A stretch of 64,000 bases of DNA from the NCBI GenBank assembly GCA_947499005.1, contig CANMML010000005.1, positions 1-64,000 on the forward strand. Reading direction: 5' to 3'. The translations under genes were made by a program, and so were the position numbers. The notes under the pieces were generated by a model. It made no database searches, was not told where the DNA came from, and worked only from the letters and a program-made list of their open reading frames with translations. Of this stretch, positions 1-64,000 are shown piece by piece (position 1 is the stretch's first letter; each line of letters begins with the position of its first letter). The stretch comes from an uncultured Aquimarina sp. Its GTDB lineage: Bacteria > Bacteroidota > Bacteroidia > Flavobacteriales > Flavobacteriaceae.

Positions 1-134
1 TCGGGGTTTTATGTTTCTTTAAGTTACAAAGAAATATCAGTATTTACAAGGGGTAAGCTATTTTCTGAATGCGCCTACTTATATTAATTTTTTTAACGAT
101 TATTCAGGTCGTCACAAAAATTCATACACTATAC

Positions 135-1448
135 TTAGTATCTATAATATTCTGGCTTAAATGGCCCTTCAACCGTAACACCAATATATTCTGCTTGATC
201 TGGACGAAGCTGTTCTAATTCAACACCTAATTTTGCTAAATGTAAACGTGCTACTTTTTCATCCAAATGCTTTGGTAACATGTATACTTTATTGTCATAA
301 TTGGCTGAATTTTTCCAAAGCTCAATTTGCGCTAAAGTTTGATTTGTAAAAGAATTACTCATTACAAAACTTGGATGTCCTGTTGCACAACCCAAATTCA
401 CTAAACGTCCTTCTGCCAAAACAATAATATCTTTTCCTTCAATAGTATACTTGTCTACCTGTGGCTTAATTTCAACTTTACTATCTCCAAAGTTTCCATT
501 TAACCAAGCCATATCAATTTCATTATCAAAATGACCGATATTACAAACAATAGTCTTGTCTTTCATCGCGCGGAAATGCTTCTCTTGAACAATATCTTTA
601 TTACCTGTAGTAGTAATTACGATATCAGCATTAGAAATAACCGTATCCATTTTCTTTACTTCATAACCATCCATGGCAGCTTGTAAAGCACAAATTGGAT
701 CAATTTCAGTTACCGTAACGATCGCTCCTGCTCCACTAAATGAAGCGGCAGAACCTTTACCTACATCTCCATAACCTGCAACAACAACTCTTTTCCCTGC
801 TAACATCAAATCTGTCGCTCTTCTTACTGCATCTACAGCACTTTCACGACATCCATATTTGTTATCAAATTTAGACTTAGTTACAGAATCATTAACATTA
901 ATTGCAGGCATAGGAAGCGTACCATTTTTTACACGCTCATATAATCTATGCACACCCGTAGTTGTTTCTTCAGATAATCCTTTAATAGCCGCAACTAACT
1001 CTGGGTATTGATCCAATACCATATTTGTTAAATCACCTCCATCATCTAGGATCATATTTAAAGGCTGGCGATCTTCCCCAAAGAATAACGTTTGCTCGAT
1101 ACACCATTCGAACTCTTCTTCATTCATTCCTTTCCAAGCATAAACTGGAATTCCAGCAGCAGCAATCGCAGCAGCAGCATGATCTTGCGTTGAAAAGATA
1201 TTACAACTACTCCATGTTACTTCAGCACCAAGAGCTACTAATGTTTCAATCAATACAGCCGTTTGAATGGTCATATGAAGACAACCAGCAATACGTGCTC
1301 CTTTTAAAGGTTGTTCGTCTTTATATTCTTCACGAAGTGACATTAACCCTGGCATTTCGGCTTCTGCTAATTCGATTTCTTTTCTACCCCATTCAGCTAA
1401 AGAAATGTCTTTTACTTTATAGGCTACATAAGGAACTGTCGTACTCAT
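135..1448 (-). CDS. ahcY: Adenosylhomocysteinase (S-adenosyl-L-homocysteine hydrolase)
   Basis: Cytosolic NAD-dependent enzyme that splits S-adenosylhomocysteine into adenosine and homocysteine, closing the activated methyl cycle. The 437-residue product has the usual family length. Visible signatures are the substrate-domain stretch [20 protein letters not shown] (about residues 182-201), the NAD-binding glycine loop [10 protein letters not shown] (about 224-233), the motif [13 protein letters not shown], and the canonical C-terminus ending in YYRY. The start lies just inside a divergent intergenic region shared with the phosphopantetheinyl transferase gene. A TAACTTTG promoter box on the minus strand lies about 95 bp upstream. 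Nothing looks truncated or unusual. Confidence 0.98.
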
Positions 1449-1541
1449 AAGATCTATTTTCTATTATCAGTTTAATACTAACTCAAAAATCTGTTATTTT
1501 GCAATGCGCAAATAACTATTTAAAGTATCATTTTCGAGCTG

Positions 1542-1549
1542 CAAAGTTA
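1542..1549 (-). promoter_or_regulatory. Candidate -7 box (TAACTTTG) for ahcY
   Basis: On the minus strand this reads TAACTTTG, a full match to the Bacteroidota -7 consensus TAnnTTTG, and it is followed by GCAGC. It lies about 95 bp upstream of the ahcY start, in the divergent gap. No clear TTG -33 box is visible at the usual distance, so confidence is moderate. Confidence 0.45.
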
Positions 1550-1579
1550 CAAATAAGCTTCTTAAACTCTTCTTAATAT

Positions 1580-2206
1580 ATGCCCCTCTATAAAAGTATT
1601 GCTGTAAACAACGAAACCCATGTTCTAATATGGCATATCACAGAAAGTGAAAAAGAACTAAATACCCCTCTAACTCTTGAAAGTTATTCTCAAAAACGTT
1701 TATCTGATATGAAGTCGGAAATTCATCGTAGAGCTTACTTAAGTGTTAGACATCTTCTGGCTATTGCCCAATATACGGATGCTGATCTCATCTATGATGA
1801 AAATGGCAAACCTAGTCTTTCCGATGGAGTAAATATTTCGATTACTCATTCATATGAATATGCCGCAATTATTCTCGGAGCCAACGCTGTAGGAATTGAT
1901 ATTGAAAAACAACGAGATAAAATAATCCGGATTGCTTCAAAATTCATTTCCGATAAGGAATTTGAATATTTAAACGAAAATGCCCCAAACTACATTAAAA
2001 ATCTTACCGTTATTTGGGGAGCCAAAGAAGCCGTTTATAAATTATATGGTCAACCAGGTGTAAGCTTTAAGCAACATATTATTATTGCCCCTTTTGAAAT
2101 TAATAAAGGCATCACAAAAAGTCTTTTATCTTTTGAAGAAATTCAAGAAACTTACGAAACTGACTTCATAGAATTCAATAATTTCACTTGTGTTTACACT
2201 TTTTAA
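1580..2206 (+). CDS. 4'-phosphopantetheinyl transferase superfamily protein
   Basis: Predicted to transfer the 4'-phosphopantetheine arm of coenzyme A to a serine of a carrier protein. The 208-residue protein carries the two superfamily signatures: GIDIEKQRDKI (about residues 105-115, with Asp107 and Glu109 as likely Mg ligands) and WGAKEAVYKLYG (about 146-157, the WxxKEA element). Size and motif spacing suggest the Sfp/AcpT type rather than the short AcpS type. Whether its target is the fatty-acid carrier protein or a secondary-metabolite carrier cannot be told here, since no synthase is nearby. It is divergent from ahcY and appears monocistronic. Confidence 0.88.
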   Translation: MPLYKSIAVNNETHVLIWHITESEKELNTPLTLESYSQKRLSDMKSEIHRRAYLSVRHLLAIAQYTDADLIYDENGKPSLSDGVNISITHSYEYAAIILGANAVGIDIEKQRDKIIRIASKFISDKEFEYLNENAPNYIKNLTVIWGAKEAVYKLYGQPGVSFKQHIIIAPFEINKGITKSLLSFEEIQETYETDFIEFNNFTCVYTF

Positions 2207-2342
2207 AAGCTACTGAAACGTTATATCATTTAATTTATTGCCACAAAAGTCTTATTTCAACGAATTATTGTGTCATTTATAAAAAAAGCAATGCGTCTAA
2301 CTATCATTTTTGATATATTGCTTGCATCAAACAAAACCTAAC

Positions 2343-3905
2343 GTGCATATATCAGATAAAGATATCAAACAGATTAAGGCAAAAGGCTTAACTGTTGAAC
2401 ATGTAATGCAACAAATTGAAATTTTCAAAAAGGATATTCCTTTTGTGAATCTTCGTGAAGCTGCTACTTTAGACAACGGTATTGTTGGACTAGAGACGAC
2501 TGAACTCATGGAGCTAGCTAAAATCTATGATGAAAAGTTAGAAAAGCTAGATGCCGTAAAATTTATACCTGCGTCGGGAGCTGCAACACGTATGTTTAAA
2601 GAATTATTCCGATTTTTAGATAATTACGATTTTTCTAAAGAAAGTATTAACTCTTACCTCAACTACGAGAAAGCAACTGCAATACGATTATTTCTTATTG
2701 GTTTGGAAAAGTTTCCTTTCTACAATATTGTATTAAAAGCTACCAAGAAAAAATACCCAAGATTCGACGACTTTTCTGAAGGAGAACAGTTGTATGCTTT
2801 CGTAAAAACAATGCTTAAAAATGGAGCTGGGTTAAACTTCGGTGCTTTCCCTAAAGGATTGTTGCCTTTTCATAAATACACCGATGGTATAAATACTGCC
2901 TTCGAAGAGCATCTTCATGAAGCTTCTCGTTACAGCACTAAAAACGGAAAAGCAAAACTCCACTTTACAGTTTCTAGAGAACACTTAAAAGGGTTTAACG
3001 ATGAATTCGAACGTGTAAAAAAAATAGTAGAAGAGAAAACGAATACTTCTTTTGACATTTCATATTCTTTTCAAAAAGAAAGCACTGATACTATAGCTGT
3101 AACTCTTGACAATGAGCCTTACAGAAAAGAAGATGGCTCTATTCTTTTTAGGCCTGGAGGCCATGGTGCTTTGATCGAAAATCTTAATGATATAGATGCT
3201 GACTTAGTTTTTATTAAAAATATTGACAACGTAGTTGTCCGTAAATATCAAGATGAACTTACGATTTATAAGAAAGCATTAGCAGGGAAATTAATCATGA
3301 TTCAGAATCGAGTGTTTTCTATACTTGAAAGCCTCGAAACAAATATGCCTGATGATGATGAGTTAGCTGAAATACGTAAATTTTTAACCGATGAGCTAAA
3401 CATCATTATGCCTGTAGATTTCGAGAAATTTTCGGACTATTACAAGCGCGAATATCTTCAAGAAGCTCTTAATAGACCTATCCGTGTTTGCGGTATGGTA
3501 TTAAATGAAGGAGAACCTGGAGGGGGTCCATTTTGGATCAAAAATGATCGAGGAAATATCGAACTACAAATTATAGAAGGAGCTCAAATAGACACCAAAA
3601 ACCCTCGTCAACGTGACAAAATGAAAGAGGCAACGCATTTTAACCCAGTAGATATAGTGTGTACAATGCGTAATTACAAAAATGAAAAATTTGACCTTTT
3701 AAATTACGTTGAACCGAAATTGAGTTTTATTACTAAAAAATCGATTAGCAGTACCAGTATAAAAGCATTAGAATTACCCGGTTTATGGAATGGTGCAATG
3801 GCCCGATGGATTAGTATTTTTGTCGAGGTACCATTAACTACATTTAATCCTGTAAAAACAGTTAATGACCTTTTAAAATCTGCACACCAAAACACGATTT
3901 TTTAA
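2343..3905 (+). CDS. DUF4301 family protein, function unknown
   Basis: A 520-residue cytoplasmic protein resembling the DUF4301 family, which is common in Bacteroidota and has no known activity. The open frame extends upstream to a TTG at 2310, but the GTG at 2343 gives an N-terminus (VHISDKDIKQIKAKGL) like the family's usual beginning, so it is chosen. Recognisable parts are FVNLREAAT, FIPASGAATRMFKELF, LPFHKY, LFRPGGHGALIENLN and the C-terminal NPVKTVNDLL segment. The GAATRMFK and RPGGHGALIENLN segments superficially resemble nucleotidyltransferase loops, but that is only an impression. No signal peptide or membrane segment is present. Confidence 0.82.
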   Translation: MHISDKDIKQIKAKGLTVEHVMQQIEIFKKDIPFVNLREAATLDNGIVGLETTELMELAKIYDEKLEKLDAVKFIPASGAATRMFKELFRFLDNYDFSKESINSYLNYEKATAIRLFLIGLEKFPFYNIVLKATKKKYPRFDDFSEGEQLYAFVKTMLKNGAGLNFGAFPKGLLPFHKYTDGINTAFEEHLHEASRYSTKNGKAKLHFTVSREHLKGFNDEFERVKKIVEEKTNTSFDISYSFQKESTDTIAVTLDNEPYRKEDGSILFRPGGHGALIENLNDIDADLVFIKNIDNVVVRKYQDELTIYKKALAGKLIMIQNRVFSILESLETNMPDDDELAEIRKFLTDELNIIMPVDFEKFSDYYKREYLQEALNRPIRVCGMVLNEGEPGGGPFWIKNDRGNIELQIIEGAQIDTKNPRQRDKMKEATHFNPVDIVCTMRNYKNEKFDLLNYVEPKLSFITKKSISSTSIKALELPGLWNGAMARWISIFVEVPLTTFNPVKTVNDLLKSAHQNTIF

Positions 3906-3985
3906 TGTTTTTTTTGTCAATGGATGCATAAAAACTACTTTCGTCACACTAAGTGATTTTATCTTACGTTAGGGAAGTAGCTTCT

Positions 3986-6900
3986 ATGCGTCCATTATAT
4001 ATATTTATTTTCTATTGTCTCTGTTTTCAGGTTGGTTTTTCTCAATCAGACCCACCTACTCTTTTCTCTTTTCAAAAATTTGCAGTAAAAGATACGCTTA
4101 GCATTGATTTTAACAATATTCAAAAACAAAGTATTGTTATAAAAGAAAAAACGGAGAAGCTTTTAGATTCATCTCTATACACTATAGATGTCGCAAATAA
4201 TCTAATTCACTTCAAAAAAAGTGAGATCAGCATTGATTCCTTAACTATTGAATATTTAAAATATCCAGACTTCTTAACGAAATCATATAGTTACCTAGAC
4301 GAAAGATTAATATTTAACTCAAGGAAAAAAAACCGTTATCAACTAAAGCCCTCTAATGCTAATAGAGTCAATCAAATATTTAGCGGATTAAATACAAATG
4401 GTAGTATTTCTCGTGGAATTACTATTGGGAATAATCAAAACTCTGTTGTAGATTCGGAACTTGATCTTCAAATATCAGGAAAACTTTCCGATAAAATTAC
4501 CATTCGAGCGTCGATGCAAGATTCTAATATCCCTATTCAATCGGATGGGTTTTCGCAGTCTTTAGATGAGTTCGATCAAATTTTTATAGAACTCGAAGCA
4601 CCTTCTTGGAAAGTTCGTGCAGGTGATATTCAAATATCGGAACAAGAAAGTGTCTTTGGGTCTTTTACAAAAAAATTACAAGGGCTTAGTATCAATACCA
4701 AATTTGAGGGGGTTAAAAATACAACTGAAGCTTTTATATCAGGAGCTTTGGTTCGAGGAATATTCAATCAAAGTAATTTTACTGGGCAAGAAGGAAACCA
4801 AGGCCCCTATAAACTGGTGGGTCAAAATGGCGAATTATTTGTTTTAATAGTATCTGGAAGTGAGCGAGTTTATGTAAATGGGCTACTATTAAAGAGAGGA
4901 GAAAGCAACGATTATGTTATTGATTATAATGCCGGAGAAATACGTTTTACACCAACATTTCCAATAACAGCAGATATGCGTATCGCTGTAGAATATCAAG
5001 TGTCTCAAAGAAATTTTTCGCGTGTACTAGGAAACGGAGGAGTAGCTGTCAGTAATGACAAATTTCAGATAAGCACTTTTGTATACACAGAAAATGATCT
5101 TCGTAACCAAACCTTACAACAAGAATTATCAAACCAACAAAAAGAAGTATTGTCTATTGCAGGAGATGATACTAATAATATGATTGCTTCTTCTGCCATT
5201 GAAGAGACTTTTTCAGAAGATCAAATTTTATATATCAATAGAGGAACGGACACAAACCCTGAATACGAATTCCTTGACTCTAATGAAGATCCTGGAGTTC
5301 CTGTTTTTCAAGTTAGCTTTTCTGATGTAGGAAATAATCAAGGAAGTTACGAGTTGATTACACGAAATACGGACAACAATGATTTAGTAGTTAGAAATAC
5401 TATTAGCAGAATATTTCGTTTTGTAGGGCAAGGACAAGGATCATTCGAACCGATTGTTCAACTTCAAGCACCTACAAAATTACAATTGGCAGTGATTAGA
5501 GCTGCTTATACTCCCAAGGCGAATAGTCGATTTAGTTTAGAATTTGCTGCAAGTAACAATGACCTAAATTTATTCTCTTCTATAGATGATAACAATAACG
5601 TTGGGGCTGCAATTCAATTAAAAGCAACGCATCCTATAAGAAAAGTAAAATCTAACTCTTGGAATACTTACTTCAATAATAGCATTGATTATGTTCAAAA
5701 GCAATTTAGAAATATCGAAGGCTTGTATAATATTGAATTTAACCGAGATTGGAATTTAAACACATTACAATCCTTAATCAATCAACCCAATCAAAATCAA
5801 CTTCTCACGGCATCGGGTATCACTATAAAAAAAGATAGTGTCGGTGTCATTTCTTTTTCGAATAGCTATTTAAATTTATCCGAAGTTTATAGCGGTTCTA
5901 GGCAAGGTGTATCGAGTAATTTGAAGTTTAAAAACTGGAGAATTGAACAAAGCACTAGCTTTTTAAATTCTGACGCTACTGATGAAAAAAGTAATTTTTT
6001 ACGCAATCGAAGTGTCATTACTTACCTTAAAAACAAGTATTGGACAAGTGCAAAGTATACTGCTGAAAACAATAAAGTTGAAAATAAAAACACAAAGGAA
6101 CTTAATATCGCCAGTCAAGCCTTTAATAGCTACGAATGGCAAGGAGGTATTGGAGATAGTACTGCTGTATTTTTAAAATTAGGAGCTCGATATCGTGAGA
6201 ATGATAGTATACAAGATAATCGACTTAGTCGAGTTGCCAAGTCACAAACATACACATTACACACTCGACCTTTAAATTCTCCACAACAACAGCTTACATT
6301 ATTTGCTAATTATAGAATTTTAGATCGAGTTGCTATCAATGAAAAAGAAAACACATTAACCAGTAGAGTTAACTATCAAAGAAATTTCTGGAAAGGAAGT
6401 ATTGATTCTAATACCTTATTAGAAATCCAAAATGGATCGGTTCCTCAACAAGATTTTACATATGTCGAAGTCGATGCTGGTCGCGGACAATATACTTGGA
6501 TTGATTATAATGAAAATGGCGTGCAAGAATTCGAAGAATTTGAATTAAGTCCATTTCCCGACCAAGCAACATTTGTACGTTTATTACTCCCCCGACAAAG
6601 CTTTAGAAAAACAACTCAAAATAAAATTTCTCAACAGTTAAATTTAAATTTCAGTCGCTGGAAAAAAGATAATAATCCTCTCAAAAAAATAATTTCTCAT
6701 TTTAGCGATCAAGCTAACCTTATCTTAGATCGAAGCATTCTATCGGAAGGGAATGACAAGATTTTTCACTTATTTGACAATGAACAAGAAGCTATATCAC
6801 TAAACACTTCTTTTAGAAATTCTTTTTTCTTTAACAGAGGTAAGCAACATTTTTCAAATACCTACACCTATAATCAATCTGAAATAAGCAATGCTTTTAT

Positions 6901-7441
6901 AACTGGCCAACAAGCATCTTCTATCAAAAGTCACCAACACAATTTTTCTCATAAAATAAAAGAAAGCTGGTTATTAGAACTTGAAAGTCAATATTCTAAA
7001 AACGGAAGTGATTTTGAAAGCTTTGCTGAACGAAATTTTAATATTACCAATAAGCGAACAGCCCCTAAGGTCTCTTATCTATTTTCTAAGCAGACTAGTC
7101 TAGGCCTTAGTTATGAGTTTCAAGAAAAAAACAATAACGCAGGGGACGAGCAATTAAGTAATCAAACCTTAAACCTAGAATTTAAAATCGCACAAAAACA
7201 AAAAAGTGCTATCAATGTAACGGCGAGTTATATTAACAATAAATTTTCTGGAAATGCATTTACCCCTGTAGGGTTTCAATTATTGGAAGGCCTACAATCT
7301 GGAAAAAATTATACCTGGGCTGTACTAGCTCAAAAAAAGATTACCAAATTTCTAGAACTCAATTTAGATTATCGCGGAAGAAAATCGGAAAGTTCCAATA
7401 CGATACACACGGGAAGTGTTCAAATAAGAGCTTTCTTTTAA
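3986..7441 (+). CDS. Large predicted outer-membrane beta-barrel protein, SprA-like
   Basis: A 1151-residue protein starting at the ATG at 3986, which is directly followed by a signal peptide (MRPLYIFIFYCLCFQVGFSQ); an upstream in-frame GTG at 3953 would bury it. The region around residues 125-220 (GSISRGITIGNNQNSVVDSE, LDLQISGKLSDKITIRASMQ) strongly resembles the repeated barrel units of SprA, the type IX secretion translocon. The protein is much shorter than SprA and is not SprA itself. A conserved acidic patch, TWIDYNENGVQEFEEFELS, looks like a calcium-binding loop. The C-terminus alternates polar and apolar residues and ends in FF, as outer-membrane barrels do. Its function is unknown. It ends 11 bp from the convergent DUF4136 gene. 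Confidence 0.75.
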   Translation: MRPLYIFIFYCLCFQVGFSQSDPPTLFSFQKFAVKDTLSIDFNNIQKQSIVIKEKTEKLLDSSLYTIDVANNLIHFKKSEISIDSLTIEYLKYPDFLTKSYSYLDERLIFNSRKKNRYQLKPSNANRVNQIFSGLNTNGSISRGITIGNNQNSVVDSELDLQISGKLSDKITIRASMQDSNIPIQSDGFSQSLDEFDQIFIELEAPSWKVRAGDIQISEQESVFGSFTKKLQGLSINTKFEGVKNTTEAFISGALVRGIFNQSNFTGQEGNQGPYKLVGQNGELFVLIVSGSERVYVNGLLLKRGESNDYVIDYNAGEIRFTPTFPITADMRIAVEYQVSQRNFSRVLGNGGVAVSNDKFQISTFVYTENDLRNQTLQQELSNQQKEVLSIAGDDTNNMIASSAIEETFSEDQILYINRGTDTNPEYEFLDSNEDPGVPVFQVSFSDVGNNQGSYELITRNTDNNDLVVRNTISRIFRFVGQGQGSFEPIVQLQAPTKLQLAVIRAAYTPKANSRFSLEFAASNNDLNLFSSIDDNNNVGAAIQLKATHPIRKVKSNSWNTYFNNSIDYVQKQFRNIEGLYNIEFNRDWNLNTLQSLINQPNQNQLLTASGITIKKDSVGVISFSNSYLNLSEVYSGSRQGVSSNLKFKNWRIEQSTSFLNSDATDEKSNFLRNRSVITYLKNKYWTSAKYTAENNKVENKNTKELNIASQAFNSYEWQGGIGDSTAVFLKLGARYRENDSIQDNRLSRVAKSQTYTLHTRPLNSPQQQLTLFANYRILDRVAINEKENTLTSRVNYQRNFWKGSIDSNTLLEIQNGSVPQQDFTYVEVDAGRGQYTWIDYNENGVQEFEEFELSPFPDQATFVRLLLPRQSFRKTTQNKISQQLNLNFSRWKKDNNPLKKIISHFSDQANLILDRSILSEGNDKIFHLFDNEQEAISLNTSFRNSFFFNRGKQHFSNTYTYNQSEISNAFITGQQASSIKSHQHNFSHKIKESWLLELESQYSKNGSDFESFAERNFNITNKRTAPKVSYLFSKQTSLGLSYEFQEKNNNAGDEQLSNQTLNLEFKIAQKQKSAINVTASYINNKFSGNAFTPVGFQLLEGLQSGKNYTWAVLAQKKITKFLELNLDYRGRKSESSNTIHTGSVQIRAFF

Positions 7442-7452
7442 AATTTAAACAA

Positions 7453-7962
7453 TTACTTTTTAGAAGGAGGATACTTTACCAAAACTTTTGACATAACAAC
7501 ATCGAAAAATGCTTTCCTATTTTCTGGTGTATTTTTCGAATTCTGAACATCATCAATCTCTGCTTGCCAGATTAATTCATCTTTATTCACATCGATAAAA
7601 TCAATATTAAGTAATAGGTGTTGATCTAAAGCTCCCACTGGCAAATTACCTCCAATAACTAAAGGACCGCTACCAATTCCAATACCGATATTCGTATTAT
7701 TCCGTTTTTCGTAACTCTTACTTTTAAAATTTATATAAAATTCTGGATTAACTCCTTTTTCATATCCTTTTATTTGTAAAATACTATCTGTAGCTGCAAG
7801 TAATCTTCGTTCATCCAAAGAGCTAAGGCCTGTTTTTAATGCCGGATAATAATTGTAAATTTTATACTTCCCAAAGTCTACAGTCTCATCATAATCATAA
7901 ACCACCCGAGCCGTATTACATGATACCAACCCCAATAAAACCGTAATAAGTAATAACCTCAT
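7453..7962 (-). CDS. DUF4136 domain lipoprotein
   Basis: A 169-residue predicted lipoprotein. The N-terminus MRLLLITVLLGLVSC is a lipoprotein signal peptide with lipobox LVSC and lipidated Cys15. The rest matches the DUF4136 pattern: VVYDYDETVDFGKYKIYNYY near the start, a middle strand region (GIGIGSGPLVIGGNLPVG) and ELIWQAEIDD towards the end. Such proteins are anchored on the periplasmic face of a membrane and have no known biochemical role. The gene is convergent with the SprA-like gene and divergent from the GH117 gene. Confidence 0.82.
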   Translation of the reverse strand: MRLLLITVLLGLVSCNTARVVYDYDETVDFGKYKIYNYYPALKTGLSSLDERRLLAATDSILQIKGYEKGVNPEFYINFKSKSYEKRNNTNIGIGIGSGPLVIGGNLPVGALDQHLLLNIDFIDVNKDELIWQAEIDDVQNSKNTPENRKAFFDVVMSKVLVKYPPSKK

Positions 7963-8075
7963 AGCCTTAATTTTAAAACAAGATCATCAAAAATTTGTCC
8001 AAAACCTAAATTTAACTTACGATAACGTTTTAGATATTTTTTTTAAAGCTATATTCAGCACCTCAAATAACTATT

Positions 8076-10181
8076 ATGAAATTTATACTCTCATTATTAT
8101 TGGGCTTTGCGTTAGTCCAAATAAATGCACAAGGCCTCAGCTACAGTGGTACTGTTACTGACAAATCAAATAATCAGCCTATTTCTGGAGCGACAGTTAC
8201 CTTAGTTGAAACAAACCAAGTTGTATCTACTAATGGTAGCGGAACATTTTCTATAAATGTATCTTCTAATAGCGCTAGAACACTTCAAATTAATAAGGAA
8301 GGCTATATGTTCGAAGACTTAAGAAACTTAAGTCCTACAGCTAATCAAAATATTGAATTAAGACCAAAAATTAAGAGTGCAGCCACTATACGTTGGGAAA
8401 ATTACCTTGAAAACTGTAATAATTACAACAATCCTAATATACCTAGCGACCCTGTTTGGAATATGAGATGGACTGAACAAAATTTCACAGGAGATTTAGC
8501 ACCTGATACTCGCTTCGTAAGACGAGATCCAACTGCTGTTATCGAACACGATGGTAAATTTCATGTATGGTATACTTTCAAAGTTGCTCAAGAGACTATT
8601 TGGCCTTGGTGGAGCGAACCAAACTTAGACGGTAGCCGCGATGCATTCCCTTGGGATAATGCAGACCTAATGTACGCTACTTCTACTGACGGATTTAACT
8701 GGGAGGAACAAGGCGTAGCAGTTGCTAGAGGGTCAAGAGGGAATTATGACGACCAATCTGTATTTACTCCTGAAATTTTAGCACATGATGGTAAATTCTA
8801 TTTAGTATATCAAACAGTACAGTTTCCATATATAGAAAGAGTGAAAAACACTATTGGTATTGCTGTAGCAGATTCTCCTGCAGGACCATGGACAAAATCA
8901 GCAGAACCAATACTAAGACCTACAGATAATGGTAAGTGGACTGACGGATTTACAAGTCGTTTACGTGCCGATATTCAAGGTGATTTTGATAGCCACAAAG
9001 TACACGATCCTTGTTTACGCTTTTTCAATAATAAATTCTATTTGTACTATAAAGGAGAACGAATGGGAGAACGAAGGTTATGTCCAGATCGTTCTAAAGG
9101 GAATCCTGATGGACAACGAGAGATCCGATGGGGAGTTGCTATAGCCGACAATCCTCTTGGACCTTATGTAAAATCGGAATACAACCCTATTACAACTAGT
9201 GGTCATGAAGTTGCCGTTTGGAATTACAATGGAGGTATTGCTATCATTCAAAAACTTGATGGACCAGAAAGAGGGTCTATACAATTTGCACAAGATGGTA
9301 TCAATTTTGAAATGGTTGGACGTGCCACCAATACTCCTGAAGCACTTGGAATGTTTCGTCCTGAAGAAGAAGGAGATACTCCTCATGATGGAGTTACTTG
9401 GGGTCTTTCACATCATTACAATTGGGCGCAAGCAAGAACTACAAACTTTTTAGCACGATTTGATATTGTTGCTCCCCCTAAACCACCAGAAGAAGTTGAT
9501 CCTCCAACTCCTCAATCTTTGATAATAGAAGTAGAAAATAAAACAGATACAGGAGGTACATTTAATGATGCCACATCTGGTGGCCCTGGATTTGGTGTAA
9601 ATTCTACTACACAAGGAGTCAACTTCGTTAACTCTGGTGATTGGTTTGAGGTACTTGTCGATATTCCTAACACTGAAGAATATAACTTAATCTACAACAT
9701 CAGTACTCCTAGTGATAATGCTCAAGTGCAATTCATAATTGCTGGAGAAGTACTTGCTAGTGATCCAGTGAATAACAATGGTGAATGGGATGCTTATTAC
9801 CTACTAAAACACGAAGATCCTATTTCTTTAACTGCAGGACAACATACTATCCGTATTCTTGCTAGCGGAACTAATGACTGGCAATGGAATATGGAGAAAA
9901 TATACTTAGAACCATTATCCTCTTTATCTGTTAGTTCTTTTTTAGAAAATAGTGATGAGATTAAGGTATATCCTAATCCCTCTAGAGATCAATTAACAAT
10001 TTCTAATCTAAAAAAAGAAGTAGGTTATAAAATATTGAATCTTAATGGAAGTACTATTGAATCGGGTAGTGCATCTCCACAAAATCCAATAATTGTAAGT
10101 CATTTATCACAAGGAGCTTATATTTTAACACTTACAGATAACAGTAATGAATCTTCATCTACAGTTTTTATTAAACAATAA
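8076..10181 (+). CDS. Secreted GH117-family glycosidase with CBM6 and type IX sorting domain
   Basis: A 701-residue secreted enzyme. Domains in order: signal peptide (1-19, ending INAQ); a carboxypeptidase-regulatory-like beta-sandwich (about 20-90); a five-bladed-propeller catalytic domain (about 100-465); a CBM6-like module (about 482-610); and a type IX sorting domain starting KVYPNPSRDQL (about 629-701). The catalytic part has the hallmarks of GH117 (alpha-1,3-linked neoagarooligosaccharide hydrolase type): RRDPTAV (about 149), YDDQSVFTPEI, SHKVHDPCL (about 308) and SGHEVAVW (about 375). The Asp, Asp and His of the first, third and last motifs fit the family's proposed active site. Known members release 3,6-anhydro-L-galactose from agar oligosaccharides; the exact substrate here is inferred. 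No SusC/SusD pair or other agarase is nearby. Confidence 0.88.
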   Translation: MKFILSLLLGFALVQINAQGLSYSGTVTDKSNNQPISGATVTLVETNQVVSTNGSGTFSINVSSNSARTLQINKEGYMFEDLRNLSPTANQNIELRPKIKSAATIRWENYLENCNNYNNPNIPSDPVWNMRWTEQNFTGDLAPDTRFVRRDPTAVIEHDGKFHVWYTFKVAQETIWPWWSEPNLDGSRDAFPWDNADLMYATSTDGFNWEEQGVAVARGSRGNYDDQSVFTPEILAHDGKFYLVYQTVQFPYIERVKNTIGIAVADSPAGPWTKSAEPILRPTDNGKWTDGFTSRLRADIQGDFDSHKVHDPCLRFFNNKFYLYYKGERMGERRLCPDRSKGNPDGQREIRWGVAIADNPLGPYVKSEYNPITTSGHEVAVWNYNGGIAIIQKLDGPERGSIQFAQDGINFEMVGRATNTPEALGMFRPEEEGDTPHDGVTWGLSHHYNWAQARTTNFLARFDIVAPPKPPEEVDPPTPQSLIIEVENKTDTGGTFNDATSGGPGFGVNSTTQGVNFVNSGDWFEVLVDIPNTEEYNLIYNISTPSDNAQVQFIIAGEVLASDPVNNNGEWDAYYLLKHEDPISLTAGQHTIRILASGTNDWQWNMEKIYLEPLSSLSVSSFLENSDEIKVYPNPSRDQLTISNLKKEVGYKILNLNGSTIESGSASPQNPIIVSHLSQGAYILTLTDNSNESSSTVFIKQ

Positions 10182-10202
10182 ACTGTAAGCAATTACTTCA
10201 TA

Positions 10203-10238
10203 AAAAATCCCAAGACTTTTATTAGTCTTGGGATTTTT
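10203..10238. terminator. Bidirectional intrinsic terminator
   Basis: Perfect 15-bp stem (AAAAATCCCAAGACT at 10203-10217 with AGTCTTGGGATTTTT at 10224-10238) and a 6-base loop. There is a T tract on both strands, so it can end both the GH117 transcript and the convergent TerB transcript. Confidence 0.92.
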
Positions 10239-10312
10239 AGTTTAAAGAATAAAAGTTTTAATTATAAAACCCTTCATCTTTCAATACTTCACACTAATTT
10301 ACACTTATGGTA

Positions 10313-10738
10313 TTACTTATTATTTATTAACGTCTTGTAATCTTCAAAAGCTATTTTACCTCCAAAAATATCCGCAGACCTTTTGATTATAGCAGCTGCT
10401 TCCTGAGTATCATATCCTAAGCCAATAGCATATTTATTCACCAATTTTTCTTCACTCTCATCCATGATATTATCAGTATAGATGATCTTAAATAAATCGT
10501 ACAAACGCTCTAAACGCTCAAACTTATTATTAGGAGGGTTTATTGGATAGTGACTTGGAGTAGCTAAAATCTCATCAAACTCTGTATTATCAACATCTAA
10601 TTTTCTAGCTAAGCGCTTTAATAATGCTAATTCGTTTTCGCTAACAGCACCATCAACGGCCGCTAAAGTAACTATTGACGCAAAATGACCAAGATTCTTC
10701 TTATGTTTCCCGCTATCAAATAAATCGTTAAATGACAT
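10313..10738 (-). CDS. TerB-family protein
   Basis: A 141-residue all-helical cytoplasmic protein of the TerB (tellurite-resistance TerB) fold. It has the typical phrase FASIVTLAAVDGAVSENELALL near residues 20-41, with acidic positions that bind metal in some members. A second acidic helix pair (YTDNIMDESEEKLVNKYAIG) follows. Bacteroidota carry many such proteins outside any tellurite locus, and no other ter gene is present, so a tellurite role should not be assumed. It is transcribed from a good TTTG-N21-TATATTTG promoter 22 bp upstream and convergent with the GH117 gene. Confidence 0.8.
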   Translation of the reverse strand: MSFNDLFDSGKHKKNLGHFASIVTLAAVDGAVSENELALLKRLARKLDVDNTEFDEILATPSHYPINPPNNKFERLERLYDLFKIIYTDNIMDESEEKLVNKYAIGLGYDTQEAAAIIKRSADIFGGKIAFEDYKTLINNK

Positions 10739-10759
10739 ATATCTTTCTTTTTAATGACA

Positions 10760-10792
10760 CAAATATACCATAAATGTTTCCTAGCCCCCAAA
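10760..10792 (-). promoter_or_regulatory. Promoter of the TerB-family gene
   Basis: Minus-strand -7 box TATATTTG (10760-10767) and -33 box TTTG (10789-10792) are separated by 21 bp. Both match the Bacteroidota primary-sigma consensus, and the start codon lies 22 bp downstream. Confidence 0.7.
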
Positions 10793-10822
10793 GCAGAAAA
10801 TAACTTATTTCATATACTTATA

Positions 10823-11245
10823 TTATTCTCCAAATAGTGTTAATACCACTCGCCTACTCCCTCCGTAATCTCGGTGTTCACACAAATAAACTCCTTGCCA
10901 AGTTCCCAAATTTAGCCGACCATTAGTAATTGGTATTTGTACAGAAGCTCCCATTAGTGATGCTTTAATATGAGCTGGCATATCATCTGGCCCTTCATAA
11001 GTATGAATGTAATAGGGCGCATTCTCAGGAACCATTACATTCATATGGCTTTCAAAATCGGTACGCACCGTAGGATCTGCATTTTCATTGATGGTCAAAC
11101 TTGCAGAAGTATGTTTAATAAAAACTTGTAATTGTCCCACTTTAATTTGCCTCAATTCATTTAAGGCATTTTCAATCTCCGAAGTAATTAAATGAAACCC
11201 TCTACTTCGTGACTTTAACTGAATTTCTTTTTGATAAAATTTCAT
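10823..11245 (-). CDS. YjbQ/UPF0047 family protein
   Basis: A 140-residue protein of the secondary thiamine-phosphate synthase enzyme (YjbQ, UPF0047) family. Signatures are SRGFHLITSEI near the start, HTSASLTINENADPTVRTDF (about residues 45-64), the His/Asp-bearing EGPDDMPAHIKASLMG (about 85-100), and the C-terminal WQGVYLCEHRDYGGSRRVVL. The family is trimeric and binds metal; weak thiamine-phosphate synthase activity has been reported for some members, but its cellular role is unsettled. The length is normal. A short AGCT/CAGC-word repeat remnant lies immediately upstream of the start codon. Confidence 0.9.
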   Translation of the reverse strand: MKFYQKEIQLKSRSRGFHLITSEIENALNELRQIKVGQLQVFIKHTSASLTINENADPTVRTDFESHMNVMVPENAPYYIHTYEGPDDMPAHIKASLMGASVQIPITNGRLNLGTWQGVYLCEHRDYGGSRRVVLTLFGE

Positions 11246-11290
11246 AGTAAGCTATCTGCTTCCAGCGACAAGCTATCAGCTATATTAATA
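11246..11290. repeat. Solo copy of an AGCT/CAGC-word intergenic repeat
   Basis: The segment contains AAGCTATCTGCTTCCAGCGA followed by CAAGCTATCAGCT, which shares words and order with the arms that frame the four-helix-bundle gene at 61173-61605. Here the repeat occurs without a gene, directly upstream of yjbQ. It may be a remnant or a solo element. Confidence 0.5.
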
Positions 11291-11427
11291 TACGTTTTAT
11301 AAAAAATTTGAGAAGCCTAGCTAGCAATTTAAAGTTTACTGTCTCAATAGTAACACTAATTTAAATGAAACTCGAACCTCAAATTGAATGATTATGTTAG
11401 TTTTGTAGGTTACTAAAATAGTTAAAA

Positions 11428-12240
11428 ATGGATTTATCAAAAGTAAAAATGGTAGTTACCGATATGGATGGAACACTCTTGAATTCCAAACATGAGGTAA
11501 GCGACTTATTTTTCAAACAATTTGAACAATTGAAAGCTAACAATATTCAGTTTGTTGCCGCTAGCGGACGTCAGTACCATAGCATTCTTGATAAATTACA
11601 TTCTATTGAAAAGCACATTACTATAGTAGCTGAAAATGGCGCTTATATTGTAAAAAATGGCGAAGAATTACTGGTAAATGCTATACCTATTAACGCTTTA
11701 GGTAAACTTGTAAACTCTTGCACAAACATACCTGACACCTACATTGTACTTTGCGGAAAACGCAAAGCCTATATTTTACCAAGTCCTGATGTTTTTGAAA
11801 ATACTATTGCTGAATACTATACCGAATATGAAGTAGTCTCAGATTTTAATACCATTCCCGATGATGAATTCTTCAAAGTTGCATTATGCCACTACGGAGG
11901 TTCTGAAGCAAATATCCTGCCTCACCTTTCAGATATTGATGAGCAATGGCAATTAAAAGTTTCTGGAAAAATGTGGATTGATATTTCATTACCTTCATCA
12001 CATAAAGGAAATGCCATAGCACAATTGCAAGAGAAATATAACATTTCTTCTGAAGAAACAATGGCGTTTGGTGATTATAACAACGACTTAGAAATGTTGA
12101 AAAAAGCAAAATTTAGTTTCGCTATGGCAAATGCTCATCCCGATGTAAAACGTATTGCTAATTTCGATACCATTTCTAATGATGATAATGGAGTTGAATA
12201 CATCCTTGAAAAACTATTAAACTCTAAAACAATTAATTAG
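11428..12240 (+). CDS. Cof-type HAD-IIB family hydrolase
   Basis: A 270-residue cytoplasmic phosphatase of the Cof/HAD-IIB group, which usually dephosphorylates sugar phosphates, nucleotides or cofactors. Motif I is TDMDGTLLNS, with nucleophile Asp12 and acid/base Asp14. Motif II is VAASGRQ. The cap domain lies in the middle, motif III is the Lys in SSHKGNAI, and motif IV is GDYNNDLEML (about residues 213-222). All catalytic residues are present. The substrate cannot be predicted. The last 8 bp overlap the 3' end of the convergent hybrid kinase gene. Confidence 0.9.
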   Translation: MDLSKVKMVVTDMDGTLLNSKHEVSDLFFKQFEQLKANNIQFVAASGRQYHSILDKLHSIEKHITIVAENGAYIVKNGEELLVNAIPINALGKLVNSCTNIPDTYIVLCGKRKAYILPSPDVFENTIAEYYTEYEVVSDFNTIPDDEFFKVALCHYGGSEANILPHLSDIDEQWQLKVSGKMWIDISLPSSHKGNAIAQLQEKYNISSEETMAFGDYNNDLEMLKKAKFSFAMANAHPDVKRIANFDTISNDDNGVEYILEKLLNSKTIN

Positions 12241-14425
12241 AACATACACCAAAGCGCTCTTCTAATTTTCTAAATAAATGAGTCGTATTAGCAATCCCAA
12301 CAACAGCCGAAACTTCTTTTTTGGTTGCCATAGGGTTTTCTAATTGAAATGTTCGAGCTTTTTGCAAACGCGCTTCCATAATTAAATCTTTAACATTTTG
12401 ACCTAAAATCGCTTTCGTTTTTCTGTTTAGTGTACTTCTAGACATATTTAAATGAGACGCAATTTCTTCTACGCTTAAAGTATTAGAATCTATATGCTGA
12501 AGAATGAAATCATTTATTTTTCTGTTGAATTTTTCTGCGTAAGCATTTAAACTTTCCCTTTCTTCGGCATCTAATTGATCTCCAAAAGTTTTTACATTAT
12601 TGTATAACTGAAGCGCATTCTTTACTTGTAATTTCAATTCTTCTTCTAAGAATGGCTTATGCAGATAACCATCAATACCCATACGTAGCATATTCAATTT
12701 ACCGTGATTATCCGTACGTGCTGTAAGCACCAAAATCGGTGTATTATAGCCTAGTTTTTTGATTTCACGCACCAACGCTTCTCCATTCATTACAGGCATC
12801 ATATAATCAGTAAGTATCAAGTCGAAAGTTTGACTTTTAATGAGCTCCAACGCCTCCTTCCCATTTTCTGCTTCTACAGTTTCGTAATCCATTAAAACCG
12901 TTTGAATATATTTTCGCATTTGATCGTGATCTTCTACAACTAAAATTCTTGGCTTATTGGTTATGGACTGTTTTTCATTATTAAAAACTAATGCTGAAGG
13001 CAATTTGCTATTTAATAGTACTGCCTTCTCTGCTCTTTGCTCTGTTAATGAATTTATTTTATATCTCCCTTCGGGAATTTGAATACTAAATTTTGTCCAC
13101 TCATTTTCTTTACTCTCTACTCTTATTTTAAAATGATGCGCCTCAACAATACTTTTGGTAAAAGCCAACCCAATACCACTTCCTTCACTTTTAGTAATAT
13201 CATTTTCAACTTGATAAAATCGCTTAAACACATTAGACAATTCAGCACTAGGAATCCCTATACCAGAATCTGTAATACATATTTGAAAACCGTTTTCTAC
13301 AAAGCTTGATTTTAAAACTACACGACCACCTGAAGCTGTAAATTTTAAGGCATTAGTTAAAAGATTATTAATTGCTTTTTGAAATAAATCTACATCGACC
13401 GCAATGACAACTTCATCATCAATCATTTCAAGTACAAAAGCAATATTTTTCTTTTCAAATAAAGGTTTAAAATCAGCTGCCAACTTTTCTAATAATCTAG
13501 CTACCACAACTTCCTGTGTTGAAATGCTAAATTGCTTTTCATCCATTTTACTTAAATCCATAATATCATTAATAATGGATTGCATTTGATGTGTTTGCTC
13601 TTTTATAACTTTTACATTTTCTTGTATTTCTTCTTTACCAGAACCTTCTTTTATTTGCGAAGTGTACCCCTGTATTAACGTTAAAGGTGTGCGTATTTCA
13701 TGCGATAGATTTACAAAGAAGTGAGACTTAAAATCATTTAATTCTCGTAATTCCTTTTCTTGTTTTTCTAATATAACCTTATCCGAAATCACTCGATCTC
13801 GCTCAACCATTAGTAAATCTTCATTCTGCTGATTCAATTTTTTGAAATAATTAAATAACAAATAAATGGCTACAAACAGACTTGTCATTGATGGGTAATC
13901 GATTCTATTCGAATAATCAACAGGATAAATTTCTAGCACATGATATGGTAAGAAGAAACAAAAAACAGCAGTTACTAAAAACATGATGGATATCCACTGA
14001 CGGTCAAAAAGACTTAAACTTAATCCTGGAATTAGAAAAAAATAATACTCCGTATAAATCCCTGGCGAAACTATAATTGATGAACAGTTAAAAACAATAA
14101 GAGCTGTTATCATAAACAACCACTTTGCACTATAATACTTTTCCTTGTAGTTAAGAAAAATGATAAAAAAGAGACTAGATGTTGTAAATACAGTAACTAT
14201 ATGCCCAAAGAACATTCGCTCGAATAAAATCCCCTGGAGACAATCCGTAATTGTGAATAGCGCTGTTAAGTGAATCCAAATTAAGGTGTATATATTGAGA
14301 AGCTTTACTCTTTTATAAGTCTCTGCATTTCCAACAGTAGAAGCTACACCATAGGAAACAATTTTATTATAGAATCCTTTCATAAATGCCAAAGTTATCA
14401 ATTCGATACTATTTCTCACTTCCAT
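12233..14425 (-). CDS. Membrane hybrid histidine kinase / response regulator with AraC-type DNA-binding domain
   Basis: A 730-residue one-protein two-component regulator. Residues about 1-190 contain six or so membrane segments and no large extracytoplasmic sensor. A coiled linker follows, then HisKA with phospho-acceptor His242 in FVNLSHEIRTPL, an HATPase domain (NNLLTNALKF, DSGIGIP, GSGIGLAFTK), a receiver domain (about 490-600) with phospho-Asp540 in LILTDYMMP, and a C-terminal AraC HTH (about 630-730: SVEEIASHLNMSRSTLNRKT). It resembles the hybrid two-component systems of polysaccharide loci but lacks their periplasmic propeller. An alternative start is at 14383. The divergent neighbour is the LamG/beta-helix gene, and the gap holds four 20-bp-spaced repeats that are likely regulator targets. 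Confidence 0.88.
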   Translation of the reverse strand: MEVRNSIELITLAFMKGFYNKIVSYGVASTVGNAETYKRVKLLNIYTLIWIHLTALFTITDCLQGILFERMFFGHIVTVFTTSSLFFIIFLNYKEKYYSAKWLFMITALIVFNCSSIIVSPGIYTEYYFFLIPGLSLSLFDRQWISIMFLVTAVFCFFLPYHVLEIYPVDYSNRIDYPSMTSLFVAIYLLFNYFKKLNQQNEDLLMVERDRVISDKVILEKQEKELRELNDFKSHFFVNLSHEIRTPLTLIQGYTSQIKEGSGKEEIQENVKVIKEQTHQMQSIINDIMDLSKMDEKQFSISTQEVVVARLLEKLAADFKPLFEKKNIAFVLEMIDDEVVIAVDVDLFQKAINNLLTNALKFTASGGRVVLKSSFVENGFQICITDSGIGIPSAELSNVFKRFYQVENDITKSEGSGIGLAFTKSIVEAHHFKIRVESKENEWTKFSIQIPEGRYKINSLTEQRAEKAVLLNSKLPSALVFNNEKQSITNKPRILVVEDHDQMRKYIQTVLMDYETVEAENGKEALELIKSQTFDLILTDYMMPVMNGEALVREIKKLGYNTPILVLTARTDNHGKLNMLRMGIDGYLHKPFLEEELKLQVKNALQLYNNVKTFGDQLDAEERESLNAYAEKFNRKINDFILQHIDSNTLSVEEIASHLNMSRSTLNRKTKAILGQNVKDLIMEARLQKARTFQLENPMATKKEVSAVVGIANTTHLFRKLEERFGVCSN

Positions 14426-14445
14426 TTTATAGCGATCAATTGATA

Positions 14446-14520
14446 TTGATTCAAACCGTCGCTTTTTGATTCAAATCGTCAACAATTGATTCAAATTGTT
14501 ATTTTTTGACTCACTTGATT
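14446..14520. repeat. Four direct repeats with exact 20-bp period (operator-like array)
   Basis: Copies start at 14446 (TTGATTCAAACCGTC), 14466 (TTGATTCAAATCGTC), 14486 (TTGATTCAAATTGTT) and 14506 (TTGACTCACTTGATT, degenerate). The 20-bp step is about two helical turns, so all copies face the same side of the DNA. The array lies between the hybrid kinase/AraC start (21 bp away) and the LamG/beta-helix start (60 bp away). Two perfect palindromes flank it: ATCAATTGAT at 14435-14444 and TTTTGATCGATCAAAA at 14537-14552. It is likely a binding array for the adjacent AraC-type regulator (inference). Confidence 0.75.
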
Positions 14521-14536
14521 TTCAAGTCCAAACTAG

Positions 14537-14552
14537 TTTTGATCGATCAAAA
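14537..14552. promoter_or_regulatory. Perfect 16-bp palindrome upstream of the LamG/beta-helix gene
   Basis: TTTTGATCGATCAAAA is perfectly symmetric and sits 28 bp upstream of the start codon at 14581, just after the 20-bp repeat array. It could be an operator for a dimeric regulator, or an mRNA 5' hairpin. No further evidence distinguishes these. Confidence 0.45.
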
Positions 14553-14580
14553 TAAAAAGAACGACTAAAAATCTTTATTT

Positions 14581-17124
14581 ATGAAAACAAAACTATTTTT
14601 AGCATCATGCCTACTCACTTTAAGTAGTGCTTTTGCTCAATTTCCTTTCAACAATTTAATTGGACAATATGGATTCGACAATGGATCTGTATTGGTAGAT
14701 GGCGCCAATAGCAACAATTTTACACAAACGGGAACTGCATTAACAGAAATTAGTGATCGTTTCGGAGGAACACCTACAAGTGCTATCGATTTAAACGGGG
14801 ATTATTTAACAGCAGGTGATATTAATTTTGGTGGTTCTACCTTAGCTTTTACCATTACTTGGTCTTTTTGGATAAATACAACTACTGACTCAGCTGATAT
14901 AAAAACCATCATTGATGATAGCACACGAAATACAGTTGCTGGATTCGATAGTGATGACTTAGGTTATTATCTATTTTTAAGAACGGGACAAGTAGGTCTT
15001 TCAAGTCGTTACTACGAAGGAAACTTTGTAGTACCTACAAGACCTACAGGGTATGGACATACACACCCTACTAATATTGCAGATGGTGAATGGCATCATG
15101 TTGTAGTTACTTTTAACCCAACATTTATTTCTGGGGTTCAAAGAATGAACTCAACAATATATATTGATGGAGTAGCCAATTCTCGAAGTAGTATAGAAAC
15201 TCCTATTGTAACATCTCCTAACACAAATGGAAATATTACGATCTCCAATTCAAGAAACAATCATCTTCCTGCTGCCAACAGATACATGGATCAAATAGAT
15301 GACATTTTAACTTATAACAGAGTTTTAACACAAGCTGAAGTAAACCAAATAAAAGACTTCAACAACTTTTGCTTTGCTCCATCAAATTCAATATTAGGTA
15401 CTTCTAACATCATGCAAACTAGTGCTGATATCACTGTAGCTGCTAGTACTAATACATATGACATTGCATACCATAAATCTTCTGAGCCTTTTTCGAATGC
15501 TACAATTATTTCAAATGTATCTGGCGGTGCTACAACTAACCTAACAGGTTTAGATGTTTTCACGGATTATGACGTATATATTAGAGAACAATGTGCTGTA
15601 ACTACAGTATGGTCAACTCCCATTACTTTTAGGACTGCTAGAACTCTTGGAACCATTTATGTCGATGCTGATGCTACAGGTAGTAATAATGGAGTCTCAT
15701 GGACTGATGCTTACAATACAGTGTATGAAGCTTTCGAAGTTGCTCAAAACGGAGAAGAAATCTGGATCGCAGAAGGAACATATACTCCCAATCCAAGTCG
15801 TAGAGATGTTGGTTTTCAAATTCAATCAGGTAGAAACATAAGTATGTATGGTGGTTTTGCTGGAACTGAGACTCAATTATCAGATCGTATTTTTGGAACT
15901 AATGAAACTATTTTAAGTGGAGACCTTTCAGGAAATGATGATAACACTATAGCTTTTAACAACGCAACCAGAAATGATAATTCATATCAGATCATTCAAA
16001 TTTACAATGGTACAAATAATGTCGTAATTGACGGTTTAACAATTACTGGTGGACATGCTAATTCATCAGGTACTCAAAAAGACGGAGCAGCTATTTGGAT
16101 AGATGGCTTTGCTGGTAATGTCACTATCAAAAACTGTAAATTAGAAAAAAATGTAGCCCTAAACGGAGGAGGTGCTATTAGAAGAAATATTGACAATACT
16201 GGGACAACATTAACCATAGATCAATGTGTTTTCCAAGATAACTTAGCTAGATGGGCAGGAGGTATTTATGCAGTTGCTGCAGCAGTTAATGGTAATGCAA
16301 CAGTAAATATTTCTAATGTTCTTTTTGCCAGAAATACGGTTACTAATAATGGCAGCTCTATTGGGCTTTCTGCAAGTGCTATTTGGATTAGGGCTAACCA
16401 AACAAATACAACTGTTACTACTAATATTATCAATAATACATTTACAGAAAATAGTAGTAATGGTACAGGCCAATCACTTAACAATTTCACAAGAGCTACA
16501 GTAGCCTTGTCAGAAACAAGCACTGGTAGAACTGTAAATGCAACAGTAGCCAACTGTATTTTCTGGAACAATGCTTCTACAGAAAAGCCAATAACTGGCG
16601 TTTACGAAACGCTCCCTGCCAACTTAAGTATTATCAATTCTACTGCACAAGGAGGTTTCTTTGGTATTCCAACAAGTGTTCAAACCAACACATCAACTAG
16701 CGATCCTCTATTTACAGATGCACCTAATGCCGACTTTACATTATCTATAGGATCTCCTGCCATTGACAATGGAGATAATACCGAAGTCTTAGGCACAGAA
16801 GATTTATCAAACAACGCTCGTATCGCCAATGGAGATGTAGATATGGGATGTTATGAATTTGCTTCGCAACCTACTCTTAGCTATGATCCTATTTATGAAG
16901 ATCACGTATTCCTACTTACTGCATACCCTAACCCTACAAGTGATGAATTATTTATTAAAACCTCAGCTCCTATTTCTAAAGTGGAGATTATAGATCTAAA
17001 TGGCAAAATTCACTTTCAAGGAACTGCCCAATACTTAAAAATAAGCCATCTAGCTTCTGGGATTTATTTTGTAAAAGTATATTCTGATGGAATCATAACT
17101 TCTAAAAGAATCATTAAAGAATAA
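14581..17124 (+). CDS. Secreted LamG / right-handed beta-helix protein with type IX sorting domain
   Basis: An 847-residue secreted or surface protein. Signal peptide 1-19 (MKTKLFLASCLLTLSSAFA). A LamG/concanavalin-like beta-sandwich follows (about 20-260; WSFWINTTTD, GEWHHVVVTFNP, DQIDDILTYNRVLTQAEV). Next is a short fibronectin-III-like stretch (about 270-350), then a right-handed parallel beta-helix (about 360-755; IYVDADATGSNNGVSW, VVIDGLTITGGHA, NCKLEKNVALNGGGAI), and a type IX sorting domain beginning AYPNPTSDEL (about 775-847). No catalytic residues can be assigned. It could bind or act on polysaccharide, or be adhesive. It probably answers to the divergent hybrid regulator. Confidence 0.85.
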   Translation: MKTKLFLASCLLTLSSAFAQFPFNNLIGQYGFDNGSVLVDGANSNNFTQTGTALTEISDRFGGTPTSAIDLNGDYLTAGDINFGGSTLAFTITWSFWINTTTDSADIKTIIDDSTRNTVAGFDSDDLGYYLFLRTGQVGLSSRYYEGNFVVPTRPTGYGHTHPTNIADGEWHHVVVTFNPTFISGVQRMNSTIYIDGVANSRSSIETPIVTSPNTNGNITISNSRNNHLPAANRYMDQIDDILTYNRVLTQAEVNQIKDFNNFCFAPSNSILGTSNIMQTSADITVAASTNTYDIAYHKSSEPFSNATIISNVSGGATTNLTGLDVFTDYDVYIREQCAVTTVWSTPITFRTARTLGTIYVDADATGSNNGVSWTDAYNTVYEAFEVAQNGEEIWIAEGTYTPNPSRRDVGFQIQSGRNISMYGGFAGTETQLSDRIFGTNETILSGDLSGNDDNTIAFNNATRNDNSYQIIQIYNGTNNVVIDGLTITGGHANSSGTQKDGAAIWIDGFAGNVTIKNCKLEKNVALNGGGAIRRNIDNTGTTLTIDQCVFQDNLARWAGGIYAVAAAVNGNATVNISNVLFARNTVTNNGSSIGLSASAIWIRANQTNTTVTTNIINNTFTENSSNGTGQSLNNFTRATVALSETSTGRTVNATVANCIFWNNASTEKPITGVYETLPANLSIINSTAQGGFFGIPTSVQTNTSTSDPLFTDAPNADFTLSIGSPAIDNGDNTEVLGTEDLSNNARIANGDVDMGCYEFASQPTLSYDPIYEDHVFLLTAYPNPTSDELFIKTSAPISKVEIIDLNGKIHFQGTAQYLKISHLASGIYFVKVYSDGIITSKRIIKE

Positions 17125-17176
17125 CCAATTAAAATTCAACTCAAAGACTAAAGATTTTATCAAGTAGTTTGTTGTT

Positions 17177-17213
17177 AATCTCACATTTAAGACTTCGGTT
17201 TTAGTGTGAGATT
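17177..17213 (+). terminator. Intrinsic terminator of the LamG/beta-helix gene
   Basis: Stem AATCTCACA (17177-17185) pairs with TGTGAGATT (17205-17213), with a 19-base loop. A run of T residues follows (TTTTTGTTTT). It lies 53 bp after the stop codon. Confidence 0.8.
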
Positions 17214-17366
17214 TTTTGTTTTAAGAAATACAAAATATTACACTAAAGAATTCTTTTTCAAAAGTGTTACTAAAAAAACTAGCAGTCTATTAAGGCATTA
17301 CAGCAATCTTTAATTAGGTTTACAAAACAATCTAATTTAGAATATAAAAAACTATACCCACATGCT

Positions 17367-17815
17367 ATGATCGTCAAAATTCTTCAAACCACCCTTAGCT
17401 ACGTTTTCTTTTATTAGCAATTATACATTTTTATTGGTCCTCTGGTGGTACTTGGGCTTTAGAAAACACTATACCAACAACAATTAATGAAGAATTTGTC
17501 CTGAACCCGAAGCCTATTGATAGCTTAATTATTGGTATAGGTTTAACCCTAATTAGCCTTCATTATTTAGGCAGATTAAAATCAAATCTTAAAATTGGAG
17601 CTTTAAGATCATCATTTCTAAGCTGGCTCACCCCTATTTTATTACTGATTCGATCTATTGGAGATTTTAAATATGTAGGACTTTTCAAAAGTATAAAGAC
17701 TACCAATTTTGCTTATTATGACACTTTATACTTTACTCCTTTATGCATATTTCTTAGTATAATTGGCTTCTTTGTTATCTTAAAATCTAAAAAGAATATA
17801 AAAAAAAAGCTCTAA
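17367..17815 (+). pseudogene. DUF3995 family membrane protein gene, broken by a single-base frameshift
   Basis: The frame from ATG 17367 reads MIVKILQTTLSYVFFY and then a TAG. One frame over, the reading continues LAIIHFYWSSGGTWALEN, then VLNPKPIDSLIIGIGLTLIS, GDFKYVGLFKSIKTTNFAYY, PLCIFLSIIGFFVILKSKK, and stops at 17813-17815. Together this is a full small four-helix membrane protein of the DUF3995 type (about 149 residues). Adding one T to the run at 17409-17412 restores a continuous frame. The second half has no ATG, so it would not be made alone. This is either a recent pseudogene, a phase-variable homopolymer or a sequencing error. A terminator overlaps its stop codon. Confidence 0.8.
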
Positions 17816-17837
17816 TCCTATTGAATTAGAGCTTTTT
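17804..17837. terminator. Bidirectional terminator between the DUF3995 gene and infB
   Basis: Perfect 13-bp stem AAAAAGCTCTAAT (17804-17816) with ATTAGAGCTTTTT (17825-17837), an 8-base loop and T tracts on both strands. It includes the stop codon of the DUF3995 frame and lies 21 bp beyond the infB stop. Confidence 0.9.
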
Positions 17838-17858
17838 GCTTTTATATAATTTCGAAAA

Positions 17859-20762
17859 CTACTTCAATGTCTTCTTAACAGCAACTTCTTGGAAGGCTTC
17901 TATAATATCACCTTCTTTGATGTCATTGTAGTTCTTCACTTGCATACCACAATCGTATCCTTTCGCTACTTCCTTAACATCATCTTTAAAGCGTTTCAAT
18001 GCTGCTAATTCTCCAGTGTAAATTACTACACTTTCACGGATTAAGCGGATTTGGTTATTTCTAAAGATTTTACCTGTAAGTACCATACAACCTGCAATAG
18101 TTCCAATTTTCGAGATCTTGAATGTCTGACGGATTTCTGCAGTACCCGTAATTTCCTCTTTCATCTCTGGTGATAACATACCTTCCATTGCATCTTTCAG
18201 GTCGTTAATAGCATCATAGATGATTGAGTATGTACGGATATCGATTTCTTCCTTATCAGCTACAGCTCTAGCATTTCCAGCAGGTCTTACGTTAAATCCG
18301 ATAATAATCGCATCGGAAGCCGAAGCTAACAACACATCACTTTCGGTAATTGCACCAACTGCTTTATGAATGATATTTACATGAATTTCGTCTGTAGATA
18401 ATTTCTGGAATGAATCTGTTAATGCTTCAACCGAACCATCCACATCTCCTTTCAGGATAATGTTTAATTCTTTAAAGTCTCCAAGGGCAATACGACGACC
18501 AATTTCATCAAGTGTAATATGACGTTGTGTACGCACCGATTGCTCACGATGTAACTGAGAACGCTTAGAAGCAATATCCTTAGCTTCTCTTTCATCTTCC
18601 ATTACATTAAACTTATCACCTGCTTGTGGTGCTCCGTCTAAACCTAGCACGGATACTGGAGTTGATGGACCTGCTTCTTCAACACGTTTACCGCGCTCAT
18701 CGTGCATTGCCTTCACCTTTCCACTATTCTTACCAGCAAGTAAATAATCTCCTACACGCAATGTACCTGATTGTACTAATACTGTAGAAACATATCCACG
18801 ACCTTTATCTAAGAATGCTTCAACAACAGTACCTGTAGCAGAACGATCTGGATTTGCTTTTAATTCTAAAACCTCAGCTTCTAATAATACTTTTTCTAAA
18901 AGTTCATTAACTCCTAAACCTGTCTTAGCCGAAATATCATGAGACTGAATAGAACCTCCCCACTCTTCAACAAGTAAGTTCATGGCAGCTAATTTCGTCT
19001 TAATATTATCAGGATTAGCCGTTGGCTTATCAATCTTGTTTATTGCGAAAATAATAGGAACTCCTGCAGCTTGAGCATGACTAATTGCTTCTTTTGTTTG
19101 CGGCATGATATCATCATCAGCTGCAATTACAATAATAGCAATATCTGTTACTTGAGCTCCACGAGCACGCATTGCAGTAAAGGCTTCGTGACCCGGTGTA
19201 TCTAAGAAAGCAATTTTTTGACCACCTTCTAACTGTACTCCATAAGCACCGATATGCTGTGTAATTCCTCCACTTTCACCTGCGATTACATTTTCTTGAC
19301 GGATATGATCTAATAACGAAGTTTTACCATGATCTACGTGACCCATTACAGTAACAATTGGAGCACGGAATGATAAATCTTCTGGTGCATCTTCAACCTC
19401 TTCGATTGCTTGTTCTAAATCGGCAGTTACAAAATCAACAGTATAACCAAATTCATCTGCAACGATACTTAAAGTCTCTGCATCCAAACGTTGGTTCATA
19501 GTTACCATCATCCCTAATGACATACATGCAGAAATCACTTGTGTAACTCCAACATCCATCATCGTAGCAACTTCACTAACCGTAACAAATTCTGTTACTT
19601 TTAATACTTTGCTTTCCGCTTCTTGTGCAGCTAAATCGCTTTCAGATTTTTGACGGTGTTGATCCCTCTTATCACGACGATATTTAGCTCCTTTTTTACC
19701 TTTAGAAGATTTACCCTGTAATTTTTCTAAAGTTTCGCGTACTTGTCTTTGTACTTCTTCCTCAGTAGGCTCTTCTTTTACGACAGGAGTTCTACCTCTT
19801 CCACCGCGATTTCCTCCTCGGTTAGCACTAGTATTGTTTCTGTTTCCTCCTCGGTTATTTCCTCCTCTATTATTAGGATTAGTACCTTGGTTTCCTCCAG
19901 GTTTACTTATTCTTTTACGCTTCTTCTTGTCAGCACCTTGTTGCTTGTCGTCTTTCTTCTTCTCTGGCTTCTTAAATTTACTTAAGTCAATTTTTTGACC
20001 TGTAAAGTTTGGCCCGTCAAGCTTCTTATATTGTGTCTCTACCTTTTCAGATTCTACAACACCATCAGCTGTTTCTGTCTTTTGCACATTGACAGGAGTT
20101 TCGACTTTCGGCTCAGATTTCACAGGAGCAGCAGCTTCTTTACTTGACTCTTCCTGTTTCTTTTCGGCTTTTGGAGCAGAACTTTCTTTCTTAGCAGGCT
20201 CCTCTTTAATAGGTGCCGTACCTTTAATTTTAAGCTCTTGACGTTTTGGGCGGTTAGAAATCACCTTTGATTCAACAGGCTCCTGGGCAGTAGGGGCTTC
20301 TTGAACTTTTTCAGGCGCTTTTTCTTGAACCTCTTTAGTGGCTTCAACAGCAGGTGCAGGAGTTTCTTCCACTTGCTCTTCTTCTTTAGTTGGAGGAGCT
20401 GGCTTCCCCTTCTCTAAATCAATTTTACCAACTTGCTTTGGCCCAGACAGCTTTGTACGACTGCGAAGCACATCTTGTTCGTGCTCCTTCTTTCTTTTCT
20501 CAGCTTGCTCTGTTTCAATTTGCTTGCGAATAGCTTCCTTCTCTTTTCGAGTTTCTTCTCTTCGCTCTTTTGAAGCAGCAAGTTTCGTCTTATCTGTCTG
20601 AAATTCTTCAGTCAGTAAGTGATAAATTTGCTGAGAAATTTTTGTTGTTGGTCTTGCTTCAATCTCGTGACCTTTGGAATTCAAGAATTCCACTGCCCTA
20701 TCCAACGAGATATTAAATTCGCGCAATACCTTGTTTAATCTTATGTTATTTGTTCCAGCCAT
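17859..20762 (-). CDS. infB: Translation initiation factor IF-2
   Basis: A 967-residue GTPase that delivers initiator fMet-tRNA to the 30S subunit. The N-terminal IF2_N motif ([20 protein letters not shown]) is followed by a long charged linker rich in Lys, Glu, Ala and Pro (about 55-260). A Gly/Asn/Arg-rich stretch (about 280-325, [14 protein letters not shown]) comes next, then a second IF2_N motif ([16 protein letters not shown]). The G domain has G1 GHVDHGKTS (about 473), G2 [11 protein letters not shown]3 DTPGHEA, G4 NKID and G5 SAKTG. The C-terminal domains that contact the tRNA are complete. It is the last gene of the rimP-nusA-infB operon, 62 bp after nusA. Confidence 0.98.
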
Positions 20763-20824
20763 AAATGCCTTGTAGTATTCTACTTATATTCTCAATGAGC
20801 TTAATTGCTCTTTCGCTATACTCT

Positions 20825-22057
20825 TTAGTCTTCAAACTCCGCTCTTAATACGCGAAGTACGTCTTCTACTGTTTCTGCTTCAAGATCTGTACGTTTTACT
20901 AAATCCTGAGCATCATGCTCTAACACACTTTTGGCCGTGTCTAAACCTATTTTACTAAACTCTGCAATAATCCAACCTTCGATTTCATCTGAGAATTCGG
21001 TCAATTCTACATCCTCTTCTACACCTTCTCTGAAAACATCAATTTCATAACCTGTTAGCATTCCTGCTAAACGTATGTTATGTCCTCCTCTACCAATAGC
21101 CTTAGAAACTTCTTCTGGCTTTAACATTACCTCTGCTCTTTTCGATTCTTCATCGATCTTTACAGAAGTAACTCTTGCAGGACTTAATGATCTAGTGATA
21201 TATAACTGTAAGTTATTTGTAAAATTAATTACATCGATGTTCTCATTCCCTAATTCACGAACAATACCGTGTATACGAGAACCTTTTACACCAACACAAG
21301 CTCCTACAGGATCAATACGATCATCATACGAATCTACGGCAACTTTTGCTTTATCTCCAGGAACACGAACTACATTCTTAATTGTAATAAGACCATCAAA
21401 TACCTCTGGTATTTCTTGTTCAAACAATTTCTCTAAGAATAAAGGCGCTGTTCTTGACATAATAATAGAAGGCTTTGTTCCTTTCAACTCAACACTTTCT
21501 ATAACACCTCTTACATTCTCTCCTTTTCTAAAGAAATCGGAAGGAATTTGTTTGTCCTTTGGCAAGATTACTTCATTACCATCATCATCTAACAAAATTA
21601 CAGCTCTATGACGAATGTGATGTACCTCTGCTGTGTAAATTTCACCTTCTAATTCTTTAAACTGCTTGTAAAGATTTGTATTATCATGCTCATGAATCTT
21701 TGCAATTAAGTTTTGACGTAACGCTAAAATAGCACGACGACCTAAATCTATCAACTTAACTTCTTCAGATACATCTTCACCTACTTCAAAATCTGGTTCA
21801 ATTTTTCTTGCTTCAGTTAATGCTATCTCTTGATTTTCATCTTCTACTTCTCCATCATCAACTACCACTCGATTTCTCCAAATCTCTAAATCTCCTTTAT
21901 CTGGATTTACAATTATATCAAAGTTATCGTCAGATCCGTATTTTTTCTTCAACGCACTTCTAAATGTCTCTTCCAAAATAGACATCAACGTTACACGGTC
22001 AATAGACTTATCATCTTTGAATTCCGAAAACGACTCAATCAGCGCTAGATTTTCCAT
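20825..22057 (-). CDS. nusA: Transcription termination/antitermination factor NusA
   Basis: A 410-residue RNA-polymerase-binding elongation factor. The N-terminal polymerase-binding domain (about 1-125) is followed by an S1 domain (about 135-200; EGEIYTAEVHHIRHRAVIL). Two KH domains come next (about 205-345), with GVKGSRIHGIVRELGNENID and the GRGGHNIRLAG loop. A single C-terminal helix-hairpin-like segment follows (FSKIGLDTAKSVLEHDAQDL). The two long acidic repeats of the E. coli protein are absent, which is usual outside gammaproteobacteria. The gene starts 8 bp after rimP ends. Confidence 0.97.
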   Translation of the reverse strand: MENLALIESFSEFKDDKSIDRVTLMSILEETFRSALKKKYGSDDNFDIIVNPDKGDLEIWRNRVVVDDGEVEDENQEIALTEARKIEPDFEVGEDVSEEVKLIDLGRRAILALRQNLIAKIHEHDNTNLYKQFKELEGEIYTAEVHHIRHRAVILLDDDGNEVILPKDKQIPSDFFRKGENVRGVIESVELKGTKPSIIMSRTAPLFLEKLFEQEIPEVFDGLITIKNVVRVPGDKAKVAVDSYDDRIDPVGACVGVKGSRIHGIVRELGNENIDVINFTNNLQLYITRSLSPARVTSVKIDEESKRAEVMLKPEEVSKAIGRGGHNIRLAGMLTGYEIDVFREGVEEDVELTEFSDEIEGWIIAEFSKIGLDTAKSVLEHDAQDLVKRTDLEAETVEDVLRVLRAEFED

Positions 22058-22065
22058 ACTCAGTG

Positions 22066-22533
22066 TTAATTAAATTTTATTACCACATTGGCTTTTTTCA
22101 CCTCCCCAAATTGAATTGGATGTGTTTTTTCTACTGTAATTTTACCTTTACCTAATGGTTTAGGCTCCCTTGCTTTCCATTTTAGAGTAAAAGTTTCATC
22201 CGAAACTTCTATTAATTCTCCTTCAAATGTTTCATTAGCTAAGGTTTTTATTGCTAATATTCTTCCTATATTTTTTTGGTACTGCCTTTGATGCACTAAA
22301 CCTTCTGTGACCCCTGCTGACATAACTTGTAAAGAAAAATCTTCTTCCTCTCTATCTAGATTATGTTCTATTGCTCTACTTATAGCAATACAGTCTTCCA
22401 CTTTCACTCCTTGATCTCCATCAATGATTACTTCGATAGTATTGCCCCCCTTAATCTCAAAATTAATCAAAAAAAAGTCAGGTTTTTCCTGCAATGCTTT
22501 ATCTAATAATTCTCTAACCTTTTCTTCGAACAT
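22066..22533 (-). CDS. rimP: Ribosome maturation factor RimP
   Basis: A 155-residue factor needed for late assembly of the 30S subunit. The N-terminal alpha/beta domain contains the typical stretch VEDCIAISRAIEHNLDREEE (residues 41-60), followed by FSLQVMSAGVTEGLVHQRQY. A C-terminal SH3-like barrel contains GELIEVSDETFTLKWKAREP. It is the first gene of the rimP-nusA-infB operon. Its start codon is only 16 bp downstream of a strong hairpin with a U tract, in a leader that begins at a consensus promoter about 63 bp upstream. Readthrough of that hairpin is probably required for expression. Confidence 0.95.
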   Translation of the reverse strand: MFEEKVRELLDKALQEKPDFFLINFEIKGGNTIEVIIDGDQGVKVEDCIAISRAIEHNLDREEEDFSLQVMSAGVTEGLVHQRQYQKNIGRILAIKTLANETFEGELIEVSDETFTLKWKAREPKPLGKGKITVEKTHPIQFGEVKKANVVIKFN

Positions 22534-22548
22534 AATAACCTATAAAAA

Positions 22549-22569
22549 GAGGGGACTTTTCGTCCCCTC
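22549..22569 (-). terminator. Terminator-like hairpin in the rimP-nusA-infB leader (candidate attenuator)
   Basis: On the minus strand GAGGGGAC, loop GAAAA and GTCCCCTC are followed at once by TTTTTATA, a canonical intrinsic terminator with a GC-rich 8-bp stem. It lies between the promoter at 22596-22625 and the rimP start at 22533, so the operon must be transcribed through it. It could alternatively end transcription from the upstream 22663-23235 gene. Confidence 0.8.
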
Positions 22570-22595
22570 GTCTAATGCCATTTATTAAATCTGTG

Positions 22596-22625
22596 CAAAT
22601 GTAGTTAATTTCTATACAATTCAAA
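22596..22625 (-). promoter_or_regulatory. Promoter of the rimP-nusA-infB operon
   Basis: Minus-strand -33 TTTG (22622-22625) and -7 TACATTTG (22596-22603), separated by 18 bp, fit the Bacteroidota consensus TTG-N17-23-TAnnTTTG. Transcription should begin near 22590 and cross the hairpin at 22549-22569. Confidence 0.75.
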
Positions 22626-22662
22626 AATTGTTTTCCATAGACTTATTTAACTGCAAAAAGTA

Positions 22663-23235
22663 TTACTTATTCGTAGAGACAATCGAAGATTTATCAATAA
22701 ATAATTTTGATTTTTTAGTCTCAAAACTTTCTATATGTTCCAAGTTGACAAACTGATTTAGATCATCTTTATAATCTGCTAGAAAAATTTCAGTTCGTTT
22801 GTAATCTCCAAAAGTGACAATTTGAGCGTTTTCTTTGGGTCTTATCACAAAGACACCTTCCTCCAAAGCCTCTACCTCCCATTTAAAATCCTCTACCCGA
22901 TCAGCTGTCTTTTTTAAAGTAGAGACCCCTCTGTTTTCATACTTATCTTTAGATAAGTATCGTTTATCGACTACATTCTGTATCGTATAAACATTATCCT
23001 CTACTTTTTCAAACAACCAAAATTGCTTCTTCCATCTAGATGTATAAAACCCATCTCTTATAGCCCCTCCATGGTCTCCATCGGAAAACAATGCTCGATC
23101 TGGCCTATTTACTAATCTTATAGCAAACACGTTGCCATCTAATTCCACATCATTTAAACTTAAATCTTGAGCTTGAAAACTGATATTACATAATAAAAAA
23201 ACCCACAATACCAGCTTCATAATAATACCTTTCAT
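22663..23235 (-). CDS. Secreted protein with ricin-type trefoil-like fold, function unknown
   Basis: Read from ATG 23235, this is a 190-residue protein. The open frame extends to 23304, but the signal peptide (KLVLWVFLLCNISFQAQ) lies after the third possible Met, so the start is either 23235 or 23220. The mature part reads like one beta-trefoil domain: NVFAIRLVNRPDRALFSDGD, QFWLFEKVEDNVYTIQNVVD, KRYLSKDKYENRGVST and GVFVIRPKENAQIVTF. These are the repeated (Y/F)xI(x)n phrases of ricin-B-like lectins, although the QxW signature is only partly kept (KQFWLFE). No sorting domain is seen. The assignment is tentative. Confidence 0.6.
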   Translation of the reverse strand: MKGIIMKLVLWVFLLCNISFQAQDLSLNDVELDGNVFAIRLVNRPDRALFSDGDHGGAIRDGFYTSRWKKQFWLFEKVEDNVYTIQNVVDKRYLSKDKYENRGVSTLKKTADRVEDFKWEVEALEEGVFVIRPKENAQIVTFGDYKRTEIFLADYKDDLNQFVNLEHIESFETKKSKLFIDKSSIVSTNK

Positions 23236-23304
23236 AACGTATGTATTTTGAATATGGCGCAAATTATTTAAAATATGCAGAACCACTACCAAACAACCTT
23301 TCAA

Positions 23305-23720
23305 CTACCTAAAAACTAGATAAGTTTTAAAAAATGTAAGAAAATTACAGATTAAAGGTAGTCTCATCCGCCAGAAGACATCCCTCTGGGTTAAAAGGGG
23401 AAATAGTTGTAAATTTCCAATATTTAGAGTCTCACATATTCCCTCCAAAAAACCATAAAAACGAATCAACCCGAAAATTTATGGACAAGCACAATTACCG
23501 TCATTTCAGCAAAGGCGGAAATCTCCTCAACTAAATATGATATTTTCAATTTAAAATAATGATTTGCAATTCCTAGTGAATGGGACTCCACTACAATTTT
23601 TTCAATCCCGATAACAACCTGGACGTGGAGTGACACTCAAAATGAACACAATATCCCACAAATTTTGAGGCTAACCCCTTTTGTTCTTTATCAGAAACTT
23701 CTCGCCATATACCCCTTTTA
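23305..23720. other. Non-coding region with decayed dispersed repeats
   Basis: About 415 bp without a credible gene. Fragments look like worn copies of intergenic repeats common in flavobacteria. One is TCATTTCAGCAAAGGCGGAA then ATCTCCTCAACTAA (23501-23534). Another is an inverted pair, ACTCCAC (23585-23591) and GTGGAGT (23625-23631). No intact element, terminal repeat or transposase is visible. Confidence 0.45.
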
Positions 23721-23725
23721 AAACG

Positions 23726-23758
23726 AAAAAGGAGCAAACTCGAAAGTTGCTCCTTTTT
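23726..23758 (-). terminator. Terminator of tRNA-Gln
   Basis: Perfect 12-bp stem AAAAAGGAGCAA (23726-23737) with TTGCTCCTTTTT (23747-23758) and a 9-base loop, immediately beyond the 3' end of the minus-strand tRNA and with a T tract. It is nearly symmetric and could act in both directions. Confidence 0.9.
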
Positions 23759-23759
23759 G

Positions 23760-23832
23760 TTGGCCTACTAGGGCTCGAACCTAGACTCTTCTGGACCAAA
23801 ACCAGACGTGTTGCCAGTTACACCATAGGCCA
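23760..23832 (-). tRNA. tRNA-Gln (anticodon TTG)
   Basis: The minus strand folds into a full cloverleaf. The acceptor stem is TGGCCTA/TAGGCCA with discriminator A. The D arm is GTG/CAC. The anticodon stem is TCTGG/CCAGA around loop TTTTGGT (anticodon TTG). The variable loop is AGAGT, and the T arm is CTAGG/CCTAG around TTCGAGC. The 3' CCA is not encoded. A strong terminator follows. Confidence 0.96.
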
Positions 23833-23978
23833 GTGCTTAATGCGGGTGCAAATTTAATTCAAAAATCCAATCACACAAAATTTTTTTAAACTTTTTTAGA
23901 AAAACTATTTTTTTAAGCTTCCGCAACACATTATTATAATATTAGTACTTTCGTTTGCAATACAATAATATCATTACA

Positions 23979-26900
23979 ATGGACTTCAAAAAGTGGAATA
24001 TTATACTAGGCTGGATTGTTTTTGCCATAGCTTTGACCACCTATTCACTTACTGTAGAACCTACTGCAAGTTTCTGGGATGCGGGAGAATATATTTCTAC
24101 TTCCGCCAAATTACAAGTTGGACATCCACCAGGAGCTCCTCTTTACCAAATGTTAGGCGCTTTCTTTTCCACTTTTAGCCCAAGCAAACTACATATTGCC
24201 TTAATGGTAAATATGATGTCTGTTTTTTCTTCAGCATTCACTATTCTCTTTATGTTTTGGTCAATTAGTTACCTTATAAAGAGTTTAGTAAAGAAAAATC
24301 AATCCGAAAATAAACTAAACCAGAATCAATCAATCATGGTTCTTGCTAGTGCTGCTGTTGGAGCATTAACCTTTACCTTTACTGATAGTTTTTGGTTTAA
24401 TGCAGTTGAAGCAGAAGTATATGCCATGGCTTCATTTATAATGTCGCTTTTATTTTATTTGGGAATTCGTTGGCAAGATGAAATCCTAGAACCAAGAGGA
24501 AACCGCTGGCTAATTCTTATTGCATTCGTAATAGGTCTTTCTTTTGGCGTTCACTTTATGGGGCTGCTAACCATCCCAGCAATTGTGTTCCTATACTATT
24601 TCAAGGCTTATAAAAACATTACTATAAAAGGTTTTTTAATTACAAACATCGTAGCGATTGCTATACTAATGTTCATTTTTAAATTACTACTACCTTATAC
24701 ATTAACTTTTTTCAGTTCTTCTGAATTATTTTTCGTCAACAATCTTAATCTTCCATTTAATTCGGGGACTCTTTTCGCTGGATTGTTGTTCGTTGCACTG
24801 TTTTACTTTGGTTTAAATTTCACCCGAAAGAAAGGCTATGTTCAAATAAATACGCTTTTGCTTTGCGTGCTATTTATTTTCCTAGGATTCTCTAGTTGGT
24901 TAATGCTACCTATACGAGCAAATGCTGGAACTGTCATAAACGAAAACAACCCAAACAATGCCAGAGAATTGCTTGCATACTATAATCGTGAGCAATATCC
25001 TGAAACTCATTTATTTTACGGACCACAATTTACCGAGATGTATGGAGGTCTTGACCCTTTAAATCCTTATGAGGACGATAAACCAAAATATGAAAAGGAC
25101 CTAAAAAAGAAAAAATATGTTATTGTTAACCAGTACAAAAACGCAAAGCAAAATCTAGAAAATCGCCATAAGGCTTTCCTTCCTAGAATGTGGAGCAGCG
25201 AGCATGCCATGAACTACATGCGCTTCACTGGGCCTCTTAATTTCAGCATAAAACCAGAATATACAGAAGACCCTGACCTACAAAGAGTCGTAAAAAACTT
25301 CCTTACAGAATTCCATCAAGGAAAACTAGGCCTTGAAGAGTACGGCAAATTCCTGAATTCTTTTAGTGAATATATAGACATCCAAAAGCCTAGTACAATT
25401 GATAATTTAACTTACATGTTTAGATATCAATTCGGTTATATGTTTGTTCGTTATTTTATGTGGAATTTTGTTGGTCGACAAAATGACGTACAAGGAAGAT
25501 TGACAGATACTGACGGAAACTGGATAAGCGGAATAAAACCTATCGATGCTTTTTTCCTCGGAAACCAAGACAAACTCACTGGAGATGACTTAAAAAACAA
25601 AGCAAGAAACACCTATTATTTCTTACCTCTTATATTAGGACTTATAGGCGTCTTATTTCACTATGGTAAAGACAAGAAAAACTTCTGGATTTTATTGCTA
25701 TTCTTTTTATTTACGGGTATTGCTCTAAAAGTATATCTTAACGAAAGACCCTTCGAACCTAGAGAAAGAGATTATGCATTAGTTGGTGCGTTTTATGTTT
25801 TTGCAATCTGGATCGGATTTGGCGTGTATGGTATTTATGACGGAATTAAAAAATACTTAACTCCCAAAATTAGCATTCCAATAATTACAAGCATCACCCT
25901 TTTAGCCTCTCCTATATTAATGGCATCTCAAAACTGGGATGATCATGATCGCTCTGGCAAATACACTATGCGATCAATGGCACACATGTACCTAGATGCT
26001 TGCGATGAAAACGCAATACTTTTTACTATCGGAGACAACGACACTTTCGCTTTGTGGTACGCACAAGACATCGAAGAACACCGAACAGATATCCGAACCA
26101 TAAATACTAGTCTTTTTGCCACAGATTGGTACATCGACCAAATGAAAAGAAAGGCATACGAAAGTGACCCTATCCCTTCTCAACTAACCCACGACTTTTA
26201 CAAATGGGGAAATAATGATGCCATTTACTTCAAACCAGTAACTAAAGACACTTTAGATATTAAAACTTGGATGGAATGGATTGAAAGTGACGACAAGCGT
26301 ACGCAAGCAGAATTGCAAAGTGGTGCTTTCACAAACACATTCCCTACGCAATACATCAAAATACCTGTTAACAAAGAAAAAGTATTAGCCAATGGGATTG
26401 TAGCTAAAAAAGATGCCGATTTAATTGTCGATGAAATCGTATTGAAAGTTGATACTGATTTGCTGTACAAAAATCGCCTTCTAATGCTAGACATCATTGC
26501 TAATAACGACTGGGATCGCCCTATCTATTTCTCTGGCGGCTCGTTTGGTGACGACGATTATTTATGGATGAAAGATTACCTACAGGTAACTGGCTTAACC
26601 TACAAACTTGTCCCCATCAGAACAGCTGTTGACAAGAGAAACCCATTTGACATGGGACGCATTGATGCAGATCAACTGTACGAGAATGTCATGAAATGGA
26701 ATTGGGGTAACGGAGATAAACCCGATATTTATCACGATACTGAAACAAGAAGAAACGCCATTTCTTATAGAGGAATTTTAGCTCGTTTATTTGAACGACT
26801 AATCCAAGAAGGCAAATTAGAAAAAGCCAAAGAAATAGTTGAACTTGGTGTTACTAAAATGCCCATCGAATATTACGAATACTACACCCTTGTCGAACCT

Positions 26901-27239
26901 TTTGTCGATGGATATTACAAAGTTAATGAGACAGAAAAAGCACGTGAGTTATGGGTGAAATTAGCTAAAAAATATCAAGAGAAAATAGAGTATTTCTCTA
27001 GTCTTGAACTAGAAAGACAATATACTGTTGCCGAAGAAATCATTACTCAAGTAGAACGCTATCGCAATATTATTGATATCCCACTAATTAATGACGATAC
27101 TTTATTTGCAAAAGAAAAAGCAATTGAATTTAATGCTTATTTAGAAAACTTTTCGAACTTCTACAACGAAGACGAAAAGTATGACATCTCAGAAATTGAT
27201 CGCTTAGCAGAAGATTCTCTATTACAAATGAGTAAATAA
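23979..27239 (+). CDS. DUF2723 multipass membrane protein (GT-C glycosyltransferase-like)
   Basis: A 1086-residue protein read from ATG 23979; an upstream in-frame TTG at 23955 falls in the promoter area. The N-terminal half has about a dozen membrane helices. It begins with the DUF2723 signature SFWDAGEYISTSAKLQVGHP followed by PGAPLYQMLGAF, with the acidic residues expected in the first periplasmic loop of GT-C transferases such as protein O-mannosyltransferases. Further family phrases are NERPFEPRERDYALVGAFYV and TIGDNDTFALWYAQDIEEHR. The C-terminal quarter is soluble and helical. It is probably involved in transferring sugar from a lipid carrier to exported proteins, but donor and acceptor are unknown. 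It is 20 bp upstream of the deacetylase gene. Confidence 0.85.
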   Translation: MDFKKWNIILGWIVFAIALTTYSLTVEPTASFWDAGEYISTSAKLQVGHPPGAPLYQMLGAFFSTFSPSKLHIALMVNMMSVFSSAFTILFMFWSISYLIKSLVKKNQSENKLNQNQSIMVLASAAVGALTFTFTDSFWFNAVEAEVYAMASFIMSLLFYLGIRWQDEILEPRGNRWLILIAFVIGLSFGVHFMGLLTIPAIVFLYYFKAYKNITIKGFLITNIVAIAILMFIFKLLLPYTLTFFSSSELFFVNNLNLPFNSGTLFAGLLFVALFYFGLNFTRKKGYVQINTLLLCVLFIFLGFSSWLMLPIRANAGTVINENNPNNARELLAYYNREQYPETHLFYGPQFTEMYGGLDPLNPYEDDKPKYEKDLKKKKYVIVNQYKNAKQNLENRHKAFLPRMWSSEHAMNYMRFTGPLNFSIKPEYTEDPDLQRVVKNFLTEFHQGKLGLEEYGKFLNSFSEYIDIQKPSTIDNLTYMFRYQFGYMFVRYFMWNFVGRQNDVQGRLTDTDGNWISGIKPIDAFFLGNQDKLTGDDLKNKARNTYYFLPLILGLIGVLFHYGKDKKNFWILLLFFLFTGIALKVYLNERPFEPRERDYALVGAFYVFAIWIGFGVYGIYDGIKKYLTPKISIPIITSITLLASPILMASQNWDDHDRSGKYTMRSMAHMYLDACDENAILFTIGDNDTFALWYAQDIEEHRTDIRTINTSLFATDWYIDQMKRKAYESDPIPSQLTHDFYKWGNNDAIYFKPVTKDTLDIKTWMEWIESDDKRTQAELQSGAFTNTFPTQYIKIPVNKEKVLANGIVAKKDADLIVDEIVLKVDTDLLYKNRLLMLDIIANNDWDRPIYFSGGSFGDDDYLWMKDYLQVTGLTYKLVPIRTAVDKRNPFDMGRIDADQLYENVMKWNWGNGDKPDIYHDTETRRNAISYRGILARLFERLIQEGKLEKAKEIVELGVTKMPIEYYEYYTLVEPFVDGYYKVNETEKARELWVKLAKKYQEKIEYFSSLELERQYTVAEEIITQVERYRNIIDIPLINDDTLFAKEKAIEFNAYLENFSNFYNEDEKYDISEIDRLAEDSLLQMSK

Positions 27240-27259
27240 TAATATTTAATCCATCGAAA

Positions 27260-27922
27260 ATGCTACACCTAAAACCCTATTGGGTAAAAAGCCCTCGATG
27301 GATTAAATATATTTTACCTTCATACATTTGGCACCTGAAGCCTTCTCCCAAAACTTTGTTTTTGACATTTGACGATGGCCCTGACCCAGAAGTCACCCCT
27401 TTTGTATTGGATCAACTAAAATCTTTTGGAGCAAAAGCTACTTTTTTTTGCATTGGAGATTGCGCTAAAAAACACCCCAAGCTACTACAGCGAACTAAAG
27501 ACGAAGGGCATCAAATTGGAAATCACACACAACATCACCTTAATGGATGGAACACTGATCTCGATACATATGCTAAAGATATTATTGAAGCAGAAAAATG
27601 GCTTTATAATGAAGACTTTAAAAACCCTCATATTTTTAGACCTCCATACGGGAAATGCACGAGAGCTCAAGTTCGGTTTTTAAAAAGCAAAAAATACGTT
27701 TCGATTATGTGGTCGACATTAAGTGCCGATTTTGACCAAAAACTAACGAAAGAAGCGGTACTCAACAATGTAATCAAAAACACTCAAAGAAACGGAAGCA
27801 TCATTATTTTCCATGATAGTTCCAAAATGAAAGAAAATGTAGAGTATTGTTTGCCCAGAATTTTAGAGCACTATACTAAAAAAGGATATCAATTTAAGCG
27901 TATTGATCCATCAATGCTATAA
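27260..27922 (+). CDS. Polysaccharide deacetylase (NodB domain) family protein
   Basis: A 220-residue carbohydrate esterase family 4 protein that removes acetyl groups from N-acetylated sugars. Motif 1 is TFDDGPDP (residues 36-43), with the catalytic base and a metal-binding Asp. Motif 2 is NHTQHH (about 88-93), supplying metal-binding histidines. Motif 3 is RPPYGK (about 125-130). The later His in IIFHDSSK fits motif 5. No clear signal peptide is present, so the location is uncertain; the N-terminal hydrophobic stretch is short. It follows the DUF2723 gene in the same direction and probably shares its transcript. Its 3' end overlaps the convergent thioredoxin-like gene by 29 bp. Confidence 0.9.
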   Translation: MLHLKPYWVKSPRWIKYILPSYIWHLKPSPKTLFLTFDDGPDPEVTPFVLDQLKSFGAKATFFCIGDCAKKHPKLLQRTKDEGHQIGNHTQHHLNGWNTDLDTYAKDIIEAEKWLYNEDFKNPHIFRPPYGKCTRAQVRFLKSKKYVSIMWSTLSADFDQKLTKEAVLNNVIKNTQRNGSIIIFHDSSKMKENVEYCLPRILEHYTKKGYQFKRIDPSML

Positions 27923-28190
27923 GAGTATTTGCATCCTGCGGACCACTTTTTCGCCATACTACCTCACCATCTTTATATATAATTAAGGTAGGAAGCCCAT
28001 TAACCTTCAATGCATTTACCAACTTACTGTTCTTATCCGCATTAATCTTAATTACCTTCCCCTTATCTCCTATTGCAGCCGCAACATCCCGTAAAACCGG
28101 ATTCATTTGTGCACAAGAATCACTCCAATCCACAAAAAAATCTAACAATACTGGTGCCGACACATCTACTAAATCACCAAATCTTGACAT
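27894..28190 (-). CDS. Thioredoxin-like protein lacking the CxxC active site
   Basis: A 98-residue thioredoxin-fold protein. It reads MSRFGDLVDVSAPVLLDFFV, then DWSDSCAQMNPVLRDVAAAI, and keeps the cis-proline loop GLPTLIIYKDG. The canonical WCGPC is replaced by WSDSC, so the nucleophilic first cysteine is missing and only the second remains. It cannot be a normal disulfide reductase. Similar small flavobacterial proteins also lack the first cysteine. The frame is open upstream to an ATG at 28253, which would add a hydrophobic leader ending LLTSC, but the MSxFGDL beginning fits the family. It overlaps the deacetylase gene tail to tail by 29 bp. Confidence 0.8.
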   Translation of the reverse strand: MSRFGDLVDVSAPVLLDFFVDWSDSCAQMNPVLRDVAAAIGDKGKVIKINADKNSKLVNALKVNGLPTLIIYKDGEVVWRKSGPQDANTLIALMDQYA

Positions 28191-28427
28191 ATTATATAAA
28201 ATTAAACAAGATGTTAGTAAATATAAACATATTATTAAATATATTAGTTTCATAGAATATTTTCTAACAAAACGATAATATACATTCTAAAAATACATTT
28301 TAAAAAGGTGTTGCCTAATAAAAACAAAAAGCATATTTTTACTGAACTTATTAGAAAGATAAATTAAATCTTATATACAAAATAGAAAGAATTGGTAACT
28401 CTTTTGTTATCAATTTTATTTTGGGGC

Positions 28428-28453
28428 GAAATGCTGTCGAAGGACAGCATTTC
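28428..28453 (+). terminator. Strong hairpin with T tract upstream of polA (possible sRNA end or attenuator)
   Basis: GAAATGCTGTC (28428-28438), loop GAAG and GACAGCATTTC (28443-28453) form a perfect 11-bp stem followed by TTTATTTTTA. It lies 48 bp before the polA start, in a gap between two divergent genes where no upstream plus-strand gene needs a terminator. It may end a small RNA, attenuate polA, or act with a promoter beyond it. Confidence 0.75.
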
Positions 28454-28500
28454 TTTATTTTTACACCTTTCTTAATTCAACTTCTTAAAAGAAATTTCTA

Positions 28501-31326
28501 ATGTCCACAGCTAAAAGACTTTTTTTACTAGATGCATATGCTTTAATATTTAGAGGTTATTACGCCTTAATCAAAAATCCTCGTATTACAAGTACTGGTA
28601 TGGATGTCTCAGCAATAATGGGATTTACCAATTCATTACTGGATGTAATGAAGCGAGAAAAGCCCGAATATATCGCTGTAGCTTTTGATAAAGGAGGAAG
28701 TGCTGATCGTACGGCCATCTTTCCCGAATACAAAGCAAATCGAGACGAAACTCCCGAAGCTATTCGTATTGCTGTGCCTTACATTCAAGAAATCCTAAAA
28801 GCCATGCACATTCCCATTATTGAGCAAATGGGTGTCGAAGCGGATGATTTAATTGGAACATTAGCCAAACAAGCAGAAAAAGAAGACTTTAAAGTATATA
28901 TGGTAACCCCAGATAAAGACTATGCTCAATTAGTTTCAGAGAATATCTTTATGTATCGCCCTGCTAGAATGGGAAATGGTATAGAAATTTGGGGAGTAGA
29001 AGAAGTAAAGAAAAAGTTTGAAATCGAAAACCCATTACAGGTTATCGATTACCTAGGAATGATGGGAGATGCTGTAGACAACATTCCTGGATTACCTGGA
29101 GTTGGAGACAAAACAGCCAAGAAATTTATTGCTGCCTACGGTAGTATGGAGGGTCTTTTAGAAAACACCGATCAACTGAAAGGTAAAATGAAAGAGAAAG
29201 TAATCGCTAATGCAGCATTAGGATTGCTATCTAAAAAACTTGCCACCATTGATCTTAATTGCGATGTTCAATTTGATGCCGATGATTATATTCTTTCTGA
29301 ACCGGACGAAAAAACGGTCGTAGAAATTTTCGAAAAATTGGAATTCAGAAGAATGAAAGACCAGTTTTTTAAAGCTTATCAAAAAGAATCTACCACTACA
29401 AAGGAAGCAAAACCTGCTGCGCAAACAGATAAAGTTGCAGGCGCTGGACAATACTCACTGTTCGATGCACCGACTAGCTCTAAAGAGCCTGTATCAAACG
29501 AATCTAGCGGAAGAGCTACTATTAAAAACACATCTCACCACTATCAAACCATAACAGGAGACCTAGGCATACAACTTTTTTTAGAAAAGCTAAATGAACA
29601 AACTTCGGTTTGTTTCGACACCGAAACCACAGGACTAGACCCATTGACAGCAGAGTTAGTTGGAATAGCCTTTAGCTGGGAATCTAAAAAAGGATTTTAC
29701 ATACCATTTCCCGAAGATTTTGAAAAATCGAAGGCACTTTGCAAACGCTTAGTCCCTTTTTTCGAAAATGAAAGCATCGAAAAAATAGGTCAAAATTTAA
29801 AATACGACTTAAAAGTATTATTCAAATATGGCATTGAAGTAAAAGGATTGTTATTTGACACCATGATAGCGCACTATCTGATCAACCCGGATATGCGACA
29901 TAATATGGATGTCCTTTCCGAAACTTATTTAAATTATACTCCTGTTAGTATTACAGAATTGATCGGAAAAAAAGGAAAAAACCAGCTTTCGATGCGACAG
30001 GTTCCTGTAGATCAACAAACGGAATATGCCGTAGAAGATACTGACATCACCTGGCAATTAGCAACACATTTTAGAAAAGAACTAAAAGAAGCCGAAACAC
30101 TAAAGTTGTTTAACGATATTGAAATTCCGCTTTTAAAAGTATTAGCTTCTATGGAAGCTTCTGGAATCAATTTGGATACCGATTACTTAGGAAAACTTTC
30201 CGATGAAGCAGCTATTCAAATTGCAGCTTTAGAAAAATCTATTTACGAACAGGCAGGAGAAGAATTCAATATTGCCTCTCCTAAACAACTGGGAGTTGTA
30301 TTATTTGAAAAGCTAAAATTAGTTGACAAACCCAAGAAGACAAAATCGGGTCAATATTCGACGGCAGAAGATGTCCTTTCTTATCTAGCAAAGGATCATA
30401 AAATCATATCTGATGTATTAGAATATCGCGGCCTTGCTAAGTTAAAAAGCACCTATATTGATGCTCTACCGAATCAAACTAATGAAACTACGAAGCGCGT
30501 ACACACCGACTACATGCAAGCTGTTGCTGCTACTGGACGTTTAAGCTCGAACAATCCAAACCTACAGAACATACCTATTCGAACAGAGCAAGGACGTAAA
30601 GTCAGGAAAGCTTTTGTTCCTAAAGACGAAAATCACGTACTAGTAGCTGCCGATTATTCGCAAATAGAATTAAGAATCATTGCTGCACTGAGTGAAGAAA
30701 CTGCTATGATGGAGGCTTTCCAAAATGGAGAAGATATCCACACTACTACGGCCGCGAAAGTATTCAATGTTTCTCCTGAAGAAGTAACTCGAGAGCAACG
30801 AAGTAATGCAAAAACAGTAAACTTTGGAATCATTTATGGAGTTTCGGCCTTCGGGTTGAGTAACCAAACCTCCTTAACCAGATCTGAAGCTAAGGAGTTA
30901 ATCGATACTTATTACAAAACTTACCCAAAACTAAAAGCGTACATGAGTGAGCAAGTAGACTTTGCTCGCGAAAATGGTTATGTTCAAACGGTGTTGGGAA
31001 GACGTCGCTACTTAAAAGATATTAATTCTGCCAATGGTATGGTTCGAAGTGGTGCCGAACGAAATGCTGTCAATGCACCTATTCAAGGAAGCGCTGCTGA
31101 TATCATCAAAATTGCGATGATCAATATTCAGAATACATTAGAAAAAAGTGATTTCAAAACTAAAATGCTACTTCAAGTACATGATGAATTGGTTTTTGAT
31201 GTTCCTAAAACCGAATTAGATGAAGTTTCTACAATGATTAAAAACGAAATGGAAAATGCATTTACACTTTCTGTTCCTTTAGATGTAGAAGTAGGAGTTG
31301 GTGACAATTGGCTAGAAGCACATTAA
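28501..31326 (+). CDS. polA: DNA polymerase I
   Basis: A 941-residue three-domain repair and replication polymerase. The N-terminal 5'-3' exonuclease (about 1-290) carries LFLLDAYALIFRGYYA, GVEADDLIGTLA and TPDKDYAQLV. The middle 3'-5' exonuclease keeps its acidic residues (CFDTETTGLDP near 371-381, GQNLKYDLKVL, YAVEDTDITW), so proofreading should be active. The C-terminal polymerase has motif A DYSQIELR (about 718), the finger helix RSNAKTVNFGIIYG and motif C HDELVFDVP (about 895). Its length is typical for Bacteroidota. It probably stands alone. Confidence 0.98.
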   Translation: MSTAKRLFLLDAYALIFRGYYALIKNPRITSTGMDVSAIMGFTNSLLDVMKREKPEYIAVAFDKGGSADRTAIFPEYKANRDETPEAIRIAVPYIQEILKAMHIPIIEQMGVEADDLIGTLAKQAEKEDFKVYMVTPDKDYAQLVSENIFMYRPARMGNGIEIWGVEEVKKKFEIENPLQVIDYLGMMGDAVDNIPGLPGVGDKTAKKFIAAYGSMEGLLENTDQLKGKMKEKVIANAALGLLSKKLATIDLNCDVQFDADDYILSEPDEKTVVEIFEKLEFRRMKDQFFKAYQKESTTTKEAKPAAQTDKVAGAGQYSLFDAPTSSKEPVSNESSGRATIKNTSHHYQTITGDLGIQLFLEKLNEQTSVCFDTETTGLDPLTAELVGIAFSWESKKGFYIPFPEDFEKSKALCKRLVPFFENESIEKIGQNLKYDLKVLFKYGIEVKGLLFDTMIAHYLINPDMRHNMDVLSETYLNYTPVSITELIGKKGKNQLSMRQVPVDQQTEYAVEDTDITWQLATHFRKELKEAETLKLFNDIEIPLLKVLASMEASGINLDTDYLGKLSDEAAIQIAALEKSIYEQAGEEFNIASPKQLGVVLFEKLKLVDKPKKTKSGQYSTAEDVLSYLAKDHKIISDVLEYRGLAKLKSTYIDALPNQTNETTKRVHTDYMQAVAATGRLSSNNPNLQNIPIRTEQGRKVRKAFVPKDENHVLVAADYSQIELRIIAALSEETAMMEAFQNGEDIHTTTAAKVFNVSPEEVTREQRSNAKTVNFGIIYGVSAFGLSNQTSLTRSEAKELIDTYYKTYPKLKAYMSEQVDFARENGYVQTVLGRRRYLKDINSANGMVRSGAERNAVNAPIQGSAADIIKIAMINIQNTLEKSDFKTKMLLQVHDELVFDVPKTELDEVSTMIKNEMENAFTLSVPLDVEVGVGDNWLEAH

Positions 31327-31516
31327 TTTAGTGAGGGTTGTCAGTTGCGAGTTGTGAGTGTTTCTTAGGTTATAGTTGATAGGCTGTAAAGGATAGTTTT
31401 TTATCTGTTATCACTTGTCGATTTCTATTACCTAAAAACCATTACCTATTGACTAATAAAAATAGTCTTTGTACTGAATACTCTGTACTTTGTACCACAT
31501 TAAAACCAACTAAAGT
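31327..31516. repeat. Intergenic repeat cluster (TTGTCAGTTG / TTTGTACT words)
   Basis: The 190-bp gap after polA is built of short similar words. GGTTGTCAGTTGCGAGTTGT (31335-31354) resembles GTTGTCAGTTATCAGTTGTG at 57586-57605. Further on, TTTGTACTGAATACTCTGTA leads into CTTTGTACC just before the next gene. It looks like dispersed repeat material without a gene. Confidence 0.45.
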
Positions 31517-32563
31517 ATGAAACGAATATTCGCACTATTTACATTAGTAGCATTTACCTCAATCAATGCTCAAAAATATACTGTTACCGACGAGTCTTTA
31601 AAATGGCCAAGCAGTGAAAAAGGATCAACTCATGAACTTGCAATGAATGACGATTACTTTTATGTTACTGGTCAAAACATGCATCACATTGCCAAAGTAG
31701 ACCACGATGGAGGCATTACATATTATGATATGCCTGACGGTAGCGGCCCTCACGGAATCTTATTTGACAAATACGGGAGACTTTGGGTCTCACTAGAATT
31801 TCACGATAAAGTAGTACAATTAGACAACGAAGGAAATATTGTAAAAAGCATTTCCGTTAGTTTGAAAACCCCTGGTTCTAAAGCAATCCGAACAGCACCA
31901 CATGGTATTGGCTTAGATGCCGATGGGGAAACTATTTGGTTTACGGGAAAACGAACTAGCACTATAGGGAAAATTAACCCCAACGGCTCTGTCGAACATT
32001 TCGAATTAAAAACTTTAGCTGCTTTACCTATTTATTTACATGCTGGTCCCGACGGAAATATGTGGGGAACAGAACTGCAAGGAAATAAAATATTGAAGAT
32101 AACTCCAAAAGGAGAGGTTTCAGAATATAAAATCCCCACTCATAATAGTAGACCTATAGCTATTAAACCTGATCCGAATGGAAAATACATGTGGTTTTCA
32201 CAAGAAGCCGGAAAGCAAATTGGCCGAATAGATATGCAAGGAAATATCAAAGAATTCCAAATTCCTTATTATCAACCCAATGAAATCTTAGCAGGATTAT
32301 GTTTTGATGCTGACGGAAATCTGTGGACACAATCTTACATTGACCAAAATAACCCTTACCCTCCAGGAACTGACTACATCATTAGAATAGATGATGAAAT
32401 TAGTAAAACAGAAAAATCAGACTTATCCAATGTCGAAGTCACTCATTTTCCTGTACCAACCTCAAAAACAGTAATGCACCGCATACGAGCTGGAAAGGAT
32501 GGTAATATTTACTTTACTGAGTTACAACAAGACAAATTAGGAACCGTAAAAGTTAGTAAATAA
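31517..32563 (+). CDS. Secreted Vgb-like (streptogramin lyase type) beta-propeller protein
   Basis: A 348-residue exported protein. Signal peptide 1-18 (MKRIFALFTLVAFTSINA), then a propeller made of repeated phrases such as GPHGILFDKYGRLWVSLE, PHGIGLDADGETIWFTG, HAGPDGNMWGTELQGNKI and GNIYFTELQQDKLG. These match the repeat of virginiamycin B lyase-like proteins. True Vgb opens streptogramin B antibiotics, but most environmental relatives have unknown substrates, and lyase activity should not be assumed here. There is no type IX sorting domain, so it is probably periplasmic. The oxygenase-like gene begins 6 bp downstream, suggesting co-transcription. Confidence 0.8.
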   Translation: MKRIFALFTLVAFTSINAQKYTVTDESLKWPSSEKGSTHELAMNDDYFYVTGQNMHHIAKVDHDGGITYYDMPDGSGPHGILFDKYGRLWVSLEFHDKVVQLDNEGNIVKSISVSLKTPGSKAIRTAPHGIGLDADGETIWFTGKRTSTIGKINPNGSVEHFELKTLAALPIYLHAGPDGNMWGTELQGNKILKITPKGEVSEYKIPTHNSRPIAIKPDPNGKYMWFSQEAGKQIGRIDMQGNIKEFQIPYYQPNEILAGLCFDADGNLWTQSYIDQNNPYPPGTDYIIRIDDEISKTEKSDLSNVEVTHFPVPTSKTVMHRIRAGKDGNIYFTELQQDKLGTVKVSK

Positions 32564-32569
32564 GATTTC

Positions 32570-33271
32570 ATGAAACATTACGCTCCTGAAAATGCAATTT
32601 TTAAACTACCCTTTTCTTTTGACTTAAATTTACTTTCAAAAGATCTAAAAATTGCTGAAGATTTTTTGTTTATCAATCACTATGTTACCTCCAATTTCTC
32701 TCGAAACTATAAACTATTGCCACTCCGATCCATAAATGGGGATATAGAAAGTGGTTTTGCAACGGAAACAACTAATTACGAAGACACTATTGTCTTAGAC
32801 AAATGTTTGTATTTTAAAGAAGTTATTTCAACATTTAAATGCTCGAAGAATTCCATACACATAATGTCTCTACCAGCAGGAGATGTTGTTAATCGGCACA
32901 CTGATTTTGAATGCGGATATGAAGACGGTTTTTTTCGAATTCATATCCCCATCAAAACAAACAAGAAAGTCGAATTCAATTTAGATGATAAAAAGATTAA
33001 CATGAAATGCGGAGAAGCTTGGTATGCGAACTTCAACCTACCTCATAGTGTTAAAAATGAAGGAAACACTATTCGTATTCATCTAGTAATAGATTGTATC
33101 CGTAATGCATGGAGTGACGCACTCTTTACATCTATGGGATATAATTTTGAACTTGAAACCAAAGAAGAGCAATTCGATAGAGCAACAACTTTAAGTATCA
33201 TCGCAGAATTGGAACGTCAAAACACCCCTGCTGCCAATGATCTAATTCAAAAATTGAAAGCAAAATTATAA
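32570..33271 (+). CDS. Aspartyl/asparaginyl beta-hydroxylase-like Fe(II)/2-oxoglutarate oxygenase
   Basis: A 233-residue cupin-fold protein. Likely metal ligands are the His of NRHTDFECG (about residue 111) and the His of FNLPHSVKNEG (about 160). The arginine of TIRIHLVIDCIRN would bind 2-oxoglutarate. This is the arrangement of aspartyl/asparaginyl beta-hydroxylases. A cysteine-rich or ribosomal target cannot be named. There is no signal peptide, so it acts in the cytosol. It is only 6 bp from the Vgb-like gene and 147 bp upstream of the ribosomal rplM operon, which has its own promoter. The C-terminal 40 residues are charged and helical. Confidence 0.78.
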   Translation: MKHYAPENAIFKLPFSFDLNLLSKDLKIAEDFLFINHYVTSNFSRNYKLLPLRSINGDIESGFATETTNYEDTIVLDKCLYFKEVISTFKCSKNSIHIMSLPAGDVVNRHTDFECGYEDGFFRIHIPIKTNKKVEFNLDDKKINMKCGEAWYANFNLPHSVKNEGNTIRIHLVIDCIRNAWSDALFTSMGYNFELETKEEQFDRATTLSIIAELERQNTPAANDLIQKLKAKL

Positions 33272-33355
33272 TCATTTCAATTCATTGAAATATAGTCTTG
33301 AGTATTCTACCAAAAGCTTAAGACTTTTTATATTCTTCATCTCAAAAAAATGTTA

Positions 33356-33363
33356 TACATTTG
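33356..33363 (+). promoter_or_regulatory. Promoter -7 box (TACATTTG) of the rplM-rpsI operon
   Basis: TACATTTG matches TAnnTTTG and is followed by a short hairpin, CCTGT-TTAT-ACAGG (33368-33381), that would sit at the very 5' end of the transcript. The rplM GTG start is 55 bp downstream. No TTG -33 box is obvious. Confidence 0.65.
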
Positions 33364-33417
33364 CACCCCTGTTTATACAGGAAAAGGAATGTTTAATAAT
33401 CAGTAAAATTAATTAGT

Positions 33418-33873
33418 GTGGACACATTAAGTTACAAAACAGTATCTGCCAACAAAGCAACTGCTAACAAAGAGTGGTTATTGGTAGACGCTGAAGGACA
33501 AACTTTGGGTCGCCTTTCTTCTAAAGTTGCAAAACTTTTAAGAGGTAAGCACAAGCCTTGTTTTACCCCTCACGCTGACTGTGGTGACAACGTAATTGTT
33601 ATCAATGCAGACAAAGTGACTTTATCGGGTAAAAAATGGAGTGAGAAAACTTACATCCGTCATACAGGCTACCCAGGAGGACAAAGAAGTCTTACAGCAC
33701 AAGAAATGTTTGACAAAGGCCCAGAGCGTCTTGTTGAAAAAGCAGTTAAAGGAATGTTACCTAAGAACAAATTAGGAGCTGAACTTTTCCGCAATCTAAA
33801 AGTGGTGAATGGTGCAGAGCATAAATATGCAGCACAACAACCTAAAACTATTAACTTAAACGAATTTAAGTAA
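33418..33873 (+). CDS. rplM: 50S ribosomal protein L13
   Basis: A 151-residue large-subunit protein, complete. The start is a GTG (reads [20 protein letters not shown]). Conserved L13 features are [36 protein letters not shown] and [20 protein letters not shown]. The stop codon overlaps the rpsI start in a TAATG junction, so the two are translated from one message. The upstream promoter and 5' hairpin suggest regulation at the leader. Confidence 0.98.
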
Positions 33874-34259
33874 TGGAAGTAGTACACAAAATTGGTCGTA
33901 GAAAAACATCGGTTGCTCGTGTGTATCTTTCTCAAGGTGACGGTAAAGTTACTGTAAACAAGAAAGATTTAAAGGATTACCTTCCTACAGCAACATTACA
34001 ATATAAGGTAAACCAACCATTTTTATTAACTGAAACTGAAGGTCAATACGACGTGAAAGTTAATGTATATGGTGGTGGTACTACTGGACAAGCTGAAGCT
34101 ATCCGTTTAGCTATTTCAAGAGCTTTATGTGAAATCGAAAGTGAGCATAGAATTGCCTTAAAACCTGAAGGTTTACTTACACGTGATCCAAGAATGGTGG
34201 AACGTAAGAAGTTTGGTCAGAAGAAAGCGCGTAAGAAATTCCAGTTCTCTAAGCGTTAA
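33873..34259 (+). CDS. rpsI: 30S ribosomal protein S9
   Basis: A 128-residue small-subunit protein whose C-terminal tail reaches the P-site tRNA. It contains [39 protein letters not shown] and the invariant end [12 protein letters not shown]. Its ATG overlaps the rplM stop. The next gene, rpsB, is 161 bp downstream behind a structured leader. Confidence 0.98.
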
Positions 34260-34309
34260 TCGTATTTCCATTTATTTGGAATTAATTTTAAATCAATTTG
34301 TTGCCGTTG

Positions 34310-34395
34310 TCTTGACCTAGTCAAGAGATTAGTTTAGCATCTAAACCTCATGAATTGGGGTTGCTAATAAAAAAATATCAGCGTCCATTCGACGC
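34310..34395 (+). promoter_or_regulatory. Structured leader of rpsB (three hairpins)
   Basis: Three successive hairpins precede rpsB. The first is TCTTGAC-CTA-GTCAAGA (34310-34326). The second is TTAGC (34334-34338) with GCTAA (34363-34367), enclosing AACC (34344-34347) with GGTT (34359-34362). The third is GCGTC-CATTC-GACGC (34381-34395). None is followed by a T tract. The arrangement suits a ribosomal-protein autoregulatory leader, but that is inference. Confidence 0.55.
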
Positions 34396-34420
34396 CAGCG
34401 GAACGTAAACTATTACGAAA

Positions 34421-35230
34421 ATGGCAAACAACATAGAAGTAAAAGAATTATTAGAAGCAGGTGTACACTTTGGACACTTGACAAGAAGATGGGATCCTAA
34501 CATGGCGCCGTATATTTATATGGAGCGTAATGGTATTCACATCATCAACCTTTATAAAACAGCAGCAAAGATGGAAGAGTCTGCTGAAGCATTGAAAAAA
34601 ATCGCTGCTTCAGGAAGAAAAATCCTTTTTGTAGCTACGAAAAAGCAAGCTAAAGAAATCGTAGCTGATAAAGCCGCTAAAGCTAACCAACCATACATTA
34701 CAGAAAGATGGCCTGGAGGTATGCTTACGAACTTCGTTACTATCCGTAAAGCAATCAAAAAGATGGCTACTATTGATAGAATGAAGAAAGACGGAACTTT
34801 CAATACTTTATCTAAAAAAGAACGTTTACAAGTAGATCGTTTACGTGCTAAATTAGAAAAGAATTTAGGTTCTATCGTAGACATGACTCGTTTACCTGGT
34901 GCTTTATTTATTGTTGATATCAAGAGAGAGCATATCGCAGTTAAAGAAGCACAAAAATTAAACATTCCTATTTTCGCAATGGTAGATACAAACTCTGACC
35001 CACGTCAAGTTGACTATCTTATCCCTGCAAACGACGACGCTTCCAAGTCTATCGAGAAAGTAGTAGGTTATGTTAGTGATGCAATCATTGAAGGATTAAA
35101 TGAGCGTAAAGCTGCTAAAGATAGCAAAGCTGAAGCTCCTAAGAAAGAGGCTCCTAAAGCTGAAGTAGCTGCTCCTGTAAAAGAAGCTCCTGCTGCAACT
35201 GAAACTGTAGCTTCTAACGAAGAAGAATAA
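34421..35230 (+). CDS. rpsB: 30S ribosomal protein S2
   Basis: A 269-residue small-subunit protein. Typical S2 features are LLEAGVHFGHLTRRWDPNMA, FVATKKQAKEIV, ITERWPGGMLTNFVTIRKAI and AMVDTNSDPRQVDYLIPAND. After about residue 230 there is an Ala/Glu/Lys/Pro-rich tail (KAEAPKKEAPKAEVAAPVKE) of low complexity, which is common in this phylum and probably disordered. A structured 160-bp leader precedes it, and tsf follows after 149 bp. Confidence 0.98.
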   Translation: MANNIEVKELLEAGVHFGHLTRRWDPNMAPYIYMERNGIHIINLYKTAAKMEESAEALKKIAASGRKILFVATKKQAKEIVADKAAKANQPYITERWPGGMLTNFVTIRKAIKKMATIDRMKKDGTFNTLSKKERLQVDRLRAKLEKNLGSIVDMTRLPGALFIVDIKREHIAVKEAQKLNIPIFAMVDTNSDPRQVDYLIPANDDASKSIEKVVGYVSDAIIEGLNERKAAKDSKAEAPKKEAPKAEVAAPVKEAPAATETVASNEEE

Positions 35231-35295
35231 TTCTTTTATAACTCAATACTAATACAATTGGTTTCATGTTAACCAAACGTTATTAATATATATCG

Positions 35296-35338
35296 ATAAG
35301 TCGTTTAGTGGTTTCCAACGAAGCTCTAAGCGACTTAT
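35296..35338 (+). terminator. Hairpin between rpsB and tsf (probable partial terminator)
   Basis: A 13-bp stem with one G-T pair, ATAAGTCGTTTAG (35296-35308) with CTAAGCGACTTAT (35326-35338), is followed by TTATTTAATTTTG. The T tract is broken by A residues, so termination may be incomplete. A TAATTTTG promoter box for tsf begins 5 bp later. Confidence 0.65.
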
Positions 35339-35343
35339 TTATT

Positions 35344-35351
35344 TAATTTTG
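35344..35351 (+). promoter_or_regulatory. Candidate -7 box (TAATTTTG) for tsf
   Basis: TAATTTTG matches TAnnTTTG, 28 bp upstream of the tsf start and directly after the rpsB hairpin. No good TTG -33 box is visible because the hairpin occupies that position. Confidence 0.4.
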
Positions 35352-35379
35352 AATACTAAACATTAAAAATAAAAACGTT

Positions 35380-36201
35380 ATGTCAAAAATAAGTGCTGCA
35401 GACGTAAAGAAATTAAGAGAAACTACCGGAGCTGGTATGATGGACTGTAAAAAGGCATTAGTAGAGGCTGAAGGTAACTTCGAAAAAGCGATTGAAGTTC
35501 TACGTAAGAAAGGCCAAAAAGTTGCTGCTAAACGTGCTGACCGCGAATCTACTGAAGGTGCTGCTATCTCTAAAGTAAATGCAGATAACACTTCTGGTGT
35601 TTCTATCGTATTAGGTTGTGAAACTGACTTCGTAGGTAAAAATGACACTTTCGTAGCATTGGCTAACGAATTAGCAGAAACTGCATTAAACTGTACTTCT
35701 AAGGAAGCGTTTTTAGCAGCTGAATTCCAAGGAGTAACTGTTGCTGATAAATTAGTTGAGCAAACTGGTGTTGTTGGAGAAAAATTAGAAATTAAAGCTT
35801 TCGAAAAAGTAGAAGCTCCTTTTGTAGGTTCTTATATCCACGCAGGTAACAAGATCGCTACTTTAGTTGGTCTTTCTGCTGTTGCTGATGGTGCTGACGT
35901 TGTTGCGAAAGATGTTGCTATGCAAGCTGCAGCAATGAACCCAATTGCATTAAACCAAGAAGGTGTTGACCAATCAATCATCGACAAAGAAATCGAAATC
36001 GCTAAAGAGCAGTTACGTAAAGAAGGCAAGCCAGAAGCTATGTTAGATAATATCGCTAAAGGAAAATTAAACCGTTTCTTTAAAGATAACACTTTAGTCA
36101 ACCAAGCATTCATTAAAGATAACAAGCAAACTATCGCTCAATACGTTAAGACTATTGGTGATGTAGAAGTTACTGCTTTTTCTAGAGTTGCTTTAGGATA
36201 A
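35380..36201 (+). CDS. tsf: Translation elongation factor Ts
   Basis: A 273-residue nucleotide-exchange factor for EF-Tu. The UBA-like N-terminus ADVKKLRETTGAGMMDCKKA is followed by the core exchange motif ETDFVGKND, in which the Asp-Phe pair displaces Mg from EF-Tu. A dimerisation region and the C-terminal helix ending in VTAFSRVALG complete it. It sits in the usual place after rpsB and is closed by a strong terminator at 36247-36274. Confidence 0.98.
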   Translation: MSKISAADVKKLRETTGAGMMDCKKALVEAEGNFEKAIEVLRKKGQKVAAKRADRESTEGAAISKVNADNTSGVSIVLGCETDFVGKNDTFVALANELAETALNCTSKEAFLAAEFQGVTVADKLVEQTGVVGEKLEIKAFEKVEAPFVGSYIHAGNKIATLVGLSAVADGADVVAKDVAMQAAAMNPIALNQEGVDQSIIDKEIEIAKEQLRKEGKPEAMLDNIAKGKLNRFFKDNTLVNQAFIKDNKQTIAQYVKTIGDVEVTAFSRVALG

Positions 36202-36246
36202 TCTTAATATTTAGTGGTCGCTATCGCGATCAGCTTTACAATACCT

Positions 36247-36274
36247 AAAACCATCGCAAATTTGCGATGGTTTT
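36247..36274. terminator. Terminator of tsf
   Basis: A perfect 28-bp palindrome, AAAACCATCGCAAA with TTTGCGATGGTTTT, is followed by TGTTTT on the plus strand. It also has A/T flanks that let it work for the convergent GNAT gene. Confidence 0.88.
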
Positions 36275-36301
36275 TGTTTTACATCCGTTTATAAAATAGC
36301 A

Positions 36302-36742
36302 TTATACACCCCAAGAAAAACGCTCCTTAGTTTTAGAAATAGCCCCCAAACGATCATAAAAACGGATTGCACCTTTATTACATTCTGGTGTCTGCCATTG
36401 CAATTCACTGCAATCATTTTCTATCACATAATCCTTTGCCCGATCCATCAACAAAGCACCTACCTTTCTCCCTCTATATTCCTCCTTTACAAACAAGCAA
36501 TCTAGATACATATAATACCCCGCCTCCCATGTTGAAAATTGCTTCACCAAACTACAATACCCTATTAACTGTCGACCCACTTCAACCACAAACACTTGCC
36601 AATTAGATGTGTTTTCTAATAGCTTATCAAACTTTTCTTCCTTATCTATTTTTGAAAAAGAAGCCTTTTCATAAATCGCATGTGACTCGCACATGTCGAC
36701 AAACATCTTTATATCTTTATTTTCAAGTGACCTTACAATCAT
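36302..36742 (-). CDS. GNAT family N-acetyltransferase
   Basis: A 146-residue acetyltransferase of the GNAT fold, using acetyl-CoA. Motif A is visible as CLFVKEEYRGRKVGALLMDR (residues 86-105), where the RGRKVG loop grips the CoA pyrophosphate. LQWQTPECNKGAIRFYDRLG (residues 117-136) is the usual C-terminal motif B. The substrate is not predictable. It is convergent with tsf and lies 134 bp downstream of the rhodanese gene on the same strand. Confidence 0.88.
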   Translation of the reverse strand: MIVRSLENKDIKMFVDMCESHAIYEKASFSKIDKEEKFDKLLENTSNWQVFVVEVGRQLIGYCSLVKQFSTWEAGYYMYLDCLFVKEEYRGRKVGALLMDRAKDYVIENDCSELQWQTPECNKGAIRFYDRLGAISKTKERFSWGV

Positions 36743-36876
36743 ATTAACAACTCCTATACGATTAAATATTTATGTAAAATTTATTCTGAATTCAAGTATT
36801 GATGAATTGAAATTAGCGAAACAACGAACACGCTTTTCAAACAGAACTACATCTTACTATTGAATCAATTCAACAC

Positions 36877-37269
36877 CTAACAATTACATGAAATTTCTAC
36901 ACCTAATTTACCTTTTTCTCCTAAAGTAGCATACCCATCTCGCTTCCACCAGTCTAGACCACCAATTAATTCCTTTACTTTAAATCCATATTGAGCTAAT
37001 TTTAAAGCTCCCTTTGTTGAAGCGTTGCAACCTATACCATCGCAATACGTAACATATAACACACTTTTATCCAATCCGAAAACACTTTCTTCATCCATAT
37101 CTCTATGAGGAAAGGAAATAGCATTAGGAATATGCTCTTCCAAAAAAGCAGCTTCTTTTCGCGTATCGATCACCTTAATAGGCTCATTATTTTCAAAAAC
37201 TTCAAAAAGATCTGCCGAATCCATTTCATAATTTAACTTCTGCTGGTAATAGTTTAATTGCTCATCCAT
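36877..37269 (-). CDS. Rhodanese-like domain protein
   Basis: A 130-residue single-domain rhodanese. The fold is shown by VIDTRKEAAFLEEHIPNAIS near residues 34-53 and by the active-site region YVTYCDGIGCNASTKGALKL (about 73-92), where Cys77 in YCDGIGCNAS is the likely persulfide-bearing residue. GFKVKELIGGLDWWKRDGY follows, as in typical members. There is a further Cys pair at the extreme C-terminus (ISCNC). It is divergent from the LysR gene with a 125-bp gap, an arrangement typical of a regulator and its target. Confidence 0.88.
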   Translation of the reverse strand: MDEQLNYYQQKLNYEMDSADLFEVFENNEPIKVIDTRKEAAFLEEHIPNAISFPHRDMDEESVFGLDKSVLYVTYCDGIGCNASTKGALKLAQYGFKVKELIGGLDWWKRDGYATLGEKGKLGVEISCNC

Positions 37270-37394
37270 AGTCTAGTTTTTTTTCAAATCTAAATACATT
37301 ATGGAATTCCAAAATGAACAATAGATGAAAAGGATTCAATTGAATATGAAAAATTTTCAATTACTAAATATGAATGATATATTATATTTAAAAA

Positions 37395-38282
37395 ATGGAA
37401 TTAAAGCATCTAAAATTAATTAAGGCTATAGTAGATCTTGGTAGTATTAGTGAAGCCAGTAAAACATTGTTCGTTACAAGTTCGGCATTGAGTCATCAAC
37501 TGAATGCTTTGGAAAGCGAATTAGGTTGTACTGTATTTAGTCGCACAAAAAACAAATGACTATTAACACCTGAAGGAAAAGAGCTACATACACTTGCCCT
37601 AAAAACACTTACTGACATTGACAAAACACTCGATCGAGTACAACAACATCGAAAAGGAAGTGTCGGGAATATTAAATTAAGTACAGAATGTTATTCTTTT
37701 TATTTGGGTCTTCCTGCCTTTATAGAACACATGAAATGGCAATTCCCAAATATTGAAGTAGAATTATTATTGGAAGCCACACACAGCCCTATCGAATTAT
37801 TATTAGATAATAAACTAGACATAGCCTTAACTTCTAGCAAACCAAATCACAAACACCTAATTGGAATTCCCATTTTCAATGATCAAATCTATGCGCTAGT
37901 TCATAAAGACCACGAACTTGCTAAGGAAACTTTCATAACACCAGAAGATTTTAAAGAGAATCATCTTATTATACATTCGTACCCCTTAAAATCTGTTTCC
38001 GTTTATAATAAATTTCTGAAACCAAATCACATTGATCCTGCACAAATTTCTGCCATCCCCCTTACTGAAGTCGCCTTAGAAATGATCGAAGCAAATATTG
38101 GTATTACCTGTTTTCCTAAATGGGCTTTAGAAAAACTCAACATTTCACAGGATATTACATTTCTCCCTCTTGGGAAGTCGGGACTAAAAAGAACGCATTA
38201 TCTAGTCACTAGAGCAGAAGACCAAACCAAAAAATATATAGCAGACTTTACACATCAATTCATAGCTAAGTTTCAAAAGTAA
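37395..38282 (+). pseudogene. LysR-family transcriptional regulator interrupted by one in-frame TGA
   Basis: From ATG 37395 the frame reads MELKHLKLIKAIVDLGSISE, ASKTLFVTSSALSHQLNALE and LGCTVFSRTKNK. This is a complete LysR helix-turn-helix. It then meets TGA at 37557-37559, where relatives have a hydrophobic residue before LLTPEG. Beyond it the same frame continues LLTPEGKELHTLALKTL and an intact co-inducer-binding domain (IKLSTECYSFYLGLPAF, YALVHKDHEL, EANIGITCFPKWALEKL) to the TAA at 38280-38282. A full repressor of about 295 residues is thus split by one substitution. A downstream ATG at 37704 could only give a domain without DNA binding. It could be a young pseudogene or a sequence error; suppression is unlikely. 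Confidence 0.85.
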
Positions 38283-38329
38283 ACCATTATGAACAGGAAG
38301 ACCCATAGTTTCGATTACGACTGAAAGTA

Positions 38330-38499
38330 CTTTCTATTTTTTAGTTTACTGCTGTAAGCTATAGGCTTTAAGCCATAAGCTACATGAATATTTATAAGGC
38401 CTACGACTACTTAAAGCTTAATGCATATAGCCATATATAAAAATTTTCAGAACCTAAACACTAAAGCACATAGTTTTAACTATTCCTGAGACCAATAAA
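38330..38499. repeat. Long imperfect repeat, copy A (left of rpsU)
   Basis: The segment is similar to 39375-39527. Shared blocks include AAATTTTCAGAA (38441-38452), TATAAGGCCTAC against TATAAGACCTAC, and a near-identical end ATAGTTTTAACTATTCCTGA then GACCAATAAA (38470-38499). It also contains the AGCT-word palindrome AAGCTATAGGCTTTAAGCCA (38356-38375). It is non-coding. Confidence 0.65.
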
Positions 38500-38533
38500 A
38501 AAGCCTTACTTCACAAGGAAATAAGGCTTTTTT
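38497..38533. terminator. Terminator of rpsU
   Basis: A 12-bp stem, AAAAAAGCCTTA (38497-38508) with TAAGGCTTTTTT (38522-38533), has T tracts on both strands. It lies 22 bp beyond the rpsU stop and may also stop transcription from the LysR gene. Confidence 0.88.
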
Positions 38534-38554
38534 AGATTTTATAATAGTGACGAC

Positions 38555-38755
38555 CTATACATCATCACTATGCTCGCGAATGTATCTCGCTTTATGTTGT
38601 GCCTTTTTAATCTGCTCACGCATCTTTACAGACTTTTTTACGTATTCTTTACGTCCTCTAATCTCTTGAACTAATTTGACATTTTTACACTTTCTCTTGT
38701 ACCTCTTAAGTGCTCTATCAATGTTTTCTCCTTCTTTTATCTGGATTCTTAACAT
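38555..38755 (-). CDS. rpsU: 30S ribosomal protein S21
   Basis: A 66-residue small-subunit protein. It reads MLRIQIKEGENIDRALKRYK and then KYVKKSVKMREQ-like basic helices, ending REHSDDV. In Flavobacteriia bS21, with bS18 and bS6, hides the anti-Shine-Dalgarno tail of 16S rRNA, and in many species rpsU carries an extended Shine-Dalgarno used for autoregulation. Here the bases before the ATG (AACAGCGGAT) contain no such sequence. Instead the leader forms a long inverted repeat at 38763-38825. Confidence 0.96.
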   Translation of the reverse strand: MLRIQIKEGENIDRALKRYKRKCKNVKLVQEIRGRKEYVKKSVKMREQIKKAQHKARYIREHSDDV

Positions 38756-38762
38756 ATCCGCT

Positions 38763-38825
38763 GTTTTAATTAATTTAGTTTATTAATGTGATCTCGAATT
38801 TCTTGATCACTACATCAATTAAAAC
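38763..38825 (-). promoter_or_regulatory. Inverted repeat in the rpsU leader
   Basis: Outer arms GTTTTAATT (38763-38771) and AATTAAAAC (38817-38825) and inner arms GTGATC (38788-38793) and GATCAC (38805-38810) can form an extended hairpin ending 8 bp before the rpsU ATG. It lies between the promoter at 38893-38900 and the start codon, so it is part of the mRNA. Confidence 0.6.
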
Positions 38826-38892
38826 AAGTTCTTTTTTCACAGGTGTATTATAACTTTATTTACTTAAATAAGTAAACCCGTTATAATCTTTG

Positions 38893-38900
38893 CAAAAGTA
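38893..38900 (-). promoter_or_regulatory. Promoter -7 box (TACTTTTG) of rpsU
   Basis: The minus strand reads TACTTTTG, a match to TAnnTTTG, about 138 bp upstream of the rpsU start. A weaker -33 candidate GTTTC lies 16 bp further up. Confidence 0.5.
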
Positions 38901-39211
38901 CTCTTTTCTGAAAGAGAAACTTCTATTTAACAGAGAAACTTTTTTATTAATTCAATATTAGAATACTCTAGTTTAAAAAGCGTATTTATTTGCTGTCTTT
39001 TCTTCCTCTAACGGCTCAATATCTCTTTCAATAGATTTCAACTAAACTGATTTAAATGCTCACCACCATTATTCATAACTTTAGCAAACAGAAGTAAGAG
39101 CGGCTATAGATAATATGTCTTATACAAAGTACTGAATAACTAGCAAAGTCTGAAGTTCACCTCTGCTTCCTTTTAAAGTTAATAGTTTTTTATTCAAATA
39201 CTAAGTAAAGG

Positions 39212-39229
39212 CAAAGTCTACTGACTTTG
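39212..39229. repeat. Small palindromic repeat CAAAGTC-TACT-GACTTTG, best of three copies
   Basis: A perfect 7-bp inverted repeat with a 4-base loop. Related degenerate copies are GCAAAGTCTGAAGTTC at 39143-39158 and GCACAAAGTC-GGGA-GACGTTTATGC at 39312-39336. Their spacing is irregular, so this is not a CRISPR array. Confidence 0.55.
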
Positions 39230-39374
39230 AGTAATTCTACAAAGTTTTAAAACAATAGCTTTAGTTACTTTATATCTAAAATTAGTAAAGCTCACTACTA
39301 ATAGTAAAAAAGCACAAAGTCGGGAGACGTTTATGCAGCTTTTCTTTTTATTTTTTAGTACTCTTTGGAGAGTG

Positions 39375-39527
39375 GGAGTCTTTTCCTATTTTCTAACTTA
39401 TTGTTTTAAGATACATTAATATATAAGACCTACTACTTAATACCTATAGCCGTTAACAAAATTTTCAGAAACTTTAAGTGAAATGCACTAAAGTATATAG
39501 TTTTAACTATTCTTGAGACCAATAAAT
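39375..39527. repeat. Long imperfect repeat, copy B (right of rpsU)
   Basis: Partner of 38330-38499 in the same orientation. It contains TATAAGACCTACTACTTAAT, AAAATTTTCAGAA and the end ATAGTTTTAACTATTCTTGA followed by GACCAATAAA. Copy A has a GGCTTTAAGCC insertion that copy B lacks. Confidence 0.65.
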
Positions 39528-39691
39528 ATAATTTTATCCCAAATAAGAAATGGGTTAAATTTCTCAACCCCCTTTATCTATATAGTAACCTGCTGTTTTT
39601 CAAACACAAACACAACTCCCTAACTATTAAAAAACAGCATATCCATTGATTTATTTTTTTCCCTATACCTTTACACTCTTAATTCGTCCTT

Positions 39692-42600
39692 ATGAAAAAA
39701 TTACTACTCTTTGTATTAACGATCATTAGCATTGGCATACAAGCACAAGATACCTTTACTAGAGGCGATTTAAATTACGAAGTAACATCGACTGTTTTTC
39801 CATTTACAGTAAAAGTCACAGGCAGAGCTACTAGTACAAGTAACATTATTATTCCTCCTACTGTAATAAATGATGGGACTAATTATACAGTAACTACTAT
39901 AGGAGAATTTGCCTTTGACCAAATCCAATTAAATAGTGTTAGTATTCCAAATACGATAACTGATATAGGAGCTGCTGCTTTTCGACTTTGTCTATTAACA
40001 AGTCTTACGATTCCGGATGGTGTAATTAGTATTGGACAGGCTGCTTTTACTGGTAATAATTTATTGGGCACTCTCATAATTCCTAATAGCGTAAAGACTA
40101 TAGCTTCAGGTGCTTTTTCTGGTATCGGAAATATGAATACAGTTATAATAGGGAATGGTGTGACGAGTATTGGAGCCAATGCTTTTGGTGGAAGTCTTGT
40201 TAATGGGTCTCCCGGAGGGGTAGGTGCAGTCATTTTTGAAAGCCCTAGTAGTTTAACGAGTATAGGAGAAAGAGCTTTTGCAACTAATACCTTGACAAGT
40301 CTTACGATTCCAAGTAGTGTTGTTAATATAGGTGAAGAGGCTTTTAGATTAAATAATTTAAATGGGCTCATTATACCCAATAATGTAAGAAGTATAGGAC
40401 CACTTGCTTTCTACGGCGGCTCACAAATAACAAATATCGATATCCTTACTAATACAGTTAGCATTGGGTCACAAGCTTTTGGTGGCTCTGAGATTGTTAC
40501 TACATTAAGATCAAATATTGCATCAAATATTCCTCGATACCAATCTTATGTTTCTTCACCAGGAAACGTTACTTTAATCGTGCCAAATGGGACTATAAAT
40601 GCATACGAAAATGCTGGCTGGAATGCCTTTACTATTGTAGAACAAACAGTTACTATTAATGATATAACCTACACCCCAACTTCTCCAACTACAGCAAGTG
40701 CTATTGCATATAATAATAATGGTAGCCAAGGAAGTATCACTATTGCATCAAGCGTAACGAATAATGGCACCAATTTAACGGTAACCAGTATTGGAGAAGC
40801 TGCTTTTTTTCAAAGTGCTGTAATAGATGGGGTTGTGATACCTAATACTGTAACAAGTATAGGTGCGAGCGCTTTCGAAGGTAATTTTATTAGTAGCATA
40901 ACACTACCTAATAGCCTATTGAGTATTGGAGAAAGAGCTTTTTTTCTTAATTCATTAAGAAGTGTTGTTATCCCGAGTAGTATTACAAGTATAGAGGACA
41001 GTACTTTTGGTAATAATCCATCCTTAGAAACTGTTAGCATTCCAAATACGATAACTAATATAGGAGCTAGTGCTTTTGTAAACAACAATTTATCGGAAGT
41101 TGTGATTCCAAATAGTGTAGAGACTATAGGATCAGGTGCTTTTTTTGGTAATTCATTAGGAAATATCACTCTTGGAAGTAGTCTAATAAGTATTGGCTCA
41201 AGAGCTTTTGAAGATAACAGAATAAGGCTTCTTACAATACCCGACAGCGTAATGAGTATAGGCGAAGATGCCTTTTTAAATAATTCATTAAGAGAAATTA
41301 GTTTAGGAAATAGTCTTACCAATATTGGAAATCGTGCTTTTGCAAATAATCCGTTTGTTGATACATTAACTTTAAATGTCGAGCAAAATATCCCTACTTA
41401 TAACACTACTATTTTTTCGGATGAAACAGGCGGAGACATACGACAAAATATTACCGTAGAAGTACCTGTTGGAACAAGAGAAGCTTATATAAATGCAGGT
41501 TGGACAGGGTTTAAAACACTTGGAGGAAGATTTACAATAAACAATATAACCTACGAAACAACCAGTGCCTCTACGGTAAAAGTATTTGATTACAATGACG
41601 CAGGAGGGACTGTTGTTACGATTCCTGCTACGGTAGCAAATAATGGAGTTAATTATAATGTAACAAGCATAGGTGCAGCTGCTTTTGAGCTTAACGGCCT
41701 AACAGAAGTAACGATTCCTGATAGTGTAATTAGTATTGAGCAAGCAGCTTTTTTTGAAAATAACTTAACAGAAATTACGATTCCGAGAAGTGTAACGAGT
41801 ATTGGAGGATTTGCTTTTGCTAATAATCTTAATTTAACTTCGGTAAACTCATTTATGCCAGACAATATCCCTACATATGATAATTACTTTACGTTATCTG
41901 CAAGAATTATTCTAATAACAGTACCCATTGGCACAACAGATGCCTACGAAACCGCAGGCTGGAACTTAGGGAGTTTTTCTTTAATTAGAGAAAGAGAAGC
42001 AACTATGTTTACAGTCGATTTTATAACCTATATAGAAACCACACCATCTACAGTAAGTGCTATAGATTATGATACTGCAGGAGGTACTGTAGTGAACATT
42101 CCATCAACAGTAACAAACAATACTATTAACTATAGTGTAACCAGTATAGGTGCTATTGGAGGGGATAATTTCACCTTTTTTGGTAAACGTTTAACAGAGG
42201 TTACTATTCCAAATAGTGTGACTATTCTAGGTGATCGCGTTTTTCAAACTAATTCATTAACAGAAGTTACCATTCCTGATAATGTTACTACCATAGGAAA
42301 CGCTGCTTTTGAACGTAATTTATTAGAGAGTATTGATATACCTAACAGTGTAACTGTTTTAGCACGTAATGTTTTTCGCTTTAATCGATTAAACAGTATT
42401 ATTTTTGAAGAACCAAGTCAGATCACGAGTATAGAACGAGAAACTTTTGAAGGACAAGGTGCTGCACAGTTTGAAACTCTATTAACACAAGTTGTAATTC
42501 CTGAAGGGGTAGAAACTATTGGAATTTCTGCTTTCGGTAGTAATGCTTTGCAAACTATTACTCTTCCAAATAGTTTAACAAGTATAGGAGATCGTGCATT

Positions 42601-43072
42601 TTGGTTTAATCAATTAACCGATGTTACGATCCCGAGCAATATAACTAGTTTAGGAGGTAAAGTTTTTCTTAATAACCCTATAACTCAGGTAACATCTAGC
42701 ATTTCAGGAGCTATCCCTATTTATGATGATTTTTTTAGTGATAATTCTGTCATTACACTAACAATACCTAGTAATAGAGAACAAGATTATTTAAATGCAG
42801 GTTGGGTAGGTTTTGATAATGAACCAACATTAAGTACTTCTGATTTCGAAATAGCAAATAACCTAGAAATTATAATAACACTGAACAGCATAAAAATAAC
42901 TGTTTCAAATAATTCTGATTTTAAAAACTATACTATTTACAATCTTTCTGGAGCAAAAATAAAAGCTGGTATTGAACGAGAGATCAATACCTCGTCTTTT
43001 GCTAGTGGAATTTACATTGCAGAATTCACTTTTGACAAAGGCAGGGTCATTAAAAAGTTTGTAGTAAACTAG
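39692..43072 (+). CDS. BspA-like leucine-rich-repeat surface protein with type IX sorting domain
   Basis: An 1126-residue exported protein. Signal peptide 1-18 (MKKLLLFVLTIISIGIQA). Most of it is LRR_5 (BspA/Treponema type) repeats of about 23 residues, such as LTEVTIPNSVTSIGDRAF-like units. A header module recurs four times, at about residues 24, 320, 614 and 773. Its pattern is ITYxxTSxxT, DYxxAGG, IPxTVxNNGxNY and VTSIG, so the protein is four LRR blocks in series. Between blocks lie GTxxAYxxAGW linkers (GTINAYENAGWNAF, GTREAYINAGWTGF, GTTDAYETAGWNLG). The C-terminus (about 1055-1126; YTIYNLSGAKIKAG, FASGIYIAEF) is a type IX sorting domain. It is probably adhesive or ligand-binding. Confidence 0.88.
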   Translation: MKKLLLFVLTIISIGIQAQDTFTRGDLNYEVTSTVFPFTVKVTGRATSTSNIIIPPTVINDGTNYTVTTIGEFAFDQIQLNSVSIPNTITDIGAAAFRLCLLTSLTIPDGVISIGQAAFTGNNLLGTLIIPNSVKTIASGAFSGIGNMNTVIIGNGVTSIGANAFGGSLVNGSPGGVGAVIFESPSSLTSIGERAFATNTLTSLTIPSSVVNIGEEAFRLNNLNGLIIPNNVRSIGPLAFYGGSQITNIDILTNTVSIGSQAFGGSEIVTTLRSNIASNIPRYQSYVSSPGNVTLIVPNGTINAYENAGWNAFTIVEQTVTINDITYTPTSPTTASAIAYNNNGSQGSITIASSVTNNGTNLTVTSIGEAAFFQSAVIDGVVIPNTVTSIGASAFEGNFISSITLPNSLLSIGERAFFLNSLRSVVIPSSITSIEDSTFGNNPSLETVSIPNTITNIGASAFVNNNLSEVVIPNSVETIGSGAFFGNSLGNITLGSSLISIGSRAFEDNRIRLLTIPDSVMSIGEDAFLNNSLREISLGNSLTNIGNRAFANNPFVDTLTLNVEQNIPTYNTTIFSDETGGDIRQNITVEVPVGTREAYINAGWTGFKTLGGRFTINNITYETTSASTVKVFDYNDAGGTVVTIPATVANNGVNYNVTSIGAAAFELNGLTEVTIPDSVISIEQAAFFENNLTEITIPRSVTSIGGFAFANNLNLTSVNSFMPDNIPTYDNYFTLSARIILITVPIGTTDAYETAGWNLGSFSLIREREATMFTVDFITYIETTPSTVSAIDYDTAGGTVVNIPSTVTNNTINYSVTSIGAIGGDNFTFFGKRLTEVTIPNSVTILGDRVFQTNSLTEVTIPDNVTTIGNAAFERNLLESIDIPNSVTVLARNVFRFNRLNSIIFEEPSQITSIERETFEGQGAAQFETLLTQVVIPEGVETIGISAFGSNALQTITLPNSLTSIGDRAFWFNQLTDVTIPSNITSLGGKVFLNNPITQVTSSISGAIPIYDDFFSDNSVITLTIPSNREQDYLNAGWVGFDNEPTLSTSDFEIANNLEIIITLNSIKITVSNNSDFKNYTIYNLSGAKIKAGIEREINTSSFASGIYIAEFTFDKGRVIKKFVVN

Positions 43073-43126
43073 AAATAAGTATTCCTGTTATACACTCGTC
43101 AAAAGGTTGACATTGTCTCATAAAAA

Positions 43127-43152
43127 AAACCTTTCAATTTCTTGAAAGGTTT
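43127..43152. terminator. Terminator between the LRR gene and tRNA-Met
   Basis: Perfect 11-bp stem AAACCTTTCAA (43127-43137) with TTGAAAGGTTT (43142-43152) and a TTTC loop. There is a T run of eight on the minus strand after the tRNA and a shorter T-rich run on the plus strand, so it probably serves both directions. Confidence 0.88.
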
Positions 43153-43161
43153 CTTTTTTAG

Positions 43162-43234
<73 letters not shown>

Positions 43235-43375
43235 TTGTTTGTGCTGCAAATATACAATGCTTTTCCAGTTCTTGCAATATTAGATTTGAGATTTTTTAGG
43301 CTAAACCAGTTTTTAACTTGCGAAAAATTATTGTTTCCACCTTAATCTTTTAACGAACCTCAGGTTAATTAATGA

Positions 43376-43558
43376 TTACTGCTCAATACTGCAAACATCA
43401 CAACCAATAAGTTCATAATCCTCAAAAGTCACTTTTAATTGGATTGGATTACAACATACCTCACAGTCTTCGACATATAGTTGATATGAGATAGATGAAT
43501 CCAACAACATTGATATTTCTTCCCAGCAATAGGGGCATTGAAAAAAATGCTCTATCAT
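43376..43558 (-). CDS. CPXCG motif-containing cysteine-rich protein
   Basis: A 60-residue small protein with four cysteine sites in two pairs: CPYCWEE near the start and CEVCCNPIQLKV in the middle, plus a late GCDVC. Together they suit one zinc ribbon. It belongs to the CPXCG family of unknown function, often about 60 residues, so it is complete. It lies 31 bp downstream of the marR-like gene on the same strand and probably shares its transcript. Confidence 0.82.
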   Translation of the reverse strand: MIEHFFQCPYCWEEISMLLDSSISYQLYVEDCEVCCNPIQLKVTFEDYELIGCDVCSIEQ

Positions 43559-43589
43559 AAATACTTATCATTTAATTGAAATGATATTA

Positions 43590-44063
43590 TTAAAGTAAGC
43601 CTTGTTCTTCGGCGATTTCTGCCATACGCGCTTTTACTTTTTTCAAAGCAGTAATTAATACTTCTCTTTCTTCTTGAGACAAGCTAGACTGTACTTCAGG
43701 GATTAGTTGATACATCACAGGTAGTACCTTTTCAATCACTTCTTTTCCATAAGCCGTCAAAAAGATTCTATTAACCCTTTTATCTTGCTCATCTGTTCTA
43801 CGAATAATAAATCCTTTTTTTACCATAGAATTTACTACACGCATCATCGAAACCTTATCTCGATGTGTAATGAATGCCATATCATTCATTCGTTGACCAT
43901 CATTTACATTAAGTCTCTTTAATATAGACCATTCCTCTTTAGAAAGATCAAGGCCATTTTTCTTGAAAGCACTTTGCGTTATAAAACCAAAGTCATAGTG
44001 AATTTTCCCTACCCATGACAAGGCATGTGAATTCACGTCAATTTCTTCAAACTTCATGCTCAT
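43590..44063 (-). CDS. MarR family transcriptional regulator
   Basis: A 157-residue winged-helix dimeric repressor. The recognition region LSKEEWSILKRLNVNDGQRM is followed by DMAFITHRDKVSMMRVVNSM and the wing IRRTDEQDKRVNRIFLTAYG (Asp-Lys-Arg typical of MarR). Helical N- and C-termini form the dimer interface. Its start is 13 bp from the ABC-F stop, so the two are probably co-transcribed. The ligand is unknown. Confidence 0.9.
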   Translation of the reverse strand: MSMKFEEIDVNSHALSWVGKIHYDFGFITQSAFKKNGLDLSKEEWSILKRLNVNDGQRMNDMAFITHRDKVSMMRVVNSMVKKGFIIRRTDEQDKRVNRIFLTAYGKEVIEKVLPVMYQLIPEVQSSLSQEEREVLITALKKVKARMAEIAEEQGLL

Positions 44064-44076
44064 AGCAATATTTTTT

Positions 44077-45987
44077 TTAGCTTAGTAATTCGATTTCTTC
44101 TTGCAACTTCTCCCACTGATTCATTTGTTCTTGAAGTTGCTTTTTCTTTTTGTCATAAGTTACAAAAAATTCAGGATCACCCATTGTCCCCTCATAATCT
44201 GCAGCTAGTCTGGCATCTAATTTTTCAATTTCTGACTCAATCTTACTTATTTTAGACTCAGCATTACTCACTTTATTATTTAATGATTTTATTTTTTTCT
44301 CATTTTCATAAGAAATCACCTTTTGTTTTGGCTTCTGACTTACTTTTTTTTCAGTCTTAATTTCAATCTGACGCATATCTTGCGCCTTTCGCTCCCCTAA
44401 ATAATAATCAATATCTCCTAAATACTCTTTTATTCTCTGATCTTTGAATTCATAAACTGTATCCGTTAACCCTTGTAAAAAGTCACGATCATGAGAAACT
44501 AACAGTAACGTCCCTTCAAAACTTTTAAGTGCCGCTTTCAATACATTTTTTGACTTTATATCTAAATGATTGGTAGGCTCATCCATCACTAACACATTAA
44601 AAGGCTGAAGCAATAATTTAGCCAAAGCTAAACGGTTTCTTTCCCCCCCAGAAAGCACTTTTACTTTTTTATCTACATCATCACCTCTAAATAAAAAAGA
44701 GCCTAGTACATCACGTACTTTACTTCTCGTTTCCTCATTAGCAGCATTAATCATCGTATCCTGAACACTCAACTCGCCATCTAGATACTCTGCTTGATTT
44801 TGAGCAAAATACCCTAATTGCACATTGTGGCCCAATTTCATAGAACCTGTATGCTCTAGTTCGTTTACGATAATTTTAGCTAAGGTTGATTTCCCTTGAC
44901 CATTTTGACCCACAAAAGCCGTTTTAACACCTCGCTCAATTAAAAGGTCTACCCCCTGAAGTATTTGTTTTTCCCCGTAAGCTTTACCAACATCTTCTGC
45001 TTCTATCACAACCTTTCCTGGCTGGATGCTTACTGGGAAACGAATACTCATCACCGCATTATCATCCTCATCGACTTCGATACGATCTATCTTATCTAGT
45101 TTCTTGATTAAAGATTGTGCCATTGAAGCCTTATTGGCTTTAGCTCTAAATTTTTCGATTAACTTCTCGGTGTGCGCTATTTGTTTCTCTTGATTCTTTT
45201 GAGTTGCTATTTGCTGATCTCTCAATTCATTTCTTAGAGCCAAATATTTAGAATAAGGTTTATTAAAATCATAAATCTTACCCAAAGAAATTTCTATTGT
45301 TCTATTCGTTACATTGTCTAAGAACATTTTATCGTGTGATACGATTACAACAGCTCCTGTATATGATGTTAAAAATTGTTCTAACCAAATAATAGATTCA
45401 ATATCCAAGTGGTTTGTCGGTTCATCTAATAATAGAATATCATTATTTTGAAGAAGTAATTTTGCCAATTCAATACGCATACGCCATCCTCCCGAAAAAG
45501 TATCCGTAAGCTTATTAAAATCTTCTGATTTGAAACCCAATCCTTGAAGTACTCTTTCCGTATTTCCTTGGTAGTTGTAACCTCCTAAAATTTCATAGCG
45601 CTCGGAATAATCACTAACATCTTGAATTAATTTAGCGTATTCTTCACTCTCATAATCCGTTCGCTCTGTAAGTTGTTTATTGATAGATTCGATTTGCTTC
45701 TCTAAGATCATTATTTCTTCGAAAGCTTGATACGACTCTTCTAAAACAGTTCTTCCTTCAACAAAATCAATATCTTGACGTAAAAAACCAATCTTTACAT
45801 TCTTATCTATAGCAATTTCACCAGTATCAGGCTCATAATCTCCAGAAAGAATCTTTAGCATTGTAGATTTACCGGCCCCGTTTTTACCAACAAGCCCCAC
45901 TCTATCACCTGGTGAAAGCTTATAAGTAATATCTTCAAAAAGATAACTTCCAGCAAATGAAATCGATAGATTATGAATGTTAAGCAT
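44077..45987 (-). CDS. ABC-F family ATP-binding protein
   Basis: A 636-residue soluble protein with two nucleotide-binding domains and no membrane part, of the ABC-F group that acts on ribosomes. The start is taken at 45987 (MLNIHNLSISFAG); the frame is open 6 codons more. Domain 1 has Walker A GKNGAGKST and the signature FSGGWRMR with LLLDEPTNHLD. The linker (about 240-310) is charged and helical. Domain 2 has GQNGQGKST, LSGGERNR and VMDEPTNHLD. The C-terminal coiled coil (about 540-636) is Lys/Glu rich. It resembles housekeeping Uup/EttA-type factors more than antibiotic-resistance ones, but this is not certain. Confidence 0.92.
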   Translation of the reverse strand: MLNIHNLSISFAGSYLFEDITYKLSPGDRVGLVGKNGAGKSTMLKILSGDYEPDTGEIAIDKNVKIGFLRQDIDFVEGRTVLEESYQAFEEIMILEKQIESINKQLTERTDYESEEYAKLIQDVSDYSERYEILGGYNYQGNTERVLQGLGFKSEDFNKLTDTFSGGWRMRIELAKLLLQNNDILLLDEPTNHLDIESIIWLEQFLTSYTGAVVIVSHDKMFLDNVTNRTIEISLGKIYDFNKPYSKYLALRNELRDQQIATQKNQEKQIAHTEKLIEKFRAKANKASMAQSLIKKLDKIDRIEVDEDDNAVMSIRFPVSIQPGKVVIEAEDVGKAYGEKQILQGVDLLIERGVKTAFVGQNGQGKSTLAKIIVNELEHTGSMKLGHNVQLGYFAQNQAEYLDGELSVQDTMINAANEETRSKVRDVLGSFLFRGDDVDKKVKVLSGGERNRLALAKLLLQPFNVLVMDEPTNHLDIKSKNVLKAALKSFEGTLLLVSHDRDFLQGLTDTVYEFKDQRIKEYLGDIDYYLGERKAQDMRQIEIKTEKKVSQKPKQKVISYENEKKIKSLNNKVSNAESKISKIESEIEKLDARLAADYEGTMGDPEFFVTYDKKKKQLQEQMNQWEKLQEEIELLS

Positions 45988-46078
45988 GTAGTAATTTTTG
46001 TGCAAATATCCTTAATTTTACTACAATATGAAAGGACTGTCAATCTTTCTAAATAGTTAATTCTCTAGATACTTTACT

Positions 46079-46462
46079 ATGCTAAAAGGCTATAAAATAA
46101 ATAGTATAATCAACTCTAAATGCCCTGTTTGTCAAAATGACGATTTGTATGTAGATAAAAACCCATATAAATTTAGCAGTATCCTGAAAATGCACGAAAG
46201 ATGTAGAAAATGCAATACTAAATATGCACTAGAACCTTCTTTCTTCTATGGAGCAATGTATGTGAGTTACGCCCTTGGTGTTGGCTTAGGACTGGGCCTT
46301 TTTGCTATTTCTTATTTTCTTTTAAAGCTGAATTTCTTCAACACTTTTTTAGTGATTTCTGGCGGAATCATTTTACTACTGCCTTTAATCATGAGGCTTT
46401 CAAGGAATATATGGCTAAATTTATTTCTTAAGTTTGATCGTACATCTCTAAATAACGATTGA
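46079..46462 (+). CDS. DUF983 family membrane protein
   Basis: A 127-residue protein with an N-terminal zinc-ribbon-like segment carrying two Cys pairs (CPVCQNDD and CRKCNTKY). FFYGAMYVSYALGVGLGLGL and a second membrane helix (NTFLVISGGIILLLPLIMRL) follow. This is the arrangement of DUF983, a small family of unknown role often near cytochrome oxidase genes in other bacteria, although none is here. Its last 35 bp overlap the convergent FAD oxidoreductase gene. Confidence 0.85.
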   Translation: MLKGYKINSIINSKCPVCQNDDLYVDKNPYKFSSILKMHERCRKCNTKYALEPSFFYGAMYVSYALGVGLGLGLFAISYFLLKLNFFNTFLVISGGIILLLPLIMRLSRNIWLNLFLKFDRTSLNND

Positions 46463-47492
46463 TATTTATTTCTTCTGGAAGTTGAATTCCTCGCTCTAGA
46501 TAATCGAATAACCTCTTAGAAGCCTCTGGCGCTTGAGTTACTCCCCGTGTTCCTAATCCATTAAAAATAATTAGGTTTTCATACTTAGGATGGACTCCAA
46601 CTAAAGGCTTTCTATCTTTTACTGTCGGCCTAACTCCTGCTAGGAAATCTACAATTTCGTAAGGAACATCTATCAATTTATCTAATTGAGAGACTAAAAC
46701 TTCTTTTTCATAATCGGGGTTCGGTTCTTCTTTAATTTGTATATGATTTTGATATGTCGCGCCATACTTATAGGTATTATTCCCCAGAGGCAGTAAAAAA
46801 TAATGTGATTTAACTGCTACATCTAACTGCAAATCTTCTGATTTAAAAACGATATAAGCTCCCCTATTTGTCCCTAAGGGTAAATAATTAAAGTATGGAT
46901 TCTCCAACATCTTATAACCTTCACAGAAAATTACTTTTGAAGATGTATATGAATTAACCATCACTTCATCTCCTTCAATTTTTATATGATCAAAATGTAC
47001 TTCCTCGTTTACATAAGCTCCTTCAGCAATAAGCTTCTTTTTAAAGGTAGTATAAACCCCTTTAATCAACACCCTACCCGTACCAACTACTTCTCCATAT
47101 TTATATGGCGCACTAATTGCATTTGAAGTATTGCTCTTGATATAAGGAGACAAAAAAGCTGACAGGCCAGGCTTATCAATAGCACTAAACCACCTATTCT
47201 GTTCTTCCACATCATGAAACCTCCTATAAACTGGAATATCTATAGTCGTTTGAACACCTAAAAACGCTTCTAAATCTTTATAAAAAAGCTTTGCATAATT
47301 CAACAACTCTGTCGCCCTCCAAGCTAAAGTAAAACGCTTTAATACAACTGGATTATACATTCCTGCCGCAACATGACTTGCTTTGGTTGTATTTCCATCT
47401 ATCACTAGCACAGACTTCCCTTCTCGCTTTAACTGAAAAGCAATTGTCATTCCTGCTACACCAAAACCTACTATTATATAATCATACTTCAT
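46428..47492 (-). CDS. FAD-dependent oxidoreductase (D-amino-acid oxidase-like)
   Basis: A 354-residue flavoprotein of the DAO family. The N-terminal FAD-binding beta-alpha-beta reads DYIIVGFGVAGMTIAFQL and ends in an acidic residue (SVLVIDG). The second FAD segment near the C-terminus is VRPTVKDRKPLVGVHPKYEN, then LIIFNGLGTRGVTQAPEASK. The middle holds the substrate domain (YKYGATYQNHIQIKEEPNPD). Its substrate is unknown. It lies downstream of gldN but is separated from it by a terminator at 47516-47545. Confidence 0.88.
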   Translation of the reverse strand: MKYDYIIVGFGVAGMTIAFQLKREGKSVLVIDGNTTKASHVAAGMYNPVVLKRFTLAWRATELLNYAKLFYKDLEAFLGVQTTIDIPVYRRFHDVEEQNRWFSAIDKPGLSAFLSPYIKSNTSNAISAPYKYGEVVGTGRVLIKGVYTTFKKKLIAEGAYVNEEVHFDHIKIEGDEVMVNSYTSSKVIFCEGYKMLENPYFNYLPLGTNRGAYIVFKSEDLQLDVAVKSHYFLLPLGNNTYKYGATYQNHIQIKEEPNPDYEKEVLVSQLDKLIDVPYEIVDFLAGVRPTVKDRKPLVGVHPKYENLIIFNGLGTRGVTQAPEASKRLFDYLERGIQLPEEININRYLEMYDQT

Positions 47493-47515
47493 AGCAACTC
47501 ATTTCGATTCAAAAC

Positions 47516-47545
47516 AAAACGCCCTTGCAAAAGCAAAGGCGTTTT
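47516..47545 (-). terminator. Terminator after gldN
   Basis: AAAACGCC (47516-47523) pairs with GGCGTTTT (47538-47545) and TTGC with GCAA, with one C-A mismatch between them and an AAAA loop. T-rich bases follow on the minus strand. It marks the end of the gldKLMN transcript. Confidence 0.85.
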
Positions 47546-47567
47546 AAATACTTTAAAAAATAATCTA

Positions 47568-48458
47568 CTAGTAATTCCACATATCTTGTTCAAAGTCACG
47601 AATGCTTTCTTTGATACGCTGACTTTCTAACAATTGCAACAATGCATTATCATTGATATAGTCTTCTACTTTTCTATCTCCTTGTTCATTATCTTCTCTA
47701 TAGATAACACTATTAAATCTTCTAGCATTTAAGATATGATCGAAAGAAACAGGCTTATAAGTGTTTTTTCTATTAAACGCCTTAGCATTATGTAATGTTT
47801 CTCTAACATGAGGAAAATACACCCAGAATAAAGGAACTAAATCTGGCTCTTCATCATCAATAAAGTTAACATCAGGTGCTACAGGAGCAATCCCTAGCAA
47901 ACGATATTTCAATTCTCCTTGACGTTTATCAAAGTACCAAAGTCCTTTAATATGATATTCTGCAATATCTTGAGCAGTTAATTCTCTTATTTCAATAAAT
48001 TCTGCAGAAACAGTTTCACCTGCATTTAACTGCTCAATACCTAAATCAGTAGTATCAACACGGCGAATGGTAGCCTCCAAGTCTTTCAACGTACGTTTTT
48101 CAGTAAAATAAGAATCTGTATATACATGAGACAATTCTCCAGATTTAATTCTAGAAATTAACACATCATACAAAGATCTCCTGTCCGAACCTATGTTCAC
48201 CGTATCAATTGGATAGTACAACGGAAAGTTTACTCTCTCATCGAGATCAATAGCTTCCCAAGTCGTTTTCGCCCACAATACGTCACGATCATCTACATAA
48301 CCATACTCCAAAGGTCGGTCATTGTCTTTTTCGACTTGTTGTTTAGTCTTTACACCAATCTCTTCAGGATTGTCTGCATTCAATAAGTTTGCTTGTGCGA
48401 ATAACCCACTAGCGAAACTCATGCTTGCAATAAAAACTAAAAACGGCTTAACATTCAT
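47568..48458 (-). CDS. gldN: Gliding motility / type IX secretion protein GldN
   Basis: A 296-residue periplasmic or outer-membrane-associated component (PorN equivalent) that builds the type IX ring with GldK. The start is taken at the MNVKPFLVF Met (48458), which begins the signal peptide ending SGLFAQ. Conserved features are DDRDVLWAKTTWEAIDLDER, VNFPLYYPID, LIWF-free WYFDKRQGELKYRLLGIAPV and DLVPLFWVYFPHVRETLH. It starts 14 bp after the gldM stop and is the last of the gldK-L-M-N group. Confidence 0.95.
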   Translation of the reverse strand: MNVKPFLVFIASMSFASGLFAQANLLNADNPEEIGVKTKQQVEKDNDRPLEYGYVDDRDVLWAKTTWEAIDLDERVNFPLYYPIDTVNIGSDRRSLYDVLISRIKSGELSHVYTDSYFTEKRTLKDLEATIRRVDTTDLGIEQLNAGETVSAEFIEIRELTAQDIAEYHIKGLWYFDKRQGELKYRLLGIAPVAPDVNFIDDEEPDLVPLFWVYFPHVRETLHNAKAFNRKNTYKPVSFDHILNARRFNSVIYREDNEQGDRKVEDYINDNALLQLLESQRIKESIRDFEQDMWNY

Positions 48459-48471
48459 TACCATAAATAGA

Positions 48472-50013
48472 TTAATTTGTCAATTCAATGATTACTGGAG
48501 AAACTTTCTTCACTCTATAAGAGCTACCAGATGCTAACTTAGCATTGATGTCGAAGATTTGTACAGATTCTCCTCTTTTTGCACGTTTTAGGGCAGCACG
48601 TGCTTGACTGTTTAATTTACTACTTCCAGATACTCTAACTGTTGGTTGTCCCGGCACCTTAATTTTAAACCCTGTTACTCTTAACTTCAAATTAAAATCG
48701 AAGTCTGGTAAGATTGCTCCTACAGTAGAGATTGCCAAAGCATTCTTTGTCATCTTAACAGAACCATCTTCTCCTCGTACCGTTCCTACAGGTCTTGGAA
48801 TATCTTTAATACGAAAAGTACGATTACTTGGAAAAGTCTTCCCATTAACTGTAGCTTTAACATTAATTTTCACTTCTCTTTGTTTTAAAGAAGTTACATC
48901 CATCATATACTTACTACCGCTTACTCTTTTCAATCCAGGAGCACTAGCCGTAACATTTGGCGCTCCAGGCACAGAAATTGTCATAGGGTTTTGAACTCCA
49001 CGATATACAACATTCATCTTATCTGCTGATATAACAGCGGCATTTGGAGCTGGTATTACCGTATAACCACTTTCAATTGGAATAGATTTTTCTTCTCCGT
49101 TTTCCTTGTAAATGAATTCTCCTTTAATATTTCTTTGACCTACGTTTCCAGCAGGGAAATCAAGAAGTGTCTGACCATTTTCTATCGCATCACTCGAAAT
49201 TTCTTTTCCATTAACTACAACTTTATGGGCTTTTAAGTTTTTATCTTTTTTACCTAAAACAATTCTCCCTTTAAACCTTTCTCCTGGGAAATACGCCGTT
49301 TTCTCTGGAACAACTATTGCCTCGAAAGTAGTTAAAGAAACTGCTGATTCTAATTCACCTTTAAGCATTGCAGAAAGCACTTTCCCTTCAGTCTTTTGCA
49401 CATCAGCTTTTATTTGCTCAATCTTTGTCAAAGAAGCTATTAAAGGAAAACCTTGATAATTATACTTTAACCATTCTTTAGTTACTCCCTGTGAATCAGT
49501 AACATCCTTTGTTGTAAAATCAGTTTTTATTCCTTCCGCAATTTTCGGATAAGATTTACCGACTAATTCAACTAAAGAGCTTTTGTAACTATCCATCTTG
49601 GTTACAAAATCTTTTCCAGATTCTGTTATCTGTCCCCCTTTAAAGAAATATTCATCTAGAAAATCTCCTTTATCCATAGTTTCATACTTTGTAGGGTCTT
49701 CAACACTTTTTTCTAATCTAGTTTTAAAATCAGATAAAAATTTCGAGTACTCTTCTGATATCTTCTGAACGTCTTTAGCTTTATTGTATAACGAATCATA
49801 CCTTGCTGGCTCATCTTCAGCTTTTTGCTCAAGACCAGATATAAAGGACAAATTTTGCTCATTTGAAGCTACATTAGATTCAACTAACTTTTTGTTCATC
49901 AGACCAAATGCTGTTAAAACCTCTTTTGACATATTTAGAGCCATCATAGCGATGAATACTAAATACATCAGGTTGATCATTTTCTGCCTTGCAGATAATT
50001 TACCTCCTGCCAT
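48472..50013 (-). CDS. gldM: Gliding motility / type IX secretion motor protein GldM
   Basis: A 513-residue inner-membrane protein with one N-terminal helix (RQKMINLMYLVFIAMMALNM) and a long periplasmic part of four domains that spans toward the GldKN ring. With GldL it forms the proton-driven motor. It starts MAGGKLSARQKMINLMYLVF and then MSKEVLTAF, as in known GldM proteins. Its C-terminal domains include YRGVQNPMTISVPGAPN and RGEDGSVKMTKNALAI. It is complete and lies 42 bp after gldL. Confidence 0.96.
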   Translation of the reverse strand: MAGGKLSARQKMINLMYLVFIAMMALNMSKEVLTAFGLMNKKLVESNVASNEQNLSFISGLEQKAEDEPARYDSLYNKAKDVQKISEEYSKFLSDFKTRLEKSVEDPTKYETMDKGDFLDEYFFKGGQITESGKDFVTKMDSYKSSLVELVGKSYPKIAEGIKTDFTTKDVTDSQGVTKEWLKYNYQGFPLIASLTKIEQIKADVQKTEGKVLSAMLKGELESAVSLTTFEAIVVPEKTAYFPGERFKGRIVLGKKDKNLKAHKVVVNGKEISSDAIENGQTLLDFPAGNVGQRNIKGEFIYKENGEEKSIPIESGYTVIPAPNAAVISADKMNVVYRGVQNPMTISVPGAPNVTASAPGLKRVSGSKYMMDVTSLKQREVKINVKATVNGKTFPSNRTFRIKDIPRPVGTVRGEDGSVKMTKNALAISTVGAILPDFDFNLKLRVTGFKIKVPGQPTVRVSGSSKLNSQARAALKRAKRGESVQIFDINAKLASGSSYRVKKVSPVIIELTN

Positions 50014-50055
50014 ATTTTCTTATTCTATTTATTAAACAAATGGATTAATAATCAA

Positions 50056-50685
50056 TTATTTTTTATTCATTGCAGATAACATACCTCCATATACTCCATT
50101 TAATGAAGAAAGGTTCGATGCAAGACTTTCCATTTGCTCTTTTAAACGAGAGGCATTTTCTGCGATAGCCTGATTAGCTTCATTTTGCTGTTGCGAAGAT
50201 GCCAATTGCGATTGATAAATAGAATTCAGTTGAGAAAGGTTTGCTGCTGCAGAAACCATTTCTTGACTATATTTCTTTTGAGACTCTAAACTATCTACTG
50301 TAGGTGCAATATTTTTTGCAGCTCCTTCGAAGTTACGAATACTAGATCCTAGACTTTCCATTAGGTTTGCATCAATCTTAGCTTCTTTTAATAAAGAATC
50401 TAATTTTTCTGATAACATTCCTTTTTCATCTACTTTCTTTTCCTTTTTTCCTTTTGAAGCAGCTCCAGCTAATTCTGGATATACAATTGACCAATCATAT
50501 TCCTCGTCTATTGATTCGAATGCAGATATAACAAAAACCAATGCTTCAGTAATAAGACCTACAATTAACATTTCATTACCAAAAGGCCAGTGCATAATCT
50601 TAAAAAGTGCACCGATTATAACTACGGCCGCTCCAAGACCATAGACCATGTTCATCAATTTTTTTCCTGCTTTTGACTTTGCCAT
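50056..50685 (-). CDS. gldL: Gliding motility / type IX secretion motor protein GldL
   Basis: A 209-residue inner-membrane protein with two N-terminal helices. The first is KLMNMVYGLGAAVVIIGALF. The second contains LIVGLITEALVFVISAFES, including the acidic residue in the membrane that carries protons. A cytoplasmic coiled coil (about 100-209; many Gln, Ser and Ala) follows. It pairs with GldM as stator and rotor of the secretion motor. It lies 69 bp after gldK. Confidence 0.96.
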   Translation of the reverse strand: MAKSKAGKKLMNMVYGLGAAVVIIGALFKIMHWPFGNEMLIVGLITEALVFVISAFESIDEEYDWSIVYPELAGAASKGKKEKKVDEKGMLSEKLDSLLKEAKIDANLMESLGSSIRNFEGAAKNIAPTVDSLESQKKYSQEMVSAAANLSQLNSIYQSQLASSQQQNEANQAIAENASRLKEQMESLASNLSSLNGVYGGMLSAMNKK

Positions 50686-50754
50686 AATAAATTCTTTTTA
50701 GTTAAGTTTTTAAGTATTAATTAAATATAATAAAAGTTGGGGCTTTTAAATAAA

Positions 50755-52128
50755 TTATTTAACAACAGTTCCTGGTTTTCCACCTCCAGTAATGTCTGTA
50801 CCAAGGTAATCTTGAACTGTTCTGAATCCGATATAACTACGAGCAGAATCTGCATACTCATAATCACGTGTGCTCACTTGTAGGAAATAAGCAACATCTT
50901 TCCAAGAACCCCCTCGGATTACTTTACGTTCATTTTCATCATCGTTTGTATTAGGGTTCATTGATGATGTATATTCATATGCTGCTGGATCATATGACGA
51001 ACCTACCCACTCGGATACATTCCCTGCCATATTATATAATCCATAGTCATTTGGATCAAAAGATTTTGCTTCTACAGTATATAAAGCTTGATCAGCTGCA
51101 TAATCTCCTCGCATTGGCTTGAAGTTAGCTAAGAAACATCCTCTGTCATTTTTAGCATAAGGACCTCCCCAAGGGAATGAACCTGATTCTAAACCTCCAC
51201 GAGCGGCATATTCCCATTCTGCTTCGGTTGGCAGTCTCCATCGAGAAGCTCTATCTTGCTTTTTCTTTCTTTTATCATTAAAGAATTTTGTTCTCCAATC
51301 ACAAAATGCTCTTGCTTGCGCCCAAGTAACTCCAACAACTGGATACTCATCATAGGCCGCATGGTAAAAATACTGATCATGCATAGGCTCGTTGTAAGAG
51401 TAATTAAAATCTCGAATCCAAACCGTAGTATCAGGATACACTTGCAATGATTCTCTCTTTAAGAACTTCTTAGAGTCACGGCTTCTAGAACGTGCCATTG
51501 CCTCTACATCGTACCATTTGTAGTCATAATTCAGCTTGTCCATTTTGAACATACGAACCCCATTATGAGATTCTTCTGCTCTAATGTATAATGAATCCAT
51601 CACTTCCGCGATATACTCATCATACTCTTCGAACGCCAAGTCATCAGGATCATTATTCCAATTTAGAGGACGACCTTCATATCCAGTCTCTCCTAAACCT
51701 TCGTAGTTATCTTTAACATACTTTTGGTATTCATTCAATTCTTCTTCGTCAGTATTTCTAAACGCGAATTGACCAATACCTTCATCCTCAGATGTTTTAC
51801 CCACATCATCAGCTAGTTTCGCTAGCTCAAATAAGGTAATAGAGTCTTTGACCCATTCCGTAAATTGACGGTACTCTGAGTTTGTGATTTCAGTTTCATC
51901 CATGTAAAACGAACGTACTGTTACTGTTTTTGTTGGGGCATTCAACAGTCCAGCTCTGTCCTCATCAGACTTACCCATAATGAAAGCTCCACCTGGCACC
52001 AACGTCATTCCGTGTGGTTTTTCGGGATGCCATGACTTTCCTTTTACTCCGATTAATTGACCTGTATTGGAAGGTGTACAACTAATCAACACAGCTAGGG
52101 CAGCTGAAATTATCAAGAGTTTCTTCAT
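50755..52128 (-). CDS. gldK: Gliding motility / type IX secretion lipoprotein GldK
   Basis: A 457-residue outer-membrane lipoprotein. The signal MKKLLIISAALAVLISC has its lipidated Cys at 17. The body is a formylglycine-generating-enzyme-like (SUMF1) fold: GMTLVPGGAFIMGKSDEDRA, TEITNSEYRQF, RWRLPTEAEWEYAARGGLES, LYNMAGNVSEWVGSSYDP and VIRGGSW. It has lost enzymatic use and acts as a ring subunit with GldN. It is the first gene of the gldKLMN group. Confidence 0.96.
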   Translation of the reverse strand: MKKLLIISAALAVLISCTPSNTGQLIGVKGKSWHPEKPHGMTLVPGGAFIMGKSDEDRAGLLNAPTKTVTVRSFYMDETEITNSEYRQFTEWVKDSITLFELAKLADDVGKTSEDEGIGQFAFRNTDEEELNEYQKYVKDNYEGLGETGYEGRPLNWNNDPDDLAFEEYDEYIAEVMDSLYIRAEESHNGVRMFKMDKLNYDYKWYDVEAMARSRSRDSKKFLKRESLQVYPDTTVWIRDFNYSYNEPMHDQYFYHAAYDEYPVVGVTWAQARAFCDWRTKFFNDKRKKKQDRASRWRLPTEAEWEYAARGGLESGSFPWGGPYAKNDRGCFLANFKPMRGDYAADQALYTVEAKSFDPNDYGLYNMAGNVSEWVGSSYDPAAYEYTSSMNPNTNDDENERKVIRGGSWKDVAYFLQVSTRDYEYADSARSYIGFRTVQDYLGTDITGGGKPGTVVK

Positions 52129-52232
52129 AACTTATCTTAGGTTAAGATCTTCTAAATTTCAAGGTAGTAAACCTATTATTTAATTTTTAAAAAAACAATT
52201 ATTTAAAACAAAAATCGACAACATGAACTTGT

Positions 52233-53378
52233 TTAAATTTCATATTTCATTCTTGCTTTATACCATCGCTCTGGTATTTTTTGATTACAAGCATCAGTAT
52301 AATCCTGACTTGTACAAGGTAATAACGTGCCGTGAACTAATTTATTATCTTCTTTTTCAAAAGTAGATAAATCTAACCACCAACGTCCCGTTAATTGACT
52401 TTTATAAAATACTAAAACTTCTTCTTCTACAGGAACTTGGTATTGAACTACATCTAGCTCTTCTACCCCTCCTAACTCATTCCAACGCGCACTAACTCCT
52501 TCTACAAAATACCACAACATTTGAGCTACCAACATATTACTTGCTGGAGTACACATTTTTGCGTCAAACTCATATATACCAAAGCTTGTAAGCCTATCAC
52601 TTATACCAGAATAACGACACAAAGCACATATTTCTTTACCAGAAAATCCGTTTGGCGAATTTCCATAAAAAGCTGCTTCTACAACATTCATATCTACAGA
52701 AACGATATCCGCATCTCTTAAAACAGCTTCTGTTTGAGAAATATCTGATGATACAGTACCCAAACGATATGCATCAAAAAACATCCGTTCCATTACATCC
52801 AACTCTTCTGGAGCTACAAAATAACTTTGGAATCCCAAGTTAGTGTAATTAAATAAGTTATACGGCTTATCTACTACAATTTTACCTACATAAGAAGCAT
52901 TAGAGATCGGAACTTCAATATTCCCAAGATCAAATTTAGAATCAATATTAACAATATTGACCATATCTCCATCTTGAGGATATGCTCTGTAATTCGCATA
53001 TACTAAGTCTTGCCCTCCTCCTAAAACTACCGAAATAGCTTCTTTTGAGTGAATATAAGAAATTAGTTCTGTAATTACATAATATGTATCATTTACTGAG
53101 GCTCCTGGCAACACATTTCCCAAATCTATGATTTTGGTATTCCAATTTCCCCTAAACAAGCCATAAAATTCTTCCCGAGCTTGATCAAAATTAGCATTTA
53201 ATGAACCTGAAACATTTCTCGCTTCATTAACACCAAAAATTACCACGTCTCCTTTCCCTATTTCAACATCTTCCTGTCCTTCTAAATTCAATACCAATGA
53301 TCTACCAATAGTGTACTCTGGCAAAGCATCTACAAATTGCTTTGTAGTTTTTGGTAATGGTAATAAAAACTCAAACAT
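52233..53378 (-). CDS. Arginase-fold (ureohydrolase superfamily) protein with degenerate metal site
   Basis: A 381-residue protein with the arginase/formimidoylglutamase fold, often annotated as a formimidoylglutamase in this phylum. The three metal-binding motifs are altered. The usual GGxHS/GGGHD is GGGQD (in VVLGGGQDLVYANYR). The usual DAHxD is DSKFD (in VNIDSKFDLGN). The usual SxDxDxxDP is SVDMNVVEAAF. Two histidines and one aspartate that bind manganese are therefore lost, so hydrolase activity is unlikely and a structural or scaffold role is more plausible. Its ATG overlaps the topA stop (TAATG), and gldK lies 105 bp beyond its end. Confidence 0.82.
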   Translation of the reverse strand: MFEFLLPLPKTTKQFVDALPEYTIGRSLVLNLEGQEDVEIGKGDVVIFGVNEARNVSGSLNANFDQAREEFYGLFRGNWNTKIIDLGNVLPGASVNDTYYVITELISYIHSKEAISVVLGGGQDLVYANYRAYPQDGDMVNIVNIDSKFDLGNIEVPISNASYVGKIVVDKPYNLFNYTNLGFQSYFVAPEELDVMERMFFDAYRLGTVSSDISQTEAVLRDADIVSVDMNVVEAAFYGNSPNGFSGKEICALCRYSGISDRLTSFGIYEFDAKMCTPASNMLVAQMLWYFVEGVSARWNELGGVEELDVVQYQVPVEEEVLVFYKSQLTGRWWLDLSTFEKEDNKLVHGTLLPCTSQDYTDACNQKIPERWYKARMKYEI

Positions 53379-55894
53379 TATTTTTTCGTTGCTTTCTTAC
53401 GTGTGGTCGTTTTCTTAGCGGCTGTCTTTCGTTTTGCTGGCGCCTTTTTCTTTGGCGCTTTTTGCTCTATTAAAGCTTTCACCTCATCTAAAGCTAATGC
53501 TGCCGCATCAACCGTTTTAGGCAATTCAATCTTAATCTTACCTTTTATGATATTATGGCGACCCCAACGGGCTTTTTCAACTCGAATTCCTTCTGCTTCC
53601 CAGTTATGTACCACTTTATCAATTTCCTTCTGCTTCTTTTCTTCTATTAAAAATACGATTTCTTCATCTAAAAGATTATCAAAATCATATTTCTTACTCA
53701 CATTAATAAATATTCCATTCCATTTTAGATAAGGACCAAATCGACCTACTCCTTTTTGAACTGGAAATCCATCATGCTCGTAAATTGGAGCATCTGCTTT
53801 TTCTTTAGCATCAATCAATTCTTGTGCTCGCTCTAAAGTCACTTGCATCGGATCCTCCCCTTTCTCTAAAGAAACATATTTGGCTCCGAACTTAACATAA
53901 GGACCAAATCGACCATTCGCTACCGAAACAGACTCTCCTTTATATTCTCCTAAATCTTTTGGAAGTTTAAACAAATCCATAGCCTCCTCATAAGTAATAC
54001 TACTTAAGGTCTGCCCTGGGTTTAAACTTGCAAATCTCGGTTTTTCCTCATCTTCTACAGTTCCTATTTGAACCATTGGCCCAAACTTCCCCAAACGAAC
54101 ACTTACTGGTTTCCCAGAATCCGGATCAGTTCCAAGCACTCGCTCTCCAACTTCTCTTTCTGCATTCTGCGCCACATCTTCTACAACAGGATGGAAATCT
54201 TTATAAAAAGACTTCATCACTTTCGTCCACTCTTCATCACCAGAAGCAATCGCATCAAAATCCTGCTCGACTTTCGCTGTAAAATTATAGTCTAAAATAG
54301 ACGAAAAATGTGACACCAAGAAGTCATTTACAACCATCCCAATATCTGTTGGGACTAGCTTACCTTTATTACTTCCTGTTTTTTCTTTTAGATTTTTCTC
54401 TTTTACGACACCATCGACTAACAACAATTCTGCATAAGCCCTTTCTTCTCCTTCGTTAGCACCCTTTTCAATATATTTTCTATTTTGAATGGTTGAAATT
54501 GTAGGAGCATATGTCGACGGTCTACCAATACCTAATTCTTCTAATTTCTTTACTAATGCTGCTTCAGTAAAACGACTTGGAGGTCTAGAAAAACGCTCAG
54601 TCGCTTTTACATAATTATTACCCAGAACATCATTTACTTTCATTGCTGGCAAGATCCCTTCTTCTTCTTGATCTTCATCATCGTGCCCTTCTAAGTATAC
54701 TTTTAAGAATCCTTCGAACTTGATCATTTCTCCATTAGCCGTAAACACTTCATTGTGCTTATCCGCTTCGATCCTCACATTCGTACGTTCTAATTTGGCA
54801 TCGCTCATTTGAGAAGCAATTGCTCTCTTCCAAATTAATTCATACAAACGTTTTTGATCATACTCGGCATCAACCGTGTGGCTTGCAAAATTAGTTGGAC
54901 GAATCGCTTCGTGAGCCTCTTGCGCCCCTTTATTCTTAGTAGTATAATTTTTAGGATTTGAAAACTCCTCTCCGTAGGCTGTAATTATTTCAGCTTTCGC
55001 ACCTTCTTGCGCTTGCTTAGATAAATTTACACTATCCGTTCTCATATACGTAATATACCCAGCTTCATAAAGTCGCTGTGCCATATTCATCGTTTTTGAA
55101 ACCGAGAAATATAATTTTCTTGCTGCCTCCTGTTGTAATGTTGAAGTAGTAAATGGTGGTGCTGGTGATTTCTTAGCTGGCTTCTTGGTTAAATCTGCTA
55201 CTTTGAAATTTGCCCCAATATTATCTTCTAAAAAAGATTGAGCCTCTTCTTTATTTTTAAACTGTTTAGGCAGCTTTGCCTTAAATTTTTTTCCACCTGC
55301 TACAAATTCCGCATCAATCCTATAAGATCCTTTTGTCTCGAAACCTAAAACTTCACGTTCTCTTTCTACAATCAAACGCACAGATACCGATTGCACACGG
55401 CCAGCAGACAAACCTCCTTTTACTTTTCTCCATAACACAGGAGAAAGCTCATACCCTACTAGTCGATCTAAAACTCGACGAGCTTGTTGGGCATTTACTA
55501 AGTCGTAATTAATTTCTCTAGGATTTTCAATCGCCTTTAATATTGCAGACTTTGTAATCTCATGAAAAACAATACGCTTTGTTCTTGATTTATCTAAATT
55601 TAATGATTCGGCCAAATGCCATGCAATCGCTTCTCCTTCACGATCCTCATCACTTGCTAGCCAAACCATCTCTGCTTTCTTTGATAGGTCTTTCAGTTTT
55701 TTTACTACTGCTTTTTTATCTGTAGAAACTATGTATTTCGGTTTAAAATCTCCTTCTACATCAACCCCTAATTCTTTGGAAGGCAAATCGGCTATATGCC
55801 CAAAACTTGAATGTACTGTATAGTCTTTTCCAAGAAATTTTTCAATCGTCTTTGCCTTTGCAGGTGACTCCACGATTACGAGATTTTTCGCCAT
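53378..55894 (-). CDS. topA: DNA topoisomerase I (type IA)
   Basis: An 838-residue enzyme that relaxes negative supercoils. The TOPRIM domain has LVIVESPAKAKTIEKFLG and DEDREGEAIAWHLAE. The active-site tyrosine lies in GYITYMRTDS (about residue 280). GRPSTYAPTISTIQ follows. Instead of zinc fingers, the C-terminus has repeated GxxGPYxK units (RFGPYVKFGAKYVSLEKG, GVGRFGPYLKWNGIFI) and a very basic tail of Lys, Ala and Thr. This is typical of Bacteroidota. It is translationally coupled to the arginase-fold gene. Confidence 0.97.
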   Translation of the reverse strand: MAKNLVIVESPAKAKTIEKFLGKDYTVHSSFGHIADLPSKELGVDVEGDFKPKYIVSTDKKAVVKKLKDLSKKAEMVWLASDEDREGEAIAWHLAESLNLDKSRTKRIVFHEITKSAILKAIENPREINYDLVNAQQARRVLDRLVGYELSPVLWRKVKGGLSAGRVQSVSVRLIVEREREVLGFETKGSYRIDAEFVAGGKKFKAKLPKQFKNKEEAQSFLEDNIGANFKVADLTKKPAKKSPAPPFTTSTLQQEAARKLYFSVSKTMNMAQRLYEAGYITYMRTDSVNLSKQAQEGAKAEIITAYGEEFSNPKNYTTKNKGAQEAHEAIRPTNFASHTVDAEYDQKRLYELIWKRAIASQMSDAKLERTNVRIEADKHNEVFTANGEMIKFEGFLKVYLEGHDDEDQEEEGILPAMKVNDVLGNNYVKATERFSRPPSRFTEAALVKKLEELGIGRPSTYAPTISTIQNRKYIEKGANEGEERAYAELLLVDGVVKEKNLKEKTGSNKGKLVPTDIGMVVNDFLVSHFSSILDYNFTAKVEQDFDAIASGDEEWTKVMKSFYKDFHPVVEDVAQNAEREVGERVLGTDPDSGKPVSVRLGKFGPMVQIGTVEDEEKPRFASLNPGQTLSSITYEEAMDLFKLPKDLGEYKGESVSVANGRFGPYVKFGAKYVSLEKGEDPMQVTLERAQELIDAKEKADAPIYEHDGFPVQKGVGRFGPYLKWNGIFINVSKKYDFDNLLDEEIVFLIEEKKQKEIDKVVHNWEAEGIRVEKARWGRHNIIKGKIKIELPKTVDAAALALDEVKALIEQKAPKKKAPAKRKTAAKKTTTRKKATKK

Positions 55895-56063
55895 AGGTCA
55901 GTATTTTATGTAAACAAAAGTAGGTCAATTTTAGTTAGCTTTCCAAAATTGCTTTAAGAGAAAACCTACTTTTATTCATTAGTTAACACTAGCCTATCAA
56001 CTATTTCTCAAAAAAATCGAATTTAAAATCAAGCTATTTTTAAAATAAATTCATACTGACATA

Positions 56064-56096
56064 TTGTCATTTCCGAAGATTTAAGTATTATATTTG
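56064..56096 (+). promoter_or_regulatory. Promoter of miaB
   Basis: -33 TTG (56064-56066) and -7 TATATTTG (56089-56096) with 22 bp between them fit the Bacteroidota consensus. The in-frame TTG at 56094 lies inside this box, which rules it out as a start codon. Confidence 0.7.
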
Positions 56097-56129
56097 CAGA
56101 CCCAAAAAACAAAAAACTCCTCTAGAGGC

Positions 56130-57578
56130 ATGGAAAAGACGATAGACGAAAAAAAACAAGGAGAAGCCTTAGTATTAGAAGCTAATAGTAATAACAAGCG
56201 CAAACTATTTATCGAAAGCTATGGTTGTCAAATGAATTTTAGTGATAGTGAAGTAGTCGCTTCGATACTAGCCACAGAGGGTTTCAACACCACAAATACT
56301 TTAGAGGATGCAGATCTGGTTTTAGTGAATACTTGTTCTATTAGAGATAAAGCAGAACAAACTGTTCGAAAAAGATTAGAAAAATACAATGCTGTCAAAA
56401 CAAAACACAACCCTAATATGAAAGTGGGCGTTTTGGGATGTATGGCAGAGCGCCTAAAGGAAAAATTTCTTGAAGAAGAAAAAATTGTAGATATGGTTGT
56501 TGGCCCAGATGCCTACAAAGACCTTCCTAATCTACTACAAGAAGTTGAAGCAGGTCGTGATGCTGTAAATGTGATACTTTCTAGAGATGAAACTTATGGA
56601 GACATTGCTCCTGTTCGATTACAAAGCAATGGCGTTTCTGCTTTTGTGACCATTACTCGTGGGTGTGACAACATGTGTACATTTTGTGTAGTACCATTTA
56701 CTCGTGGACGAGAGCGCAGTAGAGATCCACAAAGTATTGTCAAAGAAATCGATGACTTAGTCGCTAAAGGATTTAAAGAAGTTACCTTATTGGGCCAAAA
56801 TGTAGATAGTTATTTATGGTACGGTGGTGGTCTTAAAAAAGATTTTGAAAAAGCAAGTGAACTCCAAAAAGTTACTGCAACAAATTTTGCAATGTTAATG
56901 GACATGATCGCTGCAAAACACCCAAAACTTCGTCTTCGTTTTACAACTTCAAACCCTCAAGATATGACTCTTGATGTTATTGAAGTTATGGCGAAACATC
57001 AAAATATATGCGACTATATTCATTTACCAATTCAAAGTGGTAGTGATCGCATTTTAAAAGAGATGAATCGTCAGCATACTCGTAAAGATTATTTTGAATT
57101 GATCGACAACATTCGTCGTTTGATTCCTGATTGTGCTATTTCTCACGATATTATTGCAGGTTTCCCAACTGAAACAGAAGAAGATCATCAAGACACATTA
57201 TCCTTAATGGAATATGTGAAATATGAATATGGATTTATGTTTGCTTACTCTGAGCGTCCAGGAACTATGGCTGGACGAAAAATGGAAGACGATGTACCTG
57301 AAGATGTTAAAAAACGTAGACTTACTGAAATCCAAACATTACAACGTAAGCATAGCGCCTTAAGACACGAAGAGTTTTTAGGAAAAACTTGCGAAGTTCT
57401 AATTGAAAAAGCAAGTAAAAAATCCGATAAACAATGGAGTGGGCGCAACAGTCAGAATGTTGTTGTCGTATTTCCTAAGGAAGCATATAAAGTTGGGGAT
57501 TTTGTAAATGTAAAAATCACCAATTGCACCAGCGGAACATTGATTGGAGAAGCTGTTGAATATTCAAAAAATAATTAA
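56130..57578 (+). CDS. miaB: tRNA-2-methylthio-N6-dimethylallyladenosine synthase MiaB
   Basis: A 482-residue radical-SAM methylthiotransferase acting on A37 of tRNAs that read codons starting with U. The start is ATG 56130, since the upstream in-frame TTG is part of the promoter. The N-terminal domain holds three cluster cysteines ([34 protein letters not shown]). The radical-SAM motif is [20 protein letters not shown]. The C-terminal TRAM domain contains [20 protein letters not shown]. All key cysteines are present. Confidence 0.97.
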
Positions 57579-57671
57579 ATTTTAGTTGTCAGTTATCAGT
57601 TGTGAATTGTCAGAAAAAAGGCATAAAAAACCTCACAACACTCAACTTGCAACCCACAACTAATACTATAA
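57579..57671. repeat. Intergenic repeat with inverted halves
   Basis: GTTGTCAGTTATCAGTTGTG then AATTGTCAG is followed after about 30 bp by the roughly complementary CTCAACTTGCAACCCACAAC. Similar words occur at 31335-31354. It fills the gap between miaB and the sigma-54 activator and holds no gene. Confidence 0.5.
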
Positions 57672-58964
57672 ATGGAATCAGTACAAGCTATAAAACAACG
57701 TTTTGGAATTATCGGAAATGATCTAGGGTTGAATCGCGCCATTGAAAAAGCAATTCAAGTAGCTCCTACTGATATTTCTGTGCTTGTTACTGGAGAAAGT
57801 GGTGTTGGAAAAGAAAGCATGCCCAAAATCATTCATGCTTTGTCACATCGCAAACACGGGAAGTTAATTGCCGTTAACTGCGGAGCTATTCCCGAAGGAA
57901 CTATTGACAGTGAACTTTTTGGTCATGAAAAGGGGGCTTTTACAGGAGCAACCCAAACAAGACGCGGATACTTCGAAGAAGCAGATGGCGGAACGATATT
58001 TTTAGATGAAGTAGGTGAATTACCTTTGACTACTCAGGTTCGCTTACTACGTGTATTAGAAAATAAAGAATTTATAAAAGTAGGTTCTTCTAAAGTTCAA
58101 AAAACAAATGTGCGCATCGTCGCCGCTACAAACGTAAACATGTTTGAAGCGATTAAAAAGAATAAGTTTCGTGAAGATTTATATTACCGCCTAAGTACTA
58201 TTGAAATTCTTCTCCCTCCACTTCGTAATCGAAAAGGAGACATTCATTTATTATTTAGAAAGTTTGCTACAGATTTTGCATCAAAATACAGTATGCCGAC
58301 AATTCGTCTAGCAGAAAATGCTATTCCAATGCTTGAAAAGTATCATTGGAATGGTAATATTCGTCAATTGCGAAATATAGCAGAACAGATATCCGTACTC
58401 GAACATGAGCGAAATATTTCGATTAGTACGCTTCAATCCTATTTACCTAATGTAGGGGGGAATTTACCTTCTGTTATAGAAAAACAGTCTTCTAGTTCTT
58501 CTGATTTTAACAACGAACGGGAGATTTTATATAAAGTCTTATTCGATATGAAAAGTGATTTGAGCGACCTCAAAAAACTTACCTTAGAATTAATGAAAAA
58601 CGGTAGCTCTAGTGTCCAAAAAGATCAAGAAAAACTGATTAATAAGATTTACGGAAATGATGTTAGCCCAGCAACTATAGTTGAAAATGAAACTTTTACG
58701 GAGCCTGTCTATCCTTCCGAATCGCATTCAGAATTTTTACAAATTGCTCCAGCTACTGGTAATACAAGCGCTCCTATAGTTGAAGACAAATATCATTTTG
58801 CCGAAGAAATCGAAGAAGAAGAAACCCTATCTCTTCACGACAAAGAATTAGAACTCATTAAAAAGTCTTTAGAAAGGCATCACGGAAAGCGTAAATTAGC
58901 TGCCGAAGAGTTAGGAATTAGCGAACGTACTTTATATAGAAAAATTAAACAATACGACCTTTAA
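57672..58964 (+). CDS. Sigma-54-interaction-domain transcriptional activator
   Basis: A 430-residue AAA+ activator with no N-terminal sensor domain. The ATPase starts at about residue 10. Walker A is GESGVGKE, the sigma-54 contact loop is GAFTGA (within LFGHEKGAFTGATQTRRG), and Walker B is GTIFLDEVGEL. Arginine-finger and sensor regions (FREDLYYRLS, WNGNIRQLRNIAEQ) are present. A long acidic Ser/Glu linker (about 270-385) leads to a Fis-type helix-turn-helix (AAEELGISERTLYRKIKQYD). The missing receiver domain suggests control by level or partner. Its stop overlaps the lptE start (TAATG). Confidence 0.9.
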   Translation: MESVQAIKQRFGIIGNDLGLNRAIEKAIQVAPTDISVLVTGESGVGKESMPKIIHALSHRKHGKLIAVNCGAIPEGTIDSELFGHEKGAFTGATQTRRGYFEEADGGTIFLDEVGELPLTTQVRLLRVLENKEFIKVGSSKVQKTNVRIVAATNVNMFEAIKKNKFREDLYYRLSTIEILLPPLRNRKGDIHLLFRKFATDFASKYSMPTIRLAENAIPMLEKYHWNGNIRQLRNIAEQISVLEHERNISISTLQSYLPNVGGNLPSVIEKQSSSSSDFNNEREILYKVLFDMKSDLSDLKKLTLELMKNGSSSVQKDQEKLINKIYGNDVSPATIVENETFTEPVYPSESHSEFLQIAPATGNTSAPIVEDKYHFAEEIEEEETLSLHDKELELIKKSLERHHGKRKLAAEELGISERTLYRKIKQYDL

Positions 58965-59473
58965 TGCGTTTTATCAAATATATATTACTCCCTTTATCTA
59001 CCTTATTGCTATTATCTGGTTGTGGGGTATATTCCTTTAGTGGTATTTCAATTTCACCAGAAGTAAAAACTTTTGAAGTGAGGCAATTCTCTAATGAATC
59101 CCTAAACGTCATCCCCGGGTTAGATAGAGACTTCACCATCTTATTACAAGATTTTATTCTGAATCAAACTAACCTTAGCTTGGTGAAGAAAAACGGCGAT
59201 ATTGTTTATGAAGGCGAAATAGTCAATTATTTTGAAGTCCCACAAACTTCTGTTGCAGGAAATCAGGCGGCACAAAACAGATTAACTATTGGTGTACGAT
59301 TACGTTATTATGACTCTACAAATCAAGAAAACGACTTAGAACAGACATTCTCTTTCTTTTTTGATTTTGATGCAAACGAAGTATTAGCTGGCGATATTCA
59401 AGAAACTGCTCATGAAACTATTTTTGAGCGTATCACTCAAGACATGGTTAATGCGACATTAGCAAGATGGTAA
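58964..59473 (+). CDS. lptE: LptE-like LPS-assembly lipoprotein
   Basis: A 169-residue outer-membrane lipoprotein with signal MRFIKYILLPLSTLLLLSGC (Cys20 lipidated). The body fits Bacteroidota LptE: GVYSFSGISISPEVKTFEVR, FSNESLNVIPGLDRDFTILL, TNLSLVKKNGDIVYEGEIVN and a C-terminal FERITQDMVNATLARW. It plugs the LptD barrel that inserts LPS. It overlaps the activator gene by one base and lies 1 bp before the next gene, forming an operon with secG. Confidence 0.85.
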   Translation: MRFIKYILLPLSTLLLLSGCGVYSFSGISISPEVKTFEVRQFSNESLNVIPGLDRDFTILLQDFILNQTNLSLVKKNGDIVYEGEIVNYFEVPQTSVAGNQAAQNRLTIGVRLRYYDSTNQENDLEQTFSFFFDFDANEVLAGDIQETAHETIFERITQDMVNATLARW

Positions 59474-59474
59474 T

Positions 59475-60416
59475 ATGGATATAAAGGCATTAAACACATA
59501 TATAGAACGCCCTGAATTACTTACAAATCAGGAACTGCCTTTATTAGAATACGTCATTGAAAAATATCCATATTTTCAAGCCGCTAGATCTTTACAATTA
59601 AAGATATTAAAGGACACAGGAAGTTATCTTTACAATCAACGATTAAAAGAAACCGCTGCATATACTACAGACAGAGAAGTCTTGTTTGATTTCATCACTT
59701 CCCCCCTATTTAAAAAAAATTTATCTATTAATGTTTCTGAAGAAATAGAAACTAAAGAAAAAGAGGAAGTTCAAAACATTACGGTAGGCCATGATACACT
59801 CCCAGCAACAGAGGAGTCATTTAAAATAAAGCCTGAAGAGGAAGAGGAAGAAAATGAAATCGATACTGCAATTACTGACGCATCGATTCCTTCTAGTCAA
59901 TTGAGTGACTTGGAAGTTTCTCAGATTAATGACCCAGATTTATTTCAACCTAAAGAGACTTCTGACGTTGATGAAATTAGAGAAGAACTCACTCAGCAAC
60001 CCTTAGAGTTTGACAAAAATGAAATTCATTCTTTTAACGAGTGGTTAAAATTAAGTTCCTTAAAAGTAGTACATCGTGCTCCAAACATTGAGAGAATAAA
60101 CACCTCGCTTGATACTACAGAAGAAAAGCCTTCACCGAAAAAAAAGTTAACCAGCGAACTTATAGACAAATTCATTGGAGTAAGTCCAAAAATAGCTCCT
60201 TTGAAAAAAGTTGATAATCAAATTAACTTAGCCAAGCTAAATAACACAGATCCTAAAGATCTTATGACAGAGACTTTAGCTAAGGTTTACCTCGCTCAGC
60301 ATAATTACAAAAAGGCAATTCAAGCTTATAAAATTTTAAGTTTGAAAAATCCCGAAAAAAGTGGTTTCTTTGCTGACCAGATTCGAAAAATCGAGAAATT
60401 ACAAGCCAATAAATAA
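59475..60416 (+). CDS. Hypothetical protein with C-terminal TPR-like segment
   Basis: A 313-residue protein that I do not recognise as a named family. It has a helical N-terminus (LPLLEYVIEKYPYFQAARSL, LKETAAYTTDREVLFDFITS) resembling half of a tetratricopeptide array. A long acidic, Glu/Thr-rich and probably disordered middle (about 85-180) follows. The last 60 residues are TPR-like (TLAKVYLAQHNYKKAIQAYK, ILSLKNPEKSGFFADQIRKI). No signal peptide or membrane segment is present. It is conserved in position between lptE and secG in flavobacteria (established impression, not checked). Confidence 0.75.
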   Translation: MDIKALNTYIERPELLTNQELPLLEYVIEKYPYFQAARSLQLKILKDTGSYLYNQRLKETAAYTTDREVLFDFITSPLFKKNLSINVSEEIETKEKEEVQNITVGHDTLPATEESFKIKPEEEEEENEIDTAITDASIPSSQLSDLEVSQINDPDLFQPKETSDVDEIREELTQQPLEFDKNEIHSFNEWLKLSSLKVVHRAPNIERINTSLDTTEEKPSPKKKLTSELIDKFIGVSPKIAPLKKVDNQINLAKLNNTDPKDLMTETLAKVYLAQHNYKKAIQAYKILSLKNPEKSGFFADQIRKIEKLQANK

Positions 60417-60428
60417 TACATAAACAGT

Positions 60429-60746
60429 ATGTTCACAATATTTTTAATATTAATCGTCGTAGTTGCATTACTACTTGTTTTAGTTATCATGGTACAAAAT
60501 CCTAAAGGAGGAGGTTTATCTTCATCTTTCGGAGGTGGTGGAGCACAAATGGGAGGTGTTCAAAAGACAACCGATTTCCTTGACAAAAGTACTTGGGGAT
60601 TAGCTTCTCTACTTTTAATATTAATCTTAGCTTCAAATGTATCTATTATGGATGGTCGTGGAGTACAAGATTCTAAAGTAGGAGAAAGTGATGGGATTGA
60701 AAACCCTATCGAAAATCCAATCATTGAAACGGAACCTGCTAAGTAA
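60429..60746 (+). CDS. secG: Preprotein translocase subunit SecG
   Basis: A 105-residue inner-membrane Sec subunit with two helices (VVALLLVLVIMVQNPKGGG and TWGLASLLLILILASNVSI). They are joined by the typical glycine-rich loop GGGLSSSFGGGGAQMGGVQK with TTDFLDK. A polar C-terminal extension after residue 85 is common in Bacteroidota. It ends the lptE-TPR-secG unit and is closed by a strong terminator. Confidence 0.95.
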   Translation: MFTIFLILIVVVALLLVLVIMVQNPKGGGLSSSFGGGGAQMGGVQKTTDFLDKSTWGLASLLLILILASNVSIMDGRGVQDSKVGESDGIENPIENPIIETEPAK

Positions 60747-60767
60747 TATTTAGCACTAAATAATATT

Positions 60768-60798
60768 AATGCCGATTTGCAACTGACAAGTCGGCATT
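60768..60798 (+). terminator. Terminator of secG
   Basis: A 12-bp stem with one G-T pair, AATGCCGATTTG (60768-60779) with CAAGTCGGCATT (60787-60798), has a 7-base loop and is followed by TTTTGTTTC. It separates the secG unit from the groE genes. Confidence 0.9.
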
Positions 60799-60894
60799 TT
60801 TTGTTTCAATTTGTCAGTCTCTTTTTTGATGGCATATTTTCTGCAATTTCTAAATCGTTATTATTAATAAATTAATCATTAAAATCTATAATTC

Positions 60895-61170
60895 ATGGGA
60901 GTTTCTATTAAACCATTAGCAGACCGCGTACTTATCGAGCCGGTTGCTGCGGAAACTAAAACTGCGTCAGGAATTTACATCCCTGATACTGCTAAAGAAA
61001 AGCCTCAAAAAGGAAAAGTTGTTGCTGTAGGAAATGGAAAAAAAGATCATGACATGACTGTTAGTGTTGGTGACACAGTATTATACAGCAAATACGGAGG
61101 AACAGAATTAAAGCATGACGGAGTAGATTACTTGATCATGCGTGAGGATGACATTTTAGCGATCGTGTAA
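60895..61170 (+). CDS. groES: Co-chaperonin GroES (Hsp10)
   Basis: A 91-residue cap of the chaperonin. It shows [20 protein letters not shown], then [20 protein letters not shown] and [16 protein letters not shown], including the mobile loop that binds GroEL. The length is slightly short but normal for the phylum. It must have its own promoter after the secG terminator. Unusually, groEL does not follow directly: a 438-bp cassette with its own gene lies between. Confidence 0.97.
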
Positions 61171-61172
61171 AT

Positions 61173-61205
61173 TGCTACGAGCTACCAGCAACAAGCCACG
61201 AGCTT
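61173..61205. repeat. Left inverted-repeat arm of the four-helix-bundle cassette
   Basis: Starts 2 bp after the groES stop and ends at the ATG of the inserted gene. It contains GCTACGAGCTACCAGCAACA and AGCCACGAGCTT. Its core GCTACCAGC (61181-61189) is the exact complement of GCTGGTAGC (61562-61570) in the right arm, and about 18 of 24 aligned bases agree. Confidence 0.7.
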
Positions 61206-61552
61206 ATGAGAGACTTTAAAAAATATAACATTTGGAAAGAGAGTCATTCATTAACTCTCAAGATTTATCAAATTACTTCAGACTTTCCTAAGGATGAAAA
61301 ATTTGGTATCATATCTCAAATTCGAAGAGCTTCATCTTCAGTACCCACTAATATTAGTGAAGGGTGTGGAAGGGATTCAGATGTTGAATTTAGTAGATTT
61401 CTTACTATTGCTCAAGGTTCTATTTGTGAGGTAGAATATTTAATAATTCTTTCTAATGATTTGAGTTACTTAGACAAAGAAACTAGTAAAGAATTACTAG
61501 ATCGTATTAGTCAAATAAGAAAACAAATTCATTCACTAAAACAAAAATTAAC

Positions 61553-61559
<7 letters not shown>
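61206..61559 (+). CDS. Four-helix-bundle protein (23S rRNA-intervening-sequence protein family)
   Basis: A 117-residue protein with the full family pattern: FKKYNIWKESHSLTLKIYQI, TSDFPKDEKFGIISQIRRAS, SVPTNISEGCGRDSDVEFSR and FLTIAQGSICEVEYLIILSN. Members are found inside 23S rRNA intervening sequences and scattered in flavobacterial genomes. They are related in fold to Avd accessory proteins of diversity-generating retroelements. No reverse transcriptase is present here. Its start and stop codons coincide with the inner edges of inverted-repeat arms, and the whole cassette separates groES from groEL. Its function is unknown. Confidence 0.9.
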
Positions 61560-63237
<1,678 letters not shown>

Positions 63238-63266
63238 GATAAACATCATCTTATAGACAAAATAAG

Positions 63267-63286
63267 CCACCTCCTAACAGAGGTGG
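63267..63286 (+). terminator. Terminator of groEL
   Basis: CCACCTC (63267-63273), a 6-base loop and GAGGTGG (63280-63286) are followed by TTTTTTGG. It lies 29 bp after the stop codon. Confidence 0.9.
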
Positions 63287-63292
63287 TTTTTT

Positions 63293-63741
63293 GGTTTCTA
63301 CACCCTCCATAGGAACTACAAAACACCTCTTCTTTTTCTTCTATTCAAAGTTGAAAAAATTCGAAAAATTAAAAGGCAACCACCCCTTTTTTAGCAAATT
63401 TCAAAAATATCATTTTTTTTAAAAAAACGTTAATTTTAACAACAATAGCAAACAAAACCCTGTTTTTTTACCTTATAAATTATGATTTCAATAATTGAAA
63501 ATCGATTAATCACATAAAAGCAACGACAAAAAGCAAAAAATATCTAAAATAAATTTATCTAGTACGAAAAATCAACCTCTCACTTCAGACACATTACTTC
63601 CCTACTTTAAAAGCCTTCAAAAATTAACATAAAACACTGTTTTACAGCAATTTAAAAACAAACTGCTTTACACACTATTTCTCATAACGATTTTATATAA
63701 CGCTTCATCTATTTACAATCTCTAAAAACGCCAAATATCCA
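63293..63741. other. AT-rich non-coding region
   Basis: About 450 bp with long A and T runs and no credible open frame or RNA gene on either strand. It leads into the promoter of the last gene. I see no repeat or structure in it worth naming. Confidence 0.6.
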
Positions 63742-63749
63742 TAGGTTTG
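63742..63749 (+). promoter_or_regulatory. Promoter -7 box (TAGGTTTG) of the final lipoprotein gene
   Basis: TAGGTTTG matches TAnnTTTG and is followed by CATCTC. The start codon is 25 bp downstream. Confidence 0.55.
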
Positions 63750-63773
63750 CATCTCTAATCCAACATAAATGTT

Positions 63774-64000
63774 ATGAAAAATTATATTACGAAAAGTAAC
63801 TTAGCATTGCTTTTAGCATTCCCTTTATTGTTAAACTCATGTATAGATGACGAAGTATCTCCTGAGGTAACAGAAATCCGAAAAGCTCAAGCTGCATCAT
63901 TGCAAGCTGAAACTGCACAAACGGAAGCACAAACTGCAGGGCAAATAATTCAGAATGAAGTAGCTGAAATTAGAAAGGCTACTACCGAATTACAAGAAGC
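63774..64000 (+). CDS. Lipoprotein with alpha-helical coiled-coil region (partial, runs off the window)
   Basis: 75 codons are visible. The signal peptide MKNYITKSNLALLLAFPLLL is followed by NSC, giving a lipidated Cys at 23, and then by acidic residues (IDDEVSPEV). The rest is Ala/Gln/Glu-rich with heptad-like spacing (EIRKAQAASLQAETAQTEAQ, then EVAEIRKATTELQ), suggesting a long coiled coil. EIRKA occurs twice, hinting at a repeat. The family is not identifiable from this fragment. It is preceded by a TAGGTTTG promoter box. Confidence 0.8.
   Translation, partial: MKNYITKSNLALLLAFPLLLNSCIDDEVSPEVTEIRKAQAASLQAETAQTEAQTAGQIIQNEVAEIRKATTELQE

Follow-up and report, generated by a model that had tools for sequence, protein, structure and literature searches.

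A 20-bp-step repeat array as the likely operator of a membrane-anchored kinase/AraC-type hybrid regulator in Aquimarina

We find that a direct-repeat array in the genome of an uncultured Aquimarina sp. is most likely the operator of the AraC-type hybrid regulator encoded next to it, as the first-pass annotation of this DNA had proposed. Judging from sequence comparison, the regulator probably binds the array and activates the divergently transcribed gene of a single surface protein as a class II AraC-type activator. Arrays in relatives stand at a fixed distance from a predicted promoter, and their spacing follows the phylogeny of the regulator. The coordinates of all features in the analysed stretch of 64,000 nucleotides (the window) are collected in Table 1.

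The four direct repeats with a 20-bp period had been noticed from the letters alone, and they are readily recovered by independent means: the array has the highest Tandem Repeats Finder score of 34 rows in the window (66, runner-up 58), and its score of 24 of 30 at a lag of 20 or 21 was reached in none of 300 shuffles, which averaged 14.2. Copies 1 to 3 consist of TTGATTCAAA followed by CCGTC, TCGTC or TTGTT, and these first 15 bases contain three variable positions, all of them pyrimidine changes. The final five bases of each 20-bp unit vary among the three copies (GCTTT, AACAA and ATTTT), and copy 4, TTGACTCACTTGATTTTCAA, is degenerate; the earlier description of the copies is confirmed. Two palindromes had been reported to flank the array. 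Both are exact, one being ATCAATTGAT (14435-14444), but the other, at 14537-14552, overlaps the predicted -7 element and transcription start rather than flanking the operator. Rfam found two tRNAs in the window and nothing else.

Table 1. Features of the regulator, the repeat array and the candidate controlled gene (window coordinates)
Feature	Position	Strand	Basis or remark
Hybrid regulator, 730 aa	12233..14425	-	Multi-helix membrane domain, HisKA + HATPase_c, receiver, AraC-type HTH
AraC-type DNA-binding domain, residues 641-727	12245..12505	-	Pfam; proposed reader of the array
Predicted membrane sensor domain, residues 1-198	13832..14425	-	Modelled helices
Putative operator copy 1	14446..14465	+	TTGATTCAAACCGTCGCTTT
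Putative operator copy 2	14466..14485	+	TTGATTCAAATCGTCAACAA
Putative operator copy 3	14486..14505	+	TTGATTCAAATTGTTATTTT
Putative operator copy 4, degenerate, promoter-proximal	14506..14525	+	Spans about -40 to -21 relative to the predicted start
Predicted -7 element TAGTTTTG	14534..14541	+	Fits TAnnTTTG, departs from refined TAHHTTTG
Perfect palindrome TTTTGATCGATCAAAA	14537..14552		Overlaps -7 element and predicted start
Predicted transcription start	14546	+	From the -7 position and F. johnsoniae spacing; leader 35 nt
Candidate target gene, 847 aa: exported LamG protein ending in a T9SS type A sorting domain	14581..17124	+	Pfam/NCBIfam

Within its own 4.16-Mb genome the array was located at one site only by scans with exact and looser patterns, in keeping with the earlier expectation that the repeats would not recur at many unrelated loci. 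The sequence TTGATTCAAAYYGTY occurs four times, three times in the array and once at C11, where it lies within a 556-codon open frame (L004 1-1680). A looser two-copy pattern allowing up to three mismatches gave 36 + 31 matches including the array, and its reversed control gave 25 + 30, so we regard the matches elsewhere in the genome as background. Near matches considered as further targets were rejected where they fell inside open frames (C2, C3 and C16), and another (C12) sits in the gap between two opposite-strand genes that belong to a different system. The looser pattern is also met three times in identical sequence at exact 276-bp steps (G000:C7:156697-157276), the sign of a long tandem repeat.

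The regulator combines HisKA (residues 233-296), HATPase_c (344-452), Response_reg (494-601) and HTH_AraC and HTH_18 (641-727) matches in Pfam, and its phosphorylation motifs SHEIRTP and TDYMMP are intact. Open reading frames and Pfam thus agree with the reported pair of divergent genes, one for a kinase/receiver/AraC hybrid and one for a LamG protein with a T9SS tail. Residues 1-198 have no Pfam match at E<=1, and the membrane domain has no match among PDB folds at E<=0.001. The model of this N-terminal part (pLDDT 91.3) contains six long helices following an N-terminal helix, with short loops between them, and supports the earlier suggestion that the kinase lacks a periplasmic sensor domain.

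A profile of the membrane part is present in 10 of 397 family genomes and 13 of 66 genus genomes, and in 4 of 395 and 16 of 395 genomes in the order and phylum samples, respectively. Many of these matches are shorter kinases without an AraC domain, and the open frames that carry the membrane part in the phylum sample outside the family are 426-614 aa long. From the profile matches, six contigs of a GTDB scan and four regions of one more genus we drew the 25 loci analysed here, whose frames run to about 680-740 aa. A search of the open-licence PMC literature found no paper on this regulator family. In two other loci (L171 5271-9122 and L172 500-6297), the membrane domain occurs on runs of three LytS-like kinases beside a response-regulator gene.

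Whether the repeats recur in relatives had been set beforehand as a check, and the answer depends on how strictly they are sought. The exact array pattern did not turn up in the remaining 90 of the 91 genomes searched, which on its own would have suggested a private repeat and, by the refutation criterion of the first-pass annotation, told against the proposal, but diverged TTGA-type arrays are present upstream of related regulators and speak against that reading. We described them by a signature consisting of TTGA (at most one mismatch) 28 bp before TAnnTTTG (at most one mismatch), with a second TTGA 20 or 21 bp further and no more than two mismatches in total. Reading away from the regulator, this signature, whose 28-bp rule was spotted by eye before being counted on the same sequences, occurs in 17 of 23 upstream regions; reading toward the regulator it occurs in 0 of 23. 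Some of the 17 are closely related to one another (three are from Tenacibaculum, five from a single genus), so that they amount to about 11 independent groups. At the other offsets from 18 to 44 it appears in 0-4 regions (away) or 0-3 (toward), and in 0-5% of shuffles. The 23 regions leave out L157 and L040, near-identical to L175 and L039, respectively, and contain three later additions (L244-L246) that are orthologues of loci already included. The upstream boundaries of L157, L167 and L175 were chosen by hand because their start codons are ambiguous.

Six regions fail the signature (L163, L162, L037, L169, L247 and L164). In L163 the 28-bp distance is kept and the -7 element is exact, but the middle copy has decayed, and neither of two other short intergenic stretches of that locus contains an array; L162 has a 21-bp array without a matching -7 element, and L037 a pair about 19 bp apart. 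A first count on 18 regions had found the 28-bp distance in 11 regions, 49 bp (one more 21-bp step) in 8 and 32 bp in 6, and every other distance from 10 to 60 bp in at most 4. Periodicity scores agree with the two steps, the mean best-lag score over 21 upstream regions being 17.0 at lag 20 and 16.2 at lag 21, and 13.6-15.1 at the other lags from 12 to 40. Locus by locus the signal is uneven: in only 10 of the 21 rows did 9 or fewer of 300 shuffles reach the score, and the weak rows include L165, L166 and L037. The signature also turns up by chance, as 9 of its 15 matches in seven extended loci lie at sites other than regulator-side and cassette promoters. Across the whole window, the TTGA/-7 pair at 28 bp with one mismatch allowed stays at background: 14 of 1415 sites have it, and the average for an offset is 10.6.

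The position of the array relative to the promoter suggests how it may work. In F. johnsoniae, the -7 element is described as spanning -12 to -5, with the start 4-5 nt downstream and a mean leader of 33 nt, and its consensus TAnnTTTG was refined to TAHHTTTG, G being nearly missing at -10 and -9 (PMC6847099). Applying this spacing to the window yields the predicted start and leader of Table 1 and places the proximal copy, which begins 28 bp before the -7 element, over -40 to -21. TAGTTTTG has a G at -10, and across the family 2 of 14 -7 elements fit TAHHTTTG and 12 depart from it, as would be expected of activator-dependent promoters. At 6 of 14 family promoters a palindrome with arms of at least 4 overlaps the -7 element; among 374 background sites the share is 6.1%.

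From the array, its promoter geometry and conservation, the clade-specific spacing and the protein domains, all read from the DNA itself, we infer binding, activation and a trigger as follows. A signal sensed by the membrane domain would prompt the kinase to phosphorylate the receiver in the same chain and so release the AraC domain. The regulator, as dimers that may act in pairs, would then bind the four TTGA-type copies, which lie about two helix turns apart on one face of the DNA. The copy at about -40 to -21 would set the regulator against RNA polymerase at the weak -7 element, and the single LamG/T9SS surface-protein gene would be switched on. The same binding could instead serve repression, with the proximal copy blocking polymerase until phosphorylation relieves the block. 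That copy does sit where polymerase must bind, and the palindromes just described cover the -7 element and start. We nevertheless consider repression unlikely: the copies extend to about -100, beyond the need of a simple block, the mostly off-consensus -7 elements suit activation, and predicted relatives of the hybrid two-component system (HTCS) type are described as activating polysaccharide-utilisation loci (PULs) (PMC3878776, PMC11253607).

The step between copies ties the arrays to the regulator proteins. Of the 24 rows in a regulator tree, 7 form clade A (support 100/100), whose six array-bearing rows, the window among them, all have a 20-bp step, and 12 form clade B (support 92/95), whose eleven labelled rows have a 21-bp step. 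The clade of the AraC-type regulator thus predicts its operator spacing, and these data support the view that repeat spacing follows the regulator protein tree. Steps are irregular in L174 (21/20/21), L167 (21/20/19) and L158 (with a 31-bp gap), and L164, which clusters with canonical regulators, has no array. The TTGA half of the repeat is common to both clades and the downstream half differs, approximating CAAATNG in clade A and ATTWGTGA in clade B; only the downstream half is informative here because the alignment was anchored on TTGA. With spacing and DNA-binding domain changing together, the two clades lend themselves, as a natural experiment, to studying how AraC-type proteins determine the step of their operators.

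This correlation also bears on whether another protein reads the array, the adjacency of the hybrid kinase being incidental. The genome encodes further AraC-type hybrid regulators that might do so, and yet arrays recur in many genera upstream of this regulator family, on the far side, their spacing tracks the regulator tree, and the signature is missing upstream of all 4 canonical hybrid regulators examined in this genome, all of which makes such a coincidence very improbable. Functionless tandem duplication by slippage, a known source of short AT-rich repeats and compatible with an exact sequence missing from the other 90 of 91 genomes, is hardly credible for independently diverged arrays that keep the same place and a fixed distance to the -7 element, and whose copies 1-3 in the window conserve their first 15 bases and vary in the last five.

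The candidate target of the regulator acting as an activator is a single gene. Its product carries a T9SS type A C-terminal sorting domain (PF18962 and TIGR04183), and no same-strand ORF of at least 100 aa appears in the ORF list between it and the opposite-strand infB. The earlier label of a beta-helix protein is supported only indirectly: Pfam gives no beta-helix match and the fold prediction is of low confidence (pLDDT 43), but the protein has a choice-of-anchor Q match and is similar over its full length to a relative in which DUF5123 matches below threshold. None of 10 proteins scanned around the array (3953-22057) matched susC/susD-like proteins. About 4 kb from the array, the window also encodes a GH43 + CBM6 protein with a T9SS tail (8076-10181, +), for which we found no link to the array.

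In relatives the regulator and array are conserved and the controlled gene is not, so the regulator/array/LamG trio suggested by the first-pass annotation persists only as a regulator/array pair. Judged by eye from a signal-peptide-like start, the divergent gene looks exported in 14 of 25 loci, five of these with a T9SS tail by Pfam; in two more (L042 and L160) it is present and not clearly exported, and in the remaining nine no such gene is adjacent. Among the proteins that face the arrays are leucine-rich-repeat (LRR) lipoproteins and DUF285/cadherin, FG-GAP, PKD/CHU_C, Kelch and LamG proteins. LamG itself recurs in G492 and, as a single domain, in G166. The LamG protein with a T9SS tail at L158 is 37% identical to the window protein over 518 aa, and a LamG plus LRR protein at L163, where a 152-aa gene lies between regulator and array, is 38% identical over the LamG part. 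At L042 (4803-5324, -), from T. holothuriorum, the cargo side starts with a small ORF and a phage tail collar-domain protein, after which comes an open frame of 1594 codons that is truncated where the locus ends.

In five loci of one genus (L165, L166 and L244-L246) no obvious gene for an exported protein lies in front of the array. The promoter there faces about 140-270 nt that by eye end in a terminator-like hairpin followed by T, a stretch that could be a small RNA or encode a short zinc-ribbon-like peptide; Rfam found no match in the five loci.

Other loci multiply the target. In G027, three lipoprotein genes lie beside one regulator, each with the signature before its start codon, and all share a 27-residue leader, behind which two have an FN3-like part in common and the third is unrelated. 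In G492 (L159), three genes, the third cut by the contig end, begin with the same 36-43-residue leader and have no further match to each other, and the arrays before the second and third look decayed. A 1.1-kb mature-gene stretch just behind a G492 leader is 87% identical to a gene of a second locus that has another leader, and between G027 and G002 the regulators are 95% identical and the cargo 61%. These patterns may reflect an undescribed modular surface-display system of Flavobacteriaceae, which we propose tentatively, in which a regulator drives one to three cassettes of array, weak promoter and common leader, and the mature repeat protein is exchangeable by recombination at the leader. 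Mature parts exchangeable behind one leader would allow new surface proteins to be joined to the same control, and common-leader cassettes of this kind point to surface-protein diversification under constant control.

Among known systems, the closest are the HTCS of Bacteroides. Their predicted motifs in B. thetaiotaomicron are described as pairs of directly repeated sites, on average 21 bp apart, and the proteins as having a periplasmic sensor domain (PMC3878776). The window regulator shares with them the kinase, receiver and AraC-type DNA-binding domain in one polypeptide, by Pfam and with a colinear alignment among relatives, and direct repeats about two turns apart, at 20 bp in the window and 20 or 21 in relatives; in both cases motif clusters follow the DNA-binding-domain tree, as described for HTCS (PMC3878776, PMC11253607). 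It differs in having four copies at 20 bp rather than pairs averaging 21 bp, and in lacking the large periplasmic sensor by which canonical HTCS are described, for which reason we call it HTCS-like. Whereas 25 of 36 B. thetaiotaomicron HTCS are described as adjoining susC/susD-like genes, the divergent gene here encodes a lone LamG/T9SS protein and not a polysaccharide-utilisation locus; if our reading is correct, hybrid two-component regulation reaches beyond polysaccharide uptake to single surface proteins. A further difference concerns the S/CHIP motif of the receiver alpha3-beta4 loop, described for most but not all HTCS and tied to inhibition between receiver and DNA-binding domain (PMC11253607). 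None of the 18 family rows has it, a count made without L157 and the outlier L164, and of the 4 canonical regulators in this genome 2 keep it intact; L175 keeps HIP and L164 has SHIP. Control of the receiver may therefore differ from that in Bacteroides HTCS.

LytS-type kinases with LytTR regulators (L171-L173 and L176, named by eye from sequence) carry this membrane domain at their N terminus and are recognised by the same profile, but are about 400-440 aa long and lack the receiver and AraC domain, their response regulator being a separate gene. Class II AraC/XylS activators bind direct repeats about 20-21 bp apart, with the proximal site overlapping the upstream element of the promoter. Our arrays resemble theirs in repeat spacing and in a proximal site at a fixed promoter distance (28 bp, 17 of 23 regions), and if the resemblance reflects function, the rule of TTGA repeats with a 20/21-bp step, 28 bp from TAnnTTTG, would predict the targets of this membrane-sensor family. 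Unlike those activators, the AraC domain here ends a membrane-anchored hybrid kinase, and the promoter is of the Bacteroidota -7 type.
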